Translations under genes and position numbers: made by a program
Notes under the pieces: model-generated
Told to the model about the DNA's origin: nothing
Databases searched by the model: none
The model's input: the letters and a program-made list of their open reading frames with translations, nothing else
Source: Sulfuricurvum kujiense DSM 16994
GTDB lineage: Bacteria > Campylobacterota > Campylobacteria > Campylobacterales > Sulfurimonadaceae
Length of the DNA: 64,000 nt
NCBI RefSeq assembly: GCF_000183725.1
Contig: NC_014762.1
Location: forward strand, 434,001-498,000
Reading direction: 5' to 3'
In this document: positions 1 through 64,000 of the stretch, piece after piece
How the letters are laid out: every line of letters begins with the position of its first letter
Position numbering within the stretch: position 1 is the first letter of the stretch

Positions 1-213
1 AAAGGGTACGGAAATATCGGCCCTGATTTGACAAACTACAAAGAACTTTATATGGATAGCGGCGTTCGCAATCCTCAGTTTATGTACCAAAAAATCGCAG
101 ATCCGCGTTTGGATAATCCAAAGTCGGCAATGACGGTTAATTTGGCGAATGGCCTGATGAACGAGCGTGAAGTGTGCGATTTGGTATCCTATATCACAGC
201 AGTTAAAAAATAA
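1..213 (+). CDS. soxX: SoxX, c-type cytochrome subunit (3' end only)
   Basis: The reading frame is open from the first base and ends at 211-213, giving the last 70 residues. It opens with KGYGNIGPDLTNY, the Gly-Pro-Asp-Leu stretch that in monoheme cytochromes c carries the region of the distal heme ligand; the CxxCH motif lies upstream, outside the window. SoxX pairs with SoxA in the periplasm to form the cytochrome complex that attaches thiosulfate to SoxY. soxY follows after 19 bases and soxZ, soxA and soxB come next, so the identity rests on the weak cytochrome signature plus strong context. Confidence 0.8.
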   Translation, partial: KGYGNIGPDLTNYKELYMDSGVRNPQFMYQKIADPRLDNPKSAMTVNLANGLMNEREVCDLVSYITAVKK

Positions 214-232
214 ATTTCAAGGAGAGAACACT

Positions 233-703
233 ATGGAAAGAAGATCATTTTTAAAAGGTTTTGGAGCAGCGGCAGCATGTGCGATTGCATTGCCTCATGT
301 GGCTAGTGCGGCAGAAGAGAAAAAATCTGGCGGTCCGAATGAGATGAATTTTGAGACGGCAGTAGCGGCTATTACCGGCGGTAAAGCGTTAACTCCTTCT
401 GCAAAAGTCAAAATGGAAGCACCTGAAATTGCAGAAAACGGTGCAGTTGTACCGGTTAAAGTAACCGTTGATAGCCCGATGAGCGCAAAAGAGTACGTGA
501 AAGCGATTCATATTCTTGCATCGAAAAACGGAAATGTACGTTGTGCGAATATCTATCTAACACCGGCAAACGGCGAAGCCTATTTCGGTACTCGTATTAA
601 ACTCGGCGGAACACAGGATGTTGTAGCTATTGCCGAGATGAGCGACGGGACGTTTCTTAGTGCAAAGCAAAATGTAAAAGTCACCATCGGCGGATGCGGT
701 TGA
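233..703 (+). CDS. soxY: SoxY, sulfur-carrier subunit of the Sox system
   Basis: A 156-residue protein that carries thiosulfate-derived sulfur on a C-terminal cysteine in the periplasm. The start is ATG 233, preceded by AAGGAGAG; an in-frame codon at 167 lies inside soxX and is not needed. The N-terminus has a Tat-type motif, RRSFLKGF at residues 3-10, followed by an Ala-rich hydrophobic segment and a likely cut near AAE. The protein ends in GGCG with the carrier Cys155, the hallmark of SoxY. SoxZ, encoded next, has no signal peptide and in known systems is exported as a complex with SoxY. Confidence 0.96.
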   Translation: MERRSFLKGFGAAAACAIALPHVASAAEEKKSGGPNEMNFETAVAAITGGKALTPSAKVKMEAPEIAENGAVVPVKVTVDSPMSAKEYVKAIHILASKNGNVRCANIYLTPANGEAYFGTRIKLGGTQDVVAIAEMSDGTFLSAKQNVKVTIGGCG

Positions 704-752
704 TTTGATCAGCCCTATAACGTTTAATAAAAATTGATAAAGGATTAATAAT

Positions 753-1079
753 ATGAAAACACTGATTAAAATCAAACCGAAAGATTATAAAGCGGGCGAT
801 ATCGTTAAAATCGATTTTATGGCGATGCACCCGATGGAAACCGGTATGCGTAAAAACAAAGATACGGGAGCATTGATTCCGGCTGAATATATCGATGAAG
901 TAAAATTTATGTTCAACGATACGTTGATTACCAAAATGGTGATCTGGGAATCTCTCTCGGTGAACCCTCTTATGAGTATCAGCTTTAAAGTACCGGGTGC
1001 GGGAACCCTAAAAGTTATTGCAAAAGATAACAAAGGGCAAAGTGTCGAAACGACCAGTGCCATTAATCCAAAAGGATAA
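753..1079 (+). CDS. soxZ: SoxZ, SoxY partner protein
   Basis: A 108-residue immunoglobulin-like protein without a signal peptide. It starts KTLIKIKPKDYKAGDIVKI and has the family's HPMETGMRKNKDTGALIPA stretch near residues 25-43 and the FKVPGAGTLKV segment near residue 80. It forms the heterodimer with SoxY that presents the sulfur-bearing cysteine arm to the other Sox enzymes. It lies 49 bases after soxY, with an AAAGGA ribosome site, and 3 bases before soxA. It must rely on the Tat signal of SoxY to reach the periplasm. Confidence 0.95.
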   Translation: MKTLIKIKPKDYKAGDIVKIDFMAMHPMETGMRKNKDTGALIPAEYIDEVKFMFNDTLITKMVIWESLSVNPLMSISFKVPGAGTLKVIAKDNKGQSVETTSAINPKG

Positions 1080-1082
1080 GCG

Positions 1083-1856
1083 ATGCGTACGTTATCAATC
1101 ACGGCTGCATTAGTGTGTTTAGCATTTTTAGCGACGGCGAATGCGGAAGAAAAGCTTAGCATGTCGGATGCGGACAAAAAAATGTATGCCGAGCTTTTGG
1201 AAAGCAACCCAGCTGAAATGGATGTAGCCGAGGGGGAGCAACTCTTCGGTGAACTTATCGGGAATGCGAACTATGCCAAAATGCTGGGAGTCAAAGAGAA
1301 AGATCTTCCGAAATTCATCGCAGGATTTCCTCGTTACCTTGAGCCGGCTAAAAGAGTAGTGACGATAGCACAGAGTATCCAAATGGCAGCTGCTGCAAAT
1401 GACAAACCGGTTCCTAAGCTCGAGAGCAATGAGATGGTTAAAATGTCTGCGTATGTGAAATCAATCGCAAACGGACAAAAAACCAATATCGATGTAAAAG
1501 CGAACAAACATATGGTTGAGATGATGAAACTCGGACAGCAAGTGTTCGAAGAGCGTCGAGGCGGTCGCGGACTATCATGTAACAACTGCCACAGTGCCGA
1601 TATCGTCGGTCAGCGTCTACGTATGCAGCCGCTACCTGATTTGGGAGCGAAAGAGACGGCAGCAGCAGGAACATGGCCGGCGTACCGTATGACGCAAAGC
1701 CAAATGGTAACGTTGGACAAACGGATGCAGCAATGTATGAAAAATGCTCTTTTGGCTGAAATTCCACTCGGTTCGAAAGAGATTGTTGCTTTGGAAGTAT
1801 TCGTAACCAACAAAACCAAAGGGAACAATATCAGTGTTCCTAGCGTGAAACGTTAA
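1083..1856 (+). CDS. soxA: SoxA, monoheme-type cytochrome subunit
   Basis: A 257-residue secreted cytochrome with a Sec signal peptide (about residues 1-21, ending ATANA). The only heme motif is CNNCH at 166-170. Cys218, in the QQCMKN stretch, corresponds to the axial ligand that becomes a persulfide in studied SoxA proteins. The N-terminal half has no cysteine in the mature protein, so the second heme of diheme SoxA is absent. With SoxX it oxidatively joins thiosulfate to SoxY Cys155. It sits 3 bases after soxZ and 9 before soxB. Confidence 0.93.
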   Translation: MRTLSITAALVCLAFLATANAEEKLSMSDADKKMYAELLESNPAEMDVAEGEQLFGELIGNANYAKMLGVKEKDLPKFIAGFPRYLEPAKRVVTIAQSIQMAAAANDKPVPKLESNEMVKMSAYVKSIANGQKTNIDVKANKHMVEMMKLGQQVFEERRGGRGLSCNNCHSADIVGQRLRMQPLPDLGAKETAAAGTWPAYRMTQSQMVTLDKRMQQCMKNALLAEIPLGSKEIVALEVFVTNKTKGNNISVPSVKR

Positions 1857-1865
1857 GGACTCGTT

Positions 1866-3632
1866 ATGGATTTATCGCGAAGAGATTTTTTTCACATTGC
1901 CGCTGCTTTGGGGTTAGGAGCTCCGGCATTGGCATCCGCTGCTTCGGGGCCAAAAAGGGTTGATGAGGTCGGATTAAAAGACATTTATTCTTTTAATGCA
2001 CGGGGCAACGTGACATTGTTGCATATCTGTGACATGCATGCCCACCTCAAGCCGCTTTACTGGCGTGAGCCATCGACATTGATTTCAGCGCCGAATTTGA
2101 CCGGAACACCGGGATTTTTGTGCGGTGAGTCGTTTTTGAAACATTACGGGATGAAGGGCAAAAGTCTGGATGCCTATTTTGACACGTATATGAATTTTGA
2201 CGCAATGGCGCACAAATTCGGGAAAATGGGGGGGATCGCCCATATGAAAACCCTCATCAACCACATTAAAAAAGAGCGCGGTGCCGATAATGTCATGCTC
2301 CTCGATTCGGGGGATACATGGCAGGGGACCGGCGTTGCGTTGAAAACCAAAGGTGAAGCGATCGTCAAAGCACAAAATTACCTCGGTGTCGACGTAATGG
2401 TCGGTCACTGGGAATTTACCTACGGTAAAACACGGGTCAAAGAGCTTATCGAAATGCTCAATGCTAAATTCGTCTCTCAAAATATTATCGGTGACGATTC
2501 GTTTGCCGATGATTTCGAAGAGCTGATTTTCGAGCCGTATACCATTATGGAGCGCGGCGGTGCGAAAATCGGTATTATCGGTCAGTCGTTCCCGTTCACC
2601 TCTACGGCGAACCCGAAAGAGTTTACCCAAGGATGGAGCTTCGGCCTAAGGCTGGATACCCTTCAAACGTATGTCGATAAACTTCGTAAAGAAGAAAAAG
2701 TGGACTGTGTCGTTGTCCTTTCCCATGACGGTTTCAGCGTTGACCAAGAGGTTGCGCGCCAGGTCAAAGGGATCGACTTTATCCTCAGCGGCCATACGCA
2801 TGACCCGTCACCGCAGCCGACCGTTATTAACGGTACGGTGATCGTGATTGCCGGAAGCCACGGTAAATATATCGGACGGCTTGATATCGATATTAAAAAC
2901 CATAAGGTAAAGGGATACGAGTATAAGCTTATCCCTGTTGCGGCGAACTTGATTCCGGCCGACCCTGAGGGCGAAGCTTTGGTTAAAGAGCTCTATTCAC
3001 CATATGATTCCGAACTTTCCGAAGTTTTGGGAATTACTAAAAATACGCTGTTTAAACGCGACACGTTCCATTCAACGTTCGATCAGTTGATCAATGACTC
3101 TATTATCGATGCGATGGATTCCGACATCTCTTTTACACCGGGATACCGCTGGGGAACTACGGTACTTGAAGGGGATGCGATTACGATGGATCATGTTTAT
3201 GATATGACCGCGATTACCTATCCGAACGTTTATACGTTCGAGTTGACCGGAAAACATATCCGTACGTTGCTTGAGGATATTGCCGATAACGTATTTAACG
3301 CCAATCCGCTTTATCAACAAGGAGGCGATATGAGCCGTTTGGGCGGTGTTACGTATGAAATTCGTGTCGGTGCCGCCAGCGGTAAACGTATTACGAATAT
3401 TATGGTAGGCGGTAAACCGCTCAGTGACACAAAAGTGTACAAAGTATCATCATGGGGAGGAAATTTGCAAAACGCCGGGTCAAATTTAAAAGAAAACTTA
3501 ACCCGTCCCGTGTATGATGTCACGTCAGCCTATATCCGTCGTCAGAAAAACGTCAATATCAGCGGAAACAGCAATGTCCGGTTGGTAGATTATGATTGCG
3601 GATGTCCGAAAAAAGGTGCGAAAGGGTGCTAA
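1866..3632 (+). CDS. soxB: SoxB, thiosulfohydrolase
   Basis: A 588-residue dimanganese enzyme that hydrolyses sulfate off SoxY-bound thiosulfonate. The N-terminus has a Tat motif (SRRDFFHIAAALG). Metallophosphatase motifs appear in order: DMHAH at 56-60, LLDSGDTWQG near 148, the SoxB-type VGHWEFTYG near 178, LSHDG near 282 and SGHTHDPSP near 308. A 5'-nucleotidase-like C-terminal domain follows. The protein ends with a short Cys-rich tail, DCGCPKKGAKGC, which I do not recall as a standard SoxB feature. It is the last core sox gene here; soxCD is not in the window. Confidence 0.97.
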   Translation: MDLSRRDFFHIAAALGLGAPALASAASGPKRVDEVGLKDIYSFNARGNVTLLHICDMHAHLKPLYWREPSTLISAPNLTGTPGFLCGESFLKHYGMKGKSLDAYFDTYMNFDAMAHKFGKMGGIAHMKTLINHIKKERGADNVMLLDSGDTWQGTGVALKTKGEAIVKAQNYLGVDVMVGHWEFTYGKTRVKELIEMLNAKFVSQNIIGDDSFADDFEELIFEPYTIMERGGAKIGIIGQSFPFTSTANPKEFTQGWSFGLRLDTLQTYVDKLRKEEKVDCVVVLSHDGFSVDQEVARQVKGIDFILSGHTHDPSPQPTVINGTVIVIAGSHGKYIGRLDIDIKNHKVKGYEYKLIPVAANLIPADPEGEALVKELYSPYDSELSEVLGITKNTLFKRDTFHSTFDQLINDSIIDAMDSDISFTPGYRWGTTVLEGDAITMDHVYDMTAITYPNVYTFELTGKHIRTLLEDIADNVFNANPLYQQGGDMSRLGGVTYEIRVGAASGKRITNIMVGGKPLSDTKVYKVSSWGGNLQNAGSNLKENLTRPVYDVTSAYIRRQKNVNISGNSNVRLVDYDCGCPKKGAKGC

Positions 3633-3672
3633 GCCCTCTTTGCTCAATTTCAAAACTTAAGGAGTGAGAGTT

Positions 3673-5163
3673 ATGAACATAATGAAAATCAGTATGGCGG
3701 CAGCAGCTGCATGTCTACTTGCAACGTCGGCGCACGCGCTTAAAACAGAAGATCGTGATCTCAAAGGGAATAATATTGTCGAGTATACAAAAGCGCCGGG
3801 TGATGTAAACTCAATCAAAGAGATGTTTACAGAGGGGAAAGTTTACGGACGTCTCCGCTCAAATACGTTTTGGTACAATTCTGATAATGAAAAAAGTACT
3901 CTGCAAGATCATAATGTTTGGGGTCTAGGCGGAAGTTTGGTTTATAAAACCGGTTTTTTCCATGGTTTCGGAGCAACGGCAGGTTTCTACGGAAGCGTTC
4001 CGCTAGGATCACCTAATGTTCCGGAAGGCTCAACAACAAACTACGGTAAACAAGGAAAAGACATTTATCGTACACGTAGTGACGGTACGGAAGCAGCTAT
4101 GGGTGTAGTAGCCCAAGCGTACGGGGAATATAAAATCTCGAAAAGTAACATAAAATTGGGTCGACAGATGATCGAAAGTACCCTTCTTTCGTCGAATGAT
4201 ACGAAAATGATTCCGAATACATTTACGGCGGCAGTTGCGGAAACGAAAGATATTAAAGATACGACATTACGTGCAGGGTACATTACCAGTGAAAAATTGA
4301 GAAACCACCAAGAATTCCATAGTATTTTGGCGTATGCGTCATTGACGGAAAATGATGATGCTGCTACACACAAAGGGCTTAAAATTGCCAATATCACAAG
4401 AGCAGGAGAAGATAAAGATCCTGAAATGGTACTTGTAACGGCTGAAAACAAATCTATTCCGGGATTAAAACTTGAGGGCGAATATTACGGAATCAACGGT
4501 TATTTCTCCACGGTTATTGCCGAAGCAAATTATAAAATTGGATTAGGTAATGATTGGACGTTGACACCGGGTGTTCGCTATCTTCGTCAAATGGATGACG
4601 GTGCCGGTGCGATCGGTGGAGCATCTTTGAGCGGAAAAGCGGCAACGACCGTAAATGGTGGTACGACTGCGGGACGTGCGGCGTATAGCGATGCTAGCAG
4701 TGTCGATGCGAGTATGTGGGCGGCGCGCTTGGTAGCGGCAAAAGGTCCTCTTGAACTACAGGTGGGATATTCTAAAATTGCTGATGATGCCGACCTCATA
4801 ACTCCGTGGCGTGGATTCCCGACGGGCGGATATACCCGATCAATGGGACAGGTTGATTGGATCGCGAACACTAAAAACTGGGCGCTAAAAGCAACATATG
4901 ATTTCGACAAAGCGGGTCTTGTCCCTGGATTGAAAATTTCAGCTGATTATGAAAACATGAATTTTGATGATTCAAAAGCGGCAACTACCGGTTTTACCGA
5001 TCGTGATATTATCCATCTCGATGCATGGCAAACGTTTAAATCACTTCCGAATACGGAGTTCAAATTCCGTTTTGCAACCATCGATGCTGATCCGGCGGTA
5101 GGTGCTACAACCGATTACAACTCATACGACGAATACCGTTTCGAAATCAACTACCTCTTCTAA
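3673..5163 (+). CDS. Outer-membrane porin, OprD-like
   Basis: A 496-residue beta-barrel protein. I place the start at ATG 3673, which has AAGGAG eight bases upstream; GTG 3664 is also in frame. A Sec signal peptide (MAAAAACLLATSAHA) is followed by a mature region rich in alternating aromatic and glycine strands, and the protein ends FEINYLF with a C-terminal aromatic residue as outer-membrane barrels require. The RQMIESTLLSSNDTKMIPNT and AYADTK-like segments resemble the OprD-type porins common in Campylobacterota. It lies 40 bases after soxB. A role in thiosulfate entry or sulfate exit is inferred from position only. Confidence 0.8.
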   Translation: MNIMKISMAAAAACLLATSAHALKTEDRDLKGNNIVEYTKAPGDVNSIKEMFTEGKVYGRLRSNTFWYNSDNEKSTLQDHNVWGLGGSLVYKTGFFHGFGATAGFYGSVPLGSPNVPEGSTTNYGKQGKDIYRTRSDGTEAAMGVVAQAYGEYKISKSNIKLGRQMIESTLLSSNDTKMIPNTFTAAVAETKDIKDTTLRAGYITSEKLRNHQEFHSILAYASLTENDDAATHKGLKIANITRAGEDKDPEMVLVTAENKSIPGLKLEGEYYGINGYFSTVIAEANYKIGLGNDWTLTPGVRYLRQMDDGAGAIGGASLSGKAATTVNGGTTAGRAAYSDASSVDASMWAARLVAAKGPLELQVGYSKIADDADLITPWRGFPTGGYTRSMGQVDWIANTKNWALKATYDFDKAGLVPGLKISADYENMNFDDSKAATTGFTDRDIIHLDAWQTFKSLPNTEFKFRFATIDADPAVGATTDYNSYDEYRFEINYLF

Positions 5164-5173
5164 GGCTTGAGTG

Positions 5174-6079
5174 ATGAAAACGTTGTTGGTCTCTTTTTTC
5201 TTTGCTGTCACGAGCTTAAGTGCGTATGATTACGCACTTAAGCCTGTACGCGTGAGTGAAGATATCCATTGCTTCTTCGGCAAACCGGAGATTATGGATA
5301 AAACCAACAACGGCAACATCGTCAATAGCTGTTACATCGATGCGAAAGAGGGGTACGTGGTCGTCGATACAGGTCCCTCATACGCATACGCCGAGTCTGC
5401 CTACAAAGCGATGAAAAAAATCAAATCCCTCCCCGTTAAACTTGTTATAAACACCCATATCCATGATGATCATTGGCTGGGGAACAACTATTTTACCGAG
5501 CAGGGAATCCGTGTTGTAGGGACCGATGATTTCAAAGTCAACGCCGATATGAGTGTTCCGAGCCGTATGCAAACTCATATTTCGGCTGATGCTTACTCCA
5601 AGACCGTCCCTACGATGCCGAGTGAGATGATCAACAGTGATACGACCCTCAAAATCGGTAATCAAACGCTGGAACTCAAAATTGCCAAACGCAAAGCCCA
5701 TACGGCGAAAGACATGGTGGTGTTTTTACCTAAATCCAAAGTGTTGATTGCCGCCGATTTGGTGTTTAACGACCGTCTCCCCTCCGTTCGCGGCGGGGAT
5801 ATCAACGGGTGGCTCTCTGCTTTGGAGGATCTGGATAAACTGGACGCGGTACATGTCGTCGGAGGGCATGGCAATCGAACCGATAAAGATGCGGCTCGTA
5901 TGACACGGGAGTATTTTACGCAGATGCGGACAGAAATTCGTGCCGCAATTGCCGATGGATTGGGTATAGATGACACGATTAAAAAGGTCAGTATGGATAA
6001 GTATAAAAAGTATAAACTGTATGAGGAGACGCATCGTCATAATGTCGAATCTTCGTACCGGGTACTGGAATGGGAGTGA
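5174..6079 (+). CDS. Periplasmic metallo-beta-lactamase-fold hydrolase (SoxH-like)
   Basis: A 301-residue secreted protein; start ATG 5174, with GTG 5171 directly before it in frame. A signal peptide (about residues 1-18) is followed by an MBL fold. The zinc ligands are visible: HIHDDH at 95-100, AHTAKDM near 175, AADLVFND near 195 and GGHGN near 235. This layout matches the SoxH / quinoprotein-relay group of zinc metallohydrolases often found with sox genes. The substrate is unknown; a sulfur- or thiol-ester-containing periplasmic compound is plausible from context. It begins 10 bases after the porin and runs to within 2 bases of the DsrE-like gene. Confidence 0.8.
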   Translation: MKTLLVSFFFAVTSLSAYDYALKPVRVSEDIHCFFGKPEIMDKTNNGNIVNSCYIDAKEGYVVVDTGPSYAYAESAYKAMKKIKSLPVKLVINTHIHDDHWLGNNYFTEQGIRVVGTDDFKVNADMSVPSRMQTHISADAYSKTVPTMPSEMINSDTTLKIGNQTLELKIAKRKAHTAKDMVVFLPKSKVLIAADLVFNDRLPSVRGGDINGWLSALEDLDKLDAVHVVGGHGNRTDKDAARMTREYFTQMRTEIRAAIADGLGIDDTIKKVSMDKYKKYKLYEETHRHNVESSYRVLEWE

Positions 6080-6081
6080 AG

Positions 6082-6516
6082 ATGAAACGACTGCTAATGG
6101 TTTTGGGTTTGGTTTCCACCCTTGCGTATGGGGATATTCGTTTTGCACAGCCCGAACCTTCTATTGAAAAACCGCGCGAGGTTGTGATGGGAATTAGCCA
6201 TGGCGATGATGAATCGATCCATCACGGTCTTAGTACGGCAAATAATGTTCTTAAATTTTATGGTCCGGAGAAGATTCATTTACGGATCGTCGCGTATTAT
6301 CACGGGATACGCACTTTACTGAAAAGCGAAAAAGAGATTGCGGTACGAGTACGTGCCTTGCAGCAATACGGTGTCGAGTTTGTCGCGTGCGGCAATACGA
6401 TGGAGACCAAAAAAATCACACCCGATCAGCTCGATGATGATGTCGAAATCGTCAGTGCGGGAATCGCCGAAGTGATCGAACGCGCCACTGAAGGCGCATT
6501 TTACATTCAACCTTAG
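6082..6516 (+). CDS. Exported DsrE/F-like sulfur-relay protein
   Basis: A 144-residue protein. I choose ATG 6082 (GGGAG five bases before, Sec signal MKRLLMVLGLVSTLAYG) over ATG 6070, which overlaps the previous stop. The mature part has the DsrE-like pattern: an N-terminal SHGDDESIHHGLSTANNVL segment, a central HLRIVAYYHGIRTLL strand, then VEFVACGNTM with Cys103 at the position of the DsrE-family active cysteine. DsrE-like proteins bind or pass sulfur on this cysteine. A periplasmic version in a sox cluster suggests a sulfur carrier or scavenger outside the cytoplasm. That role is inferred. Confidence 0.72.
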   Translation: MKRLLMVLGLVSTLAYGDIRFAQPEPSIEKPREVVMGISHGDDESIHHGLSTANNVLKFYGPEKIHLRIVAYYHGIRTLLKSEKEIAVRVRALQQYGVEFVACGNTMETKKITPDQLDDDVEIVSAGIAEVIERATEGAFYIQP

Positions 6517-6525
6517 GAGTTAAAC

Positions 6526-7425
6526 ATGAAAATTCTACTTGTAACTATTTTAGCGGGGTTTTTATCCCTTTTCGGCGGTGATTTGCATCTTTTTAGTGTC
6601 TCAAATGCGGATGGGAAATACAATGCATCCGTTATAGAAAAAGCATTGGAAGCCAACGGCTTTGTCATTTCGGCTAACAGTGAAATGAACGGGCCGTTTA
6701 AAATTCAATTCGGACAAAGTGATTTTTCACAATTCAACCTTTTAACCGCGTATCACAAAGCCCATTCGGAAGCATTAGTGAAAGCAAATCCTGATGCCGG
6801 GATCTTTGTTCCGATGGGATTTGGAATCTACCAACGTAACGGAGACAAAAATCTTCATGTCTCTATTCTAACCGCAAAGTCGATGGAAAAAATCGCCGGG
6901 TTTAAGGCCAAAGAGTTTGCTTTGATCGAAAAAGAGGCGATTGCTACTCTCAAAAAAGCGCTGTCGGGTGCCAAAATAACTCAGAGTGAAACCTCTCTCC
7001 CTGCTGAGGGGAAACTTTTAAGCCGATTTGTCAAAGCAAGCAGCAAAGAGAGTTGGGCAAGCGACAAAGAAGAGACGGAGATGATGATCGAAGACGGCCT
7101 TAAACCGGCAGGATTTGTGATGTCGAATTTTACCGATTACAACTTTGCGCTCGGTCAAAAAAGCCCGTTTGATTTTTACGATACCTATTCTATCTGTAAA
7201 CTCAAAGTAATTTATACGGTAGCCAAGACACGTCCGGAAGCAGCGGCATTTGCCCCGTGTACATTGATGGTATATAAGAAAAAAGATGCCGATGAAATCG
7301 TAATGGGCTTCCCGGGAGTCTATAACTGGATGAGCAGTGCACGTGTCGATAACTTAGAGGCAAAAGAGACGTTACTTCAGGCTCAGAAAGATTTTGAGGG
7401 AGTTTTAAAAAGCGTCATCGAGTAA
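6526..7425 (+). CDS. Periplasmic DUF302-like two-domain protein
   Basis: A 299-residue protein with a Sec signal (MKILLVTILAGFLSLFGG) and two similar halves, each with the pattern of DUF302: an N-terminal helix ('IEKALEANGF', later 'MIEDGLKPAGF'), then an 'LLTAYHKAH' or 'SICKLKVIYTVAK' strand-helix, then 'FVPMGFGIY' or 'FAPCTLMVY'. The biochemical role of DUF302 is unknown to me. It is the last gene of the sox-linked run, 9 bases after the DsrE-like gene and 53 before the next promoter. Two Cys residues occur in the second half only. Confidence 0.65.
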   Translation: MKILLVTILAGFLSLFGGDLHLFSVSNADGKYNASVIEKALEANGFVISANSEMNGPFKIQFGQSDFSQFNLLTAYHKAHSEALVKANPDAGIFVPMGFGIYQRNGDKNLHVSILTAKSMEKIAGFKAKEFALIEKEAIATLKKALSGAKITQSETSLPAEGKLLSRFVKASSKESWASDKEETEMMIEDGLKPAGFVMSNFTDYNFALGQKSPFDFYDTYSICKLKVIYTVAKTRPEAAAFAPCTLMVYKKKDADEIVMGFPGVYNWMSSARVDNLEAKETLLQAQKDFEGVLKSVIE

Positions 7426-7441
7426 TACAGGAGATAAGTGT

Positions 7442-7447
7442 TATAAT
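7442..7447 (+). promoter_or_regulatory. -10 box (TATAAT) before the nrnA-like gene
   Basis: A perfect TATAAT lies 31 bases upstream of the ATG, right after the sox-linked run. No clear -35 box is seen, as is usual for housekeeping promoters in Campylobacterota. It marks a likely transcription restart. Confidence 0.55.
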
Positions 7448-7478
7448 TTCGGCATTTGCAGCAATTAATGAGTCTCTA

Positions 7479-8411
7479 ATGCCTTTATCCCTGATTGATT
7501 CCGCCGACCATATCGTTTTGGTAGCACATAAAAATCCCGATGCCGATTCGCTCGGTGCGGCGTGTGCTTTTTACTCCTATTTACTTCGGAGCCAAAAGAA
7601 AATAACCCTTTTTTGTGCTTCATCCGCAGTCAATCCCAATCTCGCTTTTTTGCCGTGGTTTGAGAAAATAACCGACCGTTTTCCTGACAATGCCGACTGT
7701 ATCATCAGCTTTGACTGCGGAAGCTACGGCCGTCTAGGGATTGAGAAAGAGCTGCCGCTTATCAATATTGACCACCATGCGAGTAACGATTTTTACGGTA
7801 CCCACAATCTTGTTAATACACATGCGATAAGTACCACCGAAGTACTGTACGATTATTTTGTTGCCAACGGTATAAAAATCAATGGTAAAATGGCACTTTC
7901 GCTTTACGCGGGACTGCTCGATGATTCTAAATGTTTTAGCGCTTCCGAATGCAGTGCCAAAACATTTTCGATGGCACACGCTTTGATAGAGCTGGGTGCT
8001 GACCATGCGGTATGTACGGAATGGCTGTATCGTCGAGGTTCGCTTGCTTCATTGCGGGTACGCGGAAGTCTCTTTAAGCAGATGAAACTTGTGCTTGATG
8101 GGCAATTGGCTGTATTTGAAATCCCTTTTGTATTATTGGAAGAGACTGGAGCCAGTGTAGCCGAGTGCAAGAGTGCTATGGATGAAGCACTGGGAATGCG
8201 CAGTGTTAAAGCCGCATTGATGGTTGTCCATTTTCCCGGCAAGGGGATAAAGCTCTCGCTACGAACCAACGGTACCGTAAATGCTGCGGCAATTATGGCG
8301 GAATTCGGCGGAGGCGGGCATGTTAAGCGTGCCGGAACGTATCTAAAACAAGAAAATTATGATGAGCTGATCCAAACGATGATGGTGAAGATAACAAAGG
8401 AGTTGGTGTGA
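7479..8411 (+). CDS. nrnA: DHH/DHHA1 phosphoesterase (NrnA-like nanoRNase/pAp phosphatase)
   Basis: A 310-residue cytoplasmic enzyme that degrades very short RNAs and 3'-phosphoadenosine 5'-phosphate in studied relatives. DHH motifs are visible: HKNPDADSLG near 18, SFDCGSYGRLG near 76, NIDHHAS near 94, LYAGLLDDSK near 142, and a C-terminal DHHA1 motif GGGGHVKRAG near 280. pAp clearance would be useful next to sulfur metabolism, but the gene has its own promoter and belongs with the next operon: its stop overlaps the M23 peptidase start (GTGA). Confidence 0.85.
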   Translation: MPLSLIDSADHIVLVAHKNPDADSLGAACAFYSYLLRSQKKITLFCASSAVNPNLAFLPWFEKITDRFPDNADCIISFDCGSYGRLGIEKELPLINIDHHASNDFYGTHNLVNTHAISTTEVLYDYFVANGIKINGKMALSLYAGLLDDSKCFSASECSAKTFSMAHALIELGADHAVCTEWLYRRGSLASLRVRGSLFKQMKLVLDGQLAVFEIPFVLLEETGASVAECKSAMDEALGMRSVKAALMVVHFPGKGIKLSLRTNGTVNAAAIMAEFGGGGHVKRAGTYLKQENYDELIQTMMVKITKELV

Positions 8412-9778
8412 GAAGAGGCCGAAAGAATTCGGGAATAGTCGGATGGATATTAGTAGCAGCGGTTTTGGCCGCTTTAGGATTTATGGCATTTTCGCCGGTG
8501 TTTGAACGGGATGATCCGAAAGTGACCCTTAGTCAAGAGGGGTATTGGAATTTTCAAGATCCTATTCATGTCAATGTGGAAGATGTAAGCGGATTAAAAT
8601 CTTACAAAGCGACGATTTCAACGCCTCACGACGAGTGGGTCGTTGTGGATGAAAATAATCCGTCGCATGAGATAAAAAAATCATTTGATATCCGTCCGCC
8701 AAAAGGGGTACGCAGAGTAGATTCAAATTCGATTGTTTTAAAAATCGAAGCAACGGATAACAGCTTGTGGGGCCTTTTTATGGGGAACACTTTTAAACAA
8801 GAGTATACCCTTGTGATCGATCAGCGCCGTCCGGTCCTCTCTATCATTGCAAACTCGTATAAAATTCAAAAAGGGGGATCGGCAATTGTCATTTTTAAAG
8901 CGGAAGACGCCAATTTGGAGAGCCTGAAAATTCAAACCAATTTTGGGAAAACGTTTATTGCCCAACCGTTTATGAAAGAGGGATATTACGCTTCACTGGT
9001 TGCATGGCCGGTACAGGAAGCTTCGTTTTCCGCAACGGTCGTAGCACGTGATAAAGCGGGAAATGAAGTGCGAAATGCTATTCCTTTACGCCTCAAAGAC
9101 CATGTTTACCGTGTTTCCAATATCGAACTCAGCGATCAGTTCTTGGACGGTAAAATTGCCGAACTGGCAAACACCTATGAACAGACGGCGGGGGTGGATG
9201 ACCGGTTGGAACAGTTTCGAATTATCAACGAAAAAGTACGTGCCGATAATGAAAAAATTATCCATGGGATTACCTCGAAAGTATCCAAGAACATGATTAC
9301 GGACTTTAATCCCGTACCGTTTTATCCGTTGGTAAACGGCCAAAAAGTAGCCGATTTCGGAGATCACCGTATTTATAGCTATAAAGGGCAGGAAAACGTC
9401 TCTCAAGCCTACCATATGGGATTGGATCTCGCAAGTGTCGCGATGGGGCCGATAACATCGTCCAACGGCGGGAAAGTGGTGTTTTCACAACCTAACGGGA
9501 TTTACGGAAATCTGCCGATCATTGATCACGGATTCGGATTGTATACCCTTTATGGCCACTGTTCGGAAGTTCATGTGCAGGAGGGGGATACCGCCGCAAT
9601 AGCACAAGAAATAGCAAAAACCGGATTAAGCGGTTACGCGATGGGAGATCACCTTCATTTCGGAATTTTGGTTCAGGGGATTGAAGTACGTCCCGAAGAG
9701 TGGATGGACAGCAAGTGGATAGCCGATAACATCACCAGCGTTATCGATAACGCCAAGGCTATTATTAACCAACACTGA
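8408..9778 (+). CDS. M23 family peptidase (LytM domain), membrane-anchored
   Basis: A 456-residue cell-wall endopeptidase-like protein with a GTG start overlapping the previous stop. One N-terminal membrane segment (about residues 11-28) anchors a large periplasmic region with Ig-like repeats. A C-terminal M23 domain carries zinc-ligand motifs HMGLDLA near 336 and HLHFGI near 415, so it is probably catalytically competent. It likely cuts peptidoglycan crosslinks or shapes the cell. The M23-lpxC order matches my recollection of Campylobacter jejuni. Confidence 0.88.
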   Translation: MRRGRKNSGIVGWILVAAVLAALGFMAFSPVFERDDPKVTLSQEGYWNFQDPIHVNVEDVSGLKSYKATISTPHDEWVVVDENNPSHEIKKSFDIRPPKGVRRVDSNSIVLKIEATDNSLWGLFMGNTFKQEYTLVIDQRRPVLSIIANSYKIQKGGSAIVIFKAEDANLESLKIQTNFGKTFIAQPFMKEGYYASLVAWPVQEASFSATVVARDKAGNEVRNAIPLRLKDHVYRVSNIELSDQFLDGKIAELANTYEQTAGVDDRLEQFRIINEKVRADNEKIIHGITSKVSKNMITDFNPVPFYPLVNGQKVADFGDHRIYSYKGQENVSQAYHMGLDLASVAMGPITSSNGGKVVFSQPNGIYGNLPIIDHGFGLYTLYGHCSEVHVQEGDTAAIAQEIAKTGLSGYAMGDHLHFGILVQGIEVRPEEWMDSKWIADNITSVIDNAKAIINQH

Positions 9779-9785
9779 AATTCGG

Positions 9786-9791
9786 TATAAT
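9786..9791 (+). promoter_or_regulatory. -10 box (TATAAT) before lpxC
   Basis: TATAAT in the 49-bp gap between the M23 peptidase gene and lpxC, 36 bases before the lpxC ATG. No clear -35 box. It probably drives the lpxC-to-infB run. Confidence 0.5.
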
Positions 9792-9827
9792 TTCAGGATA
9801 ATGTAGAAGAGCGAGGGAAGCACTCAT

Positions 9828-10712
9828 ATGATGCAGACAACGATTGGAAAAAGTGTTGAACTCGTAGGTATCGGTTTGCACCGGGGCTCCCCTGTAAAAT
9901 TGCGCCTTGAACCCTTGGGGGTCAACAGCGGTATCGTTTTTTACCGCAGCGACGCGGGGGTATCGATTCCGTTAATCCCCGCGAATGTCGTTGATACGAA
10001 AATGGCGACCGTCATCGGACGTGAGGGAGTTACCATTTCGACGATTGAGCACATGCTCTCGGCGATTTATGCGTACGGTATCGATAATCTCCGGGTGATC
10101 GTGGATGCGGATGAAATTCCCGTAATGGACGGTTCTTCTATGAGTTTTTGTATGCTTCTCGAAGAAGCGGGAGTCGTTGCTCAGGATACACCGAAAAAAA
10201 TTATGCGGATCAAAAAAGAGGTGATTGTCCAAGAGGGGGATAAATACGTAAAATTGATCCCCTCCAACGGCATGAATTACGATTTTACGATTAAGTTTTC
10301 GCATCCGGTTATCGATAAACAAAGTTACGTACTCGCATTTACGAAAGAGAATTACAAAAAAGAGATTGCGCGCGCGCGAACATTCGGGTTTGTCCATGAA
10401 GTACAATACCTTCGATCCAAAGGACTCGCATTGGGCGGAAGTTTGGAAAATGCGGTCGTATTGGATGATAAAAAAGTCCTCAATCCTGAAGGGCTCCGGT
10501 TCGGTGATGAGTTTGTCCGTCATAAAATCCTAGATGCAATCGGCGATATGTCGTTGATCGGGATGAATTTTATCGGTAATTACGAAGCGTATGCCGGCAG
10601 TCACGACCTTAATCATAAATTGACCCTTGCATTGCTCAAAGATCCGGCAAATTACGAAGTTGTCGAACTCGCCAGTGCGGAATCGAAAGAGTTGGCAAAA
10701 GCGTATGCATGA
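9828..10712 (+). CDS. lpxC: LpxC, UDP-3-O-acyl-N-acetylglucosamine deacetylase
   Basis: A 294-residue zinc amidase that performs the committed step of lipid A synthesis. Typical motifs are seen: the TIGKSVELVGIGLHRG start, TIEHMLSAIYAYGIDN with the first zinc His, MDGSS, the RTFGF segment, KGLALGGSLENAVV, and the C-terminal HKILDAIGD and SHDLNHKLTLAL. The start is the first of two adjacent ATG codons, downstream of GAGGGA. Its last bases overlap tsaB. Confidence 0.96.
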   Translation: MMQTTIGKSVELVGIGLHRGSPVKLRLEPLGVNSGIVFYRSDAGVSIPLIPANVVDTKMATVIGREGVTISTIEHMLSAIYAYGIDNLRVIVDADEIPVMDGSSMSFCMLLEEAGVVAQDTPKKIMRIKKEVIVQEGDKYVKLIPSNGMNYDFTIKFSHPVIDKQSYVLAFTKENYKKEIARARTFGFVHEVQYLRSKGLALGGSLENAVVLDDKKVLNPEGLRFGDEFVRHKILDAIGDMSLIGMNFIGNYEAYAGSHDLNHKLTLALLKDPANYEVVELASAESKELAKAYA

Positions 10713-11157
10713 CGCACTCGTCATTGCACTGAGCTCTCCCATCCTTATCGGCATCTACAAGGATGGCGTTTTGGTCGAAGAGATTAGAGAGGACGGAATG
10801 AGCTCGGATGTTCTGGCGGAGATTTTCGAGTCATTGCTGAAACGTTATACGTTTAGAACGTTTATATACGCCAAAGGTCCCGGAAGTTTTATGGGGATCA
10901 AAGTTACTTACTTGTTCCTCAAAACGTTAAGCATTACGTTAAAAATCCCCCTTTTGGCAACAGATGCTTTCTTTTTTAACCAAAATAGCCCCATCAAAGC
11001 AGTTGGAAAGCTCTATTTTGTTAAAAATAGGACAACAATTGAGCTGGAACCGATCGAATCACCTGAGTTGATCGCTTTTAGTCTTCCCGAAAATATCGAT
11101 TTAAAAAAATTTGATTCGGACACTCTCCCTTATTATGGGATAGATGCCGTAGGATAA
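10705..11157 (+). CDS. tsaB: TsaB-like tRNA t6A modification protein, short form
   Basis: A 150-residue protein of the actin-like YeaZ/TsaB fold, which pairs with TsaD to make threonylcarbamoyladenosine in tRNA. The start ATG 10705 overlaps the lpxC stop. The YAKGPGSFMGIKV motif (about residues 53-65) matches the GPGSFTGLR signature. The protein is much shorter than E. coli TsaB (about 230), as the C-terminal half is missing; short forms are, as I recall, usual in this phylum. It lies between lpxC and thrB. Confidence 0.75.
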   Translation: MHDALVIALSSPILIGIYKDGVLVEEIREDGMSSDVLAEIFESLLKRYTFRTFIYAKGPGSFMGIKVTYLFLKTLSITLKIPLLATDAFFFNQNSPIKAVGKLYFVKNRTTIELEPIESPELIAFSLPENIDLKKFDSDTLPYYGIDAVG

Positions 11158-11166
11158 GGAAATTAT

Positions 11167-12048
11167 TTGTTCGTTAGTGTACCCGCAACGAGTGCTAATT
11201 TAGGACCCGGATTTGATTCATTGGGACTTGCCGTTGATCTTCGTAACCAGGTAGAATTGGTTCCGTCACGATTTTTTGCCGTTTCCATTAAAGGGGAGGG
11301 GGAGAATAATCCCCGTCTCAAAGGGAACAATCTGTTCGTCAGTATCTTCAACGAACATTATCGCCGCCTCACCCAAAAACGGCAAAATTTCAAATTTACG
11401 TTTTACAACCAAATACCGATGTCTCGCGGGCTAGGAAGCTCATCTGCCGTCATCGTCAGTGCCATAAGCTGTGCTCATGAAGCCGCAGGGGTCAAAGTCT
11501 CAAAACGCCGTATCCTCAATCATGCTTTGGTTTATGAGTCCCATCCCGATAATATTACTCCGGCGGTCATGGGGGGATTTAATGCGGCAATGGTAGAGAA
11601 ACAAAAGGTATTTTCACAGCAAAAACACCTTCCCGATTATCTCAAGGCGGTCGTCGTTATCCCGAATAAGCCGATCTCAACCGCGAAATCACGTACAACC
11701 CTTCCAAAGTCGTACAGCAAAGAGAATGCGGTATTCAACCTTTCCCACACTGCGGTAACGGTTGGAGCATTTTTTAACGAAGACTGGGAGATGCTCCGTT
11801 TGGCTACCCAAGACCGGTTCCATCAAAAAGTACGGATGAAAATGTTGCCTGAACTGTTTGCCGTTCAAAAAATGGCGTACGACAACGGTGCTTTGATGTC
11901 TACTCTCTCAGGGAGCGGATCGACTTTTTTCAATATGGTGTATGACCAGGATGCCAAAATGTTGGCCGATAAATTCAAAGCGGAATTTAGTGATTTCGAG
12001 ATTAAAATTTTAGGCTTTGACAATGACGGTTTGGTTGTCGAACGATAA
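11167..12048 (+). CDS. thrB: ThrB, homoserine kinase
   Basis: A 293-residue GHMP kinase that phosphorylates homoserine on the threonine pathway. It uses a TTG start (11167) with AAGGA eight bases upstream; the protein then opens [19 protein letters not shown], the classic ThrB N-terminus. The ATP loop is [11 protein letters not shown] near 85 and the C-terminal GHMP motif is [11 protein letters not shown] near 243. It sits in the lpxC-infB run, an arrangement shared with other Campylobacterota. Confidence 0.94.
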
Positions 12049-12068
12049 CTAAGAAAGTATTGGATATA

Positions 12069-12323
12069 ATGGCGCAAAAGTTACATCAGCCTATACGCAT
12101 GTGCGTGGTTTGTCGCGAGCGCTTTGCGCAAGTCGGACTTTTGCGACTTCAATGCCGAAACGGGAAGTTAGAGCCCTACGGCAAGGAAGGAAGAAGTTTT
12201 TATATGTGCAGGTCTTGTATCGAGCATAAGAAAACTCCGGGGCAGTTGTCCCGTCAATGCAAGAGCGGTGCGACGGTAGAGCTAATGAATCGGTTAAAGG
12301 AGATCATCGTTAATGATGGATAA
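12069..12323 (+). CDS. ylxR: YlxR family RNA-binding protein (DUF448)
   Basis: An 84-residue small basic protein. The start is ATG 12069; an upstream in-frame TTG at 12060 has no ribosome site. It carries the family's [10 protein letters not shown] motif and a second Cys pair (MCRSCIEHK). YlxR is nearly always encoded before infB and has been proposed to bind RNA or regulate transcription. Its stop overlaps the infB start, which suggests coupled translation. Confidence 0.85.
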
Positions 12324-14850
12324 AGTTAGAGTTCATGAAATAGCCAAAGAGCTTGGTATTAATTCAAAAGAGGTAGTGGACAAAGCGGCTGCAATGGGGC
12401 TTAATGTGAAAACTGCCTCGAGTTCGGTTTCGATCGAAGAAGCCGAGCAAATCATGAACTATATCATGAGCGGAGCATCTACAGAAACCGCAGCGCCAAA
12501 GCCTACCTCTAAAGCTGCCCCGGCTGAAGAAACTCCGGCTGTTACCGTTCCTCCTAAAACAGAGCATGCACCTGTAGCGGCAGCGGTTTCCGAAGTTAAA
12601 GATGAACCGTCGGAAGAAGCGCCGGCAGATATTGAAGCACCGAAGCGTTCAGGATTGAAGATTGTCAAGAAAAAACGTCCTCAAGAAGAGGAATTTGTCG
12701 CTCCGGTACGCCAAGAGAGTATTGCTGTGTCGAGCTACGGAAAATTAAGCGAGCAGGCACAACGCGAATTGGAAGCCAAACGTGCGAAAAAAGCGCAAAG
12801 CAGTAATGCCCCGGTTCAGAAAAAAGATCAAGGGGTTCGCCTTGATATCTTCGGCGGCGGAATTTCCGATATCTCAATGGACTACGAAGAAGATCAGGTT
12901 GTACTGATGGACTTCAACGATTTGGGTGGCAAAGTAGAGCCTGAAGAAGAACAAAAGCCGAAAGAGAAAAAACCGATCGGTCGCAATGCGGGCAAAAAAC
13001 AGGGAGCTAACCGCAATAAACCGCGTCAGGTTTCCCGTGAAGCGCGTAAAAAATATACCCGTGACGCGAAAGAAGACGAAGTTATCACTCACGTCGAAAT
13101 TCCTGAAGATATCCGTGTGTATGAATTTGCCGATAAAGTACGCCAGCCGCTCTCCGAAGTCATCAAAATTCTTTTCAATCTCGGAATGATGGTTACCAAA
13201 AATGATTTCCTCGGAAAAGACGAAATCGAAATTTTGGCAAGTGAATTCGGTGTCGAAGTAACGACGATCGATCCGAAAGACGCATTCAATTACGAAGATT
13301 CATACGAAGAAGACAACGAAGACAGTGCGGACCTTGAAGAACGGCCTCCGGTTATCACTATCATGGGGCACGTTGACCACGGTAAAACGTCTCTCCTTGA
13401 TGCGATCCGCAATGCAAAAGTCGCTCACGGCGAAGCGGGGGGAATTACCCAGCATATCGGTGCGTATTCGGTAGAGCAGCACGGGAAACTGATTACATTC
13501 CTCGATACTCCGGGGCATGAAGCGTTTAGCTCGATGCGTGCACGCGGTGCACAGCTCACCGACATTATCGTTATCGTTGTGGCTGCGGATGACGGGGTTA
13601 AACCTCAAACACGCGAATCGGTCAAACATGCCCAAGAAGCAAAAGTTCCGGTTATCGTTGCAATCAACAAAATGGACAAACCGGGTGCCAATCCGGATAT
13701 GGTAAAAGCTCAGATGGCGGAGCTCGGTCTCAATCCTGTCGATTGGGGCGGAGATGTCGAGTTTGTCGGCGTATCGGCAAAAGCGATGACCGGGATCGAC
13801 GAATTGTTAGAGGCGATCTTGCTTCAAGCGGAGATCATGGAGCTTAAAGCGAACCCTAACAACATGGCAAAAGCCGTCGTTGTTGAGTCTACATTGGAAA
13901 AAGGGCGCGGACCGGTTGCTACCGTCATCGTTCAAAACGGTACGTTGAAAATCGGCGACAACATCGTGTGCGGAAGCGCATACGGACGTGTCCGTGCGTT
14001 GATCAGCGATCGTAAAGCACAGCTCCAAAAAATCGGACCGAGTGAAACAGCGGTCGTTGTCGGTCTTAGCGATGTACCGCCGTCCGGTGAAATATTGATG
14101 GTTATGGAGAGCGATAAAGAAGCACGTGAATTTGCTCAAAAACGCTACGAGTACGATCGTCACCGCGAACTTTCACACAGTACGAAAACAACACTTGACG
14201 AGCTTAGCTCATTGATCGCAGAGGGGCGTTTGAAAGCTCTTAAAGTGGTTCTTAAAACGGACGTTCACGGTTCTCTTGAAGCGATCCGCTCCGCTCTTGC
14301 AGAACTTCGTAACGAAGAGGTCAAAGTTGAAGTGATCTCCAGCGGCGTCGGCGGTATTACCGAGAATGACGTTGCATTGGTAAACAACAGCGAAAACTGT
14401 ATGTTGGTCGGATTTAACGTACGCCCTACGGGGAACGTCAATGCCATGGCAAAACAGATGGGGATCAAAATCAATACCTATTCGATCATTTACCAATTGA
14501 TCGATGATGTTACGGCGATGTTGACCGGTATGATGGCTCCTCAATTCCGTGAAGAGAACACAGGACAAGCCGAAGTACGTGACACGTTCCCTATGCCGAA
14601 AGGCGGCGGGACAATCGCCGGATGTGTGGTTGTTGACGGTAAACTTGTACGCGGCGGAATGGTTCGCGTTATCCGTGAAGGTGTCGTTATCCATGAGGGT
14701 GACCTTACTTCGCTTCGCCGTTTCAAAGACGATGTCAAAGAGGTTACCAAAGGGTTTGATTGTGGGGTTGTCCTTAACGGATACACTGATGTCAAAGTGG
14801 GCGACGTTATCGAAACCTTTACCAAAATCGAGAAAAAAGTATCCCTGTGA
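12313..14850 (+). CDS. infB: InfB, translation initiation factor IF-2
   Basis: An 845-residue GTPase that brings initiator tRNA to the 30S subunit. The order is an N-terminal IF2_N helix domain ([17 protein letters not shown]), an Ala/Pro/Glu-rich then Lys-rich linker (to about 260), a second IF2_N-type domain, and the G domain. That domain has G1 [10 protein letters not shown] near 352, G3 DTPGHEAF near 398 and G4 NKMD near 452; the C-terminal beta-barrels follow. It overlaps ylxR (11 bases) and rbfA (4 bases). Confidence 0.98.
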
Positions 14851-15212
14851 CACCGGCACAAATCAAAGTCAAACGGACGGAGTCGATTCTCAAAGAGTTG
14901 ATTCCCGAAGCTATTTCTCAGTTGTCGGATGCGCGTGTGCGTGAAGTGGACGTCATTGATGTCCATTGCTCCCGCGGACGAAGCGATGCGAAAGTCTATC
15001 TTGACCCGCATGATTATACGCCGCAAGAGCAGGCGGCATTTCTAAAGCTGCTTGAAAAAGCGCGCCCTATTATCGAAGAGCACTGCATGAAAGATCAGGG
15101 GTGGTTTCGCAGCCCCCGTATGACCTTCGTATTTGACGATACCCTCAAACGAAGTCAAAATATTGAGGCGTTATTCGCCCAAATCGCCAAGGAGAAGAAA
15201 GATGAGTCTTGA
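14847..15212 (+). CDS. rbfA: RbfA, 30S ribosome-binding factor
   Basis: A 121-residue KH-fold maturation factor for 16S rRNA. It uses a GTG start in a GTGA overlap with the infB stop. The family features [14 protein letters not shown], then [20 protein letters not shown] and the C-terminal [17 protein letters not shown] are clear. Its end overlaps rimP by 11 bases. Co-location with infB and rimP is the conserved ribosome-maturation block. Confidence 0.92.
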
Positions 15213-15633
15213 GAGCGATATCAAAAAAATGGTCGAATCGATCGGCCTCTCTTTATACGATACGGCTGTTTTCAATGAAAACGAGAATACGATTTTTCGT
15301 GTGAGCGTTACCGCACCGGGCGGAGTGAGTCTGGATCAGTGCGTCGAAGCGACCCATCTTATCTCTCCGTTACTCGACGTTACCCCTCCTGTCGGCGGCG
15401 AATACCGTTTGGAAGTAAGCTCCCCTGGGATCGAACGCAAACTCAAAACACTCGATCATTTTGCCCAATCGGTCGGCGAGAAAGTCGTTTTTTCGACCGT
15501 GAACAAAGAAAAATTCGACGGTGAAGTGGTGTCGGTCGAAAACGAAGAGATCACGATAAAAACCAAAGAGGGAGAGACGCACACCGTCCCTTTCCGCTCT
15601 ATCAGCAAGGCTAAAACCTACTTCGAGTGGTAA
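15202..15633 (+). CDS. rimP: RimP, ribosome maturation factor
   Basis: A 143-residue 30S assembly factor. The start ATG 15202 has AAGGAGAAG just before it and overlaps the end of rbfA. Family signs include 'ESIGLSLYDTAVF', 'GGVSLDQCVEATHLISPLLD' and 'YRLEVSSPGIERKLKT' (the SPGxxRxL motif), followed by a C-terminal SH3-like domain. Its stop overlaps the ribD start by one base (TAATG). Confidence 0.93.
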   Translation: MSLESDIKKMVESIGLSLYDTAVFNENENTIFRVSVTAPGGVSLDQCVEATHLISPLLDVTPPVGGEYRLEVSSPGIERKLKTLDHFAQSVGEKVVFSTVNKEKFDGEVVSVENEEITIKTKEGETHTVPFRSISKAKTYFEW

Positions 15634-16643
15634 TGAATACCACCGCTGCCATTCACGCTATGACCCTCGCTTTAAATGCGGCGTGGGAATATCAACTCCT
15701 CACTTTTCCCAATCCCGCCGTCGGTGCCGTATGTCTGAGTGATAACGGTACTGTCGTCTCTGTAGGCACTCATAAGCGCGCCGGGGGACCGCATGCGGAA
15801 GTATACGCTTTGCGCGATGCGTATACGCTTCTCTCCGGCGATACGACGATAGCGGGTTGTGATGATTCACACCGCATACACGATTATCTTCGCACCCGTC
15901 ACAACGGTATCTTTCACACTGTTTCGATGGCGGTAACGCTGGAGCCGTGTTCTCACAGCGGAAAAACCCCCTCATGCGCATTGTTGATCCGAGATCTGGG
16001 AATCAAGAGAGTCTATATCAGCGTTAAAGACCCAAATCCTGCCGCTGCTGGCGGAGCTTCACTCTTAAGCGACGCCGGTGCCGAATGTGTTTTCGGCATT
16101 ATGGAAGAAGAGGGGGAAAAACTCCTTGAGCCGTTTATCCGGTGGCAGAAGAGCCCTTTTGTCTTTTTCAAATGGGCTCAGCGTCTCGACGGTACCATCG
16201 ATAACGGAACGATCAGCTCGCAAAGTTCTAGGGAACATATGCATGCACTGCGTGATCGGTGCGATTTGATCGTTATCGGCGGCAATACGGTACGACACGA
16301 TCGCCCCACGTTGGATGCAAGGCTGGTGGACGGAAAAGCGCCGGATGTATTGATCTATTCGCAGATGGGGGAATTTGATCAGAGCATCCCTTTGTTCAGT
16401 GTACCGGATAGAAAAGTATATGTTGAGTCGTCATTGGAGCGTCTTAAGGAGTATTCACTGGTTATGATCGAAGGGGGCACATCCATGTTCCAAGCGAGCC
16501 AGAACACGTGCGACTGGTATCTGTGTTACCTTGCACCTAAGTTGGGAGGCGGATTACAGAACATGGGACCGATACAAGAGGATTTTGAGGTACTGCACGC
16601 TAAAATCACCGATAACATACTTCTTTGGATGAAGAAAAAATAG
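15633..16643 (+). CDS. ribD: RibD, bifunctional riboflavin deaminase/reductase
   Basis: A 336-residue enzyme for two riboflavin steps. The deaminase domain has the zinc motif HAEVYALRDA near 50 and the PCSHSGKTPSC motif near 110. The gap between the two is about 30 residues longer than usual, filled by a segment with YTLLSGDTTIAG and HRIHDYLRTRHNGIF. The reductase domain begins near 165 (FVFFKWAQRLDGTIDNG) and ends early relative to E. coli RibD (367). The ATG overlaps the rimP stop by one base. Confidence 0.92.
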   Translation: MNTTAAIHAMTLALNAAWEYQLLTFPNPAVGAVCLSDNGTVVSVGTHKRAGGPHAEVYALRDAYTLLSGDTTIAGCDDSHRIHDYLRTRHNGIFHTVSMAVTLEPCSHSGKTPSCALLIRDLGIKRVYISVKDPNPAAAGGASLLSDAGAECVFGIMEEEGEKLLEPFIRWQKSPFVFFKWAQRLDGTIDNGTISSQSSREHMHALRDRCDLIVIGGNTVRHDRPTLDARLVDGKAPDVLIYSQMGEFDQSIPLFSVPDRKVYVESSLERLKEYSLVMIEGGTSMFQASQNTCDWYLCYLAPKLGGGLQNMGPIQEDFEVLHAKITDNILLWMKKK

Positions 16644-16651
16644 GAATGATT

Positions 16652-17362
16652 ATGACCAAACAAGAAAAAATCGTATCGATGTTTAACGATATTGCTCCGA
16701 CGTATGATCGGGCAAATCGTGTACTCAGCATGGGAGTCGATACTTTTTGGCGCCGTAAAGCGTGTGATTTGGCATTCGGATATTGCCCTTCTGAGAAAAT
16801 CGATTCGATCGTGGACGTAGCATGCGGGACGGGAGATATGATGGGATACTGGAGACGTCAGGCCGAAAAGAACGGGGTGCATGTCTCAAACATCGAGGGC
16901 GTTGATCCTTCCGAGGGGATGGTCGGTGTCGGACGGGAGAAATTTCCGCAGATGTCGTTTTATATCGCTCCGGCGACCGAGCTTCCAAAGCCCGATACGA
17001 CGGCTGATATCATCAGTATTTCCTACGGAATCCGCAACGTCGTTGAACGTCAAGCGGGATTACGCGAATTTAACCGTGTTCTCAAACCGGGAGGATTGGT
17101 CGTCATTTTGGAATTTATGAAAAATGAAAATCCCTCTATGCTCGGAAAAGTGCGTGATTGGTACATGAACAACGTCCTTCCCCGCATCGGCGGATTGATC
17201 TCGAACAATTACGAGGCATACCGTTACCTTCCCGATTCGATCGAAGGGTTCTTGACGGTGGCTAAAATGAAACAGGAACTCGAAGAAGCGGGGTTTGAGA
17301 TGCTCTATAGCAAAAGTTTCTCGATGGATATTTCGACCTTGATGATTGCCCGTAAAAAGTAA
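16652..17362 (+). CDS. ubiE: UbiE/MenG-type menaquinone methyltransferase
   Basis: A 236-residue SAM-dependent methyltransferase that completes menaquinone by methylating demethylmenaquinone. I choose ATG 16652 (TAGGA six bases upstream) over ATG 16646. SAM motifs are VDVACGTGDMM near 57 and the family signatures YDRANRVLSMGVDTFWRRKA near 17 and ISISYGIRNV near 114. It fits with the aminofutalosine deaminase at 20267, since both act on menaquinone. xseA follows 4 bases later, an order I recall from Campylobacter. Confidence 0.92.
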   Translation: MTKQEKIVSMFNDIAPTYDRANRVLSMGVDTFWRRKACDLAFGYCPSEKIDSIVDVACGTGDMMGYWRRQAEKNGVHVSNIEGVDPSEGMVGVGREKFPQMSFYIAPATELPKPDTTADIISISYGIRNVVERQAGLREFNRVLKPGGLVVILEFMKNENPSMLGKVRDWYMNNVLPRIGGLISNNYEAYRYLPDSIEGFLTVAKMKQELEEAGFEMLYSKSFSMDISTLMIARKK

Positions 17363-17366
17363 TACC

Positions 17367-18629
17367 ATGGCCTCTACACTCAGTGTCTCCTCTTTAAACG
17401 AGCAGATCAAGACCCTTTTAGAGACCTCCTTTGAATTTGTCAGCGTCGAGGGGGAACTCTCCCGCGTCACCAAACACGGCAGCGGACACATCTATTTTAC
17501 CCTCAAAGACAACGAATCAGCGATCAAATGTGTCATGTTCAAAGGCAACGCTAGCCGGCTAAAGTTCTCCCTCGAAGAGGGGGCGCATGTTATTTTGCAC
17601 GGGGCACTTTCACTCTACAAGCCGCGCGGCGAGTATCAGATCAACGCCTTTAGTGCCGAACCTTACGGTGCGGGGGCATTGGCGGTGGCATTCGAGCAGC
17701 TGAAGCAAAAATTGGAAGCAAAAGGGTACTTTGACCCGACACGTAAAAAACCTTTCCCGAAATTTCCTCAAACAGTTGTATTGGTCACTTCGGCAACGGG
17801 GGCGGCATTGCAGGATATGCAGCGCGTCGCGACGCAGCGATGGCCGCTGGTCAAACTTATCGTTTTGGACGTTCTGGTTCAGGGGCCAAGCGCTTCAGGG
17901 CAAATAGCCGATGCTCTCCGCACTGCCGATACATTACATGCGGATGCGGTCGTCGTCGGTCGGGGCGGCGGAAGTATCGAGGATTTGTGGGCGTTTAACG
18001 AAGAGATCGTTGCGGATGCGTTGTATGCAATGAAAACTCCGACAATTTCGGCAGTGGGACATGAGATCGACTGGGTGATCAGCGATTACGTGGCCGATAT
18101 GCGTGCTCCGACACCGAGTGCGGCGATGCAGATGCTTCTTCCCGATCAAAACGAGCTCTCTCAAAGTATCGATGAGATCCGATACGGTGCATACGGGATG
18201 ATAACTCAGAGGCTGGAGCGCAAACGTGAACAGCTCCTATCGATGCAGGAAGCGTTTAAACGTCACGGGGTAGAGCATCGATTGGAAGTTCAGCAAGAGC
18301 TGATCAAAGAGCTAAGAGAGCGGTTAAATCGACAAATGACGCAACGGTTAGAGCAAAGCAGACGGGAGATTATTCCGCTGATGGAGAGGTTGAGCCAAAA
18401 CATCGAATCAATACTGCGGCAAAAACAGTTTATGATTACTCAGCTCAGCGAAGGATTTAATGCCAATCATCCGAAGAATAAAAACAAAAGCGGATTCGCC
18501 CAAATTGCCCGTGAGGGGAAAGTGATCGATTTGGACGCGCTCAGTGTCGGGGATCGGTTTGAAGCGATGAATGATAAGCGGGTTGTGCGGGCTGAAGTGG
18601 TGGAGATTGTGTCAATTAATGTGGATTGA
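17367..18629 (+). CDS. xseA: XseA, exodeoxyribonuclease VII large subunit
   Basis: A 420-residue subunit of the ssDNA exonuclease ExoVII. The start is ATG 17367, directly after the ubiE stop. An N-terminal OB-fold (about residues 1-95: VEGELSRVTKHGSGHIYFTL) is followed by the catalytic domain with TSATGAALQD near 138 and the VVGRGGGSIEDLWAFN motif near 195. A coiled-coil C-terminal part is rich in Gln, Glu and Arg. The small subunit xseB is not in this window. Confidence 0.94.
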   Translation: MASTLSVSSLNEQIKTLLETSFEFVSVEGELSRVTKHGSGHIYFTLKDNESAIKCVMFKGNASRLKFSLEEGAHVILHGALSLYKPRGEYQINAFSAEPYGAGALAVAFEQLKQKLEAKGYFDPTRKKPFPKFPQTVVLVTSATGAALQDMQRVATQRWPLVKLIVLDVLVQGPSASGQIADALRTADTLHADAVVVGRGGGSIEDLWAFNEEIVADALYAMKTPTISAVGHEIDWVISDYVADMRAPTPSAAMQMLLPDQNELSQSIDEIRYGAYGMITQRLERKREQLLSMQEAFKRHGVEHRLEVQQELIKELRERLNRQMTQRLEQSRREIIPLMERLSQNIESILRQKQFMITQLSEGFNANHPKNKNKSGFAQIAREGKVIDLDALSVGDRFEAMNDKRVVRAEVVEIVSINVD

Positions 18630-18696
18630 TACAACCCTCTCGATTTGACTATTTTGAGTGTACAATATCACTATAAAATCAATACAATTGAATGAG

Positions 18697-18990
18697 ATGA
18701 CAAAAAACGAAATTCTTGAAATACTCAAAACTCTAAAGCCCCGTTATGAACAAGACGGCTTGATCCTCGTCGGCTTATTCGGCAGTTTCTCGCGCGGTGA
18801 AGAGAAGAGTGATAGCGATGTCGATATTGTCTATGAGATTGAAAAAGGGAAAACCTTTTCAATGTTTAAATATCTCAAATACCTCGCTGATCTTGAAAAA
18901 TATCTCAATCACAAAGTAGATTTAGTCAGAGCCGAAACCATCAAAAGTGATTTAAAACCTTATATCTACAAGGACATGATTTATGTCTAG
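18697..18990 (+). CDS. mntA: MntA-type nucleotidyltransferase antitoxin
   Basis: A 97-residue minimal nucleotidyltransferase; start ATG 18697 chosen from family length. The catalytic signature GSFSRGEEKSDSDVD at 29-43 matches GSx(x)RGx-SDxD with Ser30, Asp41 and Asp43 all present, so it should be active. In studied HepT/MntA pairs the MNT protein silences the HEPN toxin by adding AMP units to a tyrosine. The downstream HEPN gene overlaps by 8 bases. Confidence 0.85.
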   Translation: MTKNEILEILKTLKPRYEQDGLILVGLFGSFSRGEEKSDSDVDIVYEIEKGKTFSMFKYLKYLADLEKYLNHKVDLVRAETIKSDLKPYIYKDMIYV

Positions 18991-19327
18991 GGATTGGAAA
19001 TTTTATCTCAGAGATATTCTCGCCGAGTGTCAGAATATCCGAAAGTTTACGGCCAACATCACGTTTGAAGAATTTACAGAGAATACTGAAAAAGTGTATG
19101 CGACGGCAAAAGCATTTGAAAATATCGGTGAAGCGGTCAAGCAGATACCCAAAGAGATACAAGATGAGTATAGCAGTGTGCCGTGGAGCGAAATTGCCAA
19201 AATGAGAGATGTGTTAACGCACCATTATTTTGGATTGGATGATAAAGTGCTTTGGGATACTCTGGCTGATGATTTTATTATGTTTGAAGAGGTCGTTGAA
19301 GAAATAGCGAAAAAGTATTTGGATTAA
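18983..19327 (+). CDS. hepT: HepT-type HEPN ribonuclease toxin
   Basis: A 114-residue all-helical HEPN (DUF86) protein. The catalytic RX4HXY motif is intact at residues 75-82: Arg75, His80 and Tyr82 in RDVLTHHYF. HEPN toxins cut RNA, and the Tyr is the residue AMPylated by MntA in the characterised Shewanella system. The gene overlaps mntA by 8 bases and is followed by a REP-like palindrome. The pair sits alone between xseA and sppA, as an insertion into a housekeeping region. Confidence 0.87.
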   Translation: MSRDWKFYLRDILAECQNIRKFTANITFEEFTENTEKVYATAKAFENIGEAVKQIPKEIQDEYSSVPWSEIAKMRDVLTHHYFGLDDKVLWDTLADDFIMFEEVVEEIAKKYLD

Positions 19328-19335
19328 ATAGCTGG

Positions 19336-19355
19336 ATTCCCGCGTAGGCGGGAAT
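19336..19355. repeat. REP-like palindrome ATTCCCGC-GTAG-GCGGGAAT
   Basis: A perfect 8-bp inverted repeat around a 4-base loop, 8 bases after the hepT stop. The motif CTGGATTCCCGC...GCGGGAAT resembles a widely dispersed intergenic palindrome of Proteobacteria (from memory, not searched). There is no strong T-tract, so terminator function is uncertain. Only one copy was noticed in this window. Confidence 0.6.
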
Positions 19356-19397
19356 TTCATAAGAGGTTCTTGTACCCTTTGGATGTGACGAAGAAAA

Positions 19398-20270
19398 TTA
19401 TTTCAATGTAATGGGCGGAAAATAGAGGTGAGCCAGTGTGGCTCCCTCTGCCGCAAAGCGCTTGAAAAATCGGTCCATCGGGTCTTCTTTGTTCCAAGTC
19501 GGATCTTTTACTTTACTGAGTTCTTCTACCCGTTTTTTGGCATCGTATTCGACGCCGATACTATCGACCAGTCCTGCTTTTTTAGCTTGCAATGCGGTAA
19601 AAATGTGGGCATCGGCGTATTCTCCGCTTCTCAGCGGATCCAGTTTTCGTGCACGTGCGACATCCACGACGAACATAGAATAGGTTCCGTCGATCACTTT
19701 ATTGAGTTCCGCACGCTCAGCCGCACTCCACTCCCTGTCAAACGTCCCTACCTGTTTGTAGGTTCCCGCATGAACGACTTGGGTTTTAACCCCCACTTTT
19801 TCCATCAGTCCCGAGATATCGGCACCCTCCATAATGACACCGATGGATCCGATCATACTGCCGGGATTGGCGATGATCTCATTTCCCCAGATACCGGAAT
19901 AATAGCCGCCGCTAGCCATTATCCCCGCAGCATAAACGACCGTCGGCTTTGTTTCGCTGAGACGCTTGATCGCGTACGCGATTTCTACCGAGGGGGCAAC
20001 CGCACCGCCGGGGGAATCGATACTGAAGAGTACCCCTTTGATACCGTCATTTTCGCGTGCTTCGTCAATCTGTGCGACGATTGGAGTTGCATCCAAAATA
20101 GGACCGCTCAAGGCTATTTTTTGGAGATTGTGGGGAGTGATTCCGTTTTCGCTCGAGGGGATTATAAGCCACAGTACAATGAGAACCAGTACCGTCGCTT
20201 TGAAATGTTCTTGAATAAATTTCAGCCCTCTCGCCAGACATGAACCGATCTTTTTGACAAATTCAATCAT
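19398..20270 (-). CDS. sppA: SppA, signal peptide peptidase
   Basis: A 290-residue short-form SppA (serine/lysine protease) that degrades cleaved signal peptides at the membrane. One N-terminal membrane segment (about 25-42) precedes the protease domain. SIDSPGGAV near 83, the nucleophile context MASGGYYSG near 118 and a candidate Lys in HAGTYKQVG near 170 are present. It overlaps the upstream aminofutalosine deaminase gene by 4 bases (ATGA), so the two are co-transcribed. Confidence 0.92.
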   Translation of the reverse strand: MIEFVKKIGSCLARGLKFIQEHFKATVLVLIVLWLIIPSSENGITPHNLQKIALSGPILDATPIVAQIDEARENDGIKGVLFSIDSPGGAVAPSVEIAYAIKRLSETKPTVVYAAGIMASGGYYSGIWGNEIIANPGSMIGSIGVIMEGADISGLMEKVGVKTQVVHAGTYKQVGTFDREWSAAERAELNKVIDGTYSMFVVDVARARKLDPLRSGEYADAHIFTALQAKKAGLVDSIGVEYDAKKRVEELSKVKDPTWNKEDPMDRFFKRFAAEGATLAHLYFPPITLK

Positions 20271-21478
20271 TTAACTCTCTCCCCCTCAATATAGATCGAT
20301 TCGATGATGCCCTTCTGGTTGATCAGATGGAGCGGCAGTTGCCCGTTAATGGGATAATTGACCCTCATAACGAGGATATCCGCATCGTAACCTGACATGA
20401 TTTTACCACAATTGAGTTTCAATGCCGCAGCCGCTAGGGATGTGACTCCTCTCCAGAGCTTCTGAGAGAGGGAAAGAAGATCATCGTGAGGGTGCATAAA
20501 GAGGGCAATTTTCATCTCTTCGAACAGATCGAGGGTATAGTTGGAGCTAAGCCCGTCGGTTCCGCAAAGCAAGGGGATATTTTTATCTTCGAGAGGTTTC
20601 AGATCGAGTACCCCGTTTCCGAGCAGGCGGTTGGAGATGGGGCAGTGGATAATACTGTGTCCGTTTTGGGCGATTACAGAGAGCTCATCGTGGGATGCTT
20701 GAACCGCATGGGTAAAGAGGGTAGGAATTTCTTTAAAATAACTCAAAAACTCTTCTGCCGTATTGGCGGCTCGGGTCTGTTTTAAAAAGTTTTCAAAGAA
20801 AGGACGGAACGGTCCGCTATCGGTATCGAGCCATTCCCGCTCAGCCGGACTCTCCATAAAATGTGCCGTTACGCGCAGATCCTTTTCTTTTGCGTGTTTG
20901 AGCGCTTTTTGAATCAGAATCCGGTGGACGGAGTAGGGGGAGTGGATCGCGATCGAAGGGTAAAATCCACTGCGTTTCAGCTCTTGAGAAGCAAAAAGGC
21001 GCTCTTGAAAATTGGCGTACAGCGCATCAGCCATGGCGGGATCAGAGCCGATGAGTTCGTTGAAATAGACCACTTTTTGGCTAGCTTTGAAGCACGGATC
21101 CAAATCAAACCCGTACGAACTGACCGCTCCGAATGCCGTGATACCGTTGGAAAGCATCATTTCAACGGCACGTGTCGTGCATTCATCGTCACATTCATTG
21201 ATTAATTCATCGCGTGAGGCGATAACGCTGGAGAGCCACGGCATAAATTCACCGTAGGTCAGGGTGGTGCGGTTGGCACTGAACTCTAGATGAACATGGG
21301 CATTCACAAGTCCCGGGAGGATTACGGAGCCTTCGCCTAGTTCGACGCATTGTGCGCCGTAGCGGGAACGAAGTTCATCGTTGGAGGAGACTTCGATAAT
21401 GGTTTTGTCAAACACGATACCGTGATTGCGGTAAATGGTTCCGTCGGTAAAAATAGCGTCAGCCAATAGGATTTTCAT
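20267..21478 (-). CDS. mqnX: Aminofutalosine deaminase-like amidohydrolase
   Basis: A 403-residue metal-dependent deaminase of the amidohydrolase superfamily. I choose ATG 21478, preceded by TTTGGAA; an upstream TTG at 21493 is in frame. Metal and substrate motifs are visible: PGLVNAHVHLEF near 58, AHFMES near 206, HAVQ near 258, and CGTDGLSSN near 305. Homologues in Campylobacter and Helicobacter deaminate aminofutalosine or aminodeoxyfutalosine in the alternative menaquinone route. It is followed by sppA, an order I recall from C. jejuni. Confidence 0.85.
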   Translation of the reverse strand: MKILLADAIFTDGTIYRNHGIVFDKTIIEVSSNDELRSRYGAQCVELGEGSVILPGLVNAHVHLEFSANRTTLTYGEFMPWLSSVIASRDELINECDDECTTRAVEMMLSNGITAFGAVSSYGFDLDPCFKASQKVVYFNELIGSDPAMADALYANFQERLFASQELKRSGFYPSIAIHSPYSVHRILIQKALKHAKEKDLRVTAHFMESPAEREWLDTDSGPFRPFFENFLKQTRAANTAEEFLSYFKEIPTLFTHAVQASHDELSVIAQNGHSIIHCPISNRLLGNGVLDLKPLEDKNIPLLCGTDGLSSNYTLDLFEEMKIALFMHPHDDLLSLSQKLWRGVTSLAAAALKLNCGKIMSGYDADILVMRVNYPINGQLPLHLINQKGIIESIYIEGERVK

Positions 21479-21639
21479 ATTGTATATTTCCAAAAGTATC
21501 AGAGTTTGATGAGCGTTAGAATTGTATCATAGGGAATATAACCATTACACTTTTCAGAAATAGAATGAAATTTTTTAATATTGCTGAAGAAATAGGCAGA
21601 AAAACGGTTCAAATAAAACCTATTGAAAGTGTATTGCGT

Positions 21640-21645
21640 TATAAT
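21640..21645 (+). promoter_or_regulatory. -10 box (TATAAT) before the CheY/CheC/GGDEF trio
   Basis: TATAAT 33 bases before the TTG start of the response regulator, inside an AT-rich 199-bp divergent intergenic region. No clear -35 box. No operator could be recognised. Confidence 0.5.
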
Positions 21646-21677
21646 ATTTTAATATGTGTTGAGAAGAAAGGTACAGA

Positions 21678-22037
21678 TTGAAAATACTTGTTGTCGATGA
21701 CTCTAAACTAGCACGTTTATTTCTTATTAAAACATTAAAAGAATTAGAACCGACTGCTGCTATTTTAGAAGCGGAAAACGGTCTCATTGCCGTTGAATTA
21801 TTTAAAGCGGAAAAGCCGAGTGCTGTTTTTTTGGATTTGACGATGCCGGTAATGGACGGTTACGAAGCGTTAAAAGAGATTATTAAAATTGATCCGAACG
21901 CACAGGTTGTAATCGTATCGGCGGACATTCAGGCACAGGCACAATCTACAGTTTTGGAGTCGGGTGCAAAAATGATGATTCCAAAACCGATTAACAGCGA
22001 AAAGATGTTGTCTATACTGCAACAGCTTTCTATATAA
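21678..22037 (+). CDS. CheY-like single-domain response regulator
   Basis: A 119-residue receiver domain with no output domain. It uses a TTG start with AGAAAGG six bases upstream. Acidic pair Asp7-Asp8, phospho-acceptor Asp53 (FLDLTMP), Ser81 and Lys103 (IPKPIN) are all in place. It is followed 10 bases later by a CheC-like phosphatase and then a PAS-GGDEF protein. The phosphorylated receiver is therefore probably the CheC substrate. Whether it acts on the flagellar motor or on the cyclase is unknown. Confidence 0.9.
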   Translation: MKILVVDDSKLARLFLIKTLKELEPTAAILEAENGLIAVELFKAEKPSAVFLDLTMPVMDGYEALKEIIKIDPNAQVVIVSADIQAQAQSTVLESGAKMMIPKPINSEKMLSILQQLSI

Positions 22038-22047
22038 AGAGTAAATA

Positions 22048-22665
22048 ATGCAGCAAAACGGGTTTACAGACGATCATCTCGATATGCTCCGGGAGCTGAT
22101 GAATATCGCTATGGGGAATGCGACGGCGAGTATCGCCGATTTATTGGAAGCGTTCGGCAAAATGCATATTCCTCAGATTCTGATCAGCGATATGGAAGGG
22201 TTGGCCAGTTATATTCAACAAACAATATCCGACGATCAGCGCAATTATGTGACGAAACAGTTGTTCGGAGGGATGTTCAGCGGAGAGTTTTTATTTGTGA
22301 TTTCGGAAGAGTCCGCATTGCATCTTGGACACCATCTTTATGACGTCGACAACCCGTCTGATGGGGACATACTGGATGCGGTAATTGAACTGACCAATAT
22401 CCTCAGTGCGACGATAATCAGCCGTTTGACGGAAGAGCTGAATACGAAAGTACAGTTTTTTGTCCCTTCGACGGAACTGATTGACGGCAATGCTCTGATC
22501 AGTCAAGAAGATATTATGAATTATCACCGAATCATAATTATCAGTACGCAGATGGAATTTGAACATCAAAATATTAACGGACATATTTTCATCCTTACGA
22601 AAGACGGGATGATCGAAAGTTTAAAAGCCCTAATTGATCGCAAACTCGAAGAGCTGTACGCCTAA
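22048..22665 (+). CDS. CheC-like CheY-P phosphatase
   Basis: A 205-residue protein with two copies of the CheC/CheX active-site pattern D-x3-E-x2-N: Asp12/Glu16/Asn19 in DMLRELMNI and Asp110/Glu114/Asn117 in DAVIELTNI. Both sites look intact, as in true CheC. Such proteins dephosphorylate CheY-type regulators, and the adjacent receiver is the obvious partner. The stop overlaps the next gene by one base. It is not FliY or FliN, which are encoded separately at 29322. Confidence 0.85.
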   Translation: MQQNGFTDDHLDMLRELMNIAMGNATASIADLLEAFGKMHIPQILISDMEGLASYIQQTISDDQRNYVTKQLFGGMFSGEFLFVISEESALHLGHHLYDVDNPSDGDILDAVIELTNILSATIISRLTEELNTKVQFFVPSTELIDGNALISQEDIMNYHRIIIISTQMEFEHQNINGHIFILTKDGMIESLKALIDRKLEELYA

Positions 22666-23951
22666 TGGTTACGATCCCTTATCCTAACGTTCTCCTTGAT
22701 GCCCTTGAAATAGGCGTTATGATCATTGATGAGAATTTTGAAGTCCGTTACTGGAATCAATGGCTGGAGATCAATACATCGCATTCGGCATCGGAAATGA
22801 TCGGTAAAAACCTGCGCGATTTTTATCCGCAGATCGACTACAAGGTACTTGCGAGAAAAATACGGACAACGTTACGATTAGAGTCCCCGACTTTTTACGA
22901 CGCATCGGTACAAAACCGTTTTATCGAAATACCCCGGACGAAAATTACGACCTCTCTGCTAATGAATATGCAGCTACAGGTGACGATCTCTCCGTATATC
23001 GTAGAAGACGGGATGGTGATGGTATCAATTTACGATATCAGCGATTTGCATGAGTTGAAGCTAACCCTCCAATCCCAAATGAAAAAAATCTCTGAACTCA
23101 ACAGCGAACTGCATAGAGATAAAATGATTATCGATGCCAATCTTTTGATTGTCAAAATGGATGAAGAGTGTAAAATCATTGAAGCGACGACAGCATTTTT
23201 GGATTTTTTCGGTTATCAGCCGGAAAGTGTAGTCGGAAACTACCTTCCTCGAATATTCGGGGAAGTTTCGGTTGATTTTGATACGATTCAGATTTGCGAT
23301 GCGATCGCGCGCCATCAGAAATCTTCAGGCGAAGTCAAAGCAGTCCTGGCTTCGGGTGAAGAAGTGTGGTTCGACACCGTTGTAACCCCTTTGAATGATG
23401 ATGAGAGCGATACATTGTCTTATACCGTCATTTTTCACGATATCAGCGATAAAAAAAGGATAGAACTCCTCTCTATAACCGATCCGTTGACAAAACTGTT
23501 TAATCGCCATAAGTTTAATGAAGTGTTTGAAAATATGGTTCTTCGGCGCCACTGGGATGAGCATCGGACCTTCGGTCTTATTATTGCCGATGTCGACCAT
23601 TTTAAACGGGTGAACGATACATTCGGACATCAAAGCGGAGATAGGGTTTTGATTGAAGTTGCGCATATCTTTTCTCAGACGATACGGACGGGAGATATAT
23701 TGGCACGCTGGGGCGGGGAAGAATTCGTATGTCTTTTGCCGGATGTCGATCGGGAAAAAGCGCTTTATGTCGCTGAAAAACTCCGGTTGGCGGTAGAACA
23801 GCTCCATTTTCCTGATGTGGGAACGGTCACCTCTTCCTTCGGCGTGACGATTTTTGCTTCGGGAGATACGCAGGAGAGCATGATGCACAGAGCGGATTTA
23901 TCGCTGTACAAAGCGAAAGAAAACGGACGAAACCGAGTTGAATATCTTTAA
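22665..23951 (+). CDS. PAS-PAS-GGDEF diguanylate cyclase
   Basis: A 428-residue cytoplasmic protein. Two PAS-like sensor regions (about 5-125 and 150-270; 'EIGVMIIDENFEVRYWNQW', then 'VGNYLPRIFGE') are joined by a short coiled coil and lead to a GGDEF domain (about 272-428). The active loop is GGEEF at 350-354, with metal/substrate residues in DVDHFKRVND. An inhibitory site RTGD at 341-344 lies the canonical five residues upstream, so cyclic-di-GMP feedback is expected. No membrane segment is seen. Confidence 0.9.
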   Translation: MVTIPYPNVLLDALEIGVMIIDENFEVRYWNQWLEINTSHSASEMIGKNLRDFYPQIDYKVLARKIRTTLRLESPTFYDASVQNRFIEIPRTKITTSLLMNMQLQVTISPYIVEDGMVMVSIYDISDLHELKLTLQSQMKKISELNSELHRDKMIIDANLLIVKMDEECKIIEATTAFLDFFGYQPESVVGNYLPRIFGEVSVDFDTIQICDAIARHQKSSGEVKAVLASGEEVWFDTVVTPLNDDESDTLSYTVIFHDISDKKRIELLSITDPLTKLFNRHKFNEVFENMVLRRHWDEHRTFGLIIADVDHFKRVNDTFGHQSGDRVLIEVAHIFSQTIRTGDILARWGGEEFVCLLPDVDREKALYVAEKLRLAVEQLHFPDVGTVTSSFGVTIFASGDTQESMMHRADLSLYKAKENGRNRVEYL

Positions 23952-23973
23952 GCGATCGTGAAATTTAGTTCCT

Positions 23974-23996
23974 TATAATATAGAACCCCTTATAAT
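23974..23996 (+). promoter_or_regulatory. Two tandem -10 boxes before aroQ
   Basis: Two TATAAT sequences, at 23974-23979 and 23991-23996, lie in the 77-bp gap before aroQ. They could give two start sites for the aroQ-folK-flhF-flhG-fliA-fliM-fliY run. No clear -35 boxes. Confidence 0.55.
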
Positions 23997-24028
23997 CTAT
24001 ACCTTAAAACAGAAATCAAGGTTTATCA

Positions 24029-24505
24029 ATGAAAATAGTCGTCATCCAAGGGCCGAATCTCAACATGTTAAGGGTTCGGGAACAGCAAGTATACGGACCG
24101 ATGCGTTTAGAACAAATCCATGCGCAGATGAAAGAGTTTGCAGCACAAAACGGTGTTGATATCGAGTTTTACCAAAGCAATCTGGAAGGTGAAATCGTAG
24201 ACCGCATCCAGGAGTGCTACGGCGATGCGGACGGTATTATCATCAATCCGGCGGCGTATACTCACACTTCCATCGCCATTCGCGATGCAATCAGTGCCGT
24301 CAGTCTTCCGACGATCGAAGTTCATATCAGCAATATTTATCGCCGTGAAGAGTTCCGTCAAAAAAGCATGACGGCTCCGGTATGTACGTCGTCGATCATC
24401 GGTTTCGGTCCTTTCGGATACCATTTGGCAATGATGGGGATGTTGCAGATTCTCAGCGAAATCAATGCAATGCGTCAAGCCCAGCAAGGTACTGTTGAAG
24501 AGTAA
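24029..24505 (+). CDS. aroQ: AroQ, type II 3-dehydroquinate dehydratase
   Basis: A 158-residue shikimate-pathway enzyme. Type II motifs are clear: [19 protein letters not shown] with the catalytic Tyr near 24, [15 protein letters not shown] near 50, [17 protein letters not shown] with Asn and His near 75-82, and [14 protein letters not shown] near 101. It begins the run that leads into the flagellar regulators, the order I recall from Campylobacter. Confidence 0.95.
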
Positions 24506-24508
24506 GCG

Positions 24509-25033
24509 ATGCCTTTACGCCGTGTTCTCGATGAGAAGCACTCTATTTCAATCGACCGTTATTTCCCCAAAACGCTTCAGGGGGGAGGCGGTTATCGTTA
24601 CCGCGTCCTTCTAGGGGTTGGGGGAAATATCGGAGATGTCAAACGGCGGATGAACCATTTGTGGTTTTATATTCGTCGATTGAGTCTTATGAAGATCGTT
24701 CGAAGCGGCGTAATTCTCCGTAATCCCCCTTTCGGATATACGGAGCAACACGATTTTGAGAATACCGTTATCGAAATCGCGACATCACTGGAACCCAGAG
24801 CACTGTTACGGCTGATTTGGCGGATAGAAAAACGTTTTGGGCGGCGTCGCAGTTTTGCGAATGCGCCGAGGACGTTAGACTTGGATATACTATTCTTTGA
24901 GAAACGATCCATTCGGAGCAAAGAGTTGACAATTCCCCATCCTCATTGGAATGAGCGGATCAGTGTGACGATTCCGCTAGGAAGCTTGGCTCATAAGAGC
25001 ACACGGAGACACTATGAAAATTTTGACATTTAG
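24509..25033 (+). CDS. folK: FolK, HPPK pyrophosphokinase
   Basis: A 174-residue enzyme that transfers pyrophosphate to hydroxymethyldihydropterin in folate synthesis. The domain itself starts near residue 33 (VLLGVGGNIGD), so there is an N-terminal extension of about 32 residues with a GGGG stretch. The signature RTLDLDILFF near 128 and the IPHPHWNERISV end are present. It overlaps the flhF start by 20 bases, placing a folate gene within a flagellar transcription unit. Confidence 0.9.
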   Translation: MPLRRVLDEKHSISIDRYFPKTLQGGGGYRYRVLLGVGGNIGDVKRRMNHLWFYIRRLSLMKIVRSGVILRNPPFGYTEQHDFENTVIEIATSLEPRALLRLIWRIEKRFGRRRSFANAPRTLDLDILFFEKRSIRSKELTIPHPHWNERISVTIPLGSLAHKSTRRHYENFDI

Positions 25034-26282
25034 CGGTGCCACTCCTGCCGAAGCGCTCAAAAAAGCGCAGTTGGAGGTAGGCGAAGAAGCGATGTTGATC
25101 GAAACACGTGAAGTACAAAAGAAATCACTCGGGAAAAGTGCTTTGTACGAGATCGTTGTCGGCGTTGAAGAGAATGCCGCTCCTGCTCCAAAATCAAAGG
25201 CTCCGAGTGATGAGCCGTTTATGAAGCAGCGTCCGTTGGCACAAAAAAGCAGCGATGTCCTTTATAATATTTCCGCCGCCGCAAAACAGATATCCAAAAT
25301 TGCTGAAGTGACGGAAGAAGAGCGCCCCTCCCGCCAAACTCCCGTTAGAGAGAGTGAAGATCTAAAACGGATTAAAGAGGAGATAGAAAAGCTCGGCGAT
25401 AAAGTCAAACTGATCCAAAATATGTTTTGGTCGGAAAAATCACCCAAAACAACCGCGGCTATCCCCCCTGAATTTGCCGAGATTTACCGCCTTGCCCAGC
25501 AAAGCGGAATGGACCAGGAACATCTCGATGAGATCATGCACCTCACACTGGAGCATATGCCCTCTAAAATGAGAGAGAGCTCTGAAACCGTCAAGCGCTA
25601 TTTTCAAGTGTTGATGCGTAAAATGATCCCCGTGCGTCTAGAGAGTGCTCCACGGCCGGGGAGCAAAAAAGTGATCATGCTTGTAGGCCCTACGGGAGTC
25701 GGAAAAACAACGTCGATTGCCAAACTGGCTGCACGTTTTTCGTATCTTTTGGAGAAAAAATACAAAGTAGGCCTTGTGGTTCTGGATACCTATCGTATCG
25801 GAGCGGTAGAACAGCTGATGCAATATGCCCGTATGATGAAACTCGGGATTGAGACGGTCGTGGACCCGCCGGAATTTTCGAGTGCTTTGAACGCATTGCG
25901 TTACAGTGATTATATTTTAATCGATACAATGGGATCGTCTCCGTACGATAAAGGGAAAATAGAAAAAATCTACGAATGTCTGCGAGACAACAATACAGAT
26001 TATACGGTGGATGTCGTATTAGTGATGCCAAGCTCGATCAAGTACGATGATCTTAAAGCTACTTACGAAAATTTTGCTCCGCTCGGGATAGACACGATGA
26101 TGTTTACAAAACTGGACGAAACCAGAGGTTTCGGAAATATTTTCTCCCTCGTGTACGAAACGAAAGTTCCGATCAGCTATTTTTCGGTCGGACAGGAAGT
26201 TCCTGAGGATTTGGTTGTAGCGACATCTGACTTTTTGGTGGATTGTTTGATGAACGGATTTAACAGAGGTGAGAGTGCATGA
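25014..26282 (+). CDS. flhF: FlhF, SRP-type GTPase for flagellar placement
   Basis: A 422-residue GTPase that sets polar flagellum position and number. The N-terminal B domain (about 1-130) leads to an N-domain helix bundle and a G domain with VGPTGVGKTTSIAKLA near 224, VVLDTYRIGAVEQL near 260 and the FTKLDETRGFGN motif near 360. It overlaps folK (20 bases) and flhG (4 bases, ATGA). In relatives FlhF also feeds into sigma-54-dependent flagellar gene control. Confidence 0.95.
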   Translation: MKILTFSGATPAEALKKAQLEVGEEAMLIETREVQKKSLGKSALYEIVVGVEENAAPAPKSKAPSDEPFMKQRPLAQKSSDVLYNISAAAKQISKIAEVTEEERPSRQTPVRESEDLKRIKEEIEKLGDKVKLIQNMFWSEKSPKTTAAIPPEFAEIYRLAQQSGMDQEHLDEIMHLTLEHMPSKMRESSETVKRYFQVLMRKMIPVRLESAPRPGSKKVIMLVGPTGVGKTTSIAKLAARFSYLLEKKYKVGLVVLDTYRIGAVEQLMQYARMMKLGIETVVDPPEFSSALNALRYSDYILIDTMGSSPYDKGKIEKIYECLRDNNTDYTVDVVLVMPSSIKYDDLKATYENFAPLGIDTMMFTKLDETRGFGNIFSLVYETKVPISYFSVGQEVPEDLVVATSDFLVDCLMNGFNRGESA

Positions 26283-27151
26283 ACCACCAAGCTTCCAAAC
26301 TCGAAGCACTTGTAAATCAAAACCGAAACGCCACGGCTAAAAAAACCCGCTTTATTGCGATTACCAGCGGGAAGGGGGGAGTCGGGAAAAGTACGATCAG
26401 CTCGAACATGGCGTTTGTCATGGCAAAATACGGGCTGAAAGTAGGGATATTCGACGCCGATATCGGCCTTGCCAATCTCGATGTGATGTTTAACGTCAAA
26501 ATCAAAAAAAATATTTTGCATGTCTTAAAAGGGGAAGCGACCGTCGAAGAGATTTTGGTTCCGATCGAGCCGAATTTGGTCCTGATCCCCGGTGAAAGCG
26601 GCGAAGAGATTTTTAAATACGCATCAGGGGGATTGTTCGAGCGGTTTATGGACCAGGCCAATGTTCTGGATGATCTGGATGTGATGATTATCGACACGGG
26701 TGCGGGAATCGGAGAACATATCCAGCTTTTTTTACGGGCGTGCGATGACGTCATTGTCGTGACGGTGCCCGATCCCGCAGCAATTACCGATGCGTATGCG
26801 ACGATTAAGATTACTTCAAAGCTGCGTGATGAAATAAATGTTATCATGAACCAAGTCCGATCTATGAAAGAGGCCGAAGCATTATTTGAAAAAATCAATA
26901 AAGTAGCGCAGGCCAATATCGGCGGTGCTTTAAAATTGAGTTATTTAGGGCAGATCTCGAATGATCCGAAAATTTCTACGAGTGTTAAAAAAAGAGCCCT
27001 TTTTTCTCGTGATTTTCCGACCGCGACACCGACCAATGAAATCGAGGTAATAGTTAAGCGTATCGCGAAAAAACTGGAACGCAATGTGCTAGTAGATCCC
27101 AAAGAAAGCGGATTAGGTGGGCTGTTTAAGCGTCTGATGGAACATTTTTGA
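26279..27151 (+). CDS. flhG: FlhG (FleN/YlxH), MinD-like flagellar number ATPase
   Basis: A 290-residue MinD/ParA-family ATPase. The deviant Walker A motif SGKGGVGKSTISSN is near 30, followed by FDADIGLANLDVMF near 58 and IIDTGAGIGEH near 137. A C-terminal amphipathic helix probably gives membrane contact. It limits flagellar number by acting on FlhF. A small 6-bp hairpin (27155-27170) lies just after the gene, followed by a membrane protein gene. Confidence 0.95.
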   Translation: MNHQASKLEALVNQNRNATAKKTRFIAITSGKGGVGKSTISSNMAFVMAKYGLKVGIFDADIGLANLDVMFNVKIKKNILHVLKGEATVEEILVPIEPNLVLIPGESGEEIFKYASGGLFERFMDQANVLDDLDVMIIDTGAGIGEHIQLFLRACDDVIVVTVPDPAAITDAYATIKITSKLRDEINVIMNQVRSMKEAEALFEKINKVAQANIGGALKLSYLGQISNDPKISTSVKKRALFSRDFPTATPTNEIEVIVKRIAKKLERNVLVDPKESGLGGLFKRLMEHF

Positions 27152-27222
27152 TTCGCCGTACATTTACGGCAATGAGAAAGACTGCTTTTTTGGACAGACG
27201 GCTACGATAAGGATAAAAAGGG

Positions 27223-27546
27223 ATGAGGGGTTCGAATTTTGTCTATTTTCTAACAATACAGGGGTTTTTTGTCGGTATTGTTTTTGGAATACTGCAATCG
27301 GATTCTGCTGAGAATTTTTTGGGATGGGTCATTTTGATTAGTCTCTTTTTTTACCTTTTCGCCCATTTGTGTGTCGGGTTCTTTTTCCAGTCATTGGGAG
27401 TCAAGGCGCATAGCTTTCCGAAAAAAGCGCATGAGCATAATCTCGATTTCTTTGTACGTGAAATCAATAAGCGCGAGCAGTTTATCGACGCTTTTTATAC
27501 GCATAAATCAGAGTTGCTGGATGATCAGGGACGGGGGAAAGGATGA
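27223..27546 (+). CDS. Small two-TM membrane protein between flhG and fliA
   Basis: A 107-residue protein with two hydrophobic segments (about 8-24 and 34-55), then a charged C-terminal tail rich in Lys, Glu and His. AAGG lies just before the ATG. I do not recognise a characterised domain. A similar small integral membrane protein sits at the same place (flhG, membrane protein, fliA) in C. jejuni as I recall. It overlaps fliA by 4 bases, so translation is coupled. A role in motility is inferred from position only. Confidence 0.7.
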   Translation: MRGSNFVYFLTIQGFFVGIVFGILQSDSAENFLGWVILISLFFYLFAHLCVGFFFQSLGVKAHSFPKKAHEHNLDFFVREINKREQFIDAFYTHKSELLDDQGRGKG

Positions 27547-28235
27547 GCGGTACCAATGCCTATACGCAAGAGCTGAAACACCGTGAAGACCAATTGGCTA
27601 TCCAGTTTCTTCCGGCCGTTAAAGCGATGTCGTTTCGCTTGAAAGAACGGCTTCCCAGTTCGGTCGATTATATGGATTTGTGCGCCATCGGAACGGAAGA
27701 GTTGGTGAAACTGGCACGCCGCTATGATGAGAGCCAAAACGATTCGTTTTGGGGCTATGCCAAAACACGTGTTTACGGAGCAATGCTCGATTACCTAAGA
27801 TCACTCGATATGGTCAGCCGTTCCAGCCGCCGATTAATCAAAGAGATCGATCACGCGATTGAGGTCTATATGGCCGATCATGATGACGAACCCAGTGACA
27901 GTGAGCTTTCCGTTATTTTGGGAATCGAAGAAGATAAAGTGCGCGAAGCGCGTATCGCATCGGATATCTATACGGTCTTGCCGTTGGATGATCAGCTCGG
28001 GACCCCTGAAGAGGGGGGAATGTTGGAGCGGATGGAACATGAAGATCTGATCGAAGCGATTCAAGAGGTACTGATGACCTTTGAGGAGCGCGAACAGATT
28101 ATTATCCAGCTCTATTATTTTGAAGAACTCACCCTCAAAGAGATCAGTGAGATCGTCAATATTACCGAATCGAGGATTTCACAAATTCACAAATCGGTCA
28201 TTCGTCGAATTAAAGAAGCGGTAGGAGGGCAGTAA
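27543..28235 (+). CDS. fliA: FliA, sigma-28 factor
   Basis: A 230-residue flagellar sigma factor for late genes. Region 2 shows MSFRLKERLPSSVDYMDLCA and FWGYAKTRVYGAMLDYLRSL; region 4 shows EREQIIIQLYYFEELTLKEI and the SRISQIHKSVIRRIKEA helix-turn-helix. The start overlaps the preceding membrane protein gene, and the stop overlaps fliM by one base. flgM is not in this window. Confidence 0.96.
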   Translation: MSGTNAYTQELKHREDQLAIQFLPAVKAMSFRLKERLPSSVDYMDLCAIGTEELVKLARRYDESQNDSFWGYAKTRVYGAMLDYLRSLDMVSRSSRRLIKEIDHAIEVYMADHDDEPSDSELSVILGIEEDKVREARIASDIYTVLPLDDQLGTPEEGGMLERMEHEDLIEAIQEVLMTFEEREQIIIQLYYFEELTLKEISEIVNITESRISQIHKSVIRRIKEAVGGQ

Positions 28236-29329
28236 TGGCAGATATATTATCCCAAGAAGAGATTGATGCCCTTTTAGACGTAGTTGACGACGAAGGTGAC
28301 GGGTTATTAGAGACGACCGAAGAATCCCTTTATCCGCAGCGACAAATTACCCTTTACGATTTCAAACGTCCTAACCGTGTCTCGAAAGAGCAGCTTCGTG
28401 CTTTTAGAGGGATTCATGACAAGATGGCCCGCTCTATCGCATCGCAGATTTCGGCGATTATGCGCTCCATCGTTGAAATTCAGCTCCATTCGGTTGACCA
28501 GATGACGTACGGTGAGTTTTTGATGTCGCTCCCGAACCCGACCAGCTTTAACGTCTTTTCGATGAAACCGCTCGAAGGGAACGGTGTTTTGGAAATTAAC
28601 CCCTCCATCGCCTTCCCGATGCTGGACCGTATTCTCGGCGGAAAAGGGGAGCCTTTTGAAGCGAATCGGGAGTTTTCCGATATCGAGCTCTCCTTGTTCG
28701 AGACGATTTTACGGGTTATGATGGGGACACTCAGAGAAGCGTGGGGTCCGGTTACCGATCTCTATCCTCAGGTCGAATCGAAAGAATCCAGCCCGAACGT
28801 CGTTCAGATCGTAGCCCAAAATGAGATCGTCGTTATGGTCGTTATGGAAATCATCATCGGACACAGTTCGGGGATGATGAATATCTGTTATCCGGTTATC
28901 GCGTTGGAACCGGTACTGCCGAAGTTGGCGAGCCGTGATTTGATGCTTAATGAAACCAGTTCGAAAAAAAGCCGTAATCAGGAACTTCAGGTTCTTCTCG
29001 GGGGGGCTCATGTCAATGTTGAAGTGAACCTTGGGGAAGCGGAATTGAGTTTGCATGAATTGTTGGAATTAGGTGAGGGCGATATAATTCGTCTCAATAT
29101 TCCGGCAGATGATGTCGTCAATGTCAGTGTTGACGGAAAAGATCGTTTCGTCGGTCAGATGGGGCTGCGACGATTTAGAAAATCGATACAGATTACTTCA
29201 TTGATCGATACGGAAAAAGATGCGGTCAAACGTGCGCTTAAAGAGTTTGAGATGAAACGAAAAGCCCGTATCAGCGGGGTAAAAGAGATGATACGCGGAC
29301 CAATAGAAGAGGAGGATGAAGATGAGTGA
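28235..29329 (+). CDS. fliM: FliM, flagellar switch protein
   Basis: A 364-residue C-ring protein. The N-terminal CheY-binding motif DILSQEEIDALL (residues 3-14) is intact, the CheC-like middle domain spans about 45-230, and the C-terminal FliN-like domain spans about 240-330. An acidic tail ends with EEEDEDE. It binds CheY-P to switch rotation. It overlaps fliY by 8 bases. Confidence 0.97.
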   Translation: MADILSQEEIDALLDVVDDEGDGLLETTEESLYPQRQITLYDFKRPNRVSKEQLRAFRGIHDKMARSIASQISAIMRSIVEIQLHSVDQMTYGEFLMSLPNPTSFNVFSMKPLEGNGVLEINPSIAFPMLDRILGGKGEPFEANREFSDIELSLFETILRVMMGTLREAWGPVTDLYPQVESKESSPNVVQIVAQNEIVVMVVMEIIIGHSSGMMNICYPVIALEPVLPKLASRDLMLNETSSKKSRNQELQVLLGGAHVNVEVNLGEAELSLHELLELGEGDIIRLNIPADDVVNVSVDGKDRFVGQMGLRRFRKSIQITSLIDTEKDAVKRALKEFEMKRKARISGVKEMIRGPIEEEDEDE

Positions 29330-30188
29330 TTTTCCCGGAGTATTTGCAACTGAAGCTGTTGCCACGATAGAGGGATTGACGGGTCAGACTCCTACGATTA
29401 CACTTAAGGAGGCGGAAGAAATTTCGATCATCTCCAATGTCATCCCCCCTATTGCACAAATTCATGTGAGTTTCAGCGGGGCGGCGGCAGGACGCGGTAT
29501 CGTGATGATGCCTCCTCAGCTCGCGACAGCGCTCGGAGACATGATGCTCGGCGGTGATGGGGAAGCTCAGGATACGATGTCGGATGAGGATATGGATGCG
29601 GCAAAAGAGATCGTTTCCAATATCGTCGGGGCGATGAGCACCACATTGGCATCCCAAAAAGAGCTTCCGAAGTTTACGATTAAGCCCGAACGTGCGGAAT
29701 TTATTCCCGAAAGCGGAGAAGTCAATCTTGACGGGTATGCGAAAATGTTCGTTTTCACCTTTGCGCTGGGGCATATCAATTCATTAATGATGCTGGCGAT
29801 AGACTCAACGATCAATGAAGCATTGACGGGAGAAAAAGCGGCTCCTGCACCTGCGAGCAACAGCAGTAATATTTTTGATGCTCCTTCTTCTTCCGTACCG
29901 GCCGTTAAACTGGATGAAGGAGAGATGAAAAATATCGGTTTGATTATGGGGGTAAAGCTTCCGGTGCGGGTTCGGATCGGAAAGAAAAAAATGCTTCTCA
30001 AAGATGTCCTCAGCATGGATATCGGTTCGGTAATCGAGCTGAATCAGCTTGCCAATGATCCGCTTGACATTTTAGTGGATGATCATGTCATTGCACAGGG
30101 TGAAGTTGTTATCGTGGATGGAAATTTCGGTGTTCAAATCACCTCTATCGGAACCAAGCGAGATCGATTGAATAAATTAAAAGGATAA
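29322..30188 (+). CDS. fliY: FliY, flagellar switch protein with FliN-like C-terminus
   Basis: A 288-residue protein. The start ATG 29322 has GAAGAGGAGG six bases upstream; ATG 29316 directly abuts that site. The N-terminal and middle part is CheC-like but the pattern DAAKEIVSNIVGA has one extra residue before Asn, so phosphatase activity is doubtful. The C-terminal FliN domain (about 205-288) has IMGVKLPVRVRIGKKKMLL and the LNQLANDPLDILVD motif. It shares the C-ring with FliM. Confidence 0.92.
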   Translation: MSDFPGVFATEAVATIEGLTGQTPTITLKEAEEISIISNVIPPIAQIHVSFSGAAAGRGIVMMPPQLATALGDMMLGGDGEAQDTMSDEDMDAAKEIVSNIVGAMSTTLASQKELPKFTIKPERAEFIPESGEVNLDGYAKMFVFTFALGHINSLMMLAIDSTINEALTGEKAAPAPASNSSNIFDAPSSSVPAVKLDEGEMKNIGLIMGVKLPVRVRIGKKKMLLKDVLSMDIGSVIELNQLANDPLDILVDDHVIAQGEVVIVDGNFGVQITSIGTKRDRLNKLKG

Positions 30189-30190
30189 GA

Positions 30191-30979
30191 ATGGCGCGTC
30201 GACATGGCAAAACAAAAGAGTACGAAAGCAGCCGCTATGTCAAAGATATCAAATCAGCGGATGTTTGGAGTGTTTTTAAAATAATTGCCGATTTTGTCCA
30301 GGGATTTGATGAATTAGGAGATTTAGGACCTTCAGTAACCATTTTCGGAAGTGCCCGTTTGGATGAAAATCATCCGTACTACACCCAAGCGATGACATTG
30401 GCAAATATGCTTGGAGAGAAGGGGTATAACGTTATTACCGGCGGAGGACCGGGGATTATGGAAGCGGCAAATCGCGGAGCGTATGAGGTCGAAACCGTAG
30501 AGTCGATAGGGCTTAATATCGAACTGGCTACCGAACAGCAACCCAACCCTTATATTACCAAAGGGCAGAGTTTTGACTACTTTTTTTCCCGAAAAGTAAT
30601 GCTCGTTAAATACTCGATGGCGTATGTTATTTTTCCCGGAGGGTTCGGGACACTCGATGAAATGTTTGAAGCGTTGACTTTGATTCAAACCCGTAAAGTA
30701 TGGGGCGTCCGTTTATTCGTCGTAGGGACGGAGTTTTATGCTCCGTTATTACAATTTATCGAAGATAAAATGTTGGCTGAGGGGATGATCGACGATAAAG
30801 ACGTTCAACTTATCAATTTGACAGATGATTTGGACTTTGTTGTCCGAGAGATTGAAAAATCGCTTATATCTCAAATACATACAATGGAGAAAGAGGGGCT
30901 GACCGATACGAAGTATTATAAAGCGTTGACTTCCCATGTGGATGAAACACACTCTTATGCAGGACAAGGAAGCAGTTAG
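30191..30979 (+). CDS. LOG-family nucleotide 5'-monophosphate phosphoribohydrolase
   Basis: A 262-residue Rossmann-fold protein. The LOG motif PGGFGTLDEMFE near 151 and the FGSARLDENHPYY and VITGGGPGIMEAANRGA segments are clear. Relatives release bases from nucleoside monophosphates (for example cytokinin activation or purine recycling). The natural substrate here is unknown. It lies 2 bases after fliY and overlaps mnmA by one base (TAGTG). Confidence 0.88.
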   Translation: MARRHGKTKEYESSRYVKDIKSADVWSVFKIIADFVQGFDELGDLGPSVTIFGSARLDENHPYYTQAMTLANMLGEKGYNVITGGGPGIMEAANRGAYEVETVESIGLNIELATEQQPNPYITKGQSFDYFFSRKVMLVKYSMAYVIFPGGFGTLDEMFEALTLIQTRKVWGVRLFVVGTEFYAPLLQFIEDKMLAEGMIDDKDVQLINLTDDLDFVVREIEKSLISQIHTMEKEGLTDTKYYKALTSHVDETHSYAGQGSS

Positions 30980-31998
30980 TGGGTAAAAAAGTACTGATCG
31001 GGATGAGCGGCGGGGTTGATTCGACCGTTTCGACATTGTTGCTCAAAGAACAAGGGTATGACGTGGAGGGAGTCTATATGAAACTTCACTCCAAGCCCGG
31101 CTATCATGAGATTCATCAGGCCCGCGCGCAGAGGGCGGCGGATTTTGCCGGAGTAAAACTCCATATCCTTGACCTTCAAGAAGAGTTTAACGCAAAAGTT
31201 TTTACTCCGTTTATCGAAACGTACAAAGAGGGAAAAACCCCGAATCCGTGTGCATTATGCAACCGTAACATCAAATTCGGCGCGATGGTTGCCTATGCGG
31301 ATTCGATCGGTGCCGATTATGTGGCAACGGGACACTACATCCGGCATGACGGACAGTATCTTCTCCAGGCACACGATGATACGAAAGATCAAAGCTATTT
31401 TCTCTTCTACATCGATCCGGCACTGGTTCCGAGATTGCTGTTTCCGTTGGGAGAACGCCATAAAAGCGATATCAAAGCCTATGCCGCAGGAATAGAGGGG
31501 TTGGAGTCGTTTGCGTCGCAAAGCGAATCGAGCGAAATATGTTTTGTTGAAACAACCTACATGGATGTATTAAAGCCCTATGTTCCCGTCGATCAAGAGG
31601 GAGAAGTCCTTAACCTTGAAGGCAAAGTCGTCGGCAAACACAAAGGGTACATGCACTATACGATCGGAAAACGTAAAGGGTTCAGCGTCCACGGCGCACA
31701 CGACCCCCATTTTGTCGTCGAGATCAAACCCGAAATAAATCAAATCGTCGTAGGGACACGTGAAGATTTGGAGTGCCATCGTGTCGAATTGGAACGGGTG
31801 AATATGTTTGATTCCCGCACCGAGTTCGAATGTGACGTAAAACTCCGCTATCGTACTACGGCCGTGCGCTGTAGTGTTAAAATCGACGGTGACCATGCAA
31901 CGGTTGAGTTGCATGAACCGGTATTGGGCGTTGCCTCCGGACAGGCGGGTGTCTTTTACGATGGAGAAAAGTTACTCGGCGGCGGGTGGATCGTTTAG
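30979..31998 (+). CDS. mnmA: MnmA, tRNA 2-thiouridylase
   Basis: A 339-residue ATP-pyrophosphatase that thiolates U34 in tRNA for Lys, Glu and Gln. It uses a GTG start in a one-base overlap with the LOG gene. The PP-loop GMSGGVDSTVS is near 8, and the two catalytic cysteines are in NPCALCNRNIKFG near 92 and SSEICFVE near 190. A structured repeat follows the stop and may act as its terminator. Confidence 0.96.
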   Translation: MGKKVLIGMSGGVDSTVSTLLLKEQGYDVEGVYMKLHSKPGYHEIHQARAQRAADFAGVKLHILDLQEEFNAKVFTPFIETYKEGKTPNPCALCNRNIKFGAMVAYADSIGADYVATGHYIRHDGQYLLQAHDDTKDQSYFLFYIDPALVPRLLFPLGERHKSDIKAYAAGIEGLESFASQSESSEICFVETTYMDVLKPYVPVDQEGEVLNLEGKVVGKHKGYMHYTIGKRKGFSVHGAHDPHFVVEIKPEINQIVVGTREDLECHRVELERVNMFDSRTEFECDVKLRYRTTAVRCSVKIDGDHATVELHEPVLGVASGQAGVFYDGEKLLGGGWIV

Positions 31999-32011
31999 AA
32001 TTTAAACAAAA

Positions 32012-32126
32012 GCCCTCTTACCACACCAAGAGCAAGGTCGCGTGCAGAAGTGCACGGGCGAACCGCCAGCGATTTGGTGAGAGGGCGATTTTCTTTTGTT
32101 TCTTTTCTTATGAAAAAGAAAAGAAA
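32012..32126 (+). repeat. Structured three-hairpin repeat, copy A
   Basis: P1 pairs GCCCTCTTACCA (32012-32023) with TGGTGAGAGGGC (32075-32086), 12 pairs with one G-T. Inside it, P2 pairs CGTGCA (32041-32046) with TGCACG (32051-32056) around a GAAG loop. A T-rich linker (GATTTTCTTTTGTT) leads to P3, about 11 pairs (32099-32109 with 32116-32126). The order and loop match copies B and C, while the stem sequences differ. In this orientation P1 plus the T-run could terminate mnmA. Confidence 0.8.
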
Positions 32127-32147
32127 GAGAAGATACAAGGATAAAAT

Positions 32148-33377
32148 ATGACATCCAAAAAGAAAATTGTTGCAGCCGGGATCATCGGCAACGTCATAGA
32201 ATACTACGATTTCGCCCTTATCGGTTTTTTGGCCGTGATGATGGGGAACCTCTTTTTCCCCTCGCATGACCCTTTCCTCTCCTTATTAGGTTCTTTCGGT
32301 GCCTTTGCCGCAGGGATGATTATGCGTCCGGTCGGCGCATTGATTTTCGGACACATCGGTGATCGTGTCAGTCGGCGTACGGCATTGATGAGCTCGCTTT
32401 TGATGATGGCGCTCCCTACCTTTCTTATCGGTTTTTTGCCGACGTATGCGCAAATCGGGATTTTGGCTCCGATCCTTTTGGTATTGCTTCGTATGATCCA
32501 GGGACTCTCCGTCGGAGGAGAATACGCCAGCTCCATCGTCTATTTGGTTGAGCAGTCCGCACCGGATCATCAGAATCTCTACGGCTCGTTTGTCTCCGTC
32601 GGAGCTAAAATCGGAATGGCGTTGGGATCGGGATTTTGCGGGGCCTTGTTGTGGTATATCGGTGGCGATGCGATGGGTGAATGGGGTTGGAGAATACCGT
32701 TTTGGGCGAGTATTATTATTGCGGCAGCGGGGCTTTACCTGCGACGTAATCTAACCGATGATTATAGACCGAGTGAAGACAAAACCGTTCCGATCGTTGC
32801 CATTTTACGCCATCATCGCCGTGAGTTTTGGCAGTTTTTGACCATTGCATCGGCAATATGGGTATTTTACTATACCGTCTTTATTTATCTTCCCATCTGG
32901 CTAGAGGGGAGCGCGGGACTCAGCAAAGCCGAAGCGGGGCAGATTAATACTCTCTCTATTGTTGTCGGTGTAGTATTTATCCCGTTGATGGCTATGGTTG
33001 CGGATGTCATAGGTTCGCTTCGTCTGATGCGCTTAACCTCTATAACCCTCGCGATAAGCGTTTATCCTCTCTTTTATTGGATGAGCATCGGAGGTTTTTG
33101 GGGTGCATTGGCGGGGACGATCGGACTGGTAATTTTGCTTTGTGCGTTTCAGGCTCCCATCTTTGCTTCGACGGTGAATGCCCTGCATTATCACGGCTAT
33201 CGCGCATCGTTTACAGCGGTAATATTAGGGAGTGCCGCAGGGATAGTAGGCGGAATTACACCTGCTCTTATGACATCCATCACAGAGTATAGCGGCAACC
33301 CTTTCGCCCCCTCTTATCTTATTGCGGCCGCTTCGCTGATGGGGGGGTGGGGTATTCTTAGAAATGTACGGGCTTGA
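32148..33377 (+). CDS. MFS transporter, metabolite:H+ symporter (MHS/ProP-like)
   Basis: A 409-residue inner-membrane transporter with about 12 hydrophobic segments. MHS-type signatures are GNVIEYYDFALIGF near 14, FGHIGDRVSRRTAL near 66 and RMIQGLSVGGEYASS near 115. Relatives carry dicarboxylates, osmolytes or amino acids with protons; the substrate cannot be read from sequence. It is shorter at the C-terminus than ProP (500) and lacks its coiled coil. It faces the carbonic anhydrase gene, with which its 3' end overlaps by 20 bases. Confidence 0.85.
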   Translation: MTSKKKIVAAGIIGNVIEYYDFALIGFLAVMMGNLFFPSHDPFLSLLGSFGAFAAGMIMRPVGALIFGHIGDRVSRRTALMSSLLMMALPTFLIGFLPTYAQIGILAPILLVLLRMIQGLSVGGEYASSIVYLVEQSAPDHQNLYGSFVSVGAKIGMALGSGFCGALLWYIGGDAMGEWGWRIPFWASIIIAAAGLYLRRNLTDDYRPSEDKTVPIVAILRHHRREFWQFLTIASAIWVFYYTVFIYLPIWLEGSAGLSKAEAGQINTLSIVVGVVFIPLMAMVADVIGSLRLMRLTSITLAISVYPLFYWMSIGGFWGALAGTIGLVILLCAFQAPIFASTVNALHYHGYRASFTAVILGSAAGIVGGITPALMTSITEYSGNPFAPSYLIAAASLMGGWGILRNVRA

Positions 33378-34119
33378 AGAGCGATTTCATTAAGGGATAG
33401 TCCATCATTTTCCCCGGATTGCTTTCTCCATTGATGTTGACGATTTTGAGGCGTCCGTAGCCGTTATTGAAATCATTGGCCAAATCATAGACAACACCGA
33501 CGATGGTGAGTTTTCCGCTCTCCACATCCCCTTTAAACTCTTTTTGTGCGTAATACACCTGTTGATTGATATTGCTGACAACGGCGGCAAGCCATTTGGC
33601 TTCCTCCGTCCCCATCATTGATGTTTTTCGTACGGCTAGTGAGAGAGAATCGAGCTCTTTGATGATGTGCGGCCCCTCGGAAGAGTAATCGCCCAGAGCC
33701 GCCTTAATCGCTCCGCAGCGCGAATGTCCGACGATGATGAGCAGCGGGGTATTGAGATGGCGTACACCGTATTCGACGCTCCCCATGTTGGAGCTGAACT
33801 GATTGCCGATATTACGGATAATAAAAAGATCATTTTCAGCCGTTGCGTCGAGGGCAGCACTTTGAAAACGGGAATCCGAGCATCCGATGACCGTGGCACG
33901 CGGATGTTGTCCGTTTTTCAGTTTTTCAAAGAAAGCGGAGCCCTGATGATTGACGTAATAGTCGTTTTGGGAGATGACTTCGGCGAACATCTTTTGTGCT
34001 ATTTCCTGCAGCTCTTGGGTATTGGGGGCGGCATGGGCTGAAGAAGCTTCTGCTGAATTGGCCAAAAGCAGCGAACTTGAGGTGAGGGCAAAAAATTTGA
34101 GAAAGGTCCGCTTATCCAT
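33358..34119 (-). CDS. Exported beta-class carbonic anhydrase
   Basis: A 253-residue zinc enzyme interconverting CO2 and bicarbonate. The start is ATG 34119 with AAGGATG upstream; ATG 34128 abuts that site. The zinc ligands Cys80 (GCSDSR), His132 and Cys135 (GHSRCG) and the catalytic Asp82-Arg84 pair are present. The N-terminus (KRTFLKFFALTSSSLLLA) is a Tat-like signal with Lys-Arg in place of Arg-Arg, so export of a folded enzyme to the periplasm is likely. It ends inside the 3' end of the transporter gene on the other strand. Confidence 0.9.
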   Translation of the reverse strand: MDKRTFLKFFALTSSSLLLANSAEASSAHAAPNTQELQEIAQKMFAEVISQNDYYVNHQGSAFFEKLKNGQHPRATVIGCSDSRFQSAALDATAENDLFIIRNIGNQFSSNMGSVEYGVRHLNTPLLIIVGHSRCGAIKAALGDYSSEGPHIIKELDSLSLAVRKTSMMGTEEAKWLAAVVSNINQQVYYAQKEFKGDVESGKLTIVGVVYDLANDFNNGYGRLKIVNINGESNPGKMMDYPLMKSLFKPVHF

Positions 34120-34163
34120 TGTACACATCCTTTATCTCTAGATAAAAGCAGTGTACCACAAAT

Positions 34164-35027
34164 TTAAAACGTTATAGACTCATTTTTTTCGGTACCGTTT
34201 GAAACCGGTACATCGATTTGCTCTTGGGGTGCCGTTTCTTCCGGGGCAGTTTGATCGAAAAGATCGGTGATACTTTGATTATTTTCTACAGCAGGGGATT
34301 CGCTTTCCCTCGGCGGTGTCATGACCTCTTTGAATTGAGGAATGACGATCCCTCTGCGTTTCATAATCTTGTAGATGATACGTGAACGGTTTTTGACGTA
34401 CTTTTGGCTCCCTGTCGGATCGTATTTGATCGGATTGGGCAGGACCGCCGCCAGACGCGCCGCTTCTTGTCCCGTCAGGTTTTTGGCGCTTTTATGGTAA
34501 TAATGGCGTGCCGCCGCTTCGATTCCGAATATACCGTCACCCCATTCAGCGACGTTGAGATAGATTTCCAAAATACGCCGTTTGGAGAGGGCATGTTCGA
34601 TCCGCCAGGTGATGATCGCCTCTTTGATTTTGCGTACCGGATTTTTGCTCGGAGAGAGGTAGAGATTTTTAGAGAGCTGCTGGCTGATGGTGCTTCCTCC
34701 GGCGACGGAGCCTTTTTTGAGACTCCGCTCCAGCGCCTGCTCCATCCCTGTTACGTCAAATCCGTCGTGATTCCAAAACTTGTCGTCTTCTCCGATTAAC
34801 ACCGCTTTGATCACGTTCGGGGAAATTTGTGACATGGAGACCCATTTTTGGGTGATTTCCATGTCCCGGTTTTCATCGGCCCACTCGTTTTGGCGGTATT
34901 CCATAAATGCGGTCGGTATAGGACGGATATCTTTGAGATCATCAATGTTGGGATAGATGAAATAGCGTCCGATGTCGATAGCCCCCGCCAGGAGTAAAAG
35001 GAGAAGGATAGTTTTGAGTTTTTGCAT
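34164..35027 (-). CDS. mtgA: MtgA, monofunctional peptidoglycan transglycosylase
   Basis: A 287-residue GT51 enzyme that polymerises lipid II in the periplasm. One N-terminal membrane segment (about 5-22) is followed by the catalytic region: EDDKFWNHDGFD near 77 with the key Glu, GGSTISQQLSKNLYLSP near 111, and KRRILEIYLNVAEWGDGIFG near 147. The C-terminal 50 residues are a Pro/Glu-rich tail beyond the usual MtgA length. The next gene downstream on this strand is the beta-carbonic anhydrase. Confidence 0.92.
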   Translation of the reverse strand: MQKLKTILLLLLLAGAIDIGRYFIYPNIDDLKDIRPIPTAFMEYRQNEWADENRDMEITQKWVSMSQISPNVIKAVLIGEDDKFWNHDGFDVTGMEQALERSLKKGSVAGGSTISQQLSKNLYLSPSKNPVRKIKEAIITWRIEHALSKRRILEIYLNVAEWGDGIFGIEAAARHYYHKSAKNLTGQEAARLAAVLPNPIKYDPTGSQKYVKNRSRIIYKIMKRRGIVIPQFKEVMTPPRESESPAVENNQSITDLFDQTAPEETAPQEQIDVPVSNGTEKNESITF

Positions 35028-35028
35028 A

Positions 35029-35655
35029 TTAATGATCCGTATTTAGGGTAGGGAGATGCCACCCCTTGATATAGGCGGCGAGCCGCAGTGTGATGGCGAT
35101 AAAGGCTACAATCGCAACGCTCAGTGTCGACAACCCGATCACTGCCGAAAATACAAGGAGCAAAATCGAGACGATCAGTGCGATGGAACCGTAAAAATCG
35201 CTTACGAGTACGGCAGGGACCTGATTGATGAGGATATCACGCAGAACCCCTCCTCCAATTGCGGTGAGGAAGCTTAGGATAATAACACCGAAAAAATTGA
35301 ACCCTGCGTCAATCGCCAAAAGCGCTCCGGTGATACTGAATGCGACAAGACCGATCGTGTCGCTGATGACAAAAAGCCATTGTCGTTCAATCTGTTCCCG
35401 GTGGTAAAGACGAAAGGCGAAAGCGATGGCGATAGTGGTTAAGACGGTAATGGCAGGATAGTATTCGTTAAACGCAAACGGGGTTCGGTCCAAGATGACG
35501 TCACGGACTACTCCTCCGCCCAGTGCGGTAAGCGAAGCGGAGATAATTATGCCGAGGAGATCGAGGTTGCTGCGAACCCCTACAAGAAAACCGCTGAGTG
35601 CAAAGGCGATAATACCGAGAATGTCGGCAAAAACAACGAGATTAAATTCAGACAT
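35029..35655 (-). CDS. TRIC-like cation channel family protein (YicG/UPF0126)
   Basis: A 208-residue membrane protein with about seven segments. I choose ATG 35655, which overlaps the upstream gamma-carbonic anhydrase gene by 8 bases; longer in-frame starts lie inside that gene. The two internal repeats each carry the family motif GGGVxRD (GGGVVRDVI near 50, GGGVLRDIL near 136), as in trimeric intracellular cation channels. Bacterial members conduct K+ in vitro; the role here is unknown. Confidence 0.85.
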   Translation of the reverse strand: MSEFNLVVFADILGIIAFALSGFLVGVRSNLDLLGIIISASLTALGGGVVRDVILDRTPFAFNEYYPAITVLTTIAIAFAFRLYHREQIERQWLFVISDTIGLVAFSITGALLAIDAGFNFFGVIILSFLTAIGGGVLRDILINQVPAVLVSDFYGSIALIVSILLLVFSAVIGLSTLSVAIVAFIAITLRLAAYIKGWHLPTLNTDH

Positions 35656-36184
35656 TGGGTGCGCGGTAGTTTTCTTTAAAACTGACGTAGCGCTTTGCGG
35701 AAGCATACAGCTCGGCAACCTCTTCATCGGTAAGCTCACGAACCACTTTTGCAGGGCTTCCCATGATTAAAGAGCGGGGAGGGAATACTTTGTTTTTAGT
35801 CACCAGCGCTCCCGCGCCGACGATCGATTCTTTCCCGATGACGGCACCGTCCAAGATTGTCGCACTCATTCCGATCAGACACGCATCTTCGATGGTGCAG
35901 CCGTGCAGCATGACGCGATGGCCGACGGTAACATCGTTGCCGATGATGGTAGGGTAACCGTCGCTCATATCGTCGCGCTTGTGATGGGTGACATGTACCA
36001 TACTCAAATCCTGGATATTGCTGCGATCCCCGATCTTAATATAGTGGACGTCTCCGCGAACGACGCATCCGAACCAGATACTGACGTCTTCTCCCATTGA
36101 TACCCGTCCGATGACATCGGCGGAGGGGGCGATCCAGACCCGCTCTTTCATATCCGGAGTATAGTGTAGATAATTAGCGATCAT
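35648..36184 (-). CDS. Gamma-carbonic anhydrase-like hexapeptide protein (YrdA-type)
   Basis: A 178-residue left-handed beta-helix protein. Hexapeptide repeats run from about 20 to 150. The zinc-ligand histidines of the family appear in SMVHVTHHKRD near 63-68 and GHRVMLHGC near 88-94. The family includes true CO2/bicarbonate enzymes and inactive homologues, so activity is not assured. It is 12 bases after ppk1 and overlaps the TRIC-like gene. Confidence 0.85.
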   Translation of the reverse strand: MIANYLHYTPDMKERVWIAPSADVIGRVSMGEDVSIWFGCVVRGDVHYIKIGDRSNIQDLSMVHVTHHKRDDMSDGYPTIIGNDVTVGHRVMLHGCTIEDACLIGMSATILDGAVIGKESIVGAGALVTKNKVFPPRSLIMGSPAKVVRELTDEEVAELYASAKRYVSFKENYRAPNV

Positions 36185-36196
36185 GGAAATCCTTGA

Positions 36197-38296
36197 TTAA
36201 CTCTCTTTGAATAGCCGTGCCGTAAGCTGCTGGACATAATTCGGAGTCTGTTTTTTGACCGAATTATACACTTTGTTGGTATGGGTTTCAGCGATTTTAT
36301 GACTATCGATCAGATTGCCGGGCTCATGTTTCACTTTGACGTAGCTGCCGTCGTTTTGCAGTTCGTATGCGAGAATATTGTCCGATGTCTGAAGCTGTAA
36401 AATTTGAATCAGTTTGTTACTGATCTCTTCTCCTTGAATCGGCGTGAGCAACTCGATGCGTCGCAAAAGATTCCGCGGCATCCAGTCGGCACTCGAGATA
36501 TAGGTTTGCGGCGTTGAGTGTTTGAAATAATAGATACGGGCGTGTTCGAGGTATTTTCCGATGAGCGAGATGACACGAATGTTTTCACTCACACCCGGAA
36601 CCCCAGGACGAAGACAGCAGATTCCGCGAATAATGAGTTCGATTTTTACACCCGCCTGAGAGGCTTTATAGAGCGCTTTGATAATATCTTCATCGACTAG
36701 GGCGTTCATTTTGGCGATAATCACCCCCTCGCTTCCCATACGGGTTTCGTTTTGAATCAAGGAGAGGACTTTCGGTTTGATCTGCGTCGGAGCCATATAG
36801 AGTTCGTGAAGTTTCCCTTTTTTACTAAATCCCGTGAGGAAATGGAAAAAACGGGTCATATCGTGGGTGATCGTATCGTTGCTGGTCATGTAGCTGATAT
36901 CGGTATAGATCGTTGCGGTAGAGGGGTTGTAGTTCCCCGTACCGATGTGGGCGTACTGTTTAAGCTTGCCGTCGACGCGACGGGTAATGAGTGCCGCTTT
37001 GGCATGTACTTTGAACCCGGCAATACCGTAGATAACGTGTGCCCCGGAGTTTTCGAGTGCTTTTGCCCAATGAAGATTGTTCTCTTCGTCAAAGCGTGCC
37101 CGCAGTTCAACCATAACGGTGACCTGTTTGCCCGATTCGGCAGCGTTGATCAGCGATTGCACGATCGGCGATTTGGAACCGGAGCGATAGAGTGTCATAC
37201 GGATGGAGACGACCTCGGGATCTTTGGCCGCAATCTGAATCAAACGTACGACCGGTTCAAAGCTTTCAAACGGATGATAAAGGAGCAAATCTTGTTTATC
37301 CAACGTCGCATAGAGGCTCTCATCGGTGTCAAGCGGCGGAAGATTGCGCGGTTTGAAACTCGGAGTGGTCAAATGGGCAAAATCTTTGTTTCCGACCACC
37401 TGCCATAGGCTTCCGAGGTTGAGATAGGTTTGGAAACGGTAGATGTCATCTTTGTAAACATTGGCATGGCGGTTAAAGAAGTTCAAAAGATCATCATCCG
37501 CGTGGACACTGAGTTCAAGGCGTACCAATTCCCCTTTTTTACGAAGTTTTAGACCCTCTTCAAGAATCTCCATGAAATCGTCCGCTTCCTCTTCTTCGAT
37601 CGCGATATCGGCATTGCGGGTGACGCGGAAAGCGGCGAATTTGATCAGCTCATAGCCCGGGAAAAGGTCTTGGATATGTTCGGCGACGATACTTCCGATC
37701 GGAATATAGATACGATTGTCGATTTCGACGAAGCGGGGAAGGACGCGCGGAATACGGATGAGGCCGTAACGCTCAATCGTCGCATCGTCTTTATCGCGGA
37801 GTTTGACGATTTGCCCGAACCCGAGATTATTGAGGTGGGGAAACGGATGGGTCGCATCGATGGCGATCGGAATAACGACCGGATAGATGTTTTCATGAAA
37901 ATATTTGTCGAGGTATTTGCGCTGCTCGGGAGTGGCCTCTTTGTACGGCTTGAAAAAAATCCCCTCTTTTTCCAGCTCTTTCATAATCCCCTGCAGACAG
38001 TATTCGACCTCTTCTTGCTCTTTATGGAGATATTCGCGGATGCCGCGTAGTTGATGAAGCGGCGTAAATCGGTCCGCTCCGGAGACGTTGACACCGGCGC
38101 TGAAGAGTTTTTTCAATCCTGCGACACGGATCATGTAGAATTCATCCAAATTGGTTCCGTAAATCGCTAAAAATTTAAGCCGCTCAAATAAAGGGAGCGA
38201 TTCATCCTGTGCCTGTCGCAAAACACGGGTATTAAATTGGAGCCATGACAGCTCGCGATTGATATAAAGTGCTGGGTCTTTGTAATTATTTGGCAT
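36197..38296 (-). CDS. ppk1: Ppk1, polyphosphate kinase
   Basis: A 699-residue enzyme that reversibly makes polyphosphate from ATP. Domain order is N-terminal (INRELSWLQFNTRVL), head, and two phospholipase D-like catalytic domains. The autophosphorylated His lies in GFKVHAKAAL near 432, followed by HIGTGNYNP near 452, and a second conserved His lies in the C-terminal ARIYYFKHS region. It leads a minus-strand run with the gamma-carbonic anhydrase and TRIC-like genes. Confidence 0.96.
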   Translation of the reverse strand: MPNNYKDPALYINRELSWLQFNTRVLRQAQDESLPLFERLKFLAIYGTNLDEFYMIRVAGLKKLFSAGVNVSGADRFTPLHQLRGIREYLHKEQEEVEYCLQGIMKELEKEGIFFKPYKEATPEQRKYLDKYFHENIYPVVIPIAIDATHPFPHLNNLGFGQIVKLRDKDDATIERYGLIRIPRVLPRFVEIDNRIYIPIGSIVAEHIQDLFPGYELIKFAAFRVTRNADIAIEEEEADDFMEILEEGLKLRKKGELVRLELSVHADDDLLNFFNRHANVYKDDIYRFQTYLNLGSLWQVVGNKDFAHLTTPSFKPRNLPPLDTDESLYATLDKQDLLLYHPFESFEPVVRLIQIAAKDPEVVSIRMTLYRSGSKSPIVQSLINAAESGKQVTVMVELRARFDEENNLHWAKALENSGAHVIYGIAGFKVHAKAALITRRVDGKLKQYAHIGTGNYNPSTATIYTDISYMTSNDTITHDMTRFFHFLTGFSKKGKLHELYMAPTQIKPKVLSLIQNETRMGSEGVIIAKMNALVDEDIIKALYKASQAGVKIELIIRGICCLRPGVPGVSENIRVISLIGKYLEHARIYYFKHSTPQTYISSADWMPRNLLRRIELLTPIQGEEISNKLIQILQLQTSDNILAYELQNDGSYVKVKHEPGNLIDSHKIAETHTNKVYNSVKKQTPNYVQQLTARLFKES

Positions 38297-38329
38297 GTTT
38301 TCTACTAGTTTTGGTTTTAAGTTAACGGG

Positions 38330-38340
38330 ATTATATTATA
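38330..38340. promoter_or_regulatory. Divergent -10 region for ppk1 and the TPR gene
   Basis: The AT-rich string ATTATATTATA gives TATAAT on the minus strand (38335-38330), 34 bases from the ppk1 start. On the plus strand it gives TATTAT/TATATT about 27-30 bases from the TPR gene start. The two may share or compete for polymerase. No clear -35 boxes. Confidence 0.45.
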
Positions 38341-38365
38341 CTTATCGTTACAAAAAAGGAACTTG

Positions 38366-38953
38366 ATGTCTATATTTCAAATTTTAATGTTTGCGGCGAC
38401 CCTTTTTTTCGCCTATCAGATCTTTCGGCACGTTCAAAACCTGGACGATGCTCAGCCTCACAAAAAGGAATCTAATATCGTCGATACGGCTGTTTTCAGT
38501 GCTTCGGCTTTGGTTGAAGAGGCCGATAACGCTTATCAGCGCGGCGAGTTAGATCGTGCCAGAACCGCTCTTGAAGAGGCATCGCGTATCGAGAGCGAAA
38601 ATCCTGAGATTTTAAATAAACTCGCATTTATCACTGCAAAAACGGGTGATCGGCTTAAAGCGATAGAACTGTATGAACAATCGTTGGAACTCGATGAAAA
38701 CGATGACCTGACCCATAATGCCATCGCTTCGCTTTACCGTGCGGAAAATGCATACGAGCGTGCACAGGACCATTACCTCAAAGCCATTGAAATTGATGAT
38801 ACGTATCCCCAGACGTTTTACAACTACGCCAATCTATTGGTTGATATGGATGAGGTTGAGAAGGCCAGAGGAATGTACAAGCGCGCTCTTGAGCTCCAAA
38901 GCGATTTTCCGGAAGCGCGCGAAGCGCTTCTTTCATTAGGAGCACACGTATGA
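38366..38953 (+). CDS. Membrane-anchored TPR protein
   Basis: A 195-residue protein. The start ATG 38366 has AAAAGGA five bases upstream; TTG 38363 is also in frame. One N-terminal membrane segment (MSIFQILMFAATLFFAYQIF) is followed by at least four TPR units (about 48-190), with the typical A-x3-Y/L spacing (AYQRGELDRARTALEEA, IELYEQSLELDENDDL). It is a protein-protein scaffold of unknown partner. It overlaps the NYN gene by 4 bases. Confidence 0.8.
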   Translation: MSIFQILMFAATLFFAYQIFRHVQNLDDAQPHKKESNIVDTAVFSASALVEEADNAYQRGELDRARTALEEASRIESENPEILNKLAFITAKTGDRLKAIELYEQSLELDENDDLTHNAIASLYRAENAYERAQDHYLKAIEIDDTYPQTFYNYANLLVDMDEVEKARGMYKRALELQSDFPEAREALLSLGAHV

Positions 38954-39690
38954 TTGATGATCAGGCCCGTCTCGCCGTATTAATCGATGCGGACAACTCT
39001 CAGCCCTCCATTATCGCCGGGCTTATGGATGAGATTGCCGCTCACGGCATTGCCAGCGTCAAGCGCATTTACGGCGACTGGACCGATACGAAACTGAAAG
39101 GATGGAAAAATGCCCTTCTCGAACATGGGCTTCATCCGATGCAGCAGTTTGCCTATACGACGGGAAAAAATGCGACCGACAGCGCCATGATCATCGATGC
39201 GATGGATCTGCTCTATACGAAAAACTTTGACGGTTTCTGTATCGTCTCCAGTGACAGCGATTTTACCCGTCTGGCGAGCCGTATCCGCGAATCGGGGATC
39301 AAAGTCTACGGATTCGGGGAGCAAAAAACACCCAAAGCGTTTATCGGCGTGTGCGACAAATTCATTTACACCGAAAACCTTCGCCGAGACGCTAATCATA
39401 AAGAGCCGGTCGGGACAAAAATCAAACCGGACAATAAAGCCCTTTTGGCTTTGGTGCGCAACGCGGTCGAGGATACGACCAATGAAGCGGGATGGTCGTA
39501 TCTGGGCTCCATCGGACAAAATCTTATCAACAAATCCCCCGAGTTCGATCCCCGAAGCTACGGCTTCAAAAAACTCCTTGATTTGATTGAAAGTCTGGGG
39601 GAATTTGAGTTTAAATTTTCCGATCCCCTTTCGGGTTCGCAGGCGGTACATGTCAGGCTGAAACGGCACAAAAGGAGTTATGAGAAATGA
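38950..39690 (+). CDS. NYN-domain nuclease-like protein with OST-HTH/LOTUS domain
   Basis: A 246-residue protein. The N-terminal PIN-like NYN domain (about 8-145) has its acidic residues in place: LIDADN near 11-16, KNATDSAMIIDAMDLL near 78, and SSDSDF near 100. A C-terminal OST-HTH (LOTUS) RNA-binding domain spans about 160-240 (LLALVRNAVEDTTNEAGWSY, GFKKLLDLIES). It probably acts on RNA, but the target is unknown. It overlaps both neighbours by 4 bases. Confidence 0.85.
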   Translation: MIDDQARLAVLIDADNSQPSIIAGLMDEIAAHGIASVKRIYGDWTDTKLKGWKNALLEHGLHPMQQFAYTTGKNATDSAMIIDAMDLLYTKNFDGFCIVSSDSDFTRLASRIRESGIKVYGFGEQKTPKAFIGVCDKFIYTENLRRDANHKEPVGTKIKPDNKALLALVRNAVEDTTNEAGWSYLGSIGQNLINKSPEFDPRSYGFKKLLDLIESLGEFEFKFSDPLSGSQAVHVRLKRHKRSYEK

Positions 39691-40409
39691 CGGTACAGGA
39701 AATTTATACGTATCTTGACGGACTTTCCCCATTCGCGACGCAGGAGGGATGGGATAATTCCGGTCTTTTAGTCGGCGACTTTGCCCAGGAAATTACGCAT
39801 GTTGTCTTGAGTATCGACATTGATGAAGAATTAATCGAAACGATTCCCGAGAATGCCCTTTTGATCACCCATCACCCGGTTATTTTCGGCGGACTTAAAC
39901 AGCTGCAGTTTAATCAGTATCCGGCTAAGATTCTTATGCCCCTGATCCGCAAAAATATCACCAATATCGCGATGCATACCAATTTCGACCAAACGCATTT
40001 GAACGATTACGTCGCGACTGAAGTCCTCGGATATCCCATTATCGCCAAAGAGGGGTTTGTCGCGTATTTGGGGGTGGATGAACCCTACGATGCGTTTGCC
40101 GAAAAAATCAAAACGGCACTGGGGCTTCCCCATACCCGCGGCGTCAAATGTCATGATCATATCCGAACCTGTGCTTTGGTGACCGGATCGGGCGCATCCC
40201 TGATGCGCAATATCGAAGCGGAATGTTTTTTGACGGGCGACATCAAATATCATGATGCAATGGAGGCCAAGGCACTCGGTTTATCAATGATCGACATCGG
40301 ACACTATGAGAGCGAACGCTATTTTGGCGAGGTTTTAGGGGGCTATTTGGAAAAATTAGGATTGAGTGTTATAATTTCACCATCTAAGAACCCCTTCACC
40401 TATCTTTGA
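39687..40409 (+). CDS. Nif3-like dinuclear metal-centre protein
   Basis: A 240-residue member of the Nif3/DUF34 family. Metal-binding motifs are visible: EGWDNSGLLVGD near 21, LITHHPVIFGG near 63, HTNFDQTHLND near 97, and GDIKYHDAMEA with IDIGHYESE near 186-208. Members are toroidal hexamers; some relatives are GTP cyclohydrolase-like, but the function is not settled. flgZ follows, as in Campylobacter from memory. Confidence 0.88.
   Translation: MTVQEIYTYLDGLSPFATQEGWDNSGLLVGDFAQEITHVVLSIDIDEELIETIPENALLITHHPVIFGGLKQLQFNQYPAKILMPLIRKNITNIAMHTNFDQTHLNDYVATEVLGYPIIAKEGFVAYLGVDEPYDAFAEKIKTALGLPHTRGVKCHDHIRTCALVTGSGASLMRNIEAECFLTGDIKYHDAMEAKALGLSMIDIGHYESERYFGEVLGGYLEKLGLSVIISPSKNPFTYL
40370..40375 (+). 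promoter_or_regulatory. -10 box (TATAAT) inside the end of the nif3-like gene
   Basis: TATAAT 74 bases before the flgZ ATG, within the last codons of the preceding gene. It would give flgZ-waaA-rlu an independent promoter. No clear -35 box. Confidence 0.4.
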
Positions 40410-40448
40410 GCTAAAATTAGGTAATCGTGTAACTCCAAAAGGAACCGT

Positions 40449-41171
40449 ATGAACAAACACCTTGAACAATTAATCGAGCTCTCTCATGTTGATAAAGAGA
40501 TCGACGCATTTGAACCGCAAATCGAAGAAGCGAATCTTCAGTATGATGCACTTTTAGCGACTAAAAACAGTATCACAAATGAAATCAATGCTTTGAAACA
40601 AGAGATCAAAGACGAACAGATCAAAAAGCATAAAAATGAGCTTCATTTGGCGGAACTTTCTGCAAAACTTGAAGAGAACAGCAAAAAAAGCAATGAGGTA
40701 AAAACCGAGCGCGAAATGAAATCGCTTCAACTCGAAGAAGAGATTGCAAAAGAGCAAGTGAGCTTTGCGAACGAAGAGATTGAGCGATTGGAAAAATTGA
40801 TCGATCACAAACAAAGTAAAATTGACGAGCTTGAAGCAAAAGCAGCTGAAATCGACGGAACTCTTGCAGGTGTAAAAGCGGATGTCGATGTTAAATTGGC
40901 ACGTATCGATGAAGAACGCAAAGAAGTTTTTGCACGCAAAGAGGCGTTGGTAGGTGCGATGAACCAAAAAGGGTTGTCATTTTACCAAAAAATTCGCCGC
41001 TGGGCTAAAAACACGACTGCCGTTGCGGTACGTAATCAAGCGTGTATGGGATGCTATATGGCGATCAGCGATAAAGTCTACAGTGACGTTATCAAAGGCG
41101 AAGAGATCACCATGTGTCCTCACTGCGGTCGTATTTTATTTTTAGAGCCTTCTGACGCTATCGGTGCGTAA
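40449..41171 (+). CDS. flgZ: FlgZ-type coiled-coil zinc-ribbon protein
   Basis: A 240-residue cytoplasmic protein. A long coiled coil (about 10-180, rich in Glu, Lys and Leu) ends in a four-Cys zinc ribbon (QACMGCYMAIS near 197 and MCPHCGRILF near 222). The H. pylori homologue HP0958 (FlgZ) binds and stabilises sigma-54 RpoN and is needed for motility. The same role is likely here by homology and context. It overlaps waaA by 8 bases. Confidence 0.85.
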   Translation: MNKHLEQLIELSHVDKEIDAFEPQIEEANLQYDALLATKNSITNEINALKQEIKDEQIKKHKNELHLAELSAKLEENSKKSNEVKTEREMKSLQLEEEIAKEQVSFANEEIERLEKLIDHKQSKIDELEAKAAEIDGTLAGVKADVDVKLARIDEERKEVFARKEALVGAMNQKGLSFYQKIRRWAKNTTAVAVRNQACMGCYMAISDKVYSDVIKGEEITMCPHCGRILFLEPSDAIGA

Positions 41172-42327
41172 CGTAGTATTCGACCTGATTTATACACTGG
41201 TTGCGGCGTTTTTTTACGTCGCGGCCCTGCCTCTTTTAATCCTCTTTTCGTTTAAAAAGAAATATCGCGATTCAATTCCGGCACGCTTTTTCGGCATTAA
41301 AAATCCCCCGTTTCAACCTCATGACATTTGGTTTCATGTGTGTTCATTCGGGGAAGCAAAAGCAATCGCTCCAGTTTTGGAGAAATTGAAAGATAAAAAA
41401 ATCGCGATCAGTGTTATTACCCATACGGGATATGAGGCGGCGTCGAAGTATGCGGCTCAGGTACGTTACCTGCCGTATGAGTTATGGCTGTGGTTTTGGA
41501 TCGAGCGTCCCAAAACCGTTGTGGTCCTGGAAGCGGAGTTTTGGTATCTGCTGTTTCGTTTAGCTTCGAGAAGAGGCGCTCGCGTTATTGCACTCAACGC
41601 TCGGATAAGCGATCGAAGTTTCTCGAAGTATTACCGGATGCGATGGTTTTATCGGATTTTATTATCGCAATGCGATCGTGTCTTTTGCCAAAGCAGCGAG
41701 GATATGGTCCGTTTTATCGCACTGGGTGCCAGGAATGTCGAAGTCGTCGGAAATATCAAGCTTGCTCAAAAAATCGAGTCGAATAAACACTATCCGAAGC
41801 CTAATGGATTGCTTATCGTTGCCGCAAGTACCCATGAGGGGGAAGAGGAGGGGATAATTCGGGGATTTATGGCATATCGTGAGCATAACCCCTCCGCCAA
41901 ACTTTTGGTGGTTCCGCGTCACCCCGAGCGGTTTGCCAAAGTAGGAGAGTTGATTGCGAAAACGGCACCGAAGATGACTCTTTCACGTTGGAGTGAATCG
42001 CAAATGATTACGGAGGATATTACCCTTATCGATACGATGGGAGACTTGAATAATCTCTACGCCATAAGTGATGTAGTGGTGTTGGGGGGTGCTTACGCTC
42101 CTATCGGGGGGCATAATCCGCTGGAACCTGCGACATTCGGATGTAGGATCATTTCGGGGATGGAGATATTTCACCAGAGGGAACTGTTTAAATATGTCTC
42201 TCACGTGCAGTTTACGTCAGTGGAGGGGATTGCGGAAGCATTGAAAAATGCTGAAACGATGCCCCCGTCACAGATTAACGGAAGCGTTGATCTGAAAAAA
42301 GTACTCAATTATTTAACGGAGAAATAA
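41164..42327 (+). CDS. waaA: WaaA (KdtA), Kdo transferase
   Basis: A 387-residue inner-membrane glycosyltransferase that adds Kdo to lipid A precursor. It uses a GTG start that overlaps flgZ. An N-terminal membrane segment (about 8-26) is followed by WFHVCSFGEAKA near 53, the EAEFWYLLFR region near 121 and the sugar-nucleotide site LGGAYAPIGGHNPLEPA near 304. It works downstream of LpxC, encoded at 9828. Confidence 0.94.
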   Translation: MRNVVFDLIYTLVAAFFYVAALPLLILFSFKKKYRDSIPARFFGIKNPPFQPHDIWFHVCSFGEAKAIAPVLEKLKDKKIAISVITHTGYEAASKYAAQVRYLPYELWLWFWIERPKTVVVLEAEFWYLLFRLASRRGARVIALNARISDRSFSKYYRMRWFYRILLSQCDRVFCQSSEDMVRFIALGARNVEVVGNIKLAQKIESNKHYPKPNGLLIVAASTHEGEEEGIIRGFMAYREHNPSAKLLVVPRHPERFAKVGELIAKTAPKMTLSRWSESQMITEDITLIDTMGDLNNLYAISDVVVLGGAYAPIGGHNPLEPATFGCRIISGMEIFHQRELFKYVSHVQFTSVEGIAEALKNAETMPPSQINGSVDLKKVLNYLTEK

Positions 42328-42328
42328 A

Positions 42329-43066
42329 ATGGAAAAACCAAAAGCGTATAAGCTCCTGGCGGAGCAAGAGGGGATATCCAACTCTGAGGCCAAATCACTG
42401 ATCGACCGCGGTTTGGTTTATGTCGGAAACAGCAAGGTGATGATCGCGCGGGGCGAGATCAGCCCCAAAACGGTGTTTATCGTCCAGAAAGTGGAAAAAG
42501 TACGTCCGATCTTTGAAAACGACGATTTGATCGTTGTCGATAAACCGGCATTTGTCAACTCCGATGAGATCGAGCGGCAGTTCAAAGGCTCGCAGCTTCT
42601 CCATCGCCTGGACCGTGAAACGAGCGGGGTATTGATGCTGGTAAAAAACGAAGAGTTTCGTCTAAAAGCGATTCAAGAATTTAAAAAAGACAATGTCTAT
42701 AAAGAGTACGTTGCATGGGTAGAGGGGTTGGTGAGTGAGCCGTTTGTGGTAGACCAGCCGCTCATTACTGAGAAAAAAGGGAATAAAGCCTATACCAAGG
42801 TTGCCAAAAAAGGCAAACCCGCCATTACCGAAGTAACCCCTTTGGAAGTTTCGGGTAAAAAGACCAAAGTACAGCTCATTATCCATCACGGCCGTACCCA
42901 TCAAATCCGTGCCCACATGAAATTTGCCCAGCACCCGATTATCGGGGATGAGAGCTACGGCGGACGGCAGTCGAAGCGGGTGATGCTTCATGCGAAAAAG
43001 GTGACGTTGCTCGGGCAGACTTTTGAAGCGCCGGAACCGAAAGTTTTCGGACATTTCGGGAGTTAA
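42329..43066 (+). CDS. RluA-family RNA pseudouridine synthase
   Basis: A 245-residue enzyme with an S4-like N-terminal domain (about 1-55) and a pseudouridine synthase domain. The catalytic motif HRLDRETSGVLM near 90-101 contains the Asp nucleophile, and HHGRTHQIRAHM near 190 supports the RluA/RluD type. The exact rRNA or tRNA target cannot be assigned. It sits between waaA and ffh, with a 336-bp non-coding gap after it. Confidence 0.88.
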   Translation: MEKPKAYKLLAEQEGISNSEAKSLIDRGLVYVGNSKVMIARGEISPKTVFIVQKVEKVRPIFENDDLIVVDKPAFVNSDEIERQFKGSQLLHRLDRETSGVLMLVKNEEFRLKAIQEFKKDNVYKEYVAWVEGLVSEPFVVDQPLITEKKGNKAYTKVAKKGKPAITEVTPLEVSGKKTKVQLIIHHGRTHQIRAHMKFAQHPIIGDESYGGRQSKRVMLHAKKVTLLGQTFEAPEPKVFGHFGS

Positions 43067-43077
43067 TGTTTTTTGTC

Positions 43078-43189
43078 CTTTTCTTTTTAGAAAAGAAAAG
43101 AACGAAAAGAAAAGCGCCGCTCAAACAGAACGCTACCAGCCGTTTTGGCACTACTGCCAACGGCTGGGCTCTAGGTGTGTTTTCGCGGC
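43078..43189 (-). repeat. Structured three-hairpin repeat, copy B (inverted)
   Basis: Read on the plus strand: P3 is CTTTTCTTTT (43078-43087) with AAAAGAAAAG (43091-43100), then an A-rich linker. P1 is GCCGC (43116-43120) with GCGGC (43185-43189), plus AAACA (43123-43127) with TGTTT (43178-43182). P2 is CCAGCCGTT (43136-43144) with AACGGCTGG (43159-43167), capped by GGCA-CTAC-TGCC. On the minus strand the cap loop is GTAG. Confidence 0.82.
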
Positions 43190-43205
43190 ATTATTTATAA
43201 AATTC

Positions 43206-43315
43206 CCGTGATCCAATACAAAGAGCCGTTCCGAAGGCAGTAGTGCCGAGAGGAACGAGCGCCTTTGGATCACGGTATGCTCTTTTGCTACTTTTCTGGC
43301 TAAACAGAAAAGTAG
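43206..43315 (+). repeat. Structured three-hairpin repeat, copy C
   Basis: P1 pairs CCGTGATCCAA (43206-43216) with TTGGATCACGG (43265-43275), 11 perfect pairs. P2 pairs CGTTCC (43227-43232) with GGAACG (43252-43257) and is capped by GGCA-GTAG-TGCC. The linker GCTCTTTTGCTA leads to P3, CTACTTTTCTG (43288-43298) with CAGAAAAGTAG (43305-43315), 11 perfect pairs. The order is the same as copies A and B, with different stem bases. Confidence 0.85.
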
Positions 43316-43352
43316 TAGACGATAATAAAGTCTAAATCAAGAAAAAATTAAG

Positions 43353-43358
43353 TATAAT
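43353..43358 (+). promoter_or_regulatory. -10 box (TATAAT) before ffh
   Basis: TATAAT 45 bases before the ffh GTG start, in an AT-rich stretch. No clear -35 box. It lies downstream of the two structured repeats, so those are probably not in the ffh leader. Confidence 0.55.
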
Positions 43359-43402
43359 TCGAAACTTTTTATACCCTGTAGAGCTATTATTTAGGAGTTG
43401 AA

Positions 43403-44749
43403 GTGTTTGATACACTAACCGAATCGTTTACATCAGCCATACGAAAAATCCGTTTTCACGATGATGAAAAGGCGTTGACCAAGGCACTCGGCGAGCTTAA
43501 AAAAGCGCTTTTGAAAGCCGATGTAAATCACAAGGTCGTTAAAGAACTGATCGATTCGGTTGAGATTCAAACCAAACAAAACGGTGTCGGGAAAGATCAA
43601 TTCCTCGATGCTCTTCGAAAATCGCTCTATGCCCTTTTGGATGTCAAAGGTAAATCGGGATTTGTCTACGCTCCGGTAGCTCCGACCGTCATTTTGATGA
43701 CCGGTCTGCAGGGTTCGGGTAAAACGACGACAACCGGAAAATTGGCGAACTGGCTTAAAACGCGTCAGAAAAAACGGGTTTTGGTCGTTGCGGCCGACTT
43801 GCAGCGTCTAGCGGCGGTTGAGCAGCTTCGTCAAGTGTGCGGAGCCATCGATGTCGAACTTTATGCCGATGATGCGACAAAAAATCCGGTTGAAGTGGTC
43901 AAAGCAGCACTTGAACATGCAAAAAAAGTGTTAGTCGATGTCGTATTGATCGATACGGCGGGGCGGCTTGCAATCGATGATGAACTGATGGGAGAGTTGG
44001 CGGAAGTCAAAGCGGTTGCCAATCCGCATGAGATTTTCTATGTGGCCGACTCTCTCAGCGGTCAGGATGCGGTCCGTACCGCCGCGACGTTTAACGAAAA
44101 GATCGGAATCGACGGTGTTATCCTCACCAAATACGACGGTGATTCCAAAGGGGGCGTGGCTTTAGGTATCGCTTCTCAGATTCAGGTACCGCTTCGCTTT
44201 ATCGGTGCGGGTGAAAAAATGGAAGATCTCGAAATCTTCCTCCCTGATCGTATCGTCAACCGTCTTATGGGATTGGGTGATATCGAAGGTCTTGCCGAGC
44301 GCACCGCGTCGGTAATCGACGAGAAAAAAGCGAAAGCTTTGACCAAAAAAATCAAAAAAGGGGAGTTCAATTTTAACGACTTCCTGGAGCAGATGGAAAG
44401 CCTCAAAAAAATGGGGAGCATGAAATCGATTATGGGTATGATCCCCGGAATGGGCGGCATGGCTTCGGCGCTCAAAGATTTCGATTTGGAAAATTCGACG
44501 CAGCTCAAACAGATCAAAGCTCTGGTGTCGTCTATGACGGTGAAAGAGCGCGAAGATCCGGAACTCTTGAATAACAGCCGTAAAGCCCGTTTGGCAAAAG
44601 GGTGCGGCTTGGATATCATCGAAGTGAACCGTATTTTGAAACAGTTCAAAAATGCCTCTAAAATGGCAAAACGGTTCTCAGGAAAACAGGGGATGAAGGA
44701 CCTTCAGAGCATGATGGGTCAAATGCAGGGTGCGCGTTTACCGCGTTAA
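43403..44749 (+). CDS. ffh: Ffh, signal recognition particle GTPase
   Basis: A 448-residue protein with a GTG start (TAGGAG upstream). The N domain is followed by the G domain with LQGSGKTTTTGKLA near 108, AADLQRLAAVEQL near 132, DTAGRL near 188 and TKYDGDSKGG near 246. The Met-rich M domain (about 310-448, SMKSIMGMIPGMGGMAS) binds SRP RNA and signal sequences. It works with SecDF-YajC, encoded at 59437, in protein export. Confidence 0.97.
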   Translation: MFDTLTESFTSAIRKIRFHDDEKALTKALGELKKALLKADVNHKVVKELIDSVEIQTKQNGVGKDQFLDALRKSLYALLDVKGKSGFVYAPVAPTVILMTGLQGSGKTTTTGKLANWLKTRQKKRVLVVAADLQRLAAVEQLRQVCGAIDVELYADDATKNPVEVVKAALEHAKKVLVDVVLIDTAGRLAIDDELMGELAEVKAVANPHEIFYVADSLSGQDAVRTAATFNEKIGIDGVILTKYDGDSKGGVALGIASQIQVPLRFIGAGEKMEDLEIFLPDRIVNRLMGLGDIEGLAERTASVIDEKKAKALTKKIKKGEFNFNDFLEQMESLKKMGSMKSIMGMIPGMGGMASALKDFDLENSTQLKQIKALVSSMTVKEREDPELLNNSRKARLAKGCGLDIIEVNRILKQFKNASKMAKRFSGKQGMKDLQSMMGQMQGARLPR

Positions 44750-44762
44750 CTTTGCACGTGTA

Positions 44763-44860
44763 AAATGCTAAAGATTGCACTCAAAAGAGTTCAGTCTTTA
44801 GCATTTGAAGCGGCTTAGAGGTTTTTCTTTTACTTTTGTGGGTAAAACACTCTTCTAAGC
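44763..44860 (+). promoter_or_regulatory. Structured leader before rpsP
   Basis: The 148-bp gap before rpsP holds two strong hairpins. The first pairs AAATGCTAAAGA (44763-44774) with TCTTTAGCATTT (44795-44806), with an inner ACTC-AAAA-GAGT. The second pairs GCTTAGA (44813-44819) with TCTAAGC (44854-44860) around a T-rich loop of 34 bases, with flanking GAAG/CTTC adding to the stem. It may be the ffh terminator, an attenuator, or a ribosomal-protein autoregulatory site. Confidence 0.55.
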
Positions 44861-44897
44861 TTCTTGGTGCAAAACAAAAACATTAAAAGGACACACA

Positions 44898-45128
44898 ATG
44901 GCAACAGTCATCCGTTTAACCCGTATGGGTCGTAAAAAACAACCTTTCTACCGTATCGCGGTAACCGATAGTCGCAAACGCCGCGACGGCGGTTGGATCG
45001 AATTGATCGGGTACTACAATCCGATGACAGACCCTATCACTACCAAAGTAGATGAAGAGCGTCTTAACTACTGGTTGAGCGTCGGTGCTCAAATGTCAGA
45101 CCGCGTTAAAAAAATTACCGGTAAATAA
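44898..45128 (+). CDS. rpsP: RpsP, ribosomal protein S16
   Basis: A 76-residue 30S protein. It opens [20 protein letters not shown] and contains the [12 protein letters not shown] motif, both diagnostic for S16. AAAAGGACAC precedes the ATG. It leads the conserved operon rpsP-khpA-rimM-trmD-rplS. Confidence 0.98.
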
Positions 45129-45130
45129 TC

Positions 45131-45370
45131 ATGATCGCGGACTTCGTCGCAGGATTTGCCCGGTTAATAGCCTCTTATCCCGAAGAGATTCGGGTAGAAT
45201 CGCATGAAGGCGACGAAGTGACCGAAATCGTTTTGTATGCCAATCAGGCGGATGTGGGCAAGCTGATCGGAAAAGAGGGTAAAATGATCGGTGCGATCAA
45301 AACCGTCATTTCCGGTTGCAAAGCCAAAGACGGAAAAAGTTACCGAATCAATGTCGAACCGCTTTCGTAA
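45131..45370 (+). CDS. khpA: KhpA, KH-domain RNA-binding protein
   Basis: A 79-residue single KH-domain protein with the GKLIGKEGKMIGAIKTV motif (GxxG loop) near residues 39-55. KhpA proteins bind RNA broadly and work with KhpB or Jag in some bacteria. It begins 2 bases after rpsP and overlaps rimM by 20 bases. Confidence 0.92.
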   Translation: MIADFVAGFARLIASYPEEIRVESHEGDEVTEIVLYANQADVGKLIGKEGKMIGAIKTVISGCKAKDGKSYRINVEPLS

Positions 45371-45905
45371 TTCACCTTCGCACGATTTGCTCCATGTCGC
45401 CACTTTGGGCCGCACTGTCGGTCTAAAGGGGGACATGAAACTCAATCTCTCCACTGATTTCCCTGAACAGTTTATTCCCAATGCCACCTTCACTCTTGAT
45501 AACGGCAAAGAGGTAACTCTCTCTTCGTATAACCCCGATCGAGAACTCGTTCATCTTAAAGGGATCGATACGCCCGAAGCGGCTAAGGCATTGACCAATG
45601 CGAAACTCTTTACCACTTTTGAGGCGACGCGTGAGCGGTGCAACTTGGGAGAAGGGGAGTTTTTCTGGTTCGATCTTCTCGGCTCTAAGGTCGTAGAGGG
45701 TGAATCGGTTTTGGGAAAAGTTCAGGAGATCGAGCGGATCGGACCGTTGGATTATCTGTTGGTCGCAACCGATCCTTCTTTGGTTTCCAAAGGGATGGCG
45801 GCTACCTTTTTAATCCCCTACATTGACCGTTTTGTTCTAGGCACCGATGCAACCGCAAAAGTGATAACCGTAGAGGGCGGATTGGATCTGCTGGAAGCGT
45901 CATAA
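45351..45905 (+). CDS. rimM: RimM, 16S rRNA processing protein
   Basis: A 184-residue assembly factor that binds S19 in the 30S head. The start ATG 45351 overlaps khpA by 20 bases. The LLHVATLGRTVGLKGDMKL start and the C-terminal PRC-barrel (about 95-175, EFFWFDLLGSKV and the LIPYIDRFV motif) are typical. It overlaps trmD by one base. Confidence 0.93.
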   Translation: MSNRFRNSPSHDLLHVATLGRTVGLKGDMKLNLSTDFPEQFIPNATFTLDNGKEVTLSSYNPDRELVHLKGIDTPEAAKALTNAKLFTTFEATRERCNLGEGEFFWFDLLGSKVVEGESVLGKVQEIERIGPLDYLLVATDPSLVSKGMAATFLIPYIDRFVLGTDATAKVITVEGGLDLLEAS

Positions 45906-46600
45906 TGCGTTTTACGTATGTGACTATCTTTTCCAATTTAATCGAAGGATATTTCCAAGACTCTATCCTAAAGCGGGGCATCGAGTCGGGGAAATTTTCG
46001 GTCGGCTATCTCAATCCCAGAGATTTCAGTACGTCAAAACATCATAAAGTTGATGATACCGCCGCCGGCGGAGGGGCAGGGATGGTGATGACCCCCCAGC
46101 CTTTGTTTGATACACTAAAAACGCTTGATGACGATGCGCATATTATATTTGTTGCTCCCGTCGGAAAACAGTTTACCCAAAACGATGCAAAACGCCTTGC
46201 GACCAAATCGCATGTCGTTTTTGTCAGCGGACGGTATGAAGGGATCGATGAACGTGTCGTGGAGCGCTTCGGTGACGAAGTGTTCAGCATCGGCGATTAC
46301 GTCCTCACCGGAGGGGAGCTTCCCTCTTTGGTAATGACCGATGCGATCGTCCGAAACATTGACGGAGTGTTGGGAAATAGCGAGTCTTTGGAGTATGAGA
46401 GTTTTGAGACGCCACTTTTGGAAGCGCCTTCATTCGGAAAACCCCCTGCATATGAGAATATGCGTGTTCCATCAGAATACTTAAAGGGAAATCACAGTAA
46501 AATTCGTGCACTAAAATCGTCTCTGTCTGAATGCAAAACAAAATACTTCAGGCCGGAGCAGCTTCAAAAGCATAAAATAAGGACATCTTATGAAAAATAA
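45905..46600 (+). CDS. trmD: TrmD, tRNA (guanine37-N1)-methyltransferase
   Basis: A 231-residue SPOUT methyltransferase that makes m1G37. Motifs [14 protein letters not shown] near 48, [13 protein letters not shown] near 106 and the knot segment [15 protein letters not shown] near 127 are intact. It overlaps the rplS start by 11 bases. Confidence 0.97.
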
Positions 46601-46949
46601 GTACATTGCAAGTTTCGAGCAAGCACAAATCGCTAGCAAAAACGTTCCTGAGTTCCGCGCAGGTGACACTCTTCGTTTGGCAGTAACCATTACCGAGGGT
46701 GAAAAATCACGCGTTCAAAATTATGAAGGTATCTGTATCTCTATCCGTGGAGAAGGTACTGGTAAAACTATTACTGTACGTAAAATCGGTGCTAACGGTG
46801 TTGGTATCGAGCGTGTATTCCCAATCTACAGCGACAGCCTCGAGAAAATCGAAGTTCTTCGCCGTGGTCGTGTACGCCGCGCTAAATTGTTCTATCTTCG
46901 TGATCTTGCCGGTAAAGCAGCACGTATTAAAGAAATTCGCCGCAAATAA
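46590..46949 (+). CDS. rplS: RplS, ribosomal protein L19
   Basis: A 119-residue 50S protein at the subunit interface. The sequences [26 protein letters not shown]-like QNYEGICI, and [20 protein letters not shown] identify L19. It ends the rpsP operon and is followed by a hairpin terminator at 46956. Confidence 0.98.
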
Positions 46950-46955
46950 TCCCTC

Positions 46956-46975
46956 TTGCCGCGCTTTTGCGGCAA
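46956..46975 (+). terminator. Terminator after rplS
   Basis: TTGCCGC (46956-46962) pairs with GCGGCAA (46969-46975) around GCTTTT, 6 bases after the rplS stop codon. A pyrimidine-rich stretch and later a long T-run (from 47000) follow. It separates rplS from the convergent smpB. Confidence 0.65.
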
Positions 46976-47034
46976 ACTCTTCTGAACTTTCCAAAAAACT
47001 TTTTTATTTTAAATAAGACGAAACAAGCTAAAGC

Positions 47035-47487
47035 TCATTCCCCTTTTAATGCCCGTTCAATATCCCGTTTAATACTTTTCTCTTTCAGGTCGTCACGTTT
47101 GTCATAGAGCTTTTTTCCTTTGACGATCGCAACCTGCATTTTGGCGATATTTCGGTCATTGAAATAGATGCTGAGCGGCACAAGGGTAAATCCCTCTTTC
47201 TCGACCGCTTTGAACATCTTGTCGATCTGTTTTTTATGGAGGAGCAATTTGCGGCTTCCCCGCTCTTCGTGGGCATAAAATCGGTGTGTCGTATCGAGGA
47301 CTCCGATATGAACGCCGAATACGAACGCTTCGCCCCGTACGATTTTGATAAAGCCGTCTTTGAGATTGACCCGTCCGGCGCGGAGCGATTTGACTTCAGA
47401 GCCTTTGAGAACGAGACCCGCTTCGAATTTCTCTTCGATGTAGTAGTCAAAAAAAGCTTTTTTATTAGTGGCTATATTTTCGCCCAC
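47035..47487 (-). CDS. smpB: SmpB, tmRNA-binding protein
   Basis: A 150-residue trans-translation protein. It uses a GTG start with AAGGA upstream. The family features [38 protein letters not shown] and the basic C-terminal tail beginning [16 protein letters not shown] are clear. In H. pylori, as I recall, smpB is adjacent to ispE; here a 1.8-kb accessory island lies between them. Confidence 0.96.
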
Positions 47488-47534
47488 GCATATATCCTTG
47501 AAAATAATTATCGAATGATAACGTAGATAACCTT

Positions 47535-47825
47535 TTAGGCTTCGAGTTTGATTTTACCTACTGCGTAATTATGGACTAAGGCTTGGATTAGGTTTTGATA
47601 TCCGATCCCCATCTCTTTGGACTTGGCTTTAATAACCGCTAAATCGCTGACGGAGAAGCGGATAGTAGTTTGTCGTTTTTCCTGCAAAGATTTGGTGTAT
47701 TTCGCATTGTTTTGATACGCTTGGCGCTCTTGCGGCGAGAGGGGATTGCTGACCCACTCTCCGTTTTCTATTTCGTTTAGAAGCTCATTTTCCTCTTGGT
47801 CGAGGTAGATCGGTTCATTTTTCAT
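47535..47825 (-). CDS. BrnA-like ribbon-helix-helix antitoxin
   Basis: A 96-residue protein. The start ATG 47825 has GGAGG eight bases upstream; a longer in-frame start at 47849 lies within the toxin gene. The C-terminal half has a ribbon-helix-helix pattern ([19 protein letters not shown], then [16 protein letters not shown]), as in BrnA or CopG-type antitoxins. It overlaps the upstream toxin-like gene by 11 bases, so the toxin gene is first. It probably binds the palindrome at 48146. Confidence 0.78.
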
Positions 47826-48102
47826 TTTTTGTGCCTCCGTAAGCAGCATTCAGTTTTCGGCTGGGAATAATCGATTTTAAAAATATTTCCTCTTCTGTTT
47901 CGACAAAAGGGACATACCAGATATATTCATCAATTTCGATGACGAAAATCTGTTGGTTAGGATACTTTTCCGTATTAGGATGGATATATCGTTCGATGAT
48001 CTCATCTTTCTCGATCTTCTCCAATACCTGTTCAAAACTGATATTTCGTTGGAGTTGGAGGAGTTGGTTTTTCTCTTCATTCCAACGAATAATTTTGGAC
48101 AT
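47815..48102 (-). CDS. BrnT-like toxin
   Basis: A 95-residue protein. The N-terminal pattern WNEEKNQLLQLQRNISFEQV matches the W-x-E-x-K...SFE-x-V opening of BrnT-family RelE-like ribonucleases, and the C-terminal LKSIIPSRKLN matches their final basic strand. A DUF4258-type relative is possible. The order, toxin then antitoxin, is that of brnTA. It is read from a near-consensus promoter at 48127. Confidence 0.68.
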   Translation of the reverse strand: MSKIIRWNEEKNQLLQLQRNISFEQVLEKIEKDEIIERYIHPNTEKYPNQQIFVIEIDEYIWYVPFVETEEEIFLKSIIPSRKLNAAYGGTKNEK

Positions 48103-48126
48103 GACTATCCTTTCATTTTATATCCG

Positions 48127-48155
48127 ATTGTAACAAGTTGTAGATGTATTGTCAA
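48127..48155 (-). promoter_or_regulatory. Consensus sigma-70 promoter of the BrnT/BrnA-like pair
   Basis: On the minus strand TTGACA (48155-48150) and TACAAT (48132-48127) are separated by exactly 17 bases, and the toxin ATG is 25 bases beyond. This is the only full -35/-10 pair I recognised in the window; most promoters here show only a -10 box. Confidence 0.8.
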
Positions 48156-48158
48156 TAC
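48146..48158. promoter_or_regulatory. Palindrome over the -35 box (candidate antitoxin operator)
   Basis: GTATTG-T-CAATAC is a perfect 6+6 inverted repeat that covers the -35 box of the toxin-antitoxin promoter. Ribbon-helix-helix antitoxins usually bind such palindromes to repress their own operon. Binding is inferred. Confidence 0.6.
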
Positions 48159-48203
48159 AAATATAGATATTGGTTTCTTTTAATAGTTGTTTTTTGGATA
48201 TTA

Positions 48204-48225
48204 CTAGAGCGAAGAGATGCTCTAG
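48204..48225 (-). terminator. Hairpin after the CsgG-like gene
   Basis: CTAGAGC (48204-48210) pairs with GCTCTAG (48219-48225) around an 8-base loop, 24 bases past the CsgG-like stop codon. There is no good T-run on the minus strand, so a terminator role is only possible. Confidence 0.35.
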
Positions 48226-48249
48226 TTCATTTATGCAGAGAGGCCAATA

Positions 48250-49002
48250 TTATTGAGCTGCGACCAGTTTAGGTCTTTCTACGATTTTATCTTTAGCGTA
48301 AGATTCTGTGATGTAGTTTGTTGCACTGAATACAACATCGCGAATAACATTATCAAGAGCTACATTTTTAGTAACGCTCCATCCTCCGCCAGCAGCTCCA
48401 CCGAAACCTCCAAATCCCCATGAACTTTTTTCGCTATCTGCTTTGAAGCTTTTTGAGTCACCCATTTCCAAAGTTGACGGGTTCATAGTGAAAAATTCGA
48501 CACCAATACTGGCTTTAGAGGTGTTTTTACTGAAAAGCCCTACGATAGGAATAACTCCACCAGCAATTGCTCCACCCTCTTTACTGACATCAACCGATGA
48601 AATGGTACCACTAATAATTAAGTCAATTTTAGGAGGTTTGACCTCTTGACCTGTAGCTGCTAACATTTTTTTCATTTTCTCAAATTGTTCCAAATCGACA
48701 ATTTTGAAACATTTGCTCTCTTTAATAGCATTTGTCAACATGCTTTTTACGCCTGTTCCTATTCCTTTAACATTTCCCTGACCACTTGCCAATGCAGCTA
48801 AAGCGGCGAAACCGCCACTTGGGACACCAGTGTCTTGACAGGACTGCGCTTTGCATTCGATATCGTTGATTGCTATAGAAAGGGTAGGTGCTTCACACTT
48901 ATTGACTGGCACAGCGATCTCTTGAACTTTTGTGTTTTCATCTGCTGTAGCCAGTGTTGCGCACATGGCAAGAATTATAACACCTATTGTGATTTTATTC
49001 AT
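48250..49002 (-). CDS. CsgG/LpoB-like secreted protein of unknown function
   Basis: A 250-residue protein with a Sec signal (about residues 1-20, ending ATLATADE). I do not see a lipobox Cys at the cut site. The GTGVKSMLTNAIKESKCFKIVDLEQFEKM and KIDLIISGTISSVD stretches resemble the CsgG/HfaB/LpoB group of outer-membrane assembly proteins. A Gly-rich stretch (WGFGGFGGAAGGGW) lies near 195-210. It has AGGAGG before the ATG. No curli genes are nearby, so it is an orphan. Confidence 0.6.
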   Translation of the reverse strand: MNKITIGVIILAMCATLATADENTKVQEIAVPVNKCEAPTLSIAINDIECKAQSCQDTGVPSGGFAALAALASGQGNVKGIGTGVKSMLTNAIKESKCFKIVDLEQFEKMKKMLAATGQEVKPPKIDLIISGTISSVDVSKEGGAIAGGVIPIVGLFSKNTSKASIGVEFFTMNPSTLEMGDSKSFKADSEKSSWGFGGFGGAAGGGWSVTKNVALDNVIRDVVFSATNYITESYAKDKIVERPKLVAAQ

Positions 49003-49032
49003 TAAATTTAACCTCCTGAAATTATTCTACTA

Positions 49033-49038
49033 ATTATA
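49033..49038 (-). promoter_or_regulatory. -10 box (TATAAT) for the CsgG-like gene
   Basis: TATAAT on the minus strand (49038-49033), 31 bases before the ATG at 49002. It lies 32 bases from the MITE-like element, which therefore may influence this promoter. Confidence 0.5.
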
Positions 49039-49069
49039 GTTAATAATCTAATTAGAAGCAAATTCATTT

Positions 49070-49211
49070 GTTTTGATAGCACGGCTTATTCATTTTACAC
49101 TATATTGTGCATTCGTTCGCCCTGAGCTTGTCGAAGAGCAAAAAAGTTCATGGTTCGACAGGCTCACCACGAACGGCAAATATCAGAATGAATAAGCTGT
49201 GGTTTTGATAG
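49070..49211. mobile_element. 122-bp MITE-like element with 10-bp direct repeats
   Basis: The element (49080-49201) has terminal inverted repeats of 17 bases: 49080-49096 against 49185-49201, 15 of 17 matching, beginning CAC(G/A)GCTTATTCATT. It is flanked by a perfect direct repeat GTTTTGATAG (49070-49079 and 49202-49211) that touches both ends exactly, as expected for a target-site duplication. An inner inverted repeat pairs 49114-49135 with 49154-49175 (18 of 22). It encodes no protein, so a transposase must come from elsewhere. Confidence 0.82.
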
Positions 49212-49272
49212 TGAGTTCTTTTATATCTGTTTTGAAGAGACAAAGTGAAACACATATTGATTTTGATTGAAG

Positions 49273-50034
49273 CTATTTGATTCTAAAAAAACTGCTTCCG
49301 CTGCCGGAGAAAAACCAACCCTCTTTTTCGGAAAGTTCGCTGTAGCACGCAAGAGCGGAGGGATAAAGGTCATTGGCCTCTTTGGGACTCATGAAAGCGA
49401 GAATATCACGTGACGGGGTCGATTCTAACCTAGCGGCTTCTTCAGCGCTTATCGGCGCGTAAAGATGCTCGCGATAGTAGCGGTAGACAGAGGGGGTGCT
49501 GATCTGTATGTCGGGTGTAACCACTTCGAAATCAATCAACGGTTCATCAAAGCGCTCAACAACCTCTCCGATACCGCTGACATTGGCAGACTCATAGCCG
49601 TAAACGAAAAAGGGGACATCGGCACCGATATGGGAAGCGATTTCAGCAAGTTCGTTGAGACTCAGCCCGAGCTCCAGCTCCTCGTTGCACATCGTTAAAA
49701 AAGTTGCGGCATCGGAACTGCCTCCCCCAAGGCCGGCGAAAGAGGGGATTTTTTTGTCGACGCATACGGCATGGCTCTCAAAAAAGGAGGAGAGTTTATC
49801 CGAGCGGGTAACGGCGAGAAGATGTTTATACGCTTTATAGATGGTATTGGCATGGACTTCACAGTCAAAGCTTCCCCGTATTTCAAACTCGGGAGTAGCT
49901 TTTTCTTCAAACCAGAGGGTATCAAAGAGGTCTTTTACCCGCATAAACCGGGAACTCAGCGTATGATACTCTCCCCGCATCCCGGTAATTTTAAGGAAAA
50001 TATTGACTTTGGCGTAGGCACGGTAACGGATCAT
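49273..50034 (-). CDS. ispE: IspE, CDP-methylerythritol kinase
   Basis: A 253-residue GHMP kinase of the non-mevalonate isoprenoid pathway. It opens RYRAYAKVNIFLKITGMRGEYHTL; the ATP loop is IPSFAGLGGGSSDAATFL near 90 and the last motif is WFFSGSGSSFFRI. The ATG overlaps the csrA stop by 4 bases. It closes the uvrD-truB-csrA-ispE run. Confidence 0.94.
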   Translation of the reverse strand: MIRYRAYAKVNIFLKITGMRGEYHTLSSRFMRVKDLFDTLWFEEKATPEFEIRGSFDCEVHANTIYKAYKHLLAVTRSDKLSSFFESHAVCVDKKIPSFAGLGGGSSDAATFLTMCNEELELGLSLNELAEIASHIGADVPFFVYGYESANVSGIGEVVERFDEPLIDFEVVTPDIQISTPSVYRYYREHLYAPISAEEAARLESTPSRDILAFMSPKEANDLYPSALACYSELSEKEGWFFSGSGSSFFRIK

Positions 50035-50261
50035 AATCGTAATTTTTGTGCAAGCTGCTGAAGGAGCGATTCATCCTGATGAGAGGAAGCTTCTTTATTG
50101 GAATCTTCTACGGCACGAACCAATTCGCTTCGCAGTACCCGAATGTTGTGAGGTGCGTCAATACCGAGTTTGACGACCCCTTTTTCGATGGAGACCACTT
50201 TGACGGTAATTGTATCGGCGATAATGATAGATTCTTCGGCTCTGCGGGAGAGAATCAGCAT
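50031..50261 (-). CDS. csrA: CsrA, carbon storage regulator
   Basis: A 76-residue RNA-binding regulator. It starts MLILSRRAEESIIIADTITV and contains the family segment KLGIDAPHNIRVLRSEL. CsrA binds GGA motifs in mRNA leaders and in relatives controls motility, biofilm and metabolism. It overlaps truB (7 bases) and ispE (4 bases). fliW, its usual antagonist in this phylum, is not in the window. Confidence 0.96.
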   Translation of the reverse strand: MLILSRRAEESIIIADTITVKVVSIEKGVVKLGIDAPHNIRVLRSELVRAVEDSNKEASSHQDESLLQQLAQKLRL

Positions 50262-51076
50262 GCTTCAACCTTATTGAGAATATAACGGACACCCTCGGGG
50301 GTGATCTCCAGTATCGAGATAGTGTCGCCGTTGTCGATCCAGTAGGTTCCCTCTTCTTGAATCTCGAAATCTTCACGAAGAAGGGGCTGTCCTAAAAGCA
50401 TCGTTTGCAATGTGCCATTATAGCGGTTTTTGGTTAGCGCAAGGGAAGATTTAATATCGAGCTCTTTTTCATTTTCGAAAATGAATTGCCCCTCATTAAG
50501 GCGTTCCAACGCAGTGAGCGCACCGTTGCATCCAAGATGTTCGGCAATAATTTCACCGAGTGAGCGGATATAGCTCCCTTCCGATACGGTCGCTTCAAAG
50601 GTGACAAAGGGGTGGCAATAGTGTTTGAAGGTAAGGTCATAGATCGTCGAAGTGATGGCGCGTAAATCAACCTCTTTCCCCTCACGGGCCAATTCGTAGG
50701 CTCTGCGCCCCTCAATCCGCTTGGCACTGTATTTAGGGGGCAGATAGGTGAGCTCTCCGACAAGAGAAGCAAAAATAGCCTCGATTTGTTCTACACTGAC
50801 AGGTTGGATTTCATCTATGGTTTCAATTTTTTCGATATCGAGGGTCGGGGAGTAGGCTCCCAGCCAAAGAGTGGCCCGGTAGCGTTTCGGGGTTTTGTTT
50901 AAAAAACGAAACAGACGTCCGTGGTTTCCGAATGCGATGATCAAGACCCCTTTGGCAAACGGATCGAGAGTGCCGGAATAGCCCGCTTTTTTAACGCCGT
51001 ATTTGCGTTTTAGTCTGCCGAGCAGCTGGTTGGAACTAATACCGGAGGGTTTGTAGGCAACGAAGAGACGATTCAT
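50255..51076 (-). CDS. truB: TruB, tRNA pseudouridine-55 synthase
   Basis: A 273-residue enzyme that makes pseudouridine 55 in the T-loop. The motif AGYSGTLDPFAKGVLIIA near 32-49 contains the catalytic Asp, and YIRSLGEIIAEHLG near 166 is a second family mark. It sits 6 bases after uvrD and overlaps csrA. Confidence 0.95.
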   Translation of the reverse strand: MNRLFVAYKPSGISSNQLLGRLKRKYGVKKAGYSGTLDPFAKGVLIIAFGNHGRLFRFLNKTPKRYRATLWLGAYSPTLDIEKIETIDEIQPVSVEQIEAIFASLVGELTYLPPKYSAKRIEGRRAYELAREGKEVDLRAITSTIYDLTFKHYCHPFVTFEATVSEGSYIRSLGEIIAEHLGCNGALTALERLNEGQFIFENEKELDIKSSLALTKNRYNGTLQTMLLGQPLLREDFEIQEEGTYWIDNGDTISILEITPEGVRYILNKVEAC

Positions 51077-51082
51077 GAGTGT

Positions 51083-53131
51083 TTAGAGCTTTTCGACGAA
51101 TGAGGCGAGAATGTCCCGTTTGTTGCCGCCGAAATTGATACTGAGTTTAAATTCGCGTCCCGCTTTGCTGACCCCCTCGACCCGTCCGGCACCGAAGATT
51201 TTATGGCGAACCAAATCCCCTTTTTTATAGGAGGTATTTTTCTCCAGGATCAAAGATCCTTCGCACAGCCCCGCTTCATTGATAAAGCGGCTTTTTTGCA
51301 AATCGGTACGGCGCCCTTTGTAGAAGCGGCTGTTGACGTTGGAGAGGGTGAGATTGCTTTTGGCTCGAGTGATAGCGACGTATCCCAGTCGGCGTTCCTC
51401 TTCGAGATCGCTTCCATCCCCGATAAGGGGAAGAAATCCCTCTTCGAGGCCGATAACGAAGAGATGTTCAAATTCGAGCCCTTTGGAGGCATGAATACTC
51501 ATAATGTAGATGCTCTCCCCCTCGACCTGATCTTGTTCGCTTTGCAAGGTGATGTCATTGAGAAATTCAGCCAACGAAGCCTCAGGATTTTGTTTGACAT
51601 AATCACGGAATAGCCCGTAGAACTCATCGACATTGGCGATTTTTTCGGCTTCGTCGGGAAGTCCTTTTAGGGTCTCTTTGATCTTGAAGCGCTCTTCGAG
51701 CAAATCGATAAATCGGTAAATGGCTTCTTCGGAAACGCGGCGAAGTTCCAGTATCTCGGCAACGAAATCTCTCAGCTCTCCGGCACTCTTTTTCCGAACC
51801 AGCCCTTCAAGGTCACTGTCACTGAGGGTAGAGATAAATTCGAACATCGATTTGCCCGCCTCGATGGACGAGAGCTCGATTTTATCGATCGTCGCTTTCC
51901 CCAGTCCCCGTTTGGGTTTGTTGATGATTCGCTTTAATGAGAAGTTGTCATGGACATTGGTGATAACCCGTAGATAGCTGATAAGGTCTTTGATCTCGGC
52001 ACGGTCATAAAAGCGCAGACCGCCGACAAGTTTATAGGCGACTCCGGTACGGTTAAGCCCCTCTTCGAGTGAGCGGCTGAGTGCATTGATCCGGTACAGC
52101 ACGGCGATTTCATTCGGACGTACCCCTTTGGAAATAAGTTCCTTGATCGCTTTTGCGATTTTTTGGGACTCTTCGCTTTCGTCATTGGAGGTGATGGTCT
52201 GAACTTCGTCTCCTCCCGTTTTGGTAGCGATCAACGTTTTGCCCAGGCGGGAACGGTTGTGTTCGATCAGGGCATTGGCTACGGTGAGGATCGGCTGGGT
52301 CGAGCGGTAGTTATGCTCCAGCTTGACGACCATCGCATCGGCAAAATCCTGATCGAATTCGAGGATATTGCGCACATGCGCACCCCGCCATCCGTAAATG
52401 CTCTGATCGTCATCCCCGACGACACAGAGGTTGTTATGGGTCGTGCAGAGTTTTTGAAGCAGACGCAACTGCAACTCATTCGTATCTTGATACTCATCGA
52501 TCATGATATAGCGGTATTTCTCGGAGGTCTGAGCACAAAGATCGGGATTCTCATCGAGCAGTTTATAGGTAAGGCAGAGCAGATCGTCAAAATCAACGAG
52601 ATTGTTTTTTAGTAAATACGCTTCGTACTCTTCGTAGATTTTGGCAATATGTTTGTAGTTAGTCAGCTCGGCTTGCGCATACGCCTCTTCCGGATCGATC
52701 AGGGAATTTTTATAGCGGGAAATTTCAGATGCGATCAATGCGGTCGGAAGGTCGGCGTTGATCTTTTTGATGATCTTTTTTTTGTCGTCGGTGTCGATCA
52801 CGACAAAATTATTGGCGCGTCCGAGGAGATGAATATGAAATTTTAAAAACAGCAGACCGAATTTATGAAAGGTACACAGCAGCGGAGGGTAAGAGTTTTG
52901 GGTTATCAATCCCATCGCCCGTTCCCGCATCTCTTTGGCCGCTTTATTGGTAAACGTCAGGGTAAGGGTATTTCCGGCGGGAATGCCCACCTGATCAAGC
53001 AGATAGGCCAGACGGGTCGTAATGGTTTTGGTTTTTCCGCTCCCCGCTCCCGCCAAAATGAGCAAAGGTCCGTCGATCCGTTCGACCGCACTGCGCTGTG
53101 CTTCATTGAGGTTTGAGAGAATTTCATCCAT
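51083..53131 (-). CDS. UvrD/PcrA/Rep-type DNA helicase
   Basis: A 682-residue superfamily 1 helicase. Motifs in order are I (LAGAGSGKTKTITTRLAYLL), Ia (LTFTNKAAKEMRERA), II (IDEYQDTNELQ), III (VVGDDDQSIYGWRGA), IV (LEHNYRST), V (SIHASKGLEFEHLFVIG) and VI (LGYVAITRAKSNL). It acts in repair and replication restart. UvrD and Rep cannot be separated from motifs alone. It is first in the minus-strand run with truB, csrA and ispE. Confidence 0.94.
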   Translation of the reverse strand: MDEILSNLNEAQRSAVERIDGPLLILAGAGSGKTKTITTRLAYLLDQVGIPAGNTLTLTFTNKAAKEMRERAMGLITQNSYPPLLCTFHKFGLLFLKFHIHLLGRANNFVVIDTDDKKKIIKKINADLPTALIASEISRYKNSLIDPEEAYAQAELTNYKHIAKIYEEYEAYLLKNNLVDFDDLLCLTYKLLDENPDLCAQTSEKYRYIMIDEYQDTNELQLRLLQKLCTTHNNLCVVGDDDQSIYGWRGAHVRNILEFDQDFADAMVVKLEHNYRSTQPILTVANALIEHNRSRLGKTLIATKTGGDEVQTITSNDESEESQKIAKAIKELISKGVRPNEIAVLYRINALSRSLEEGLNRTGVAYKLVGGLRFYDRAEIKDLISYLRVITNVHDNFSLKRIINKPKRGLGKATIDKIELSSIEAGKSMFEFISTLSDSDLEGLVRKKSAGELRDFVAEILELRRVSEEAIYRFIDLLEERFKIKETLKGLPDEAEKIANVDEFYGLFRDYVKQNPEASLAEFLNDITLQSEQDQVEGESIYIMSIHASKGLEFEHLFVIGLEEGFLPLIGDGSDLEEERRLGYVAITRAKSNLTLSNVNSRFYKGRRTDLQKSRFINEAGLCEGSLILEKNTSYKKGDLVRHKIFGAGRVEGVSKAGREFKLSINFGGNKRDILASFVEKL

Positions 53132-53166
53132 ACCGTTTTTGCCTTACTCGTGTTTATAGTTCATTT

Positions 53167-53172
53167 ATTATA
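53167..53172 (-). promoter_or_regulatory. -10 box (TATAAT) before the uvrD-type gene
   Basis: TATAAT on the minus strand (53172-53167), 36 bases before the helicase ATG. The 164-bp gap is divergent and also carries the lysR promoter region. Confidence 0.45.
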
Positions 53173-53245
53173 GCCCAAGTTTTCTGTTATTAAAATTCCG
53201 TTGACAAAATGTGGTAAGAATTTGAGTCTTCGCTCTTGCATTGGT

Positions 53246-53264
53246 TATAATAACGGGTTATAAT
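53246..53264 (+). promoter_or_regulatory. Two -10 boxes before the LysR gene
   Basis: TATAAT occurs at 53246-53251 and 53259-53264, 32-45 bases before the LysR ATG. Two overlapping starts are possible. LysR-type genes are often autoregulated from such divergent gaps, but no T-N11-A operator was clearly seen. Confidence 0.45.
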
Positions 53265-53295
53265 ACTGCTATTCATTCAGCTTATAGGAATTATT

Positions 53296-54195
53296 ATGTT
53301 AAAAGATTTTGCCAAACTAATGACGTTTCTGACGGTAGTGCGGGAAAAAAGTTTTTCGAAAGCTTCGGCAAAACTCGGCATCTCTCAGCCTGCGGTAACG
53401 CAGCAAATCAAATTTATCGAAGATTACCTCGATACCCGTGTGGTCGAACGCAAAAAGAACGGGATTAAACTGACCAAAGAGGGGGAAGACCTTTACCGCA
53501 TCGCAACAAAACTGGAAAAAGCGATTCAGGTTTCCGAAAAAGAGGTCTTAAAGATCATTAACAAAGAGTTCACCTTTATTGTCGGCGCATCGTATGCGAT
53601 CGGTAACTATGTCCTCCCTTCCTATATCGGGCAGCTTAAAGACAAGATCAATAACGAAGTTCATATCCGTGTTGCATTTTCGGAGGAGATTATCGATCAG
53701 CTTTTGGATAAAAAGATCGATATCGCACTCATCGAATCGCCGGTATTTAAAGACGGGTTGATCTACCGCGAATGGGAAGAAGACGAATTGGTTATTTTCT
53801 CGAACCAGCCGATCCCGAAACAGCTTCGCAAAGAAGATATGTATAAATTTGACTGGATCTGCCGTGATGAGAACTCACACACCCGCAAATTGACCTCCGA
53901 AGTCTTCGAAGAGATCGGAGTCGAGTGTTCAAGTTTCAGCGTAATCGGTGTGGTTGCCAGCTCAACGGCGATCAAAGAGACATTGATGCGCTCGCCGAAA
54001 GATGCGGCGCGTCCGGTCGTATCGGTCATTTCGCGTCATGTTATCAGTGATGAGGTGGAAGAGGGTAAACTGTTTGAGGCGCGGATCAAAAACTACAAAA
54101 TCAAACGCAAGTTTTACATCGTCTACAGCAAAGAGCGTAAGCACGACGCCTTTATCGACAACGTCGTCACATATCTGCTGGGATTAAAACTGTAA
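53296..54195 (+). CDS. LysR-family transcription regulator
   Basis: A 299-residue regulator. The N-terminal winged helix-turn-helix (about 5-64) reads FLTVVREKSFSKASAKLGIS then QPAVTQQIKFIEDYLDTRVV. A C-terminal periplasmic-binding-like effector domain (about 92-295) follows. Effector and targets are unknown. It is transcribed away from the uvrD run. The cysteine synthase gene cysK lies 1.3 kb downstream but on the other strand, so a link to sulfur amino acids is only possible. Confidence 0.88.
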   Translation: MLKDFAKLMTFLTVVREKSFSKASAKLGISQPAVTQQIKFIEDYLDTRVVERKKNGIKLTKEGEDLYRIATKLEKAIQVSEKEVLKIINKEFTFIVGASYAIGNYVLPSYIGQLKDKINNEVHIRVAFSEEIIDQLLDKKIDIALIESPVFKDGLIYREWEEDELVIFSNQPIPKQLRKEDMYKFDWICRDENSHTRKLTSEVFEEIGVECSSFSVIGVVASSTAIKETLMRSPKDAARPVVSVISRHVISDEVEEGKLFEARIKNYKIKRKFYIVYSKERKHDAFIDNVVTYLLGLKL

Positions 54196-54305
54196 CGCTA
54201 TAGGAGCTAAGCCCCTATAGCTACGATAACTCTACGTTTCCCTCGGCGGGAAGCCCACGTGCAGTAAACCGCACTTCACTATCTTCAATTATTACACTTT
54301 TAAGA
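54196..54305. other. Structured gap between lysR and the SspB-like gene
   Basis: GCTATAGG (54197-54204) pairs with CCTATAGC (54214-54221). Further on are TTCCC-TCGGC-GGGAA and a GTGC...GCAC pair. The genes on both sides converge here, so one of these hairpins probably serves as a shared terminator, though none has a clear T-run. Confidence 0.4.
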
Positions 54306-54767
54306 CTATTTTTTCTTCAAAAACTTCTGATTTTCAGGGTTCGAGAGCAGGGCGCTCATTGAGTTCTGAACCCCTTCGTGCTTTTCGATATTAACAATGG
54401 GATGCTGCTCTTGCGGGAGTGCCAGATTGACAAATGCCGGTGTGTCATCCACGATGATTTGGACAATGGAGAGGAGCGGTACGGAGACAAAACTGCCGAT
54501 ATTCTCTTGACCGAATCCCGCTTCGAAGATAAGTGTATCGTTTTCGATACGGGCGCTTTCGAAGGTGTATCCGGCTAAAAAGAAGAGGGTCATAGATCGA
54601 AATTCGTCATTGAGATGTTTCGGGAGAGGGGGATCGAACGTAACGTGTTCGATCTTGCATAAAATACCGAAATTCTGGTCATTCTCAAAAAGATAAATAA
54701 GCATTTCACGGATATGATTTTCCATCAATCGTGCAAATGAGGAGCTTTTAATAATGTCGAATAACAT
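54306..54767 (-). CDS. SspB-like ClpXP adaptor candidate
   Basis: A 153-residue protein with no signal peptide. The central part, 'DEFRSMTLFFLAGYTFESARIENDTLIFEAG...FVSVPLLSIVQIIVDD', has the strand order of SspB, where a short sheet is followed by a VP-x-x-x-V/I motif. The C-terminal 25 residues (SNPENQKFLKKK) are flexible and charged, as in SspB tails that bind ClpX. Similarity is modest; no other family is recognised. smpB in the same window is compatible with SspB handling of ssrA-tagged proteins. Confidence 0.42.
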   Translation of the reverse strand: MLFDIIKSSSFARLMENHIREMLIYLFENDQNFGILCKIEHVTFDPPLPKHLNDEFRSMTLFFLAGYTFESARIENDTLIFEAGFGQENIGSFVSVPLLSIVQIIVDDTPAFVNLALPQEQHPIVNIEKHEGVQNSMSALLSNPENQKFLKKK

Positions 54768-54774
54768 GAGTGTA

Positions 54775-54930
54775 GACCTACTATTTAAAATTCTGCCTCA
54801 AAAGAGGCAAGCTTTTCAAAGAAACATTGGCGATGCCAAGCGGTTCCCTTCTTTTTTGCCATAGCGGCAAGCGTAACCAAGCGGGGCTCACGTGCCCTTT
54901 AATAGGGTATTGCTCCGATTGGTGTTTAAT
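54775..54930. other. Hairpin-rich gap between the SspB-like and pabC-like genes
   Basis: Several perfect small hairpins occur: TGCCTC-AAAA-GAGGCA (near 54797), TTGGC-GAT-GCCAA (near 54824), TTGCC-ATAGC-GGCAA (near 54858) and CCC-TTTAATA-GGG (near 54896). The first hairpin followed by an A-rich linker recalls the start of the three-hairpin repeats in copy B orientation, but the outer stem is not found. No coding potential is seen. Confidence 0.4.
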
Positions 54931-55500
54931 TTAAGGGATTATACCATTTTCGACTTCAATGAATCCTACCATGGCATTCATAAGGGCTATTTTAGTCGCC
55001 TTTGCAATATCAGAGGGTCTGAGCGGTGCCGGTGTCAGAAAACCCTCATCAATCAATCTGGCTCGTGTTGTTCCTCTGAGTAAAGGCTTATCGGGAGTTA
55101 ACCAAACCCCATCGATTTGCAATGCGATATTGGCGATCGTCGTATCGCTCAGGCAGCCGTTTTTGATGATAAGGACATCGTCACACTCTGCGCGTAATTC
55201 AAAGAGGGCGTTGAGAACTTCGCGGTCGGCGTATTTGAGGGGATACTCAAGGCTGTCGCAGGTGATGAGTTTGAGCGAGGATATTTTCTTCGGAAAATAG
55301 GGGTGAAACTCGATGGAATACCCCTGCTGATCATACAAAAAACGGCATCGGTAGAGTTTCTCATCGGGAGGTGTTATTAATGCCTTTAAATCATACCGTT
55401 TCGTGATTCCGAGCGCTTGGCACGCTAGTTCCAACCGCTTTTGGTGATAGGGGAGGTGCTTCGCCTCTTTATGTTCGCAGCGAATGGTCTCTAACAGCAT
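54931..55500 (-). CDS. Short class IV aminotransferase-like protein (PabC-type)
   Basis: A 189-residue protein of the PLP-dependent class IV fold. Family marks are LLETIRCEHKEAKHLPYHQKRL at the start, YPLKYADRE with the probable PLP lysine near 107, and SDTTIANIALQIDGVWLTP near 136 with LLRGTTRARLID near 157. 4-amino-4-deoxychorismate lyases have this pattern but are usually about 270 residues, so the N-terminal lobe is cut down. It directly abuts the cysK stop. The aminodeoxychorismate lyase role is inferred; folK at 24509 shares the pathway. Confidence 0.65.
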   Translation of the reverse strand: MLLETIRCEHKEAKHLPYHQKRLELACQALGITKRYDLKALITPPDEKLYRCRFLYDQQGYSIEFHPYFPKKISSLKLITCDSLEYPLKYADREVLNALFELRAECDDVLIIKNGCLSDTTIANIALQIDGVWLTPDKPLLRGTTRARLIDEGFLTPAPLRPSDIAKATKIALMNAMVGFIEVENGIIP

Positions 55501-56424
55501 TTACGATTCAAACAGAGGTGTACTCAGATAACGTTCTGCCGTATCGCACAGAATCGTTACGATGGTTTTTCCTTTGTTCTCGGGACGTGCGGCTACCAGA
55601 GCGGCTGCGTGGACATTGGCCCCTGCCGAAATTCCCACAAGAAGCCCTTCGGTTTTTGCCAATGCTTTGGAAGCGGCAATCGCGTCTTCATTGCTTACCG
55701 TTATGACCTCATTGTAGAGTGACGTATTCAGAACATTCGGGACAAATCCGGCGCCGATTCCCTGAATCTTATGGGGACCCGGTTTCCCCCCTGAGAGGAC
55801 AGGCGAATCTTTGGGCTCTACCGCGATGATTTGGATATTCGGCAGTACTGCACGCAATGCTTCGCCGGTTCCGGTAAGGGTTCCCCCCGTCCCGACGGCG
55901 GCGACAAAAATATCGACTTTACCGTCCGTATCGCGGAGAATTTCTTGCGCAGTAGTTACACGGTGGATGGCCGGATTGGCCGGATTGGCAAACTGCTGCA
56001 ATACGATGGCGTTAGGGTTGGAGGCGACCAGTGCATCGGCTTCATCAATTGCCCCTTTCATCCCTAGAGCGGCCGGAGTGAGTACAAGATTGGCACCGAG
56101 CGCTTTGAGGAGATTGCGCCGTTCAATCGACATAGACTCGGGCATCGTGAGGGTGAGTTTCAATCCCAATGCGGCACAGATTGAGGCCAGTGCAATGCCG
56201 GTATTACCGCTGGTGGGTTCAACGATAAGGGTATCGGCATTGATCAATCCCGCTTCCATAGCCGTTTTGATCATATTAAACCCGATCCGGTCTTTGACGG
56301 AACTGGTCGGGTTCATAAATTCGCATTTTCCTAAAATCGTAGCCCCGTTCTGATCAGAGGGGGCATTCAGGCGTACAAGAGGGGTGTTGCCGATGAGTTC
56401 AGTGATATTGGATGCGATATTCAT
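55501..56424 (-). CDS. cysK: CysK, cysteine synthase (O-acetylserine sulfhydrylase)
   Basis: A 307-residue PLP enzyme that makes cysteine from O-acetylserine and sulfide. The PLP lysine lies in [14 protein letters not shown] near 44, followed by [12 protein letters not shown] near 68, [12 protein letters not shown] near 176 and the [11 protein letters not shown] motif near 270. It takes up sulfide on the assimilatory side, in contrast to the sox genes. A -10 box at 56447-56452 (minus) precedes it. Confidence 0.95.
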
Positions 56425-56446
56425 ATGTATCCCTGTTTTTTTGATT

Positions 56447-56452
56447 ATTATA
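56447..56452 (-). promoter_or_regulatory. -10 box (TATAAT) before cysK
   Basis: TATAAT on the minus strand (56452-56447), 23 bases before the cysK ATG, in an AT-rich 238-bp divergent gap shared with the biotin carboxylase gene. Confidence 0.5.
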
Positions 56453-56573
56453 ATAGCAAATTTTTAATTATCCAATAATCATAAGCAATTCAATCAGGAA
56501 TAAAAAATGGACATTAATCGTTTCGTGATTTGTTAAAGGAGTAAAAAATTTTGCTAAAACAGCAGATTTATCC

Positions 56574-56579
56574 TATAAT
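56574..56579 (+). promoter_or_regulatory. -10 box (TATAAT) before the biotin carboxylase gene
   Basis: TATAAT 84 bases before the GTG start at 56663. This leaves a leader of about 75 bases with no recognised riboswitch. Confidence 0.5.
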
Positions 56580-56662
56580 TTCATTTTTAAATCAAGATAT
56601 CGGGCGTCTTTTGGGAATCTGGTTTATGCAGAGACCTGAAAATGTTCAGAATGAGGTAATAA

Positions 56663-58120
56663 GTGAAAACTAAAAAGATCAGCAAAGTATTGATCGCGAA
56701 CCGTGGTGAAATCGCACTTCGTATTATTCGGGCTTGTAAAGAGTTAGGGATTAAAAGTGTTGTTGTGTTTTCAGAAGTAGACGTCAATGGTGTTTGGGTT
56801 CGTAAAGCTGATGAGTGTTATCCGATTATGGGTGATCCGATTGCCGCGTATCTTGATTATGAGCGTATTATCTCTTTGGCGAAAAAAGCCGATTGTGATG
56901 CGATCCATCCTGGATACGGATTTTTATCGGAAAGTGCCGAATTCGCACAAGCGTGTATCGATAACGGAATCATCTTCATCGGACCGAAACCGGAACATAT
57001 CGCCCTTTTCGGGGATAAAATGGCCTCTAAAGTAGCTATGCGAGAAGTGGGTGTTCCGATGTTGCCGGGTACTGACGAGCCGATCGACAATATCGAGGAT
57101 GCGGAAAAAATCGCAATCGATATCGGATTTCCGATCATTATCAAAGCAGCTTTCGGCGGCGGCGGACGTGGTATGCGTATCGTTGAAAAAGCCGAAGATT
57201 TCAAAGAGATGTACGAGTCGGCAACCAACGAAGCATTGCGTTTCTTCAGCCGCGGTGAGGTTTTCATCGAAAAATACCTCAAAAACCCGCGTCATATCGA
57301 GATCCAAATCGTAGCGGACAAATACGGCAACATCGTCCATTTGGGAGATCGTGACTGCTCAATTCAACGCCGTCACCAAAAAGTGATCGAAATTGCCCCT
57401 TCACCGCTCTTGAACCATGAAACTCGCCGTGAGCTTTACCGTATTTCCAAAAAAGCGATGTACCGTCTCGGATACGAAAGTGTCGGTACGATCGAGTATC
57501 TGGTTGACCAAGACGATAACATCTATTTCATCGAAATGAATACCCGTGTTCAAGTGGAACATCCGGTTACCGAAGCGATTTCGGGAATCGATTTGATTCA
57601 ACGTATGATCCAAATTGCAGAGGGCGATCAGCTTAAATTCATGCAAGAGGAAATTCACCTTCGCGGATACGCGATCGAATTCCGTATCAATGCCGAAAAT
57701 CCTAAGTTGGGATTTGTCCCTTCGCCGGGTCTTATTACCAACTACCTTGCACCGGGCGGTCCGGGGGTACGTTTGGACTCTATGGCGTATACCAACTATC
57801 AAATCCCTTCCAACTACGATTCAATGATCGGTAAATTGATCGTTACGGCATTGACATGGGAAGATGCGGTGCGCAAAGCGGCTCGTGCATTGGATGAGTT
57901 CTTGATTGAGGGGGTTCCGACGAATATCCCTCTTCATAGACAAATCGTCCGTGACCAAGATTTTATCGACGGTAAAATCGATACCGGATACCTTGATACC
58001 AAATTGCAGCACTTTAACCTCGATGCGATCCACAACATGGATGACGAAGAGGCGAAAATGCAACATATCACTGCCGTCATCGAAGCGATCAACAAAAACA
58101 ATCTCAACGTTCGCCACTAA
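56663..58120 (+). CDS. Biotin carboxylase subunit (AccC or PycA type)
   Basis: A 485-residue ATP-grasp enzyme with a GTG start after GAGG. It has KVLIANRGEIALRIIRAC near 8, FGGGGRGMR near 162, the RDCSIQRRHQKVIE motif near 233 and EMNTRVQVEHPVTE near 291. It carboxylates biotin on a carrier protein. Two readings are open: acetyl-CoA carboxylase AccC, or subunit A of a pyruvate or 2-oxoglutarate carboxylase. It is longer than E. coli AccC (449) by a C-terminal segment and has no accB beside it; C. jejuni PycA is near this length as I recall. Confidence 0.88.
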   Translation: MKTKKISKVLIANRGEIALRIIRACKELGIKSVVVFSEVDVNGVWVRKADECYPIMGDPIAAYLDYERIISLAKKADCDAIHPGYGFLSESAEFAQACIDNGIIFIGPKPEHIALFGDKMASKVAMREVGVPMLPGTDEPIDNIEDAEKIAIDIGFPIIIKAAFGGGGRGMRIVEKAEDFKEMYESATNEALRFFSRGEVFIEKYLKNPRHIEIQIVADKYGNIVHLGDRDCSIQRRHQKVIEIAPSPLLNHETRRELYRISKKAMYRLGYESVGTIEYLVDQDDNIYFIEMNTRVQVEHPVTEAISGIDLIQRMIQIAEGDQLKFMQEEIHLRGYAIEFRINAENPKLGFVPSPGLITNYLAPGGPGVRLDSMAYTNYQIPSNYDSMIGKLIVTALTWEDAVRKAARALDEFLIEGVPTNIPLHRQIVRDQDFIDGKIDTGYLDTKLQHFNLDAIHNMDDEEAKMQHITAVIEAINKNNLNVRH

Positions 58121-58122
58121 AA

Positions 58123-58144
58123 GATCAAGCCCTCTGGCTTGATC
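58123..58144. terminator. Bidirectional terminator between the biotin carboxylase gene and lnt
   Basis: GATCAAGCC (58123-58131) and GGCTTGATC (58136-58144) form a perfect 9-bp stem with a CTCT loop. On the minus strand the stem is followed by TTTT; on the plus strand by a CT-rich run. The two genes converge here, and the stem lies between their stop codons. Confidence 0.75.
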
Positions 58145-58149
58145 CTCTC

Positions 58150-59367
58150 TTAATACACTATCCCGCTTCCCCCGCCGTTCACCGCATGAAACACAATCGT
58201 CTTATTTTGCCGTGCGTAAAAACGGATTAACAGATTTTGCAGTGTCGGTTCGATGGAGGGCTTGAACCATCCGTTGTTGCTGACCGCCACCATATAGCGG
58301 ACATCGGGAGTATAGAGCTCACGACGAGTCGCCTCATAGCAGACCGCGTTGCGAAACGTTACCCCTTTAACCTGAAAATCGGTCGGGGTTCTAGCGGTGA
58401 CGAAATCGGCTCCCCCTCCGAAAATCTCCCGATTGACCCATCCGCGTAAAAATTTAGGGAGCGGTATATACTCGCCGAAAGGGACGAGGATCGTTTTTTT
58501 GGCAACCGTAATGTTCCCCTGATTAAACAGATAGGAGACATTGTAGTTCAGTCCGTTCTCTTTGTGCAGGGTTCCCGTGAGAATAGCGATATGCAGCGAA
58601 CGCATACTGAGTGCTTCGGATATTTCGGTATGCTCGTTCATATAGAGGGGAAATGCCGATTCAGGTAGGACGATAAGATCGTACCCTTGCGCGATCGCCT
58701 CATCGATGGCGGAAAAATTGTCTTGGATCGTTTGGGGTAATCGGTCGCTTTGCCATTTGAAATCCTGCGAGATATCGGTGGAGACCAGTTTGATTTTCAA
58801 ATCAGGAACGGGAGGCGGAGTATAGGAGAGCTGAACAGAACCCAAAAGGAGCAGGAGAGGGATTGCTTTTTTGAATCCTTTAAAGTATGCGGTTGAAGCG
58901 AGGGCAAAAAGGATAAGGGCAAACTGCCATTTGGAAAATCCGAGATAGCTTTCGACGAAGATGAGTTCGGGCTGCATCCAGTTGAAATCCATCGGCCACA
59001 CAAAGGTGAGACCAAACAAGATAAGGGCGCGCAATAGTGCATCGGTCGTGAGCGCCATCGTTCCGTAATAGAGGGCATAAACAAACCCAAAACCCAAAGC
59101 TACGAGCCATGTCGCCCACCCAAGACCGTAATACTGGAAACTAAATCCGATCCAGTAGCACCATAGCCATCCGATCCAAAATCCGCTGAGGAGGACGGTA
59201 CGTTTGGGCACGTGCAAAAGGGCATATAAAGCAATCAGCCCTGAGAGGGTATTAAGTGCTTTCGAAGTGAGAGAAAAGTATTCCCAATAAATAAAAGCGG
59301 AGAAAAAAAGGGCGATGATCAACGGGGCGACAACGAGTTCAATAAGGGGGGATGATCGATATTTCAT
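58150..59367 (-). CDS. lnt: Lnt, apolipoprotein N-acyltransferase
   Basis: A 405-residue inner-membrane enzyme that adds the third acyl chain to lipoproteins. About six membrane segments lead to a C-terminal nitrilase-like domain with the catalytic triad: Glu in LPESAFPLY near 224, Lys near LVPFGEYIPLP 290 and Cys in FRNAVCYEA near 342. It is shorter than E. coli Lnt (512). It faces the biotin carboxylase gene across a shared terminator. Confidence 0.9.
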   Translation of the reverse strand: MKYRSSPLIELVVAPLIIALFFSAFIYWEYFSLTSKALNTLSGLIALYALLHVPKRTVLLSGFWIGWLWCYWIGFSFQYYGLGWATWLVALGFGFVYALYYGTMALTTDALLRALILFGLTFVWPMDFNWMQPELIFVESYLGFSKWQFALILFALASTAYFKGFKKAIPLLLLLGSVQLSYTPPPVPDLKIKLVSTDISQDFKWQSDRLPQTIQDNFSAIDEAIAQGYDLIVLPESAFPLYMNEHTEISEALSMRSLHIAILTGTLHKENGLNYNVSYLFNQGNITVAKKTILVPFGEYIPLPKFLRGWVNREIFGGGADFVTARTPTDFQVKGVTFRNAVCYEATRRELYTPDVRYMVAVSNNGWFKPSIEPTLQNLLIRFYARQNKTIVFHAVNGGGSGIVY

Positions 59368-59400
59368 GGGGGAATTATATCGTTGTTAGCCACATTTCAG

Positions 59401-59406
59401 TATAAT
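59401..59406 (+). promoter_or_regulatory. -10 box (TATAAT) before yajC-secD-secF-leuS
   Basis: TATAAT 31 bases before the yajC ATG in the divergent gap after lnt. No clear -35 box. Confidence 0.55.
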
Positions 59407-59436
59407 GCCCCAATTTCACATTACTCAAGGATATCC

Positions 59437-59703
59437 ATGGAAATTCTTTCCCAAATTCTCCCATTTGTCTTTTTGATCGCTATTATGTATTTTGTGATCA
59501 TTCGTCCTCAAAACCAACAGGCTAAAAAGCATAAAGAGATGATCGAAGCTCTCACAAAAGGGGATAAAATCATCACTACCGGCGGACTTATCGTCGAAAT
59601 CAAAAAAGTCGAAGATAAATTCTTCATGATTAAAATGAATAATGAGACCGAAGCGCGACTCGTCAAAGATGCGGTTGCCAGAAAGTACGAGGATGAAGCT
59701 TAA
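59437..59703 (+). CDS. yajC: YajC, SecDF accessory membrane protein
   Basis: An 88-residue protein; start ATG 59437 with CAAGGA upstream. One membrane segment (about 5-24, ILPFVFLIAIMYFVIIRPQ) is followed by the family motif QQAKKHKEMIEALTKGDKII and TTGGLIVEI. It binds SecDF at the translocon. It overlaps secD by 11 bases. Confidence 0.95.
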   Translation: MEILSQILPFVFLIAIMYFVIIRPQNQQAKKHKEMIEALTKGDKIITTGGLIVEIKKVEDKFFMIKMNNETEARLVKDAVARKYEDEA

Positions 59704-61270
59704 TTATCGCGTTGTTTTACTGATTATCGCCACTGTATTTGGTCTGATCTTTTCTCTCCCGTCATTTACTCAAAGCTCCGAAGGGAAAAAAATTACCCTC
59801 GGACTTGATTTGCAGGGGGGATTGCATATGCTTTTAGGGGTTAAAACCGAAGAAGCGGTCAATTCTCAAATCAAATCAATAGCATCGGGTGTCAAACATT
59901 TCGCCGAGCGTAATGACATTTTGATTGAAGGTATCAGTGTTCGAGAAGGGAAAGTTGTATTTGAACTTTTAGATGGTGATGATGCGACGACTATGGATGA
60001 ACATCTCAAAACGATTGAGGGGACGGTTGTTCATGCTTCTGAGGGGAAATACGCTATTTCAATCACCCCTGAAGCAGTTGAAAAACTAAAACTTCAAGCG
60101 GTGGATCAGGCTATTGAGACGATCCGTAACCGACTTGATCAGTTCGGACTGGCTGAACCGACCGTTGCAAAACAGGGGATCGATAAAATTCTCGTAGAAC
60201 TTCCTGGGATCAAAACCGCTGAAGAAGAGCAGCGTGCACGCGAGTTGATCTCCCGTGCGGCAAAGCTCGAACTGATGGCGGTGGATGAAGACCGCTCCAT
60301 GCGGGTGAATGATCTCAGCGAAGCGGAAGCGGCAAGCTACGGAGATAGAATCCTCGAAGATGCCCTTCAGCCGCAAATGAAACATTTGGTGAATGAAATC
60401 CCGATTTTGGACGGGACAATGCTCACCGATGCACAAGTGGGATACGACCAAAACAACCGTCCCGTGATTAACTTTTCGTTGAATTCTGCCGGTGCGCAAG
60501 TTTTCGGTGATTTTACCGGTAAAAGTGTCGGTAAACGGCTTGCGATCGTATTGGACGGGAAAGTTTATTCGGCTCCGGTCATTAATGAACGTATCGGCGG
60601 CGGAAGCGGGCAGATCAGCGGTAACTATACGGTTGCCGAAGCAAATGACCTTGCTATCGCCTTGCGTTCGGGAGCCTTGCTGGCTCCGATCTATATGTTG
60701 GAAAAACGCTCTGTTGGACCGAGTCTGGGAGCCGACAGTATTAAAGCTTCTTTGCTCGCTTTGGTGAGCGGATTTGTCCTTGTCATGATTTTTATGATCA
60801 TGTATTATGGGTTGGCCGGTATTATCGCCAATCTTGCCGTTGTAATTAATATCTTTATTATTTTGGCGATGATGGCACTGCTCGGTGCGACATTGACATT
60901 GCCGGGGATGGCGGGTATCGTGCTGCATATCGGTTTGGCGGTTGATGCCAATATTATCATCAATGAACGTGTTCGTGAACAGATACGTTTGGGAATAGGG
61001 CTTAAGCGGGCATTGCATGAGGGATACAGCAAGGCGATGCGGGCTATTTTGGATTCTAATATTACGCAGATTATTGCCTGTACGATCCTCTATGTGTATG
61101 GAACCGGTGCGATTAAAGGGTTTGCCGTAACGCTCAGTATGGGTATTTTAGCCTCTATGTTGACCGCGATTGTCGGAACTTACGGGATTTTCCAACTTTT
61201 TACCAATCGTATTGAAAAATCGAAAAACTACAAAATGTGGTTTGGAATGACGAGAAAGGTGAATGCATAA
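59693..61270 (+). CDS. secD: SecD, protein translocase subunit
   Basis: A 525-residue proton-driven export subunit. The start ATG 59693 overlaps yajC. The first membrane segment is followed by LGLDLQGGLHMLLGV, the periplasmic P1 domain and a C-terminal five-helix block with GLAVDANIIINERVREQIR near 420. It pulls exported proteins through the Sec channel. It overlaps secF by one base. Confidence 0.96.
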   Translation: MKLNYRVVLLIIATVFGLIFSLPSFTQSSEGKKITLGLDLQGGLHMLLGVKTEEAVNSQIKSIASGVKHFAERNDILIEGISVREGKVVFELLDGDDATTMDEHLKTIEGTVVHASEGKYAISITPEAVEKLKLQAVDQAIETIRNRLDQFGLAEPTVAKQGIDKILVELPGIKTAEEEQRARELISRAAKLELMAVDEDRSMRVNDLSEAEAASYGDRILEDALQPQMKHLVNEIPILDGTMLTDAQVGYDQNNRPVINFSLNSAGAQVFGDFTGKSVGKRLAIVLDGKVYSAPVINERIGGGSGQISGNYTVAEANDLAIALRSGALLAPIYMLEKRSVGPSLGADSIKASLLALVSGFVLVMIFMIMYYGLAGIIANLAVVINIFIILAMMALLGATLTLPGMAGIVLHIGLAVDANIIINERVREQIRLGIGLKRALHEGYSKAMRAILDSNITQIIACTILYVYGTGAIKGFAVTLSMGILASMLTAIVGTYGIFQLFTNRIEKSKNYKMWFGMTRKVNA

Positions 61271-62241
61271 TGGAATTGTTTAAAGAAGATAAAGTCTATA
61301 ACTTCCTAGGCAAAGGGAAAATCTTTTTTGTCGCATCGTTTGTCCTTTTCTTTTTAGCGATTGCTCTTATCGCGACCAAAGGGTTTTCCTTCGGTATCGA
61401 TTTTACCGGAGGGACGGTTGTTCAGGTCAAATATCAAGGTCCTGCTCCGATCGATAAAGTGCGTGAAGCACTTGAAAAAGATGAACTCTTTAAACACGCT
61501 GCGGTCAGCGAATTCGGTTCCCCTGAAGAAATCGTTATCAAAACAGCGGCTTCGACGGACGGATTGAGTAAAGATATCGGAGACGTTACGAGAGAGATTC
61601 TCAAAGGGACGGGTGAGTTCGAAATCCGCCGTGTCGATATGGTCGGGCCGAAAGTAGGAGATGAACTCCGGGTCAAAGGGCTTACCGCGTTTCTTTTGAC
61701 GCTGGGTGCGATTATGGCGATGGTAACGTTTCGGTATGAATGGCGTTTCGCGTTAGCGGCCATCATCGCGATTGTGCATGATATCGTTATTACATTTGGA
61801 TTTGTCTCTTATTTTGAGATCGATTTCAATATCGAGAGTGTTGCGGCGCTGTTGATGATTTTAGGGTACTCGATCCATGATACGATTATTGTCTACGACC
61901 GTATCCGTGAACACATCCAAGAATCTAAAAACAGCGATTTTGTGATGATCGTCAATGAAGCGGTATCCCGTACCCAGTCTCGTACGACATTGACATCGTT
62001 GACGGTCTTTTTCGTCGTATTGACCCTGTTCTTGTTCGGCGGAGACATTATGCTCGGGTTCAGCTTCCCGATGCTGGTCGGTGTTATTATCGGAACGTAT
62101 AGTTCGATTTTCGTTGCGGCACAGCTTGTTGTTTGGACGGGATTCAGTGTCGGGCGTTATCGTGAAAAGATGGCTGAAAAACAGAAAATGCAAGCTGAAA
62201 AAGAGAAAATGCGTGCTCAATTTGAGCAGGGCATTGTTTAA
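61270..62241 (+). CDS. secF: SecF, protein translocase subunit
   Basis: A 323-residue partner of SecD. The start ATG 61270 overlaps the secD stop. Marks are FSFGIDFTGGTVVQV near 38, GYSIHDTIIVYDRIREHIQ near 205 and the SRTQSRTTLTSLTV motif near 235. A charged coiled-coil tail ends the protein. leuS follows after 29 bases. Confidence 0.96.
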   Translation: MELFKEDKVYNFLGKGKIFFVASFVLFFLAIALIATKGFSFGIDFTGGTVVQVKYQGPAPIDKVREALEKDELFKHAAVSEFGSPEEIVIKTAASTDGLSKDIGDVTREILKGTGEFEIRRVDMVGPKVGDELRVKGLTAFLLTLGAIMAMVTFRYEWRFALAAIIAIVHDIVITFGFVSYFEIDFNIESVAALLMILGYSIHDTIIVYDRIREHIQESKNSDFVMIVNEAVSRTQSRTTLTSLTVFFVVLTLFLFGGDIMLGFSFPMLVGVIIGTYSSIFVAAQLVVWTGFSVGRYREKMAEKQKMQAEKEKMRAQFEQGIV

Positions 62242-62270
62242 CATTTGACAAGAGTATTTAGGAGTTTTTT

Positions 62271-64000
62271 TTGAATTACACCCCCGCATCGATTGAGGCC
62301 AAGTGGCAAAAAACGTGGAGCACGACGAAGGCCTATGAGCCTTCGGACGATTTTTCCAAACCTAAAAAATATGTTTTGAGCATGTTTCCTTATCCGTCGG
62401 GACGTATCCATATGGGACACGTCCGCAACTATACGATCGGCGACGCATTTGCCCGCTACTATCGCCAGCAGGGCTTTAACGTTCTTCACCCTATCGGATG
62501 GGACAGCTTCGGTATGCCGGCGGAAAATGCGGCGATCAAACACGGCGTCCATCCGAAAAAATGGACCTATGAAAACATCGCAACAATGCGCGGAGAGCTT
62601 GCCGGGCTTGGGCTATCTTTCTCCGAAGATCGGGAATTTGCGACTTCTAACCCGGAATATACGGCGTTCGAGCAGGGTTTCATCATCGATATGTTTAATC
62701 GTGGGTTGTTGTATCGAAAACAGGGGTTTTTGAACTGGTGCCCGCACGATTTGACCGTTTTGGCAAATGAGCAGGTGGTAGACGGCGGATGCTGGAGATG
62801 CGGAACGCCGATCGTCCAAAAAGAGATGTATCAGTACTACCTCAAAATCAGTGATTACGCCGAAGAACTTCTTGAGTCTTTAAAAACGTTAGAGGGAAAA
62901 TGGCCGAAGCAGGTTTTGACGATGCAGGAGAACTGGATCGGAAAATCGTACGGTTTGGAATTTGCGTTTAAACTCGACGAAGAGAGCGAAGGCAAACTGG
63001 GCGCCGTGTATCAAAGCTTCGATGTCTTTACGACGCGTCCCGATACGATCTACGGGGTGAGCTACGCCGCCTTGGCTCCGGAACACGAGATTGTCCGCCA
63101 TATGCTTTCGTTCGGCCTTTTGGATGAGGCTACAAGCGATGCTATCAAAGCGATGCAGCGGGTCAGTGCGCGTGACCGCGCCACGAGCCCAAAAGAGGGG
63201 GTGTCTCTGGGGATTCATGTCATCCATCCATTGACAGGGGCAAAAGTTCCGGTATGGGTGGCTAATTTCGTCCTTACCGATTACGGCTCCGGGGCAGTTA
63301 TGGCCGTTCCTGCACATGACGATCGTGACTATGAATTTGCGGCGAAGTACAATTTGCCGATCAAAGCGGTTATCTTCCCGAGCGAGGGTGAATTGCCGCT
63401 GGGGTGCGCCTATACCGAAGCAGGGACGCTTCGTGAGAGTGCACAGTTCAGCGGTTTAGACAATGTTACCGCTAAAGCTTCTATCATGGATCATTTCGAA
63501 GCTTCTCACCTCGGTAAAAAAGTGATAAATTTTCGTCTCAAAGACTGGGGAATCAGCCGTCAGCGTTACTGGGGTGCTCCGATCCCTCTGATTCACTGTG
63601 AGTCGTGCGGAATCGTTCCGGAAGATAAAGCCAACCTTCCGGTCGCATTGCCTGAAGACGTTGTGATTAACGGTGAAGGAAATCCGCTTGAGCACCACCC
63701 GACGTGGAAACACTGTACCTGTCCGAAATGCGGGAAGAGCGCCGTCCGTGAAACCGATACGATGGATACCTTTATCCAATCGTCATGGTATTTTTTGCGC
63801 TATACGGTCAAAAATGATTACCAAAAGGCGCTTGACCCTGCAGCACTTGATTACTGGATGGGTGTCGATCACTACATCGGTGGGATCGAACACGCCATTT
63901 TGCATCTGTTATACGCACGCTTTTTTACGAAAATGCTCCGTGATCTGGGATACGTCAACTCAGATGAGCCGTTTGAGCATCTTTTGACACAGGGGATGGT
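62271..64000 (+). CDS. leuS: LeuS, leucyl-tRNA synthetase (5' part)
   Basis: The first 576 codons of a class I synthetase; the 3' part is outside the window. It uses a TTG start with AGGAG upstream and then reads [12 protein letters not shown]. The HIGH-type motif is [12 protein letters not shown] near 46, and zinc-domain cysteines appear in [15 protein letters not shown] near 154 with CWRCG. The editing domain spans about 230-420 ([31 protein letters not shown]). A second zinc site has CESCG and [25 protein letters not shown] near 528 is typical of LeuRS. Confidence 0.97.

Follow-up and report, generated by a model that had tools for sequence, protein, structure and literature searches.

REP-like repeats are common. 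According to Di Nocera et al. (2013, PMC3733652), REP/BIME/REPIN and GTAG/CGTC repeats are dispersed and intergenic, lying mostly between co-directional or convergent genes; head-to-head dimers predominate, heterodimers occur, and the head-to-head spacers are conserved. The same authors give REPs as sequences of 20-40 bp with one helix, report no known mobilising enzyme for the CGTC-type families, and describe TIRYT-associated TIR repeats as longer and partly self-complementary, single, dimeric or grouped, and linked to tyrosine transposase genes. Bordetella BRE are mostly intergenic repeats of about 90 bp in the Betaproteobacteria, with about 69% G+C, arranged in tandem (VNTR) and thought to be mobile (PMC3110155); bacterial MITEs (see PMC10969869) are short and non-coding, have inverted ends, and are present or absent at given sites.

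The family reported here was found in a window of Sulfuricurvum kujiense DSM 16994, i.e., the whole stretch of 64,000 nucleotides that was analysed. It shares with REP/BIME/REPIN and GTAG/CGTC repeats the dispersed, intergenic placement, mostly between co-directional or convergent genes, and the predominance of head-to-head dimers, heterodimers among them, with conserved spacers. It is larger than REPs and, in Sulfuricurvum, lacks REP tags: its module of about 110 nt has three helices and a conserved internal-loop motif, and the foot of P1, by eye, carries AATT/CCCGTGATCC or AAT/GCCCTC and no GTAG or CGTC tag; where GTAG is seen in the units, it caps a hairpin or is base-paired at the bottom of some P3 stems. 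Like the TIR repeats, the units are longer, partly self-complementary and single, dimeric or grouped, but they do not flank the Y1 genes of S. kujiense. They resemble BRE, from other proteobacteria, in length and intergenic placement, and are set apart from them by composition, tandem arrangement and lineage, a distinction drawn from the published description of BRE. With MITEs, they share shortness, lack of coding, presence or absence at sites, and inverted ends (ATGTACTTTTCT...AGAAAAGTACAT-like, formed by the P3 tails of dimers, and terminal palindromes in genus g6); inspection of the window sites and dimer flanks by eye, with unit boundaries uncertain, showed no target-site duplication, and no parent transposon was found, loci L217 and L126 included. 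Rfam gave no gathering-score match in the whole window, nor in L126, which holds g6 copies; five weak matches to the stretch of copy 1 (Phe_leader, two microRNAs, sn2524 and Flavo-1; E 0.04-0.92) were discarded as below curated scores. The initial annotation, which had not recognised the family, is thus upheld by the Rfam comparison, and we found no description of this repeat within the limited literature searched.

Three structured copies at two sites

The three elements share a common fold, with a P1 stem, an internal loop AGAGC/AGCG, a P2 hairpin with a four-base cap and a P3 tail hairpin. Copy 1 (subfamily B; 32012-32128, plus strand; model R1 match of 105.9 bits, E 1.2e-20; fold of -56.4 kcal/mol) is a single element between an mnmA-like gene and an MFS transporter gene. 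Sequence and fold pair its P1 5' arm GCCCTCTTACCA (32012-32023) with the 3' arm TGGTGAGAGGGC (32075-32086); between the arms, alignment A3 delimits the conserved 5' internal loop, with AGAGC at its end (32024-32033), and, together with the sequence, the P2 hairpin (32034-32067, GAAG cap at 32047-32050) and the conserved 3' internal-loop motif AGCG (32068-32071). The P3 tail hairpin follows at 32092-32133 (inverted repeat I7).

Copies 2 and 3 form a head-to-head dimer of 245 bp (43073-43317) between an rluA-like gene and ffh. Copy 2 (subfamily C; 43073-43189, minus strand; R1 98.3 bits, E 5e-19) has P1 arms at 43178-43189 and 43116-43127 and P3 at about 43070-43108 (inverted repeat I6); an AT-rich spacer, ATTATTTATAAAATT (43190-43204), separates its head from that of copy 3 (subfamily A; 43205-43317, plus strand; R1 124.4 bits, E 1.4e-24; inverted repeats I24 and I3). 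In the latter, P1 pairs 43206-43216 with 43265-43275, the GTAG cap is at 43240-43243, and the P3 tail comes after 43276. Folding z-scores against dinucleotide shuffles were -7.8, -5.9 and -9.3 for copies 1, 2 and 3, and none of 200 shuffles folded as well as the real copy in any of the three cases.

The initial annotation had reported three elements with this fold, and all are present where it put them, with the P1 arms, G(A/T)AG cap and P3 that it gave; since copies 2 and 3 stand head-to-head with 15 nt between their model matches, the three copies occupy two sites rather than three. The linker of copy 3 is TATGCTCTTTTG, and the TTTTCTTTTG given earlier was wrong. The clearest sequence signature is a 10-nt 5' internal loop ending in AGAGC, whose counterpart AGCG stands three nucleotides ahead of the 3' arm of P1. 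This internal-loop motif was absent from the first description.

Dispersal, placement and empty sites

A covariance model built from 21 copies matched the S. kujiense genome 38 times at E<=0.001 and once more at E 0.0011, i.e., about 39 copies, at 26 sites when counted by hand; the 38 matches are 87-120 nt long, most of them 113-118, with three helices. Within the genus, 35 of 41 genomes, S. kujiense included, have matches; across the phylum, a rebuilt model found them in 33 of 397, several being tail-only. The further copies expected from the initial annotation do exist, both elsewhere in this genome and in related Campylobacterota, and their numbers in the order and phylum scans are lower bounds because at most 12 and 9 candidates per genome, respectively, were scored. 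From alignment A5, nine loci (L228-L236) were omitted, as were all matches with E above 1e-8 and 11 own loci taken to repeat a site. At 10 of 18 sites in genus g6, the module builds units of 308-314 bp that look tail-to-tail by eye. Among plasmid records, copy 1 had partial matches only (24 records, 32-37% covered among the matches listed, E 0.03 or above), a g6 copy had one partial match, and the wider layout had none. In viral contigs, one search with the tail pattern returned no match and another returned two stretches in which the core is absent by eye; the wider layout gave tail-only matches in seven phage records. Fourteen viral-contig stretches carry TTTTGGTTACTTTT...AAAAGTAAC, some preceded directly by a strong variable hairpin, a tally that has no chance control.

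All 29 pairs less than 90 nt apart are head-to-head, the recurring inverted pairing of BIMEs and REPINs, and the typical Sulfuricurvum pair is a heterodimer of about 245 or 280 bp. No unit out of 96 lies between divergent genes and 51 have convergent flanks, whereas 7 of the 66 junctions in the window are convergent (Fisher p 1.6e-8), the 96 units not being fully independent because some sites (thiG; rluA-ffh in L091) are common to several species; the S. kujiense genome alone gives 11 of 22 convergent and none divergent. Unit edges face the 3' end of a gene in 153 cases out of 199, at a median gap of 7 nt; the reported position directly after genes, following stop codons, is supported. Single units between co-directional genes show no preferred orientation (17 sense, 19 antisense). 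As regards integron attC sites, which fold as single strands with R/L boxes beside cassettes and come with an integrase, the neighbouring genes here are, by eye, ordinary chromosomal genes.

Orthologous sites are often empty. At the rluA-ffh junction, 17 of 18 relatives' loci holding both genes have no R1 match, and at the mnmA-MFS junction none was found in the seven loci with the genes adjacent, the aligned genes being 2-8 bp apart. At the thiG 3' site, model R2 matches 19 of 30 loci, and the 15 loci viewed differ in their content: the units vary in subfamily, in orientation and in being single or dimeric, or a remnant or other repeats stand there. The rluA-ffh element is also found in another species (L091); such shared sites also fit old inheritance followed by loss.

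Paired stems and their possible causes

Covariation of the helices, claimed from three copies, is confirmed in alignment A4 (108 distinct copies), which was aligned with the model and leans towards structure: 95.2% of cells are paired, where shuffles give 73.8% and slid controls 40-54%, and 553 cells have double changes, versus 183 in shuffles. A double change is seen in 19 of 26 pairs (shuffles reach 15 on the same measure), and there are 59 extra pair types versus 53.8, a number attained by 11 of 500 shuffles. Parsimony counts 117 double Watson-Crick changes against 189 single-side changes, and the whole P2 helix differs on both arms simultaneously in L217 (6139-6424) and L037. The unpaired internal-loop motif is conserved across genera, while stems vary. 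One has to keep in mind that covariation in repeated bacterial hairpins alone does not prove a functional RNA. The compensation noted in the initial annotation is real, but it need not imply the selection read from it, as many double changes and the whole-helix P2 differences could also reflect hairpin-templated mutation or exchange between copies.

For the strand-asymmetry counts, consensus sequences were folded as RNA to obtain the helices. By parsimony, with ambiguous ancestors set to Watson-Crick pairs, Watson-Crick pairs have turned into G-U more often than into A-C (65:38, p=0.01); counts of distinct states, with clusters of fewer than four copies dropped, are not significant (24:15, p=0.20; 32:19, p=0.09). 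The excess hints that one strand folds, as RNA or single-stranded DNA, two forms that it does not separate; of the earlier proposal of RNA or a DNA cruciform, the symmetric cruciform is thus mildly disfavoured.

We consider it probable that the units form a non-autonomous dispersed intergenic repeat family of the BIME/REPIN type, with a module of about 110 nt folding as a single strand. The data establish a repeat family with its structure, covariation, placement, dimer rule and presence or absence at orthologous sites, whereas mobility itself, the single-stranded DNA form and the enzyme are what we infer: a strand would fold P1 around the conserved internal loop and P2, followed by the P3 tail, and would be recognised by a putative enzyme supplied in trans, the TnpA-REP hypothesis (PMC6006769) serving as the analogy. 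Insertion or survival would occur only where promoters stay joined to genes, directly after stop codons, and stems may drift yet remain paired so as to preserve the shape that is recognised, exchange between copies helping. A side effect of the units on transcript ends is likely.

Counting against this reading, no mobilising enzyme was found. The S. kujiense genome has three Y1_Tnp genes, none close to a copy, and no RAYT/TnpA-REP gene linked to the units; an element lies in only one of 31 Y1 loci scanned (L168), with an ORF in between. By hand count, copies are present in 19 of the 22 genus genomes that lack a Y1_Tnp match, and, at a mean of 6.1 copies per genome with Y1_Tnp (n=19) versus 5.9 without (n=22), we rejected a co-resident dedicated RAYT gene, though not a distant enzyme. 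RVT_1, the only reverse transcriptase family searched, has matches in 9 of 41 genus genomes and none in S. kujiense, on which ground a retro-mobilised (SINE-like) repeat was dismissed; an autonomous parent element was dismissed as well, L217 and L126 holding ordinary-looking genes between copies.

Transcript ends could instead be the function of the units. As bidirectional transcription-end elements, their core hairpin and U-rich stretch (GATTTTCTTTTG) would end transcripts in the module sense, a head-to-head pair would stop both convergent genes, and selection would keep the stems. We hold this to be rather unlikely, although the position after stop codons, the preference for convergent genes, the outnumbering of A-C by G-U changes and the U-rich form G(A/C)TTTTCTTTT(G/C) in 46 of 59 copies outside subfamily A all suit it; in subfamily A, 66 of 73 copies carry TATGNTCTTTTG at that place, with a weaker U-run, and a consensus scan, blind to nested hairpins, found one terminator-like site in the elements (minus strand, 43132-43118) versus 0.5 in shuffles. 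A second terminator-like site from the scan falls inside mnmA. The alternative of plain independent terminators, envisaged from the start, is made less probable by the missing orientation bias of single units between co-directional genes and by the empty junctions of most relatives. These last two observations also count against a structured RNA, trans- or cis-acting (sRNA or 3'-UTR RNA), with a protein-binding internal loop and spread by ordinary duplication. The unpaired motif conserved despite variable stems speaks for such an RNA, and the G-U excess could mean RNA function, but distinct-state counts alone do not reach significance and a sigma-70 consensus scan found no such promoter at the window sites; we give this reading a slim chance. 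Highly improbable, in our view, is compensation without selection, in which palindromes with a functionless fold would be kept paired by template switching and exchange between copies: it would account for P2 helices differing on both arms together and for the balance of double and single-side changes, but it leaves the conserved unpaired motif, the constant loop lengths and the G-U excess unexplained.

The mobile, BIME/REPIN-type reading has a bolder version, which we think unlikely: Campylobacterota would hold a class of mobile structured repeats of its own, which may have relatives across proteobacteria, as the hairpins in some of the viral-contig stretches may suggest, and its enzyme would read the conserved internal loop of a single folded strand, be it RNA or single-stranded DNA, and tolerate almost any stem sequence. 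If true, internal-loop reading with free stems would mean that mobile DNA can be recognised in a novel way. With its many copies, its empty sites open to comparison, its strict rule for dimers and its covarying helices in one genus, the family makes the choice between RNA and single-stranded DNA and the identity of the enzyme testable. In g6 and g43 copies, inspection by eye shows a partly paired CGTC on the opposite strand of the P1 foot, and a distant link to CGTC repeats is conceivable.

A shared fold, single or in head-to-head pairs

The three elements announced by the initial annotation are all present at its positions, copy 1 at 32012-32128 (+), between mnmA and an MFS transporter gene, and copies 2 and 3 at 43073-43317, between rluA and ffh; copies 2 and 3 are a single head-to-head pair. 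The structured fold claimed for them holds, each being far better folded than its shuffles (z of -7.8, -5.9 and -9.3). On their common 5' side, P1 is followed by a 10-nt 5' internal loop with AGAGC at its end; P2, capped by G(A/T)AG, leads to a 3' side made of AGCG plus 3 nt and the closing P1 arm, and after this core come a pyrimidine-rich linker and the P3 tail hairpin.

The 29 Sulfuricurvum dimers end in ATGTACTTTTCT / AGAAAAGTACAT or close variants and fall into a shorter class (21 dimers of 243-252 bp, AT-rich spacer of 15-23 nt) and a longer one (8 of 277-286 bp), with a longer spacer that typically carries a ATTTTCGC..GCGAAAAT hairpin. Among 18 sites of g6, another genus of the same family, 10 have units of 308-314 bp with terminal AGCTTCG..CGAAGC palindromes, two have units of 212 and 250 bp, and six lack one boundary; by eye, the two modules within a g6 unit stand tail-to-tail. 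At loci L031, L067, L201, L217 and, to the right of the unit, L074, one unit end is joined to an additional repeat that reads GAAATGTGGGGTGAGGGAAGG or close to it; such additions on several units form a mosaic pattern.

Extent of the family and covariation

With copy 3 as query, 13 long matches were found in its own genome, itself included. A covariance model (R1), built from 21 copies, detected 38 copies there at E<=0.001 and a 39th at 0.0011; together they occupy 26 sites, counted by hand as 13 pairs and 13 singles, all on the main contig. R1 matched 35 of the 41 genus genomes (own genome included) and 17/298 genomes of the order; a second model (R2), built from alignment A4, matched 33/397 phylum genomes. 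The search proposed initially returned further copies in the genome and in related Campylobacterota. Beyond the genus, the full core was seen in g6 and in genus g43; the single copy inspected in g56 has a similar nested fold, and membership of g90 is doubtful. Genera share the tail and, in the core, the motif RARAGC ... AGCG(A/T)TT or variants of it; P1 and P2 differ between them. The copies inspected in another family, f9, are tail-only or almost: such hairpins were observed at L112, L113 and L124, as well as L110, L114, L144 and L147, and in the first three they lie directly upstream of a gene that by eye resembles cysD.

The suggested covariation was recovered on A4 (108 distinct rows), with 95.2% of cells paired versus 73.8% when shuffled and 40-54% when slid, 553 double-change cells versus 183 in shuffles, and a double change in 19/26 pairs, where shuffles reach 15. 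Subfamily A alone has double changes in P1, P2 and P3; one of its P1 pairs is GC in 58/73 copies and AT in 9/73. By parsimony, we counted 117 double Watson-Crick changes and, for single-side changes, 65 to G-U, 38 to A-C and 86 to other mismatches; the excess of G-U over A-C is modest (p=0.01) and not significant in two cruder counts. The excess suggests that a single strand folds by itself, as RNA or as ssDNA.

Placement and competing readings

This structured repeat family is real, and is undescribed in the literature searched. The preferred reading is a non-autonomous mobile repeat, large and BIME/REPIN-like; transcript termination and a role as RNA are rival readings. Placement was assessed on 103 genus units, with copies picked by score, orthologous sites entered more than once and gene calls based on a simple ORF criterion; 7 of the units did not have both flanks and 7 overlapped an ORF call. 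All 29 pairs less than 90 nt apart are head-to-head. Of 96 units, 51 lie between convergent genes, 45 between co-directional ones and 0 between divergent ones, versus 7 convergent and 7 divergent among the 66 gene junctions of the window (Fisher, p of 1.6e-8 and 0.0015, respectively); own-genome units (n=22) gave 11, 11 and 0. A gene 3' end is faced by 153/199 unit edges, with a median gap of 7 nt, and singles flanked by co-directional genes are 17 sense and 19 antisense. The dnaA-centred half of the own genome holds 21/26 sites (p=0.0025; dnaA at C4:382); a second full-strength DnaA-domain gene was observed at G000:C4:1738049-1738525, on the main contig.

Orthologous sites bear on the reading as a mobile repeat. 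Those orthologous loci that carry a name come mostly from Sulfuricurvum, with KdtA identity reaching 88%. An R1 match is absent from rluA|ffh in 17 of the 18 loci with both genes; L091 carries a degraded pair there, whose left member resembles another subfamily, and L101, among the 17, has unrelated genes. By eye, these appear as a toxin-antitoxin pair with a CGTC-type repeat (3407-4143); two small genes of the window (47535-48102, minus) resemble, again by eye, a BrnT/CopG-type toxin-antitoxin pair. At the site of copy 1, mnmA and the transporter gene almost touch in 7/7 relatives in which the two are neighbours. A match lies within ~250 nt of the thiG 3' end in 19/30 loci, taken from 30 of the 39 thiG-bearing genomes; in the 15 viewed, forms differ between loci: among them, L289 has a remnant with little of the core left, L299 a hairpin of the tail alone, and L290 and L297 have other repeats. 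For prfA, a match is present somewhere in 8/30 loci.

Candidate mobilising enzymes and possible kin

The own genome has three clustered RAYT-like Y1 transposase (Y1_Tnp) genes amid GGTGCCTGACACC / GGGGTCAGACCCC palindromes (L021, G000:C4:2118000-2134000, at 5972-9725), a palindromic repeat family distinct from the studied element, of which no copies were found near these genes. Y1_Tnp presence and element copy number did not correspond across 41 genomes, an element was found at 1/31 Y1 loci scanned (some overlapping), and a reverse transcriptase domain (RVT_1) gave 0 matches in the own genome.

Viral contigs (L243-L256) carry TTTTGGTTACTTTT..AAAAGTAAC stretches, possible wider proteobacterial kin; in some, a strong variable hairpin precedes, in a layout resembling that of the studied element.
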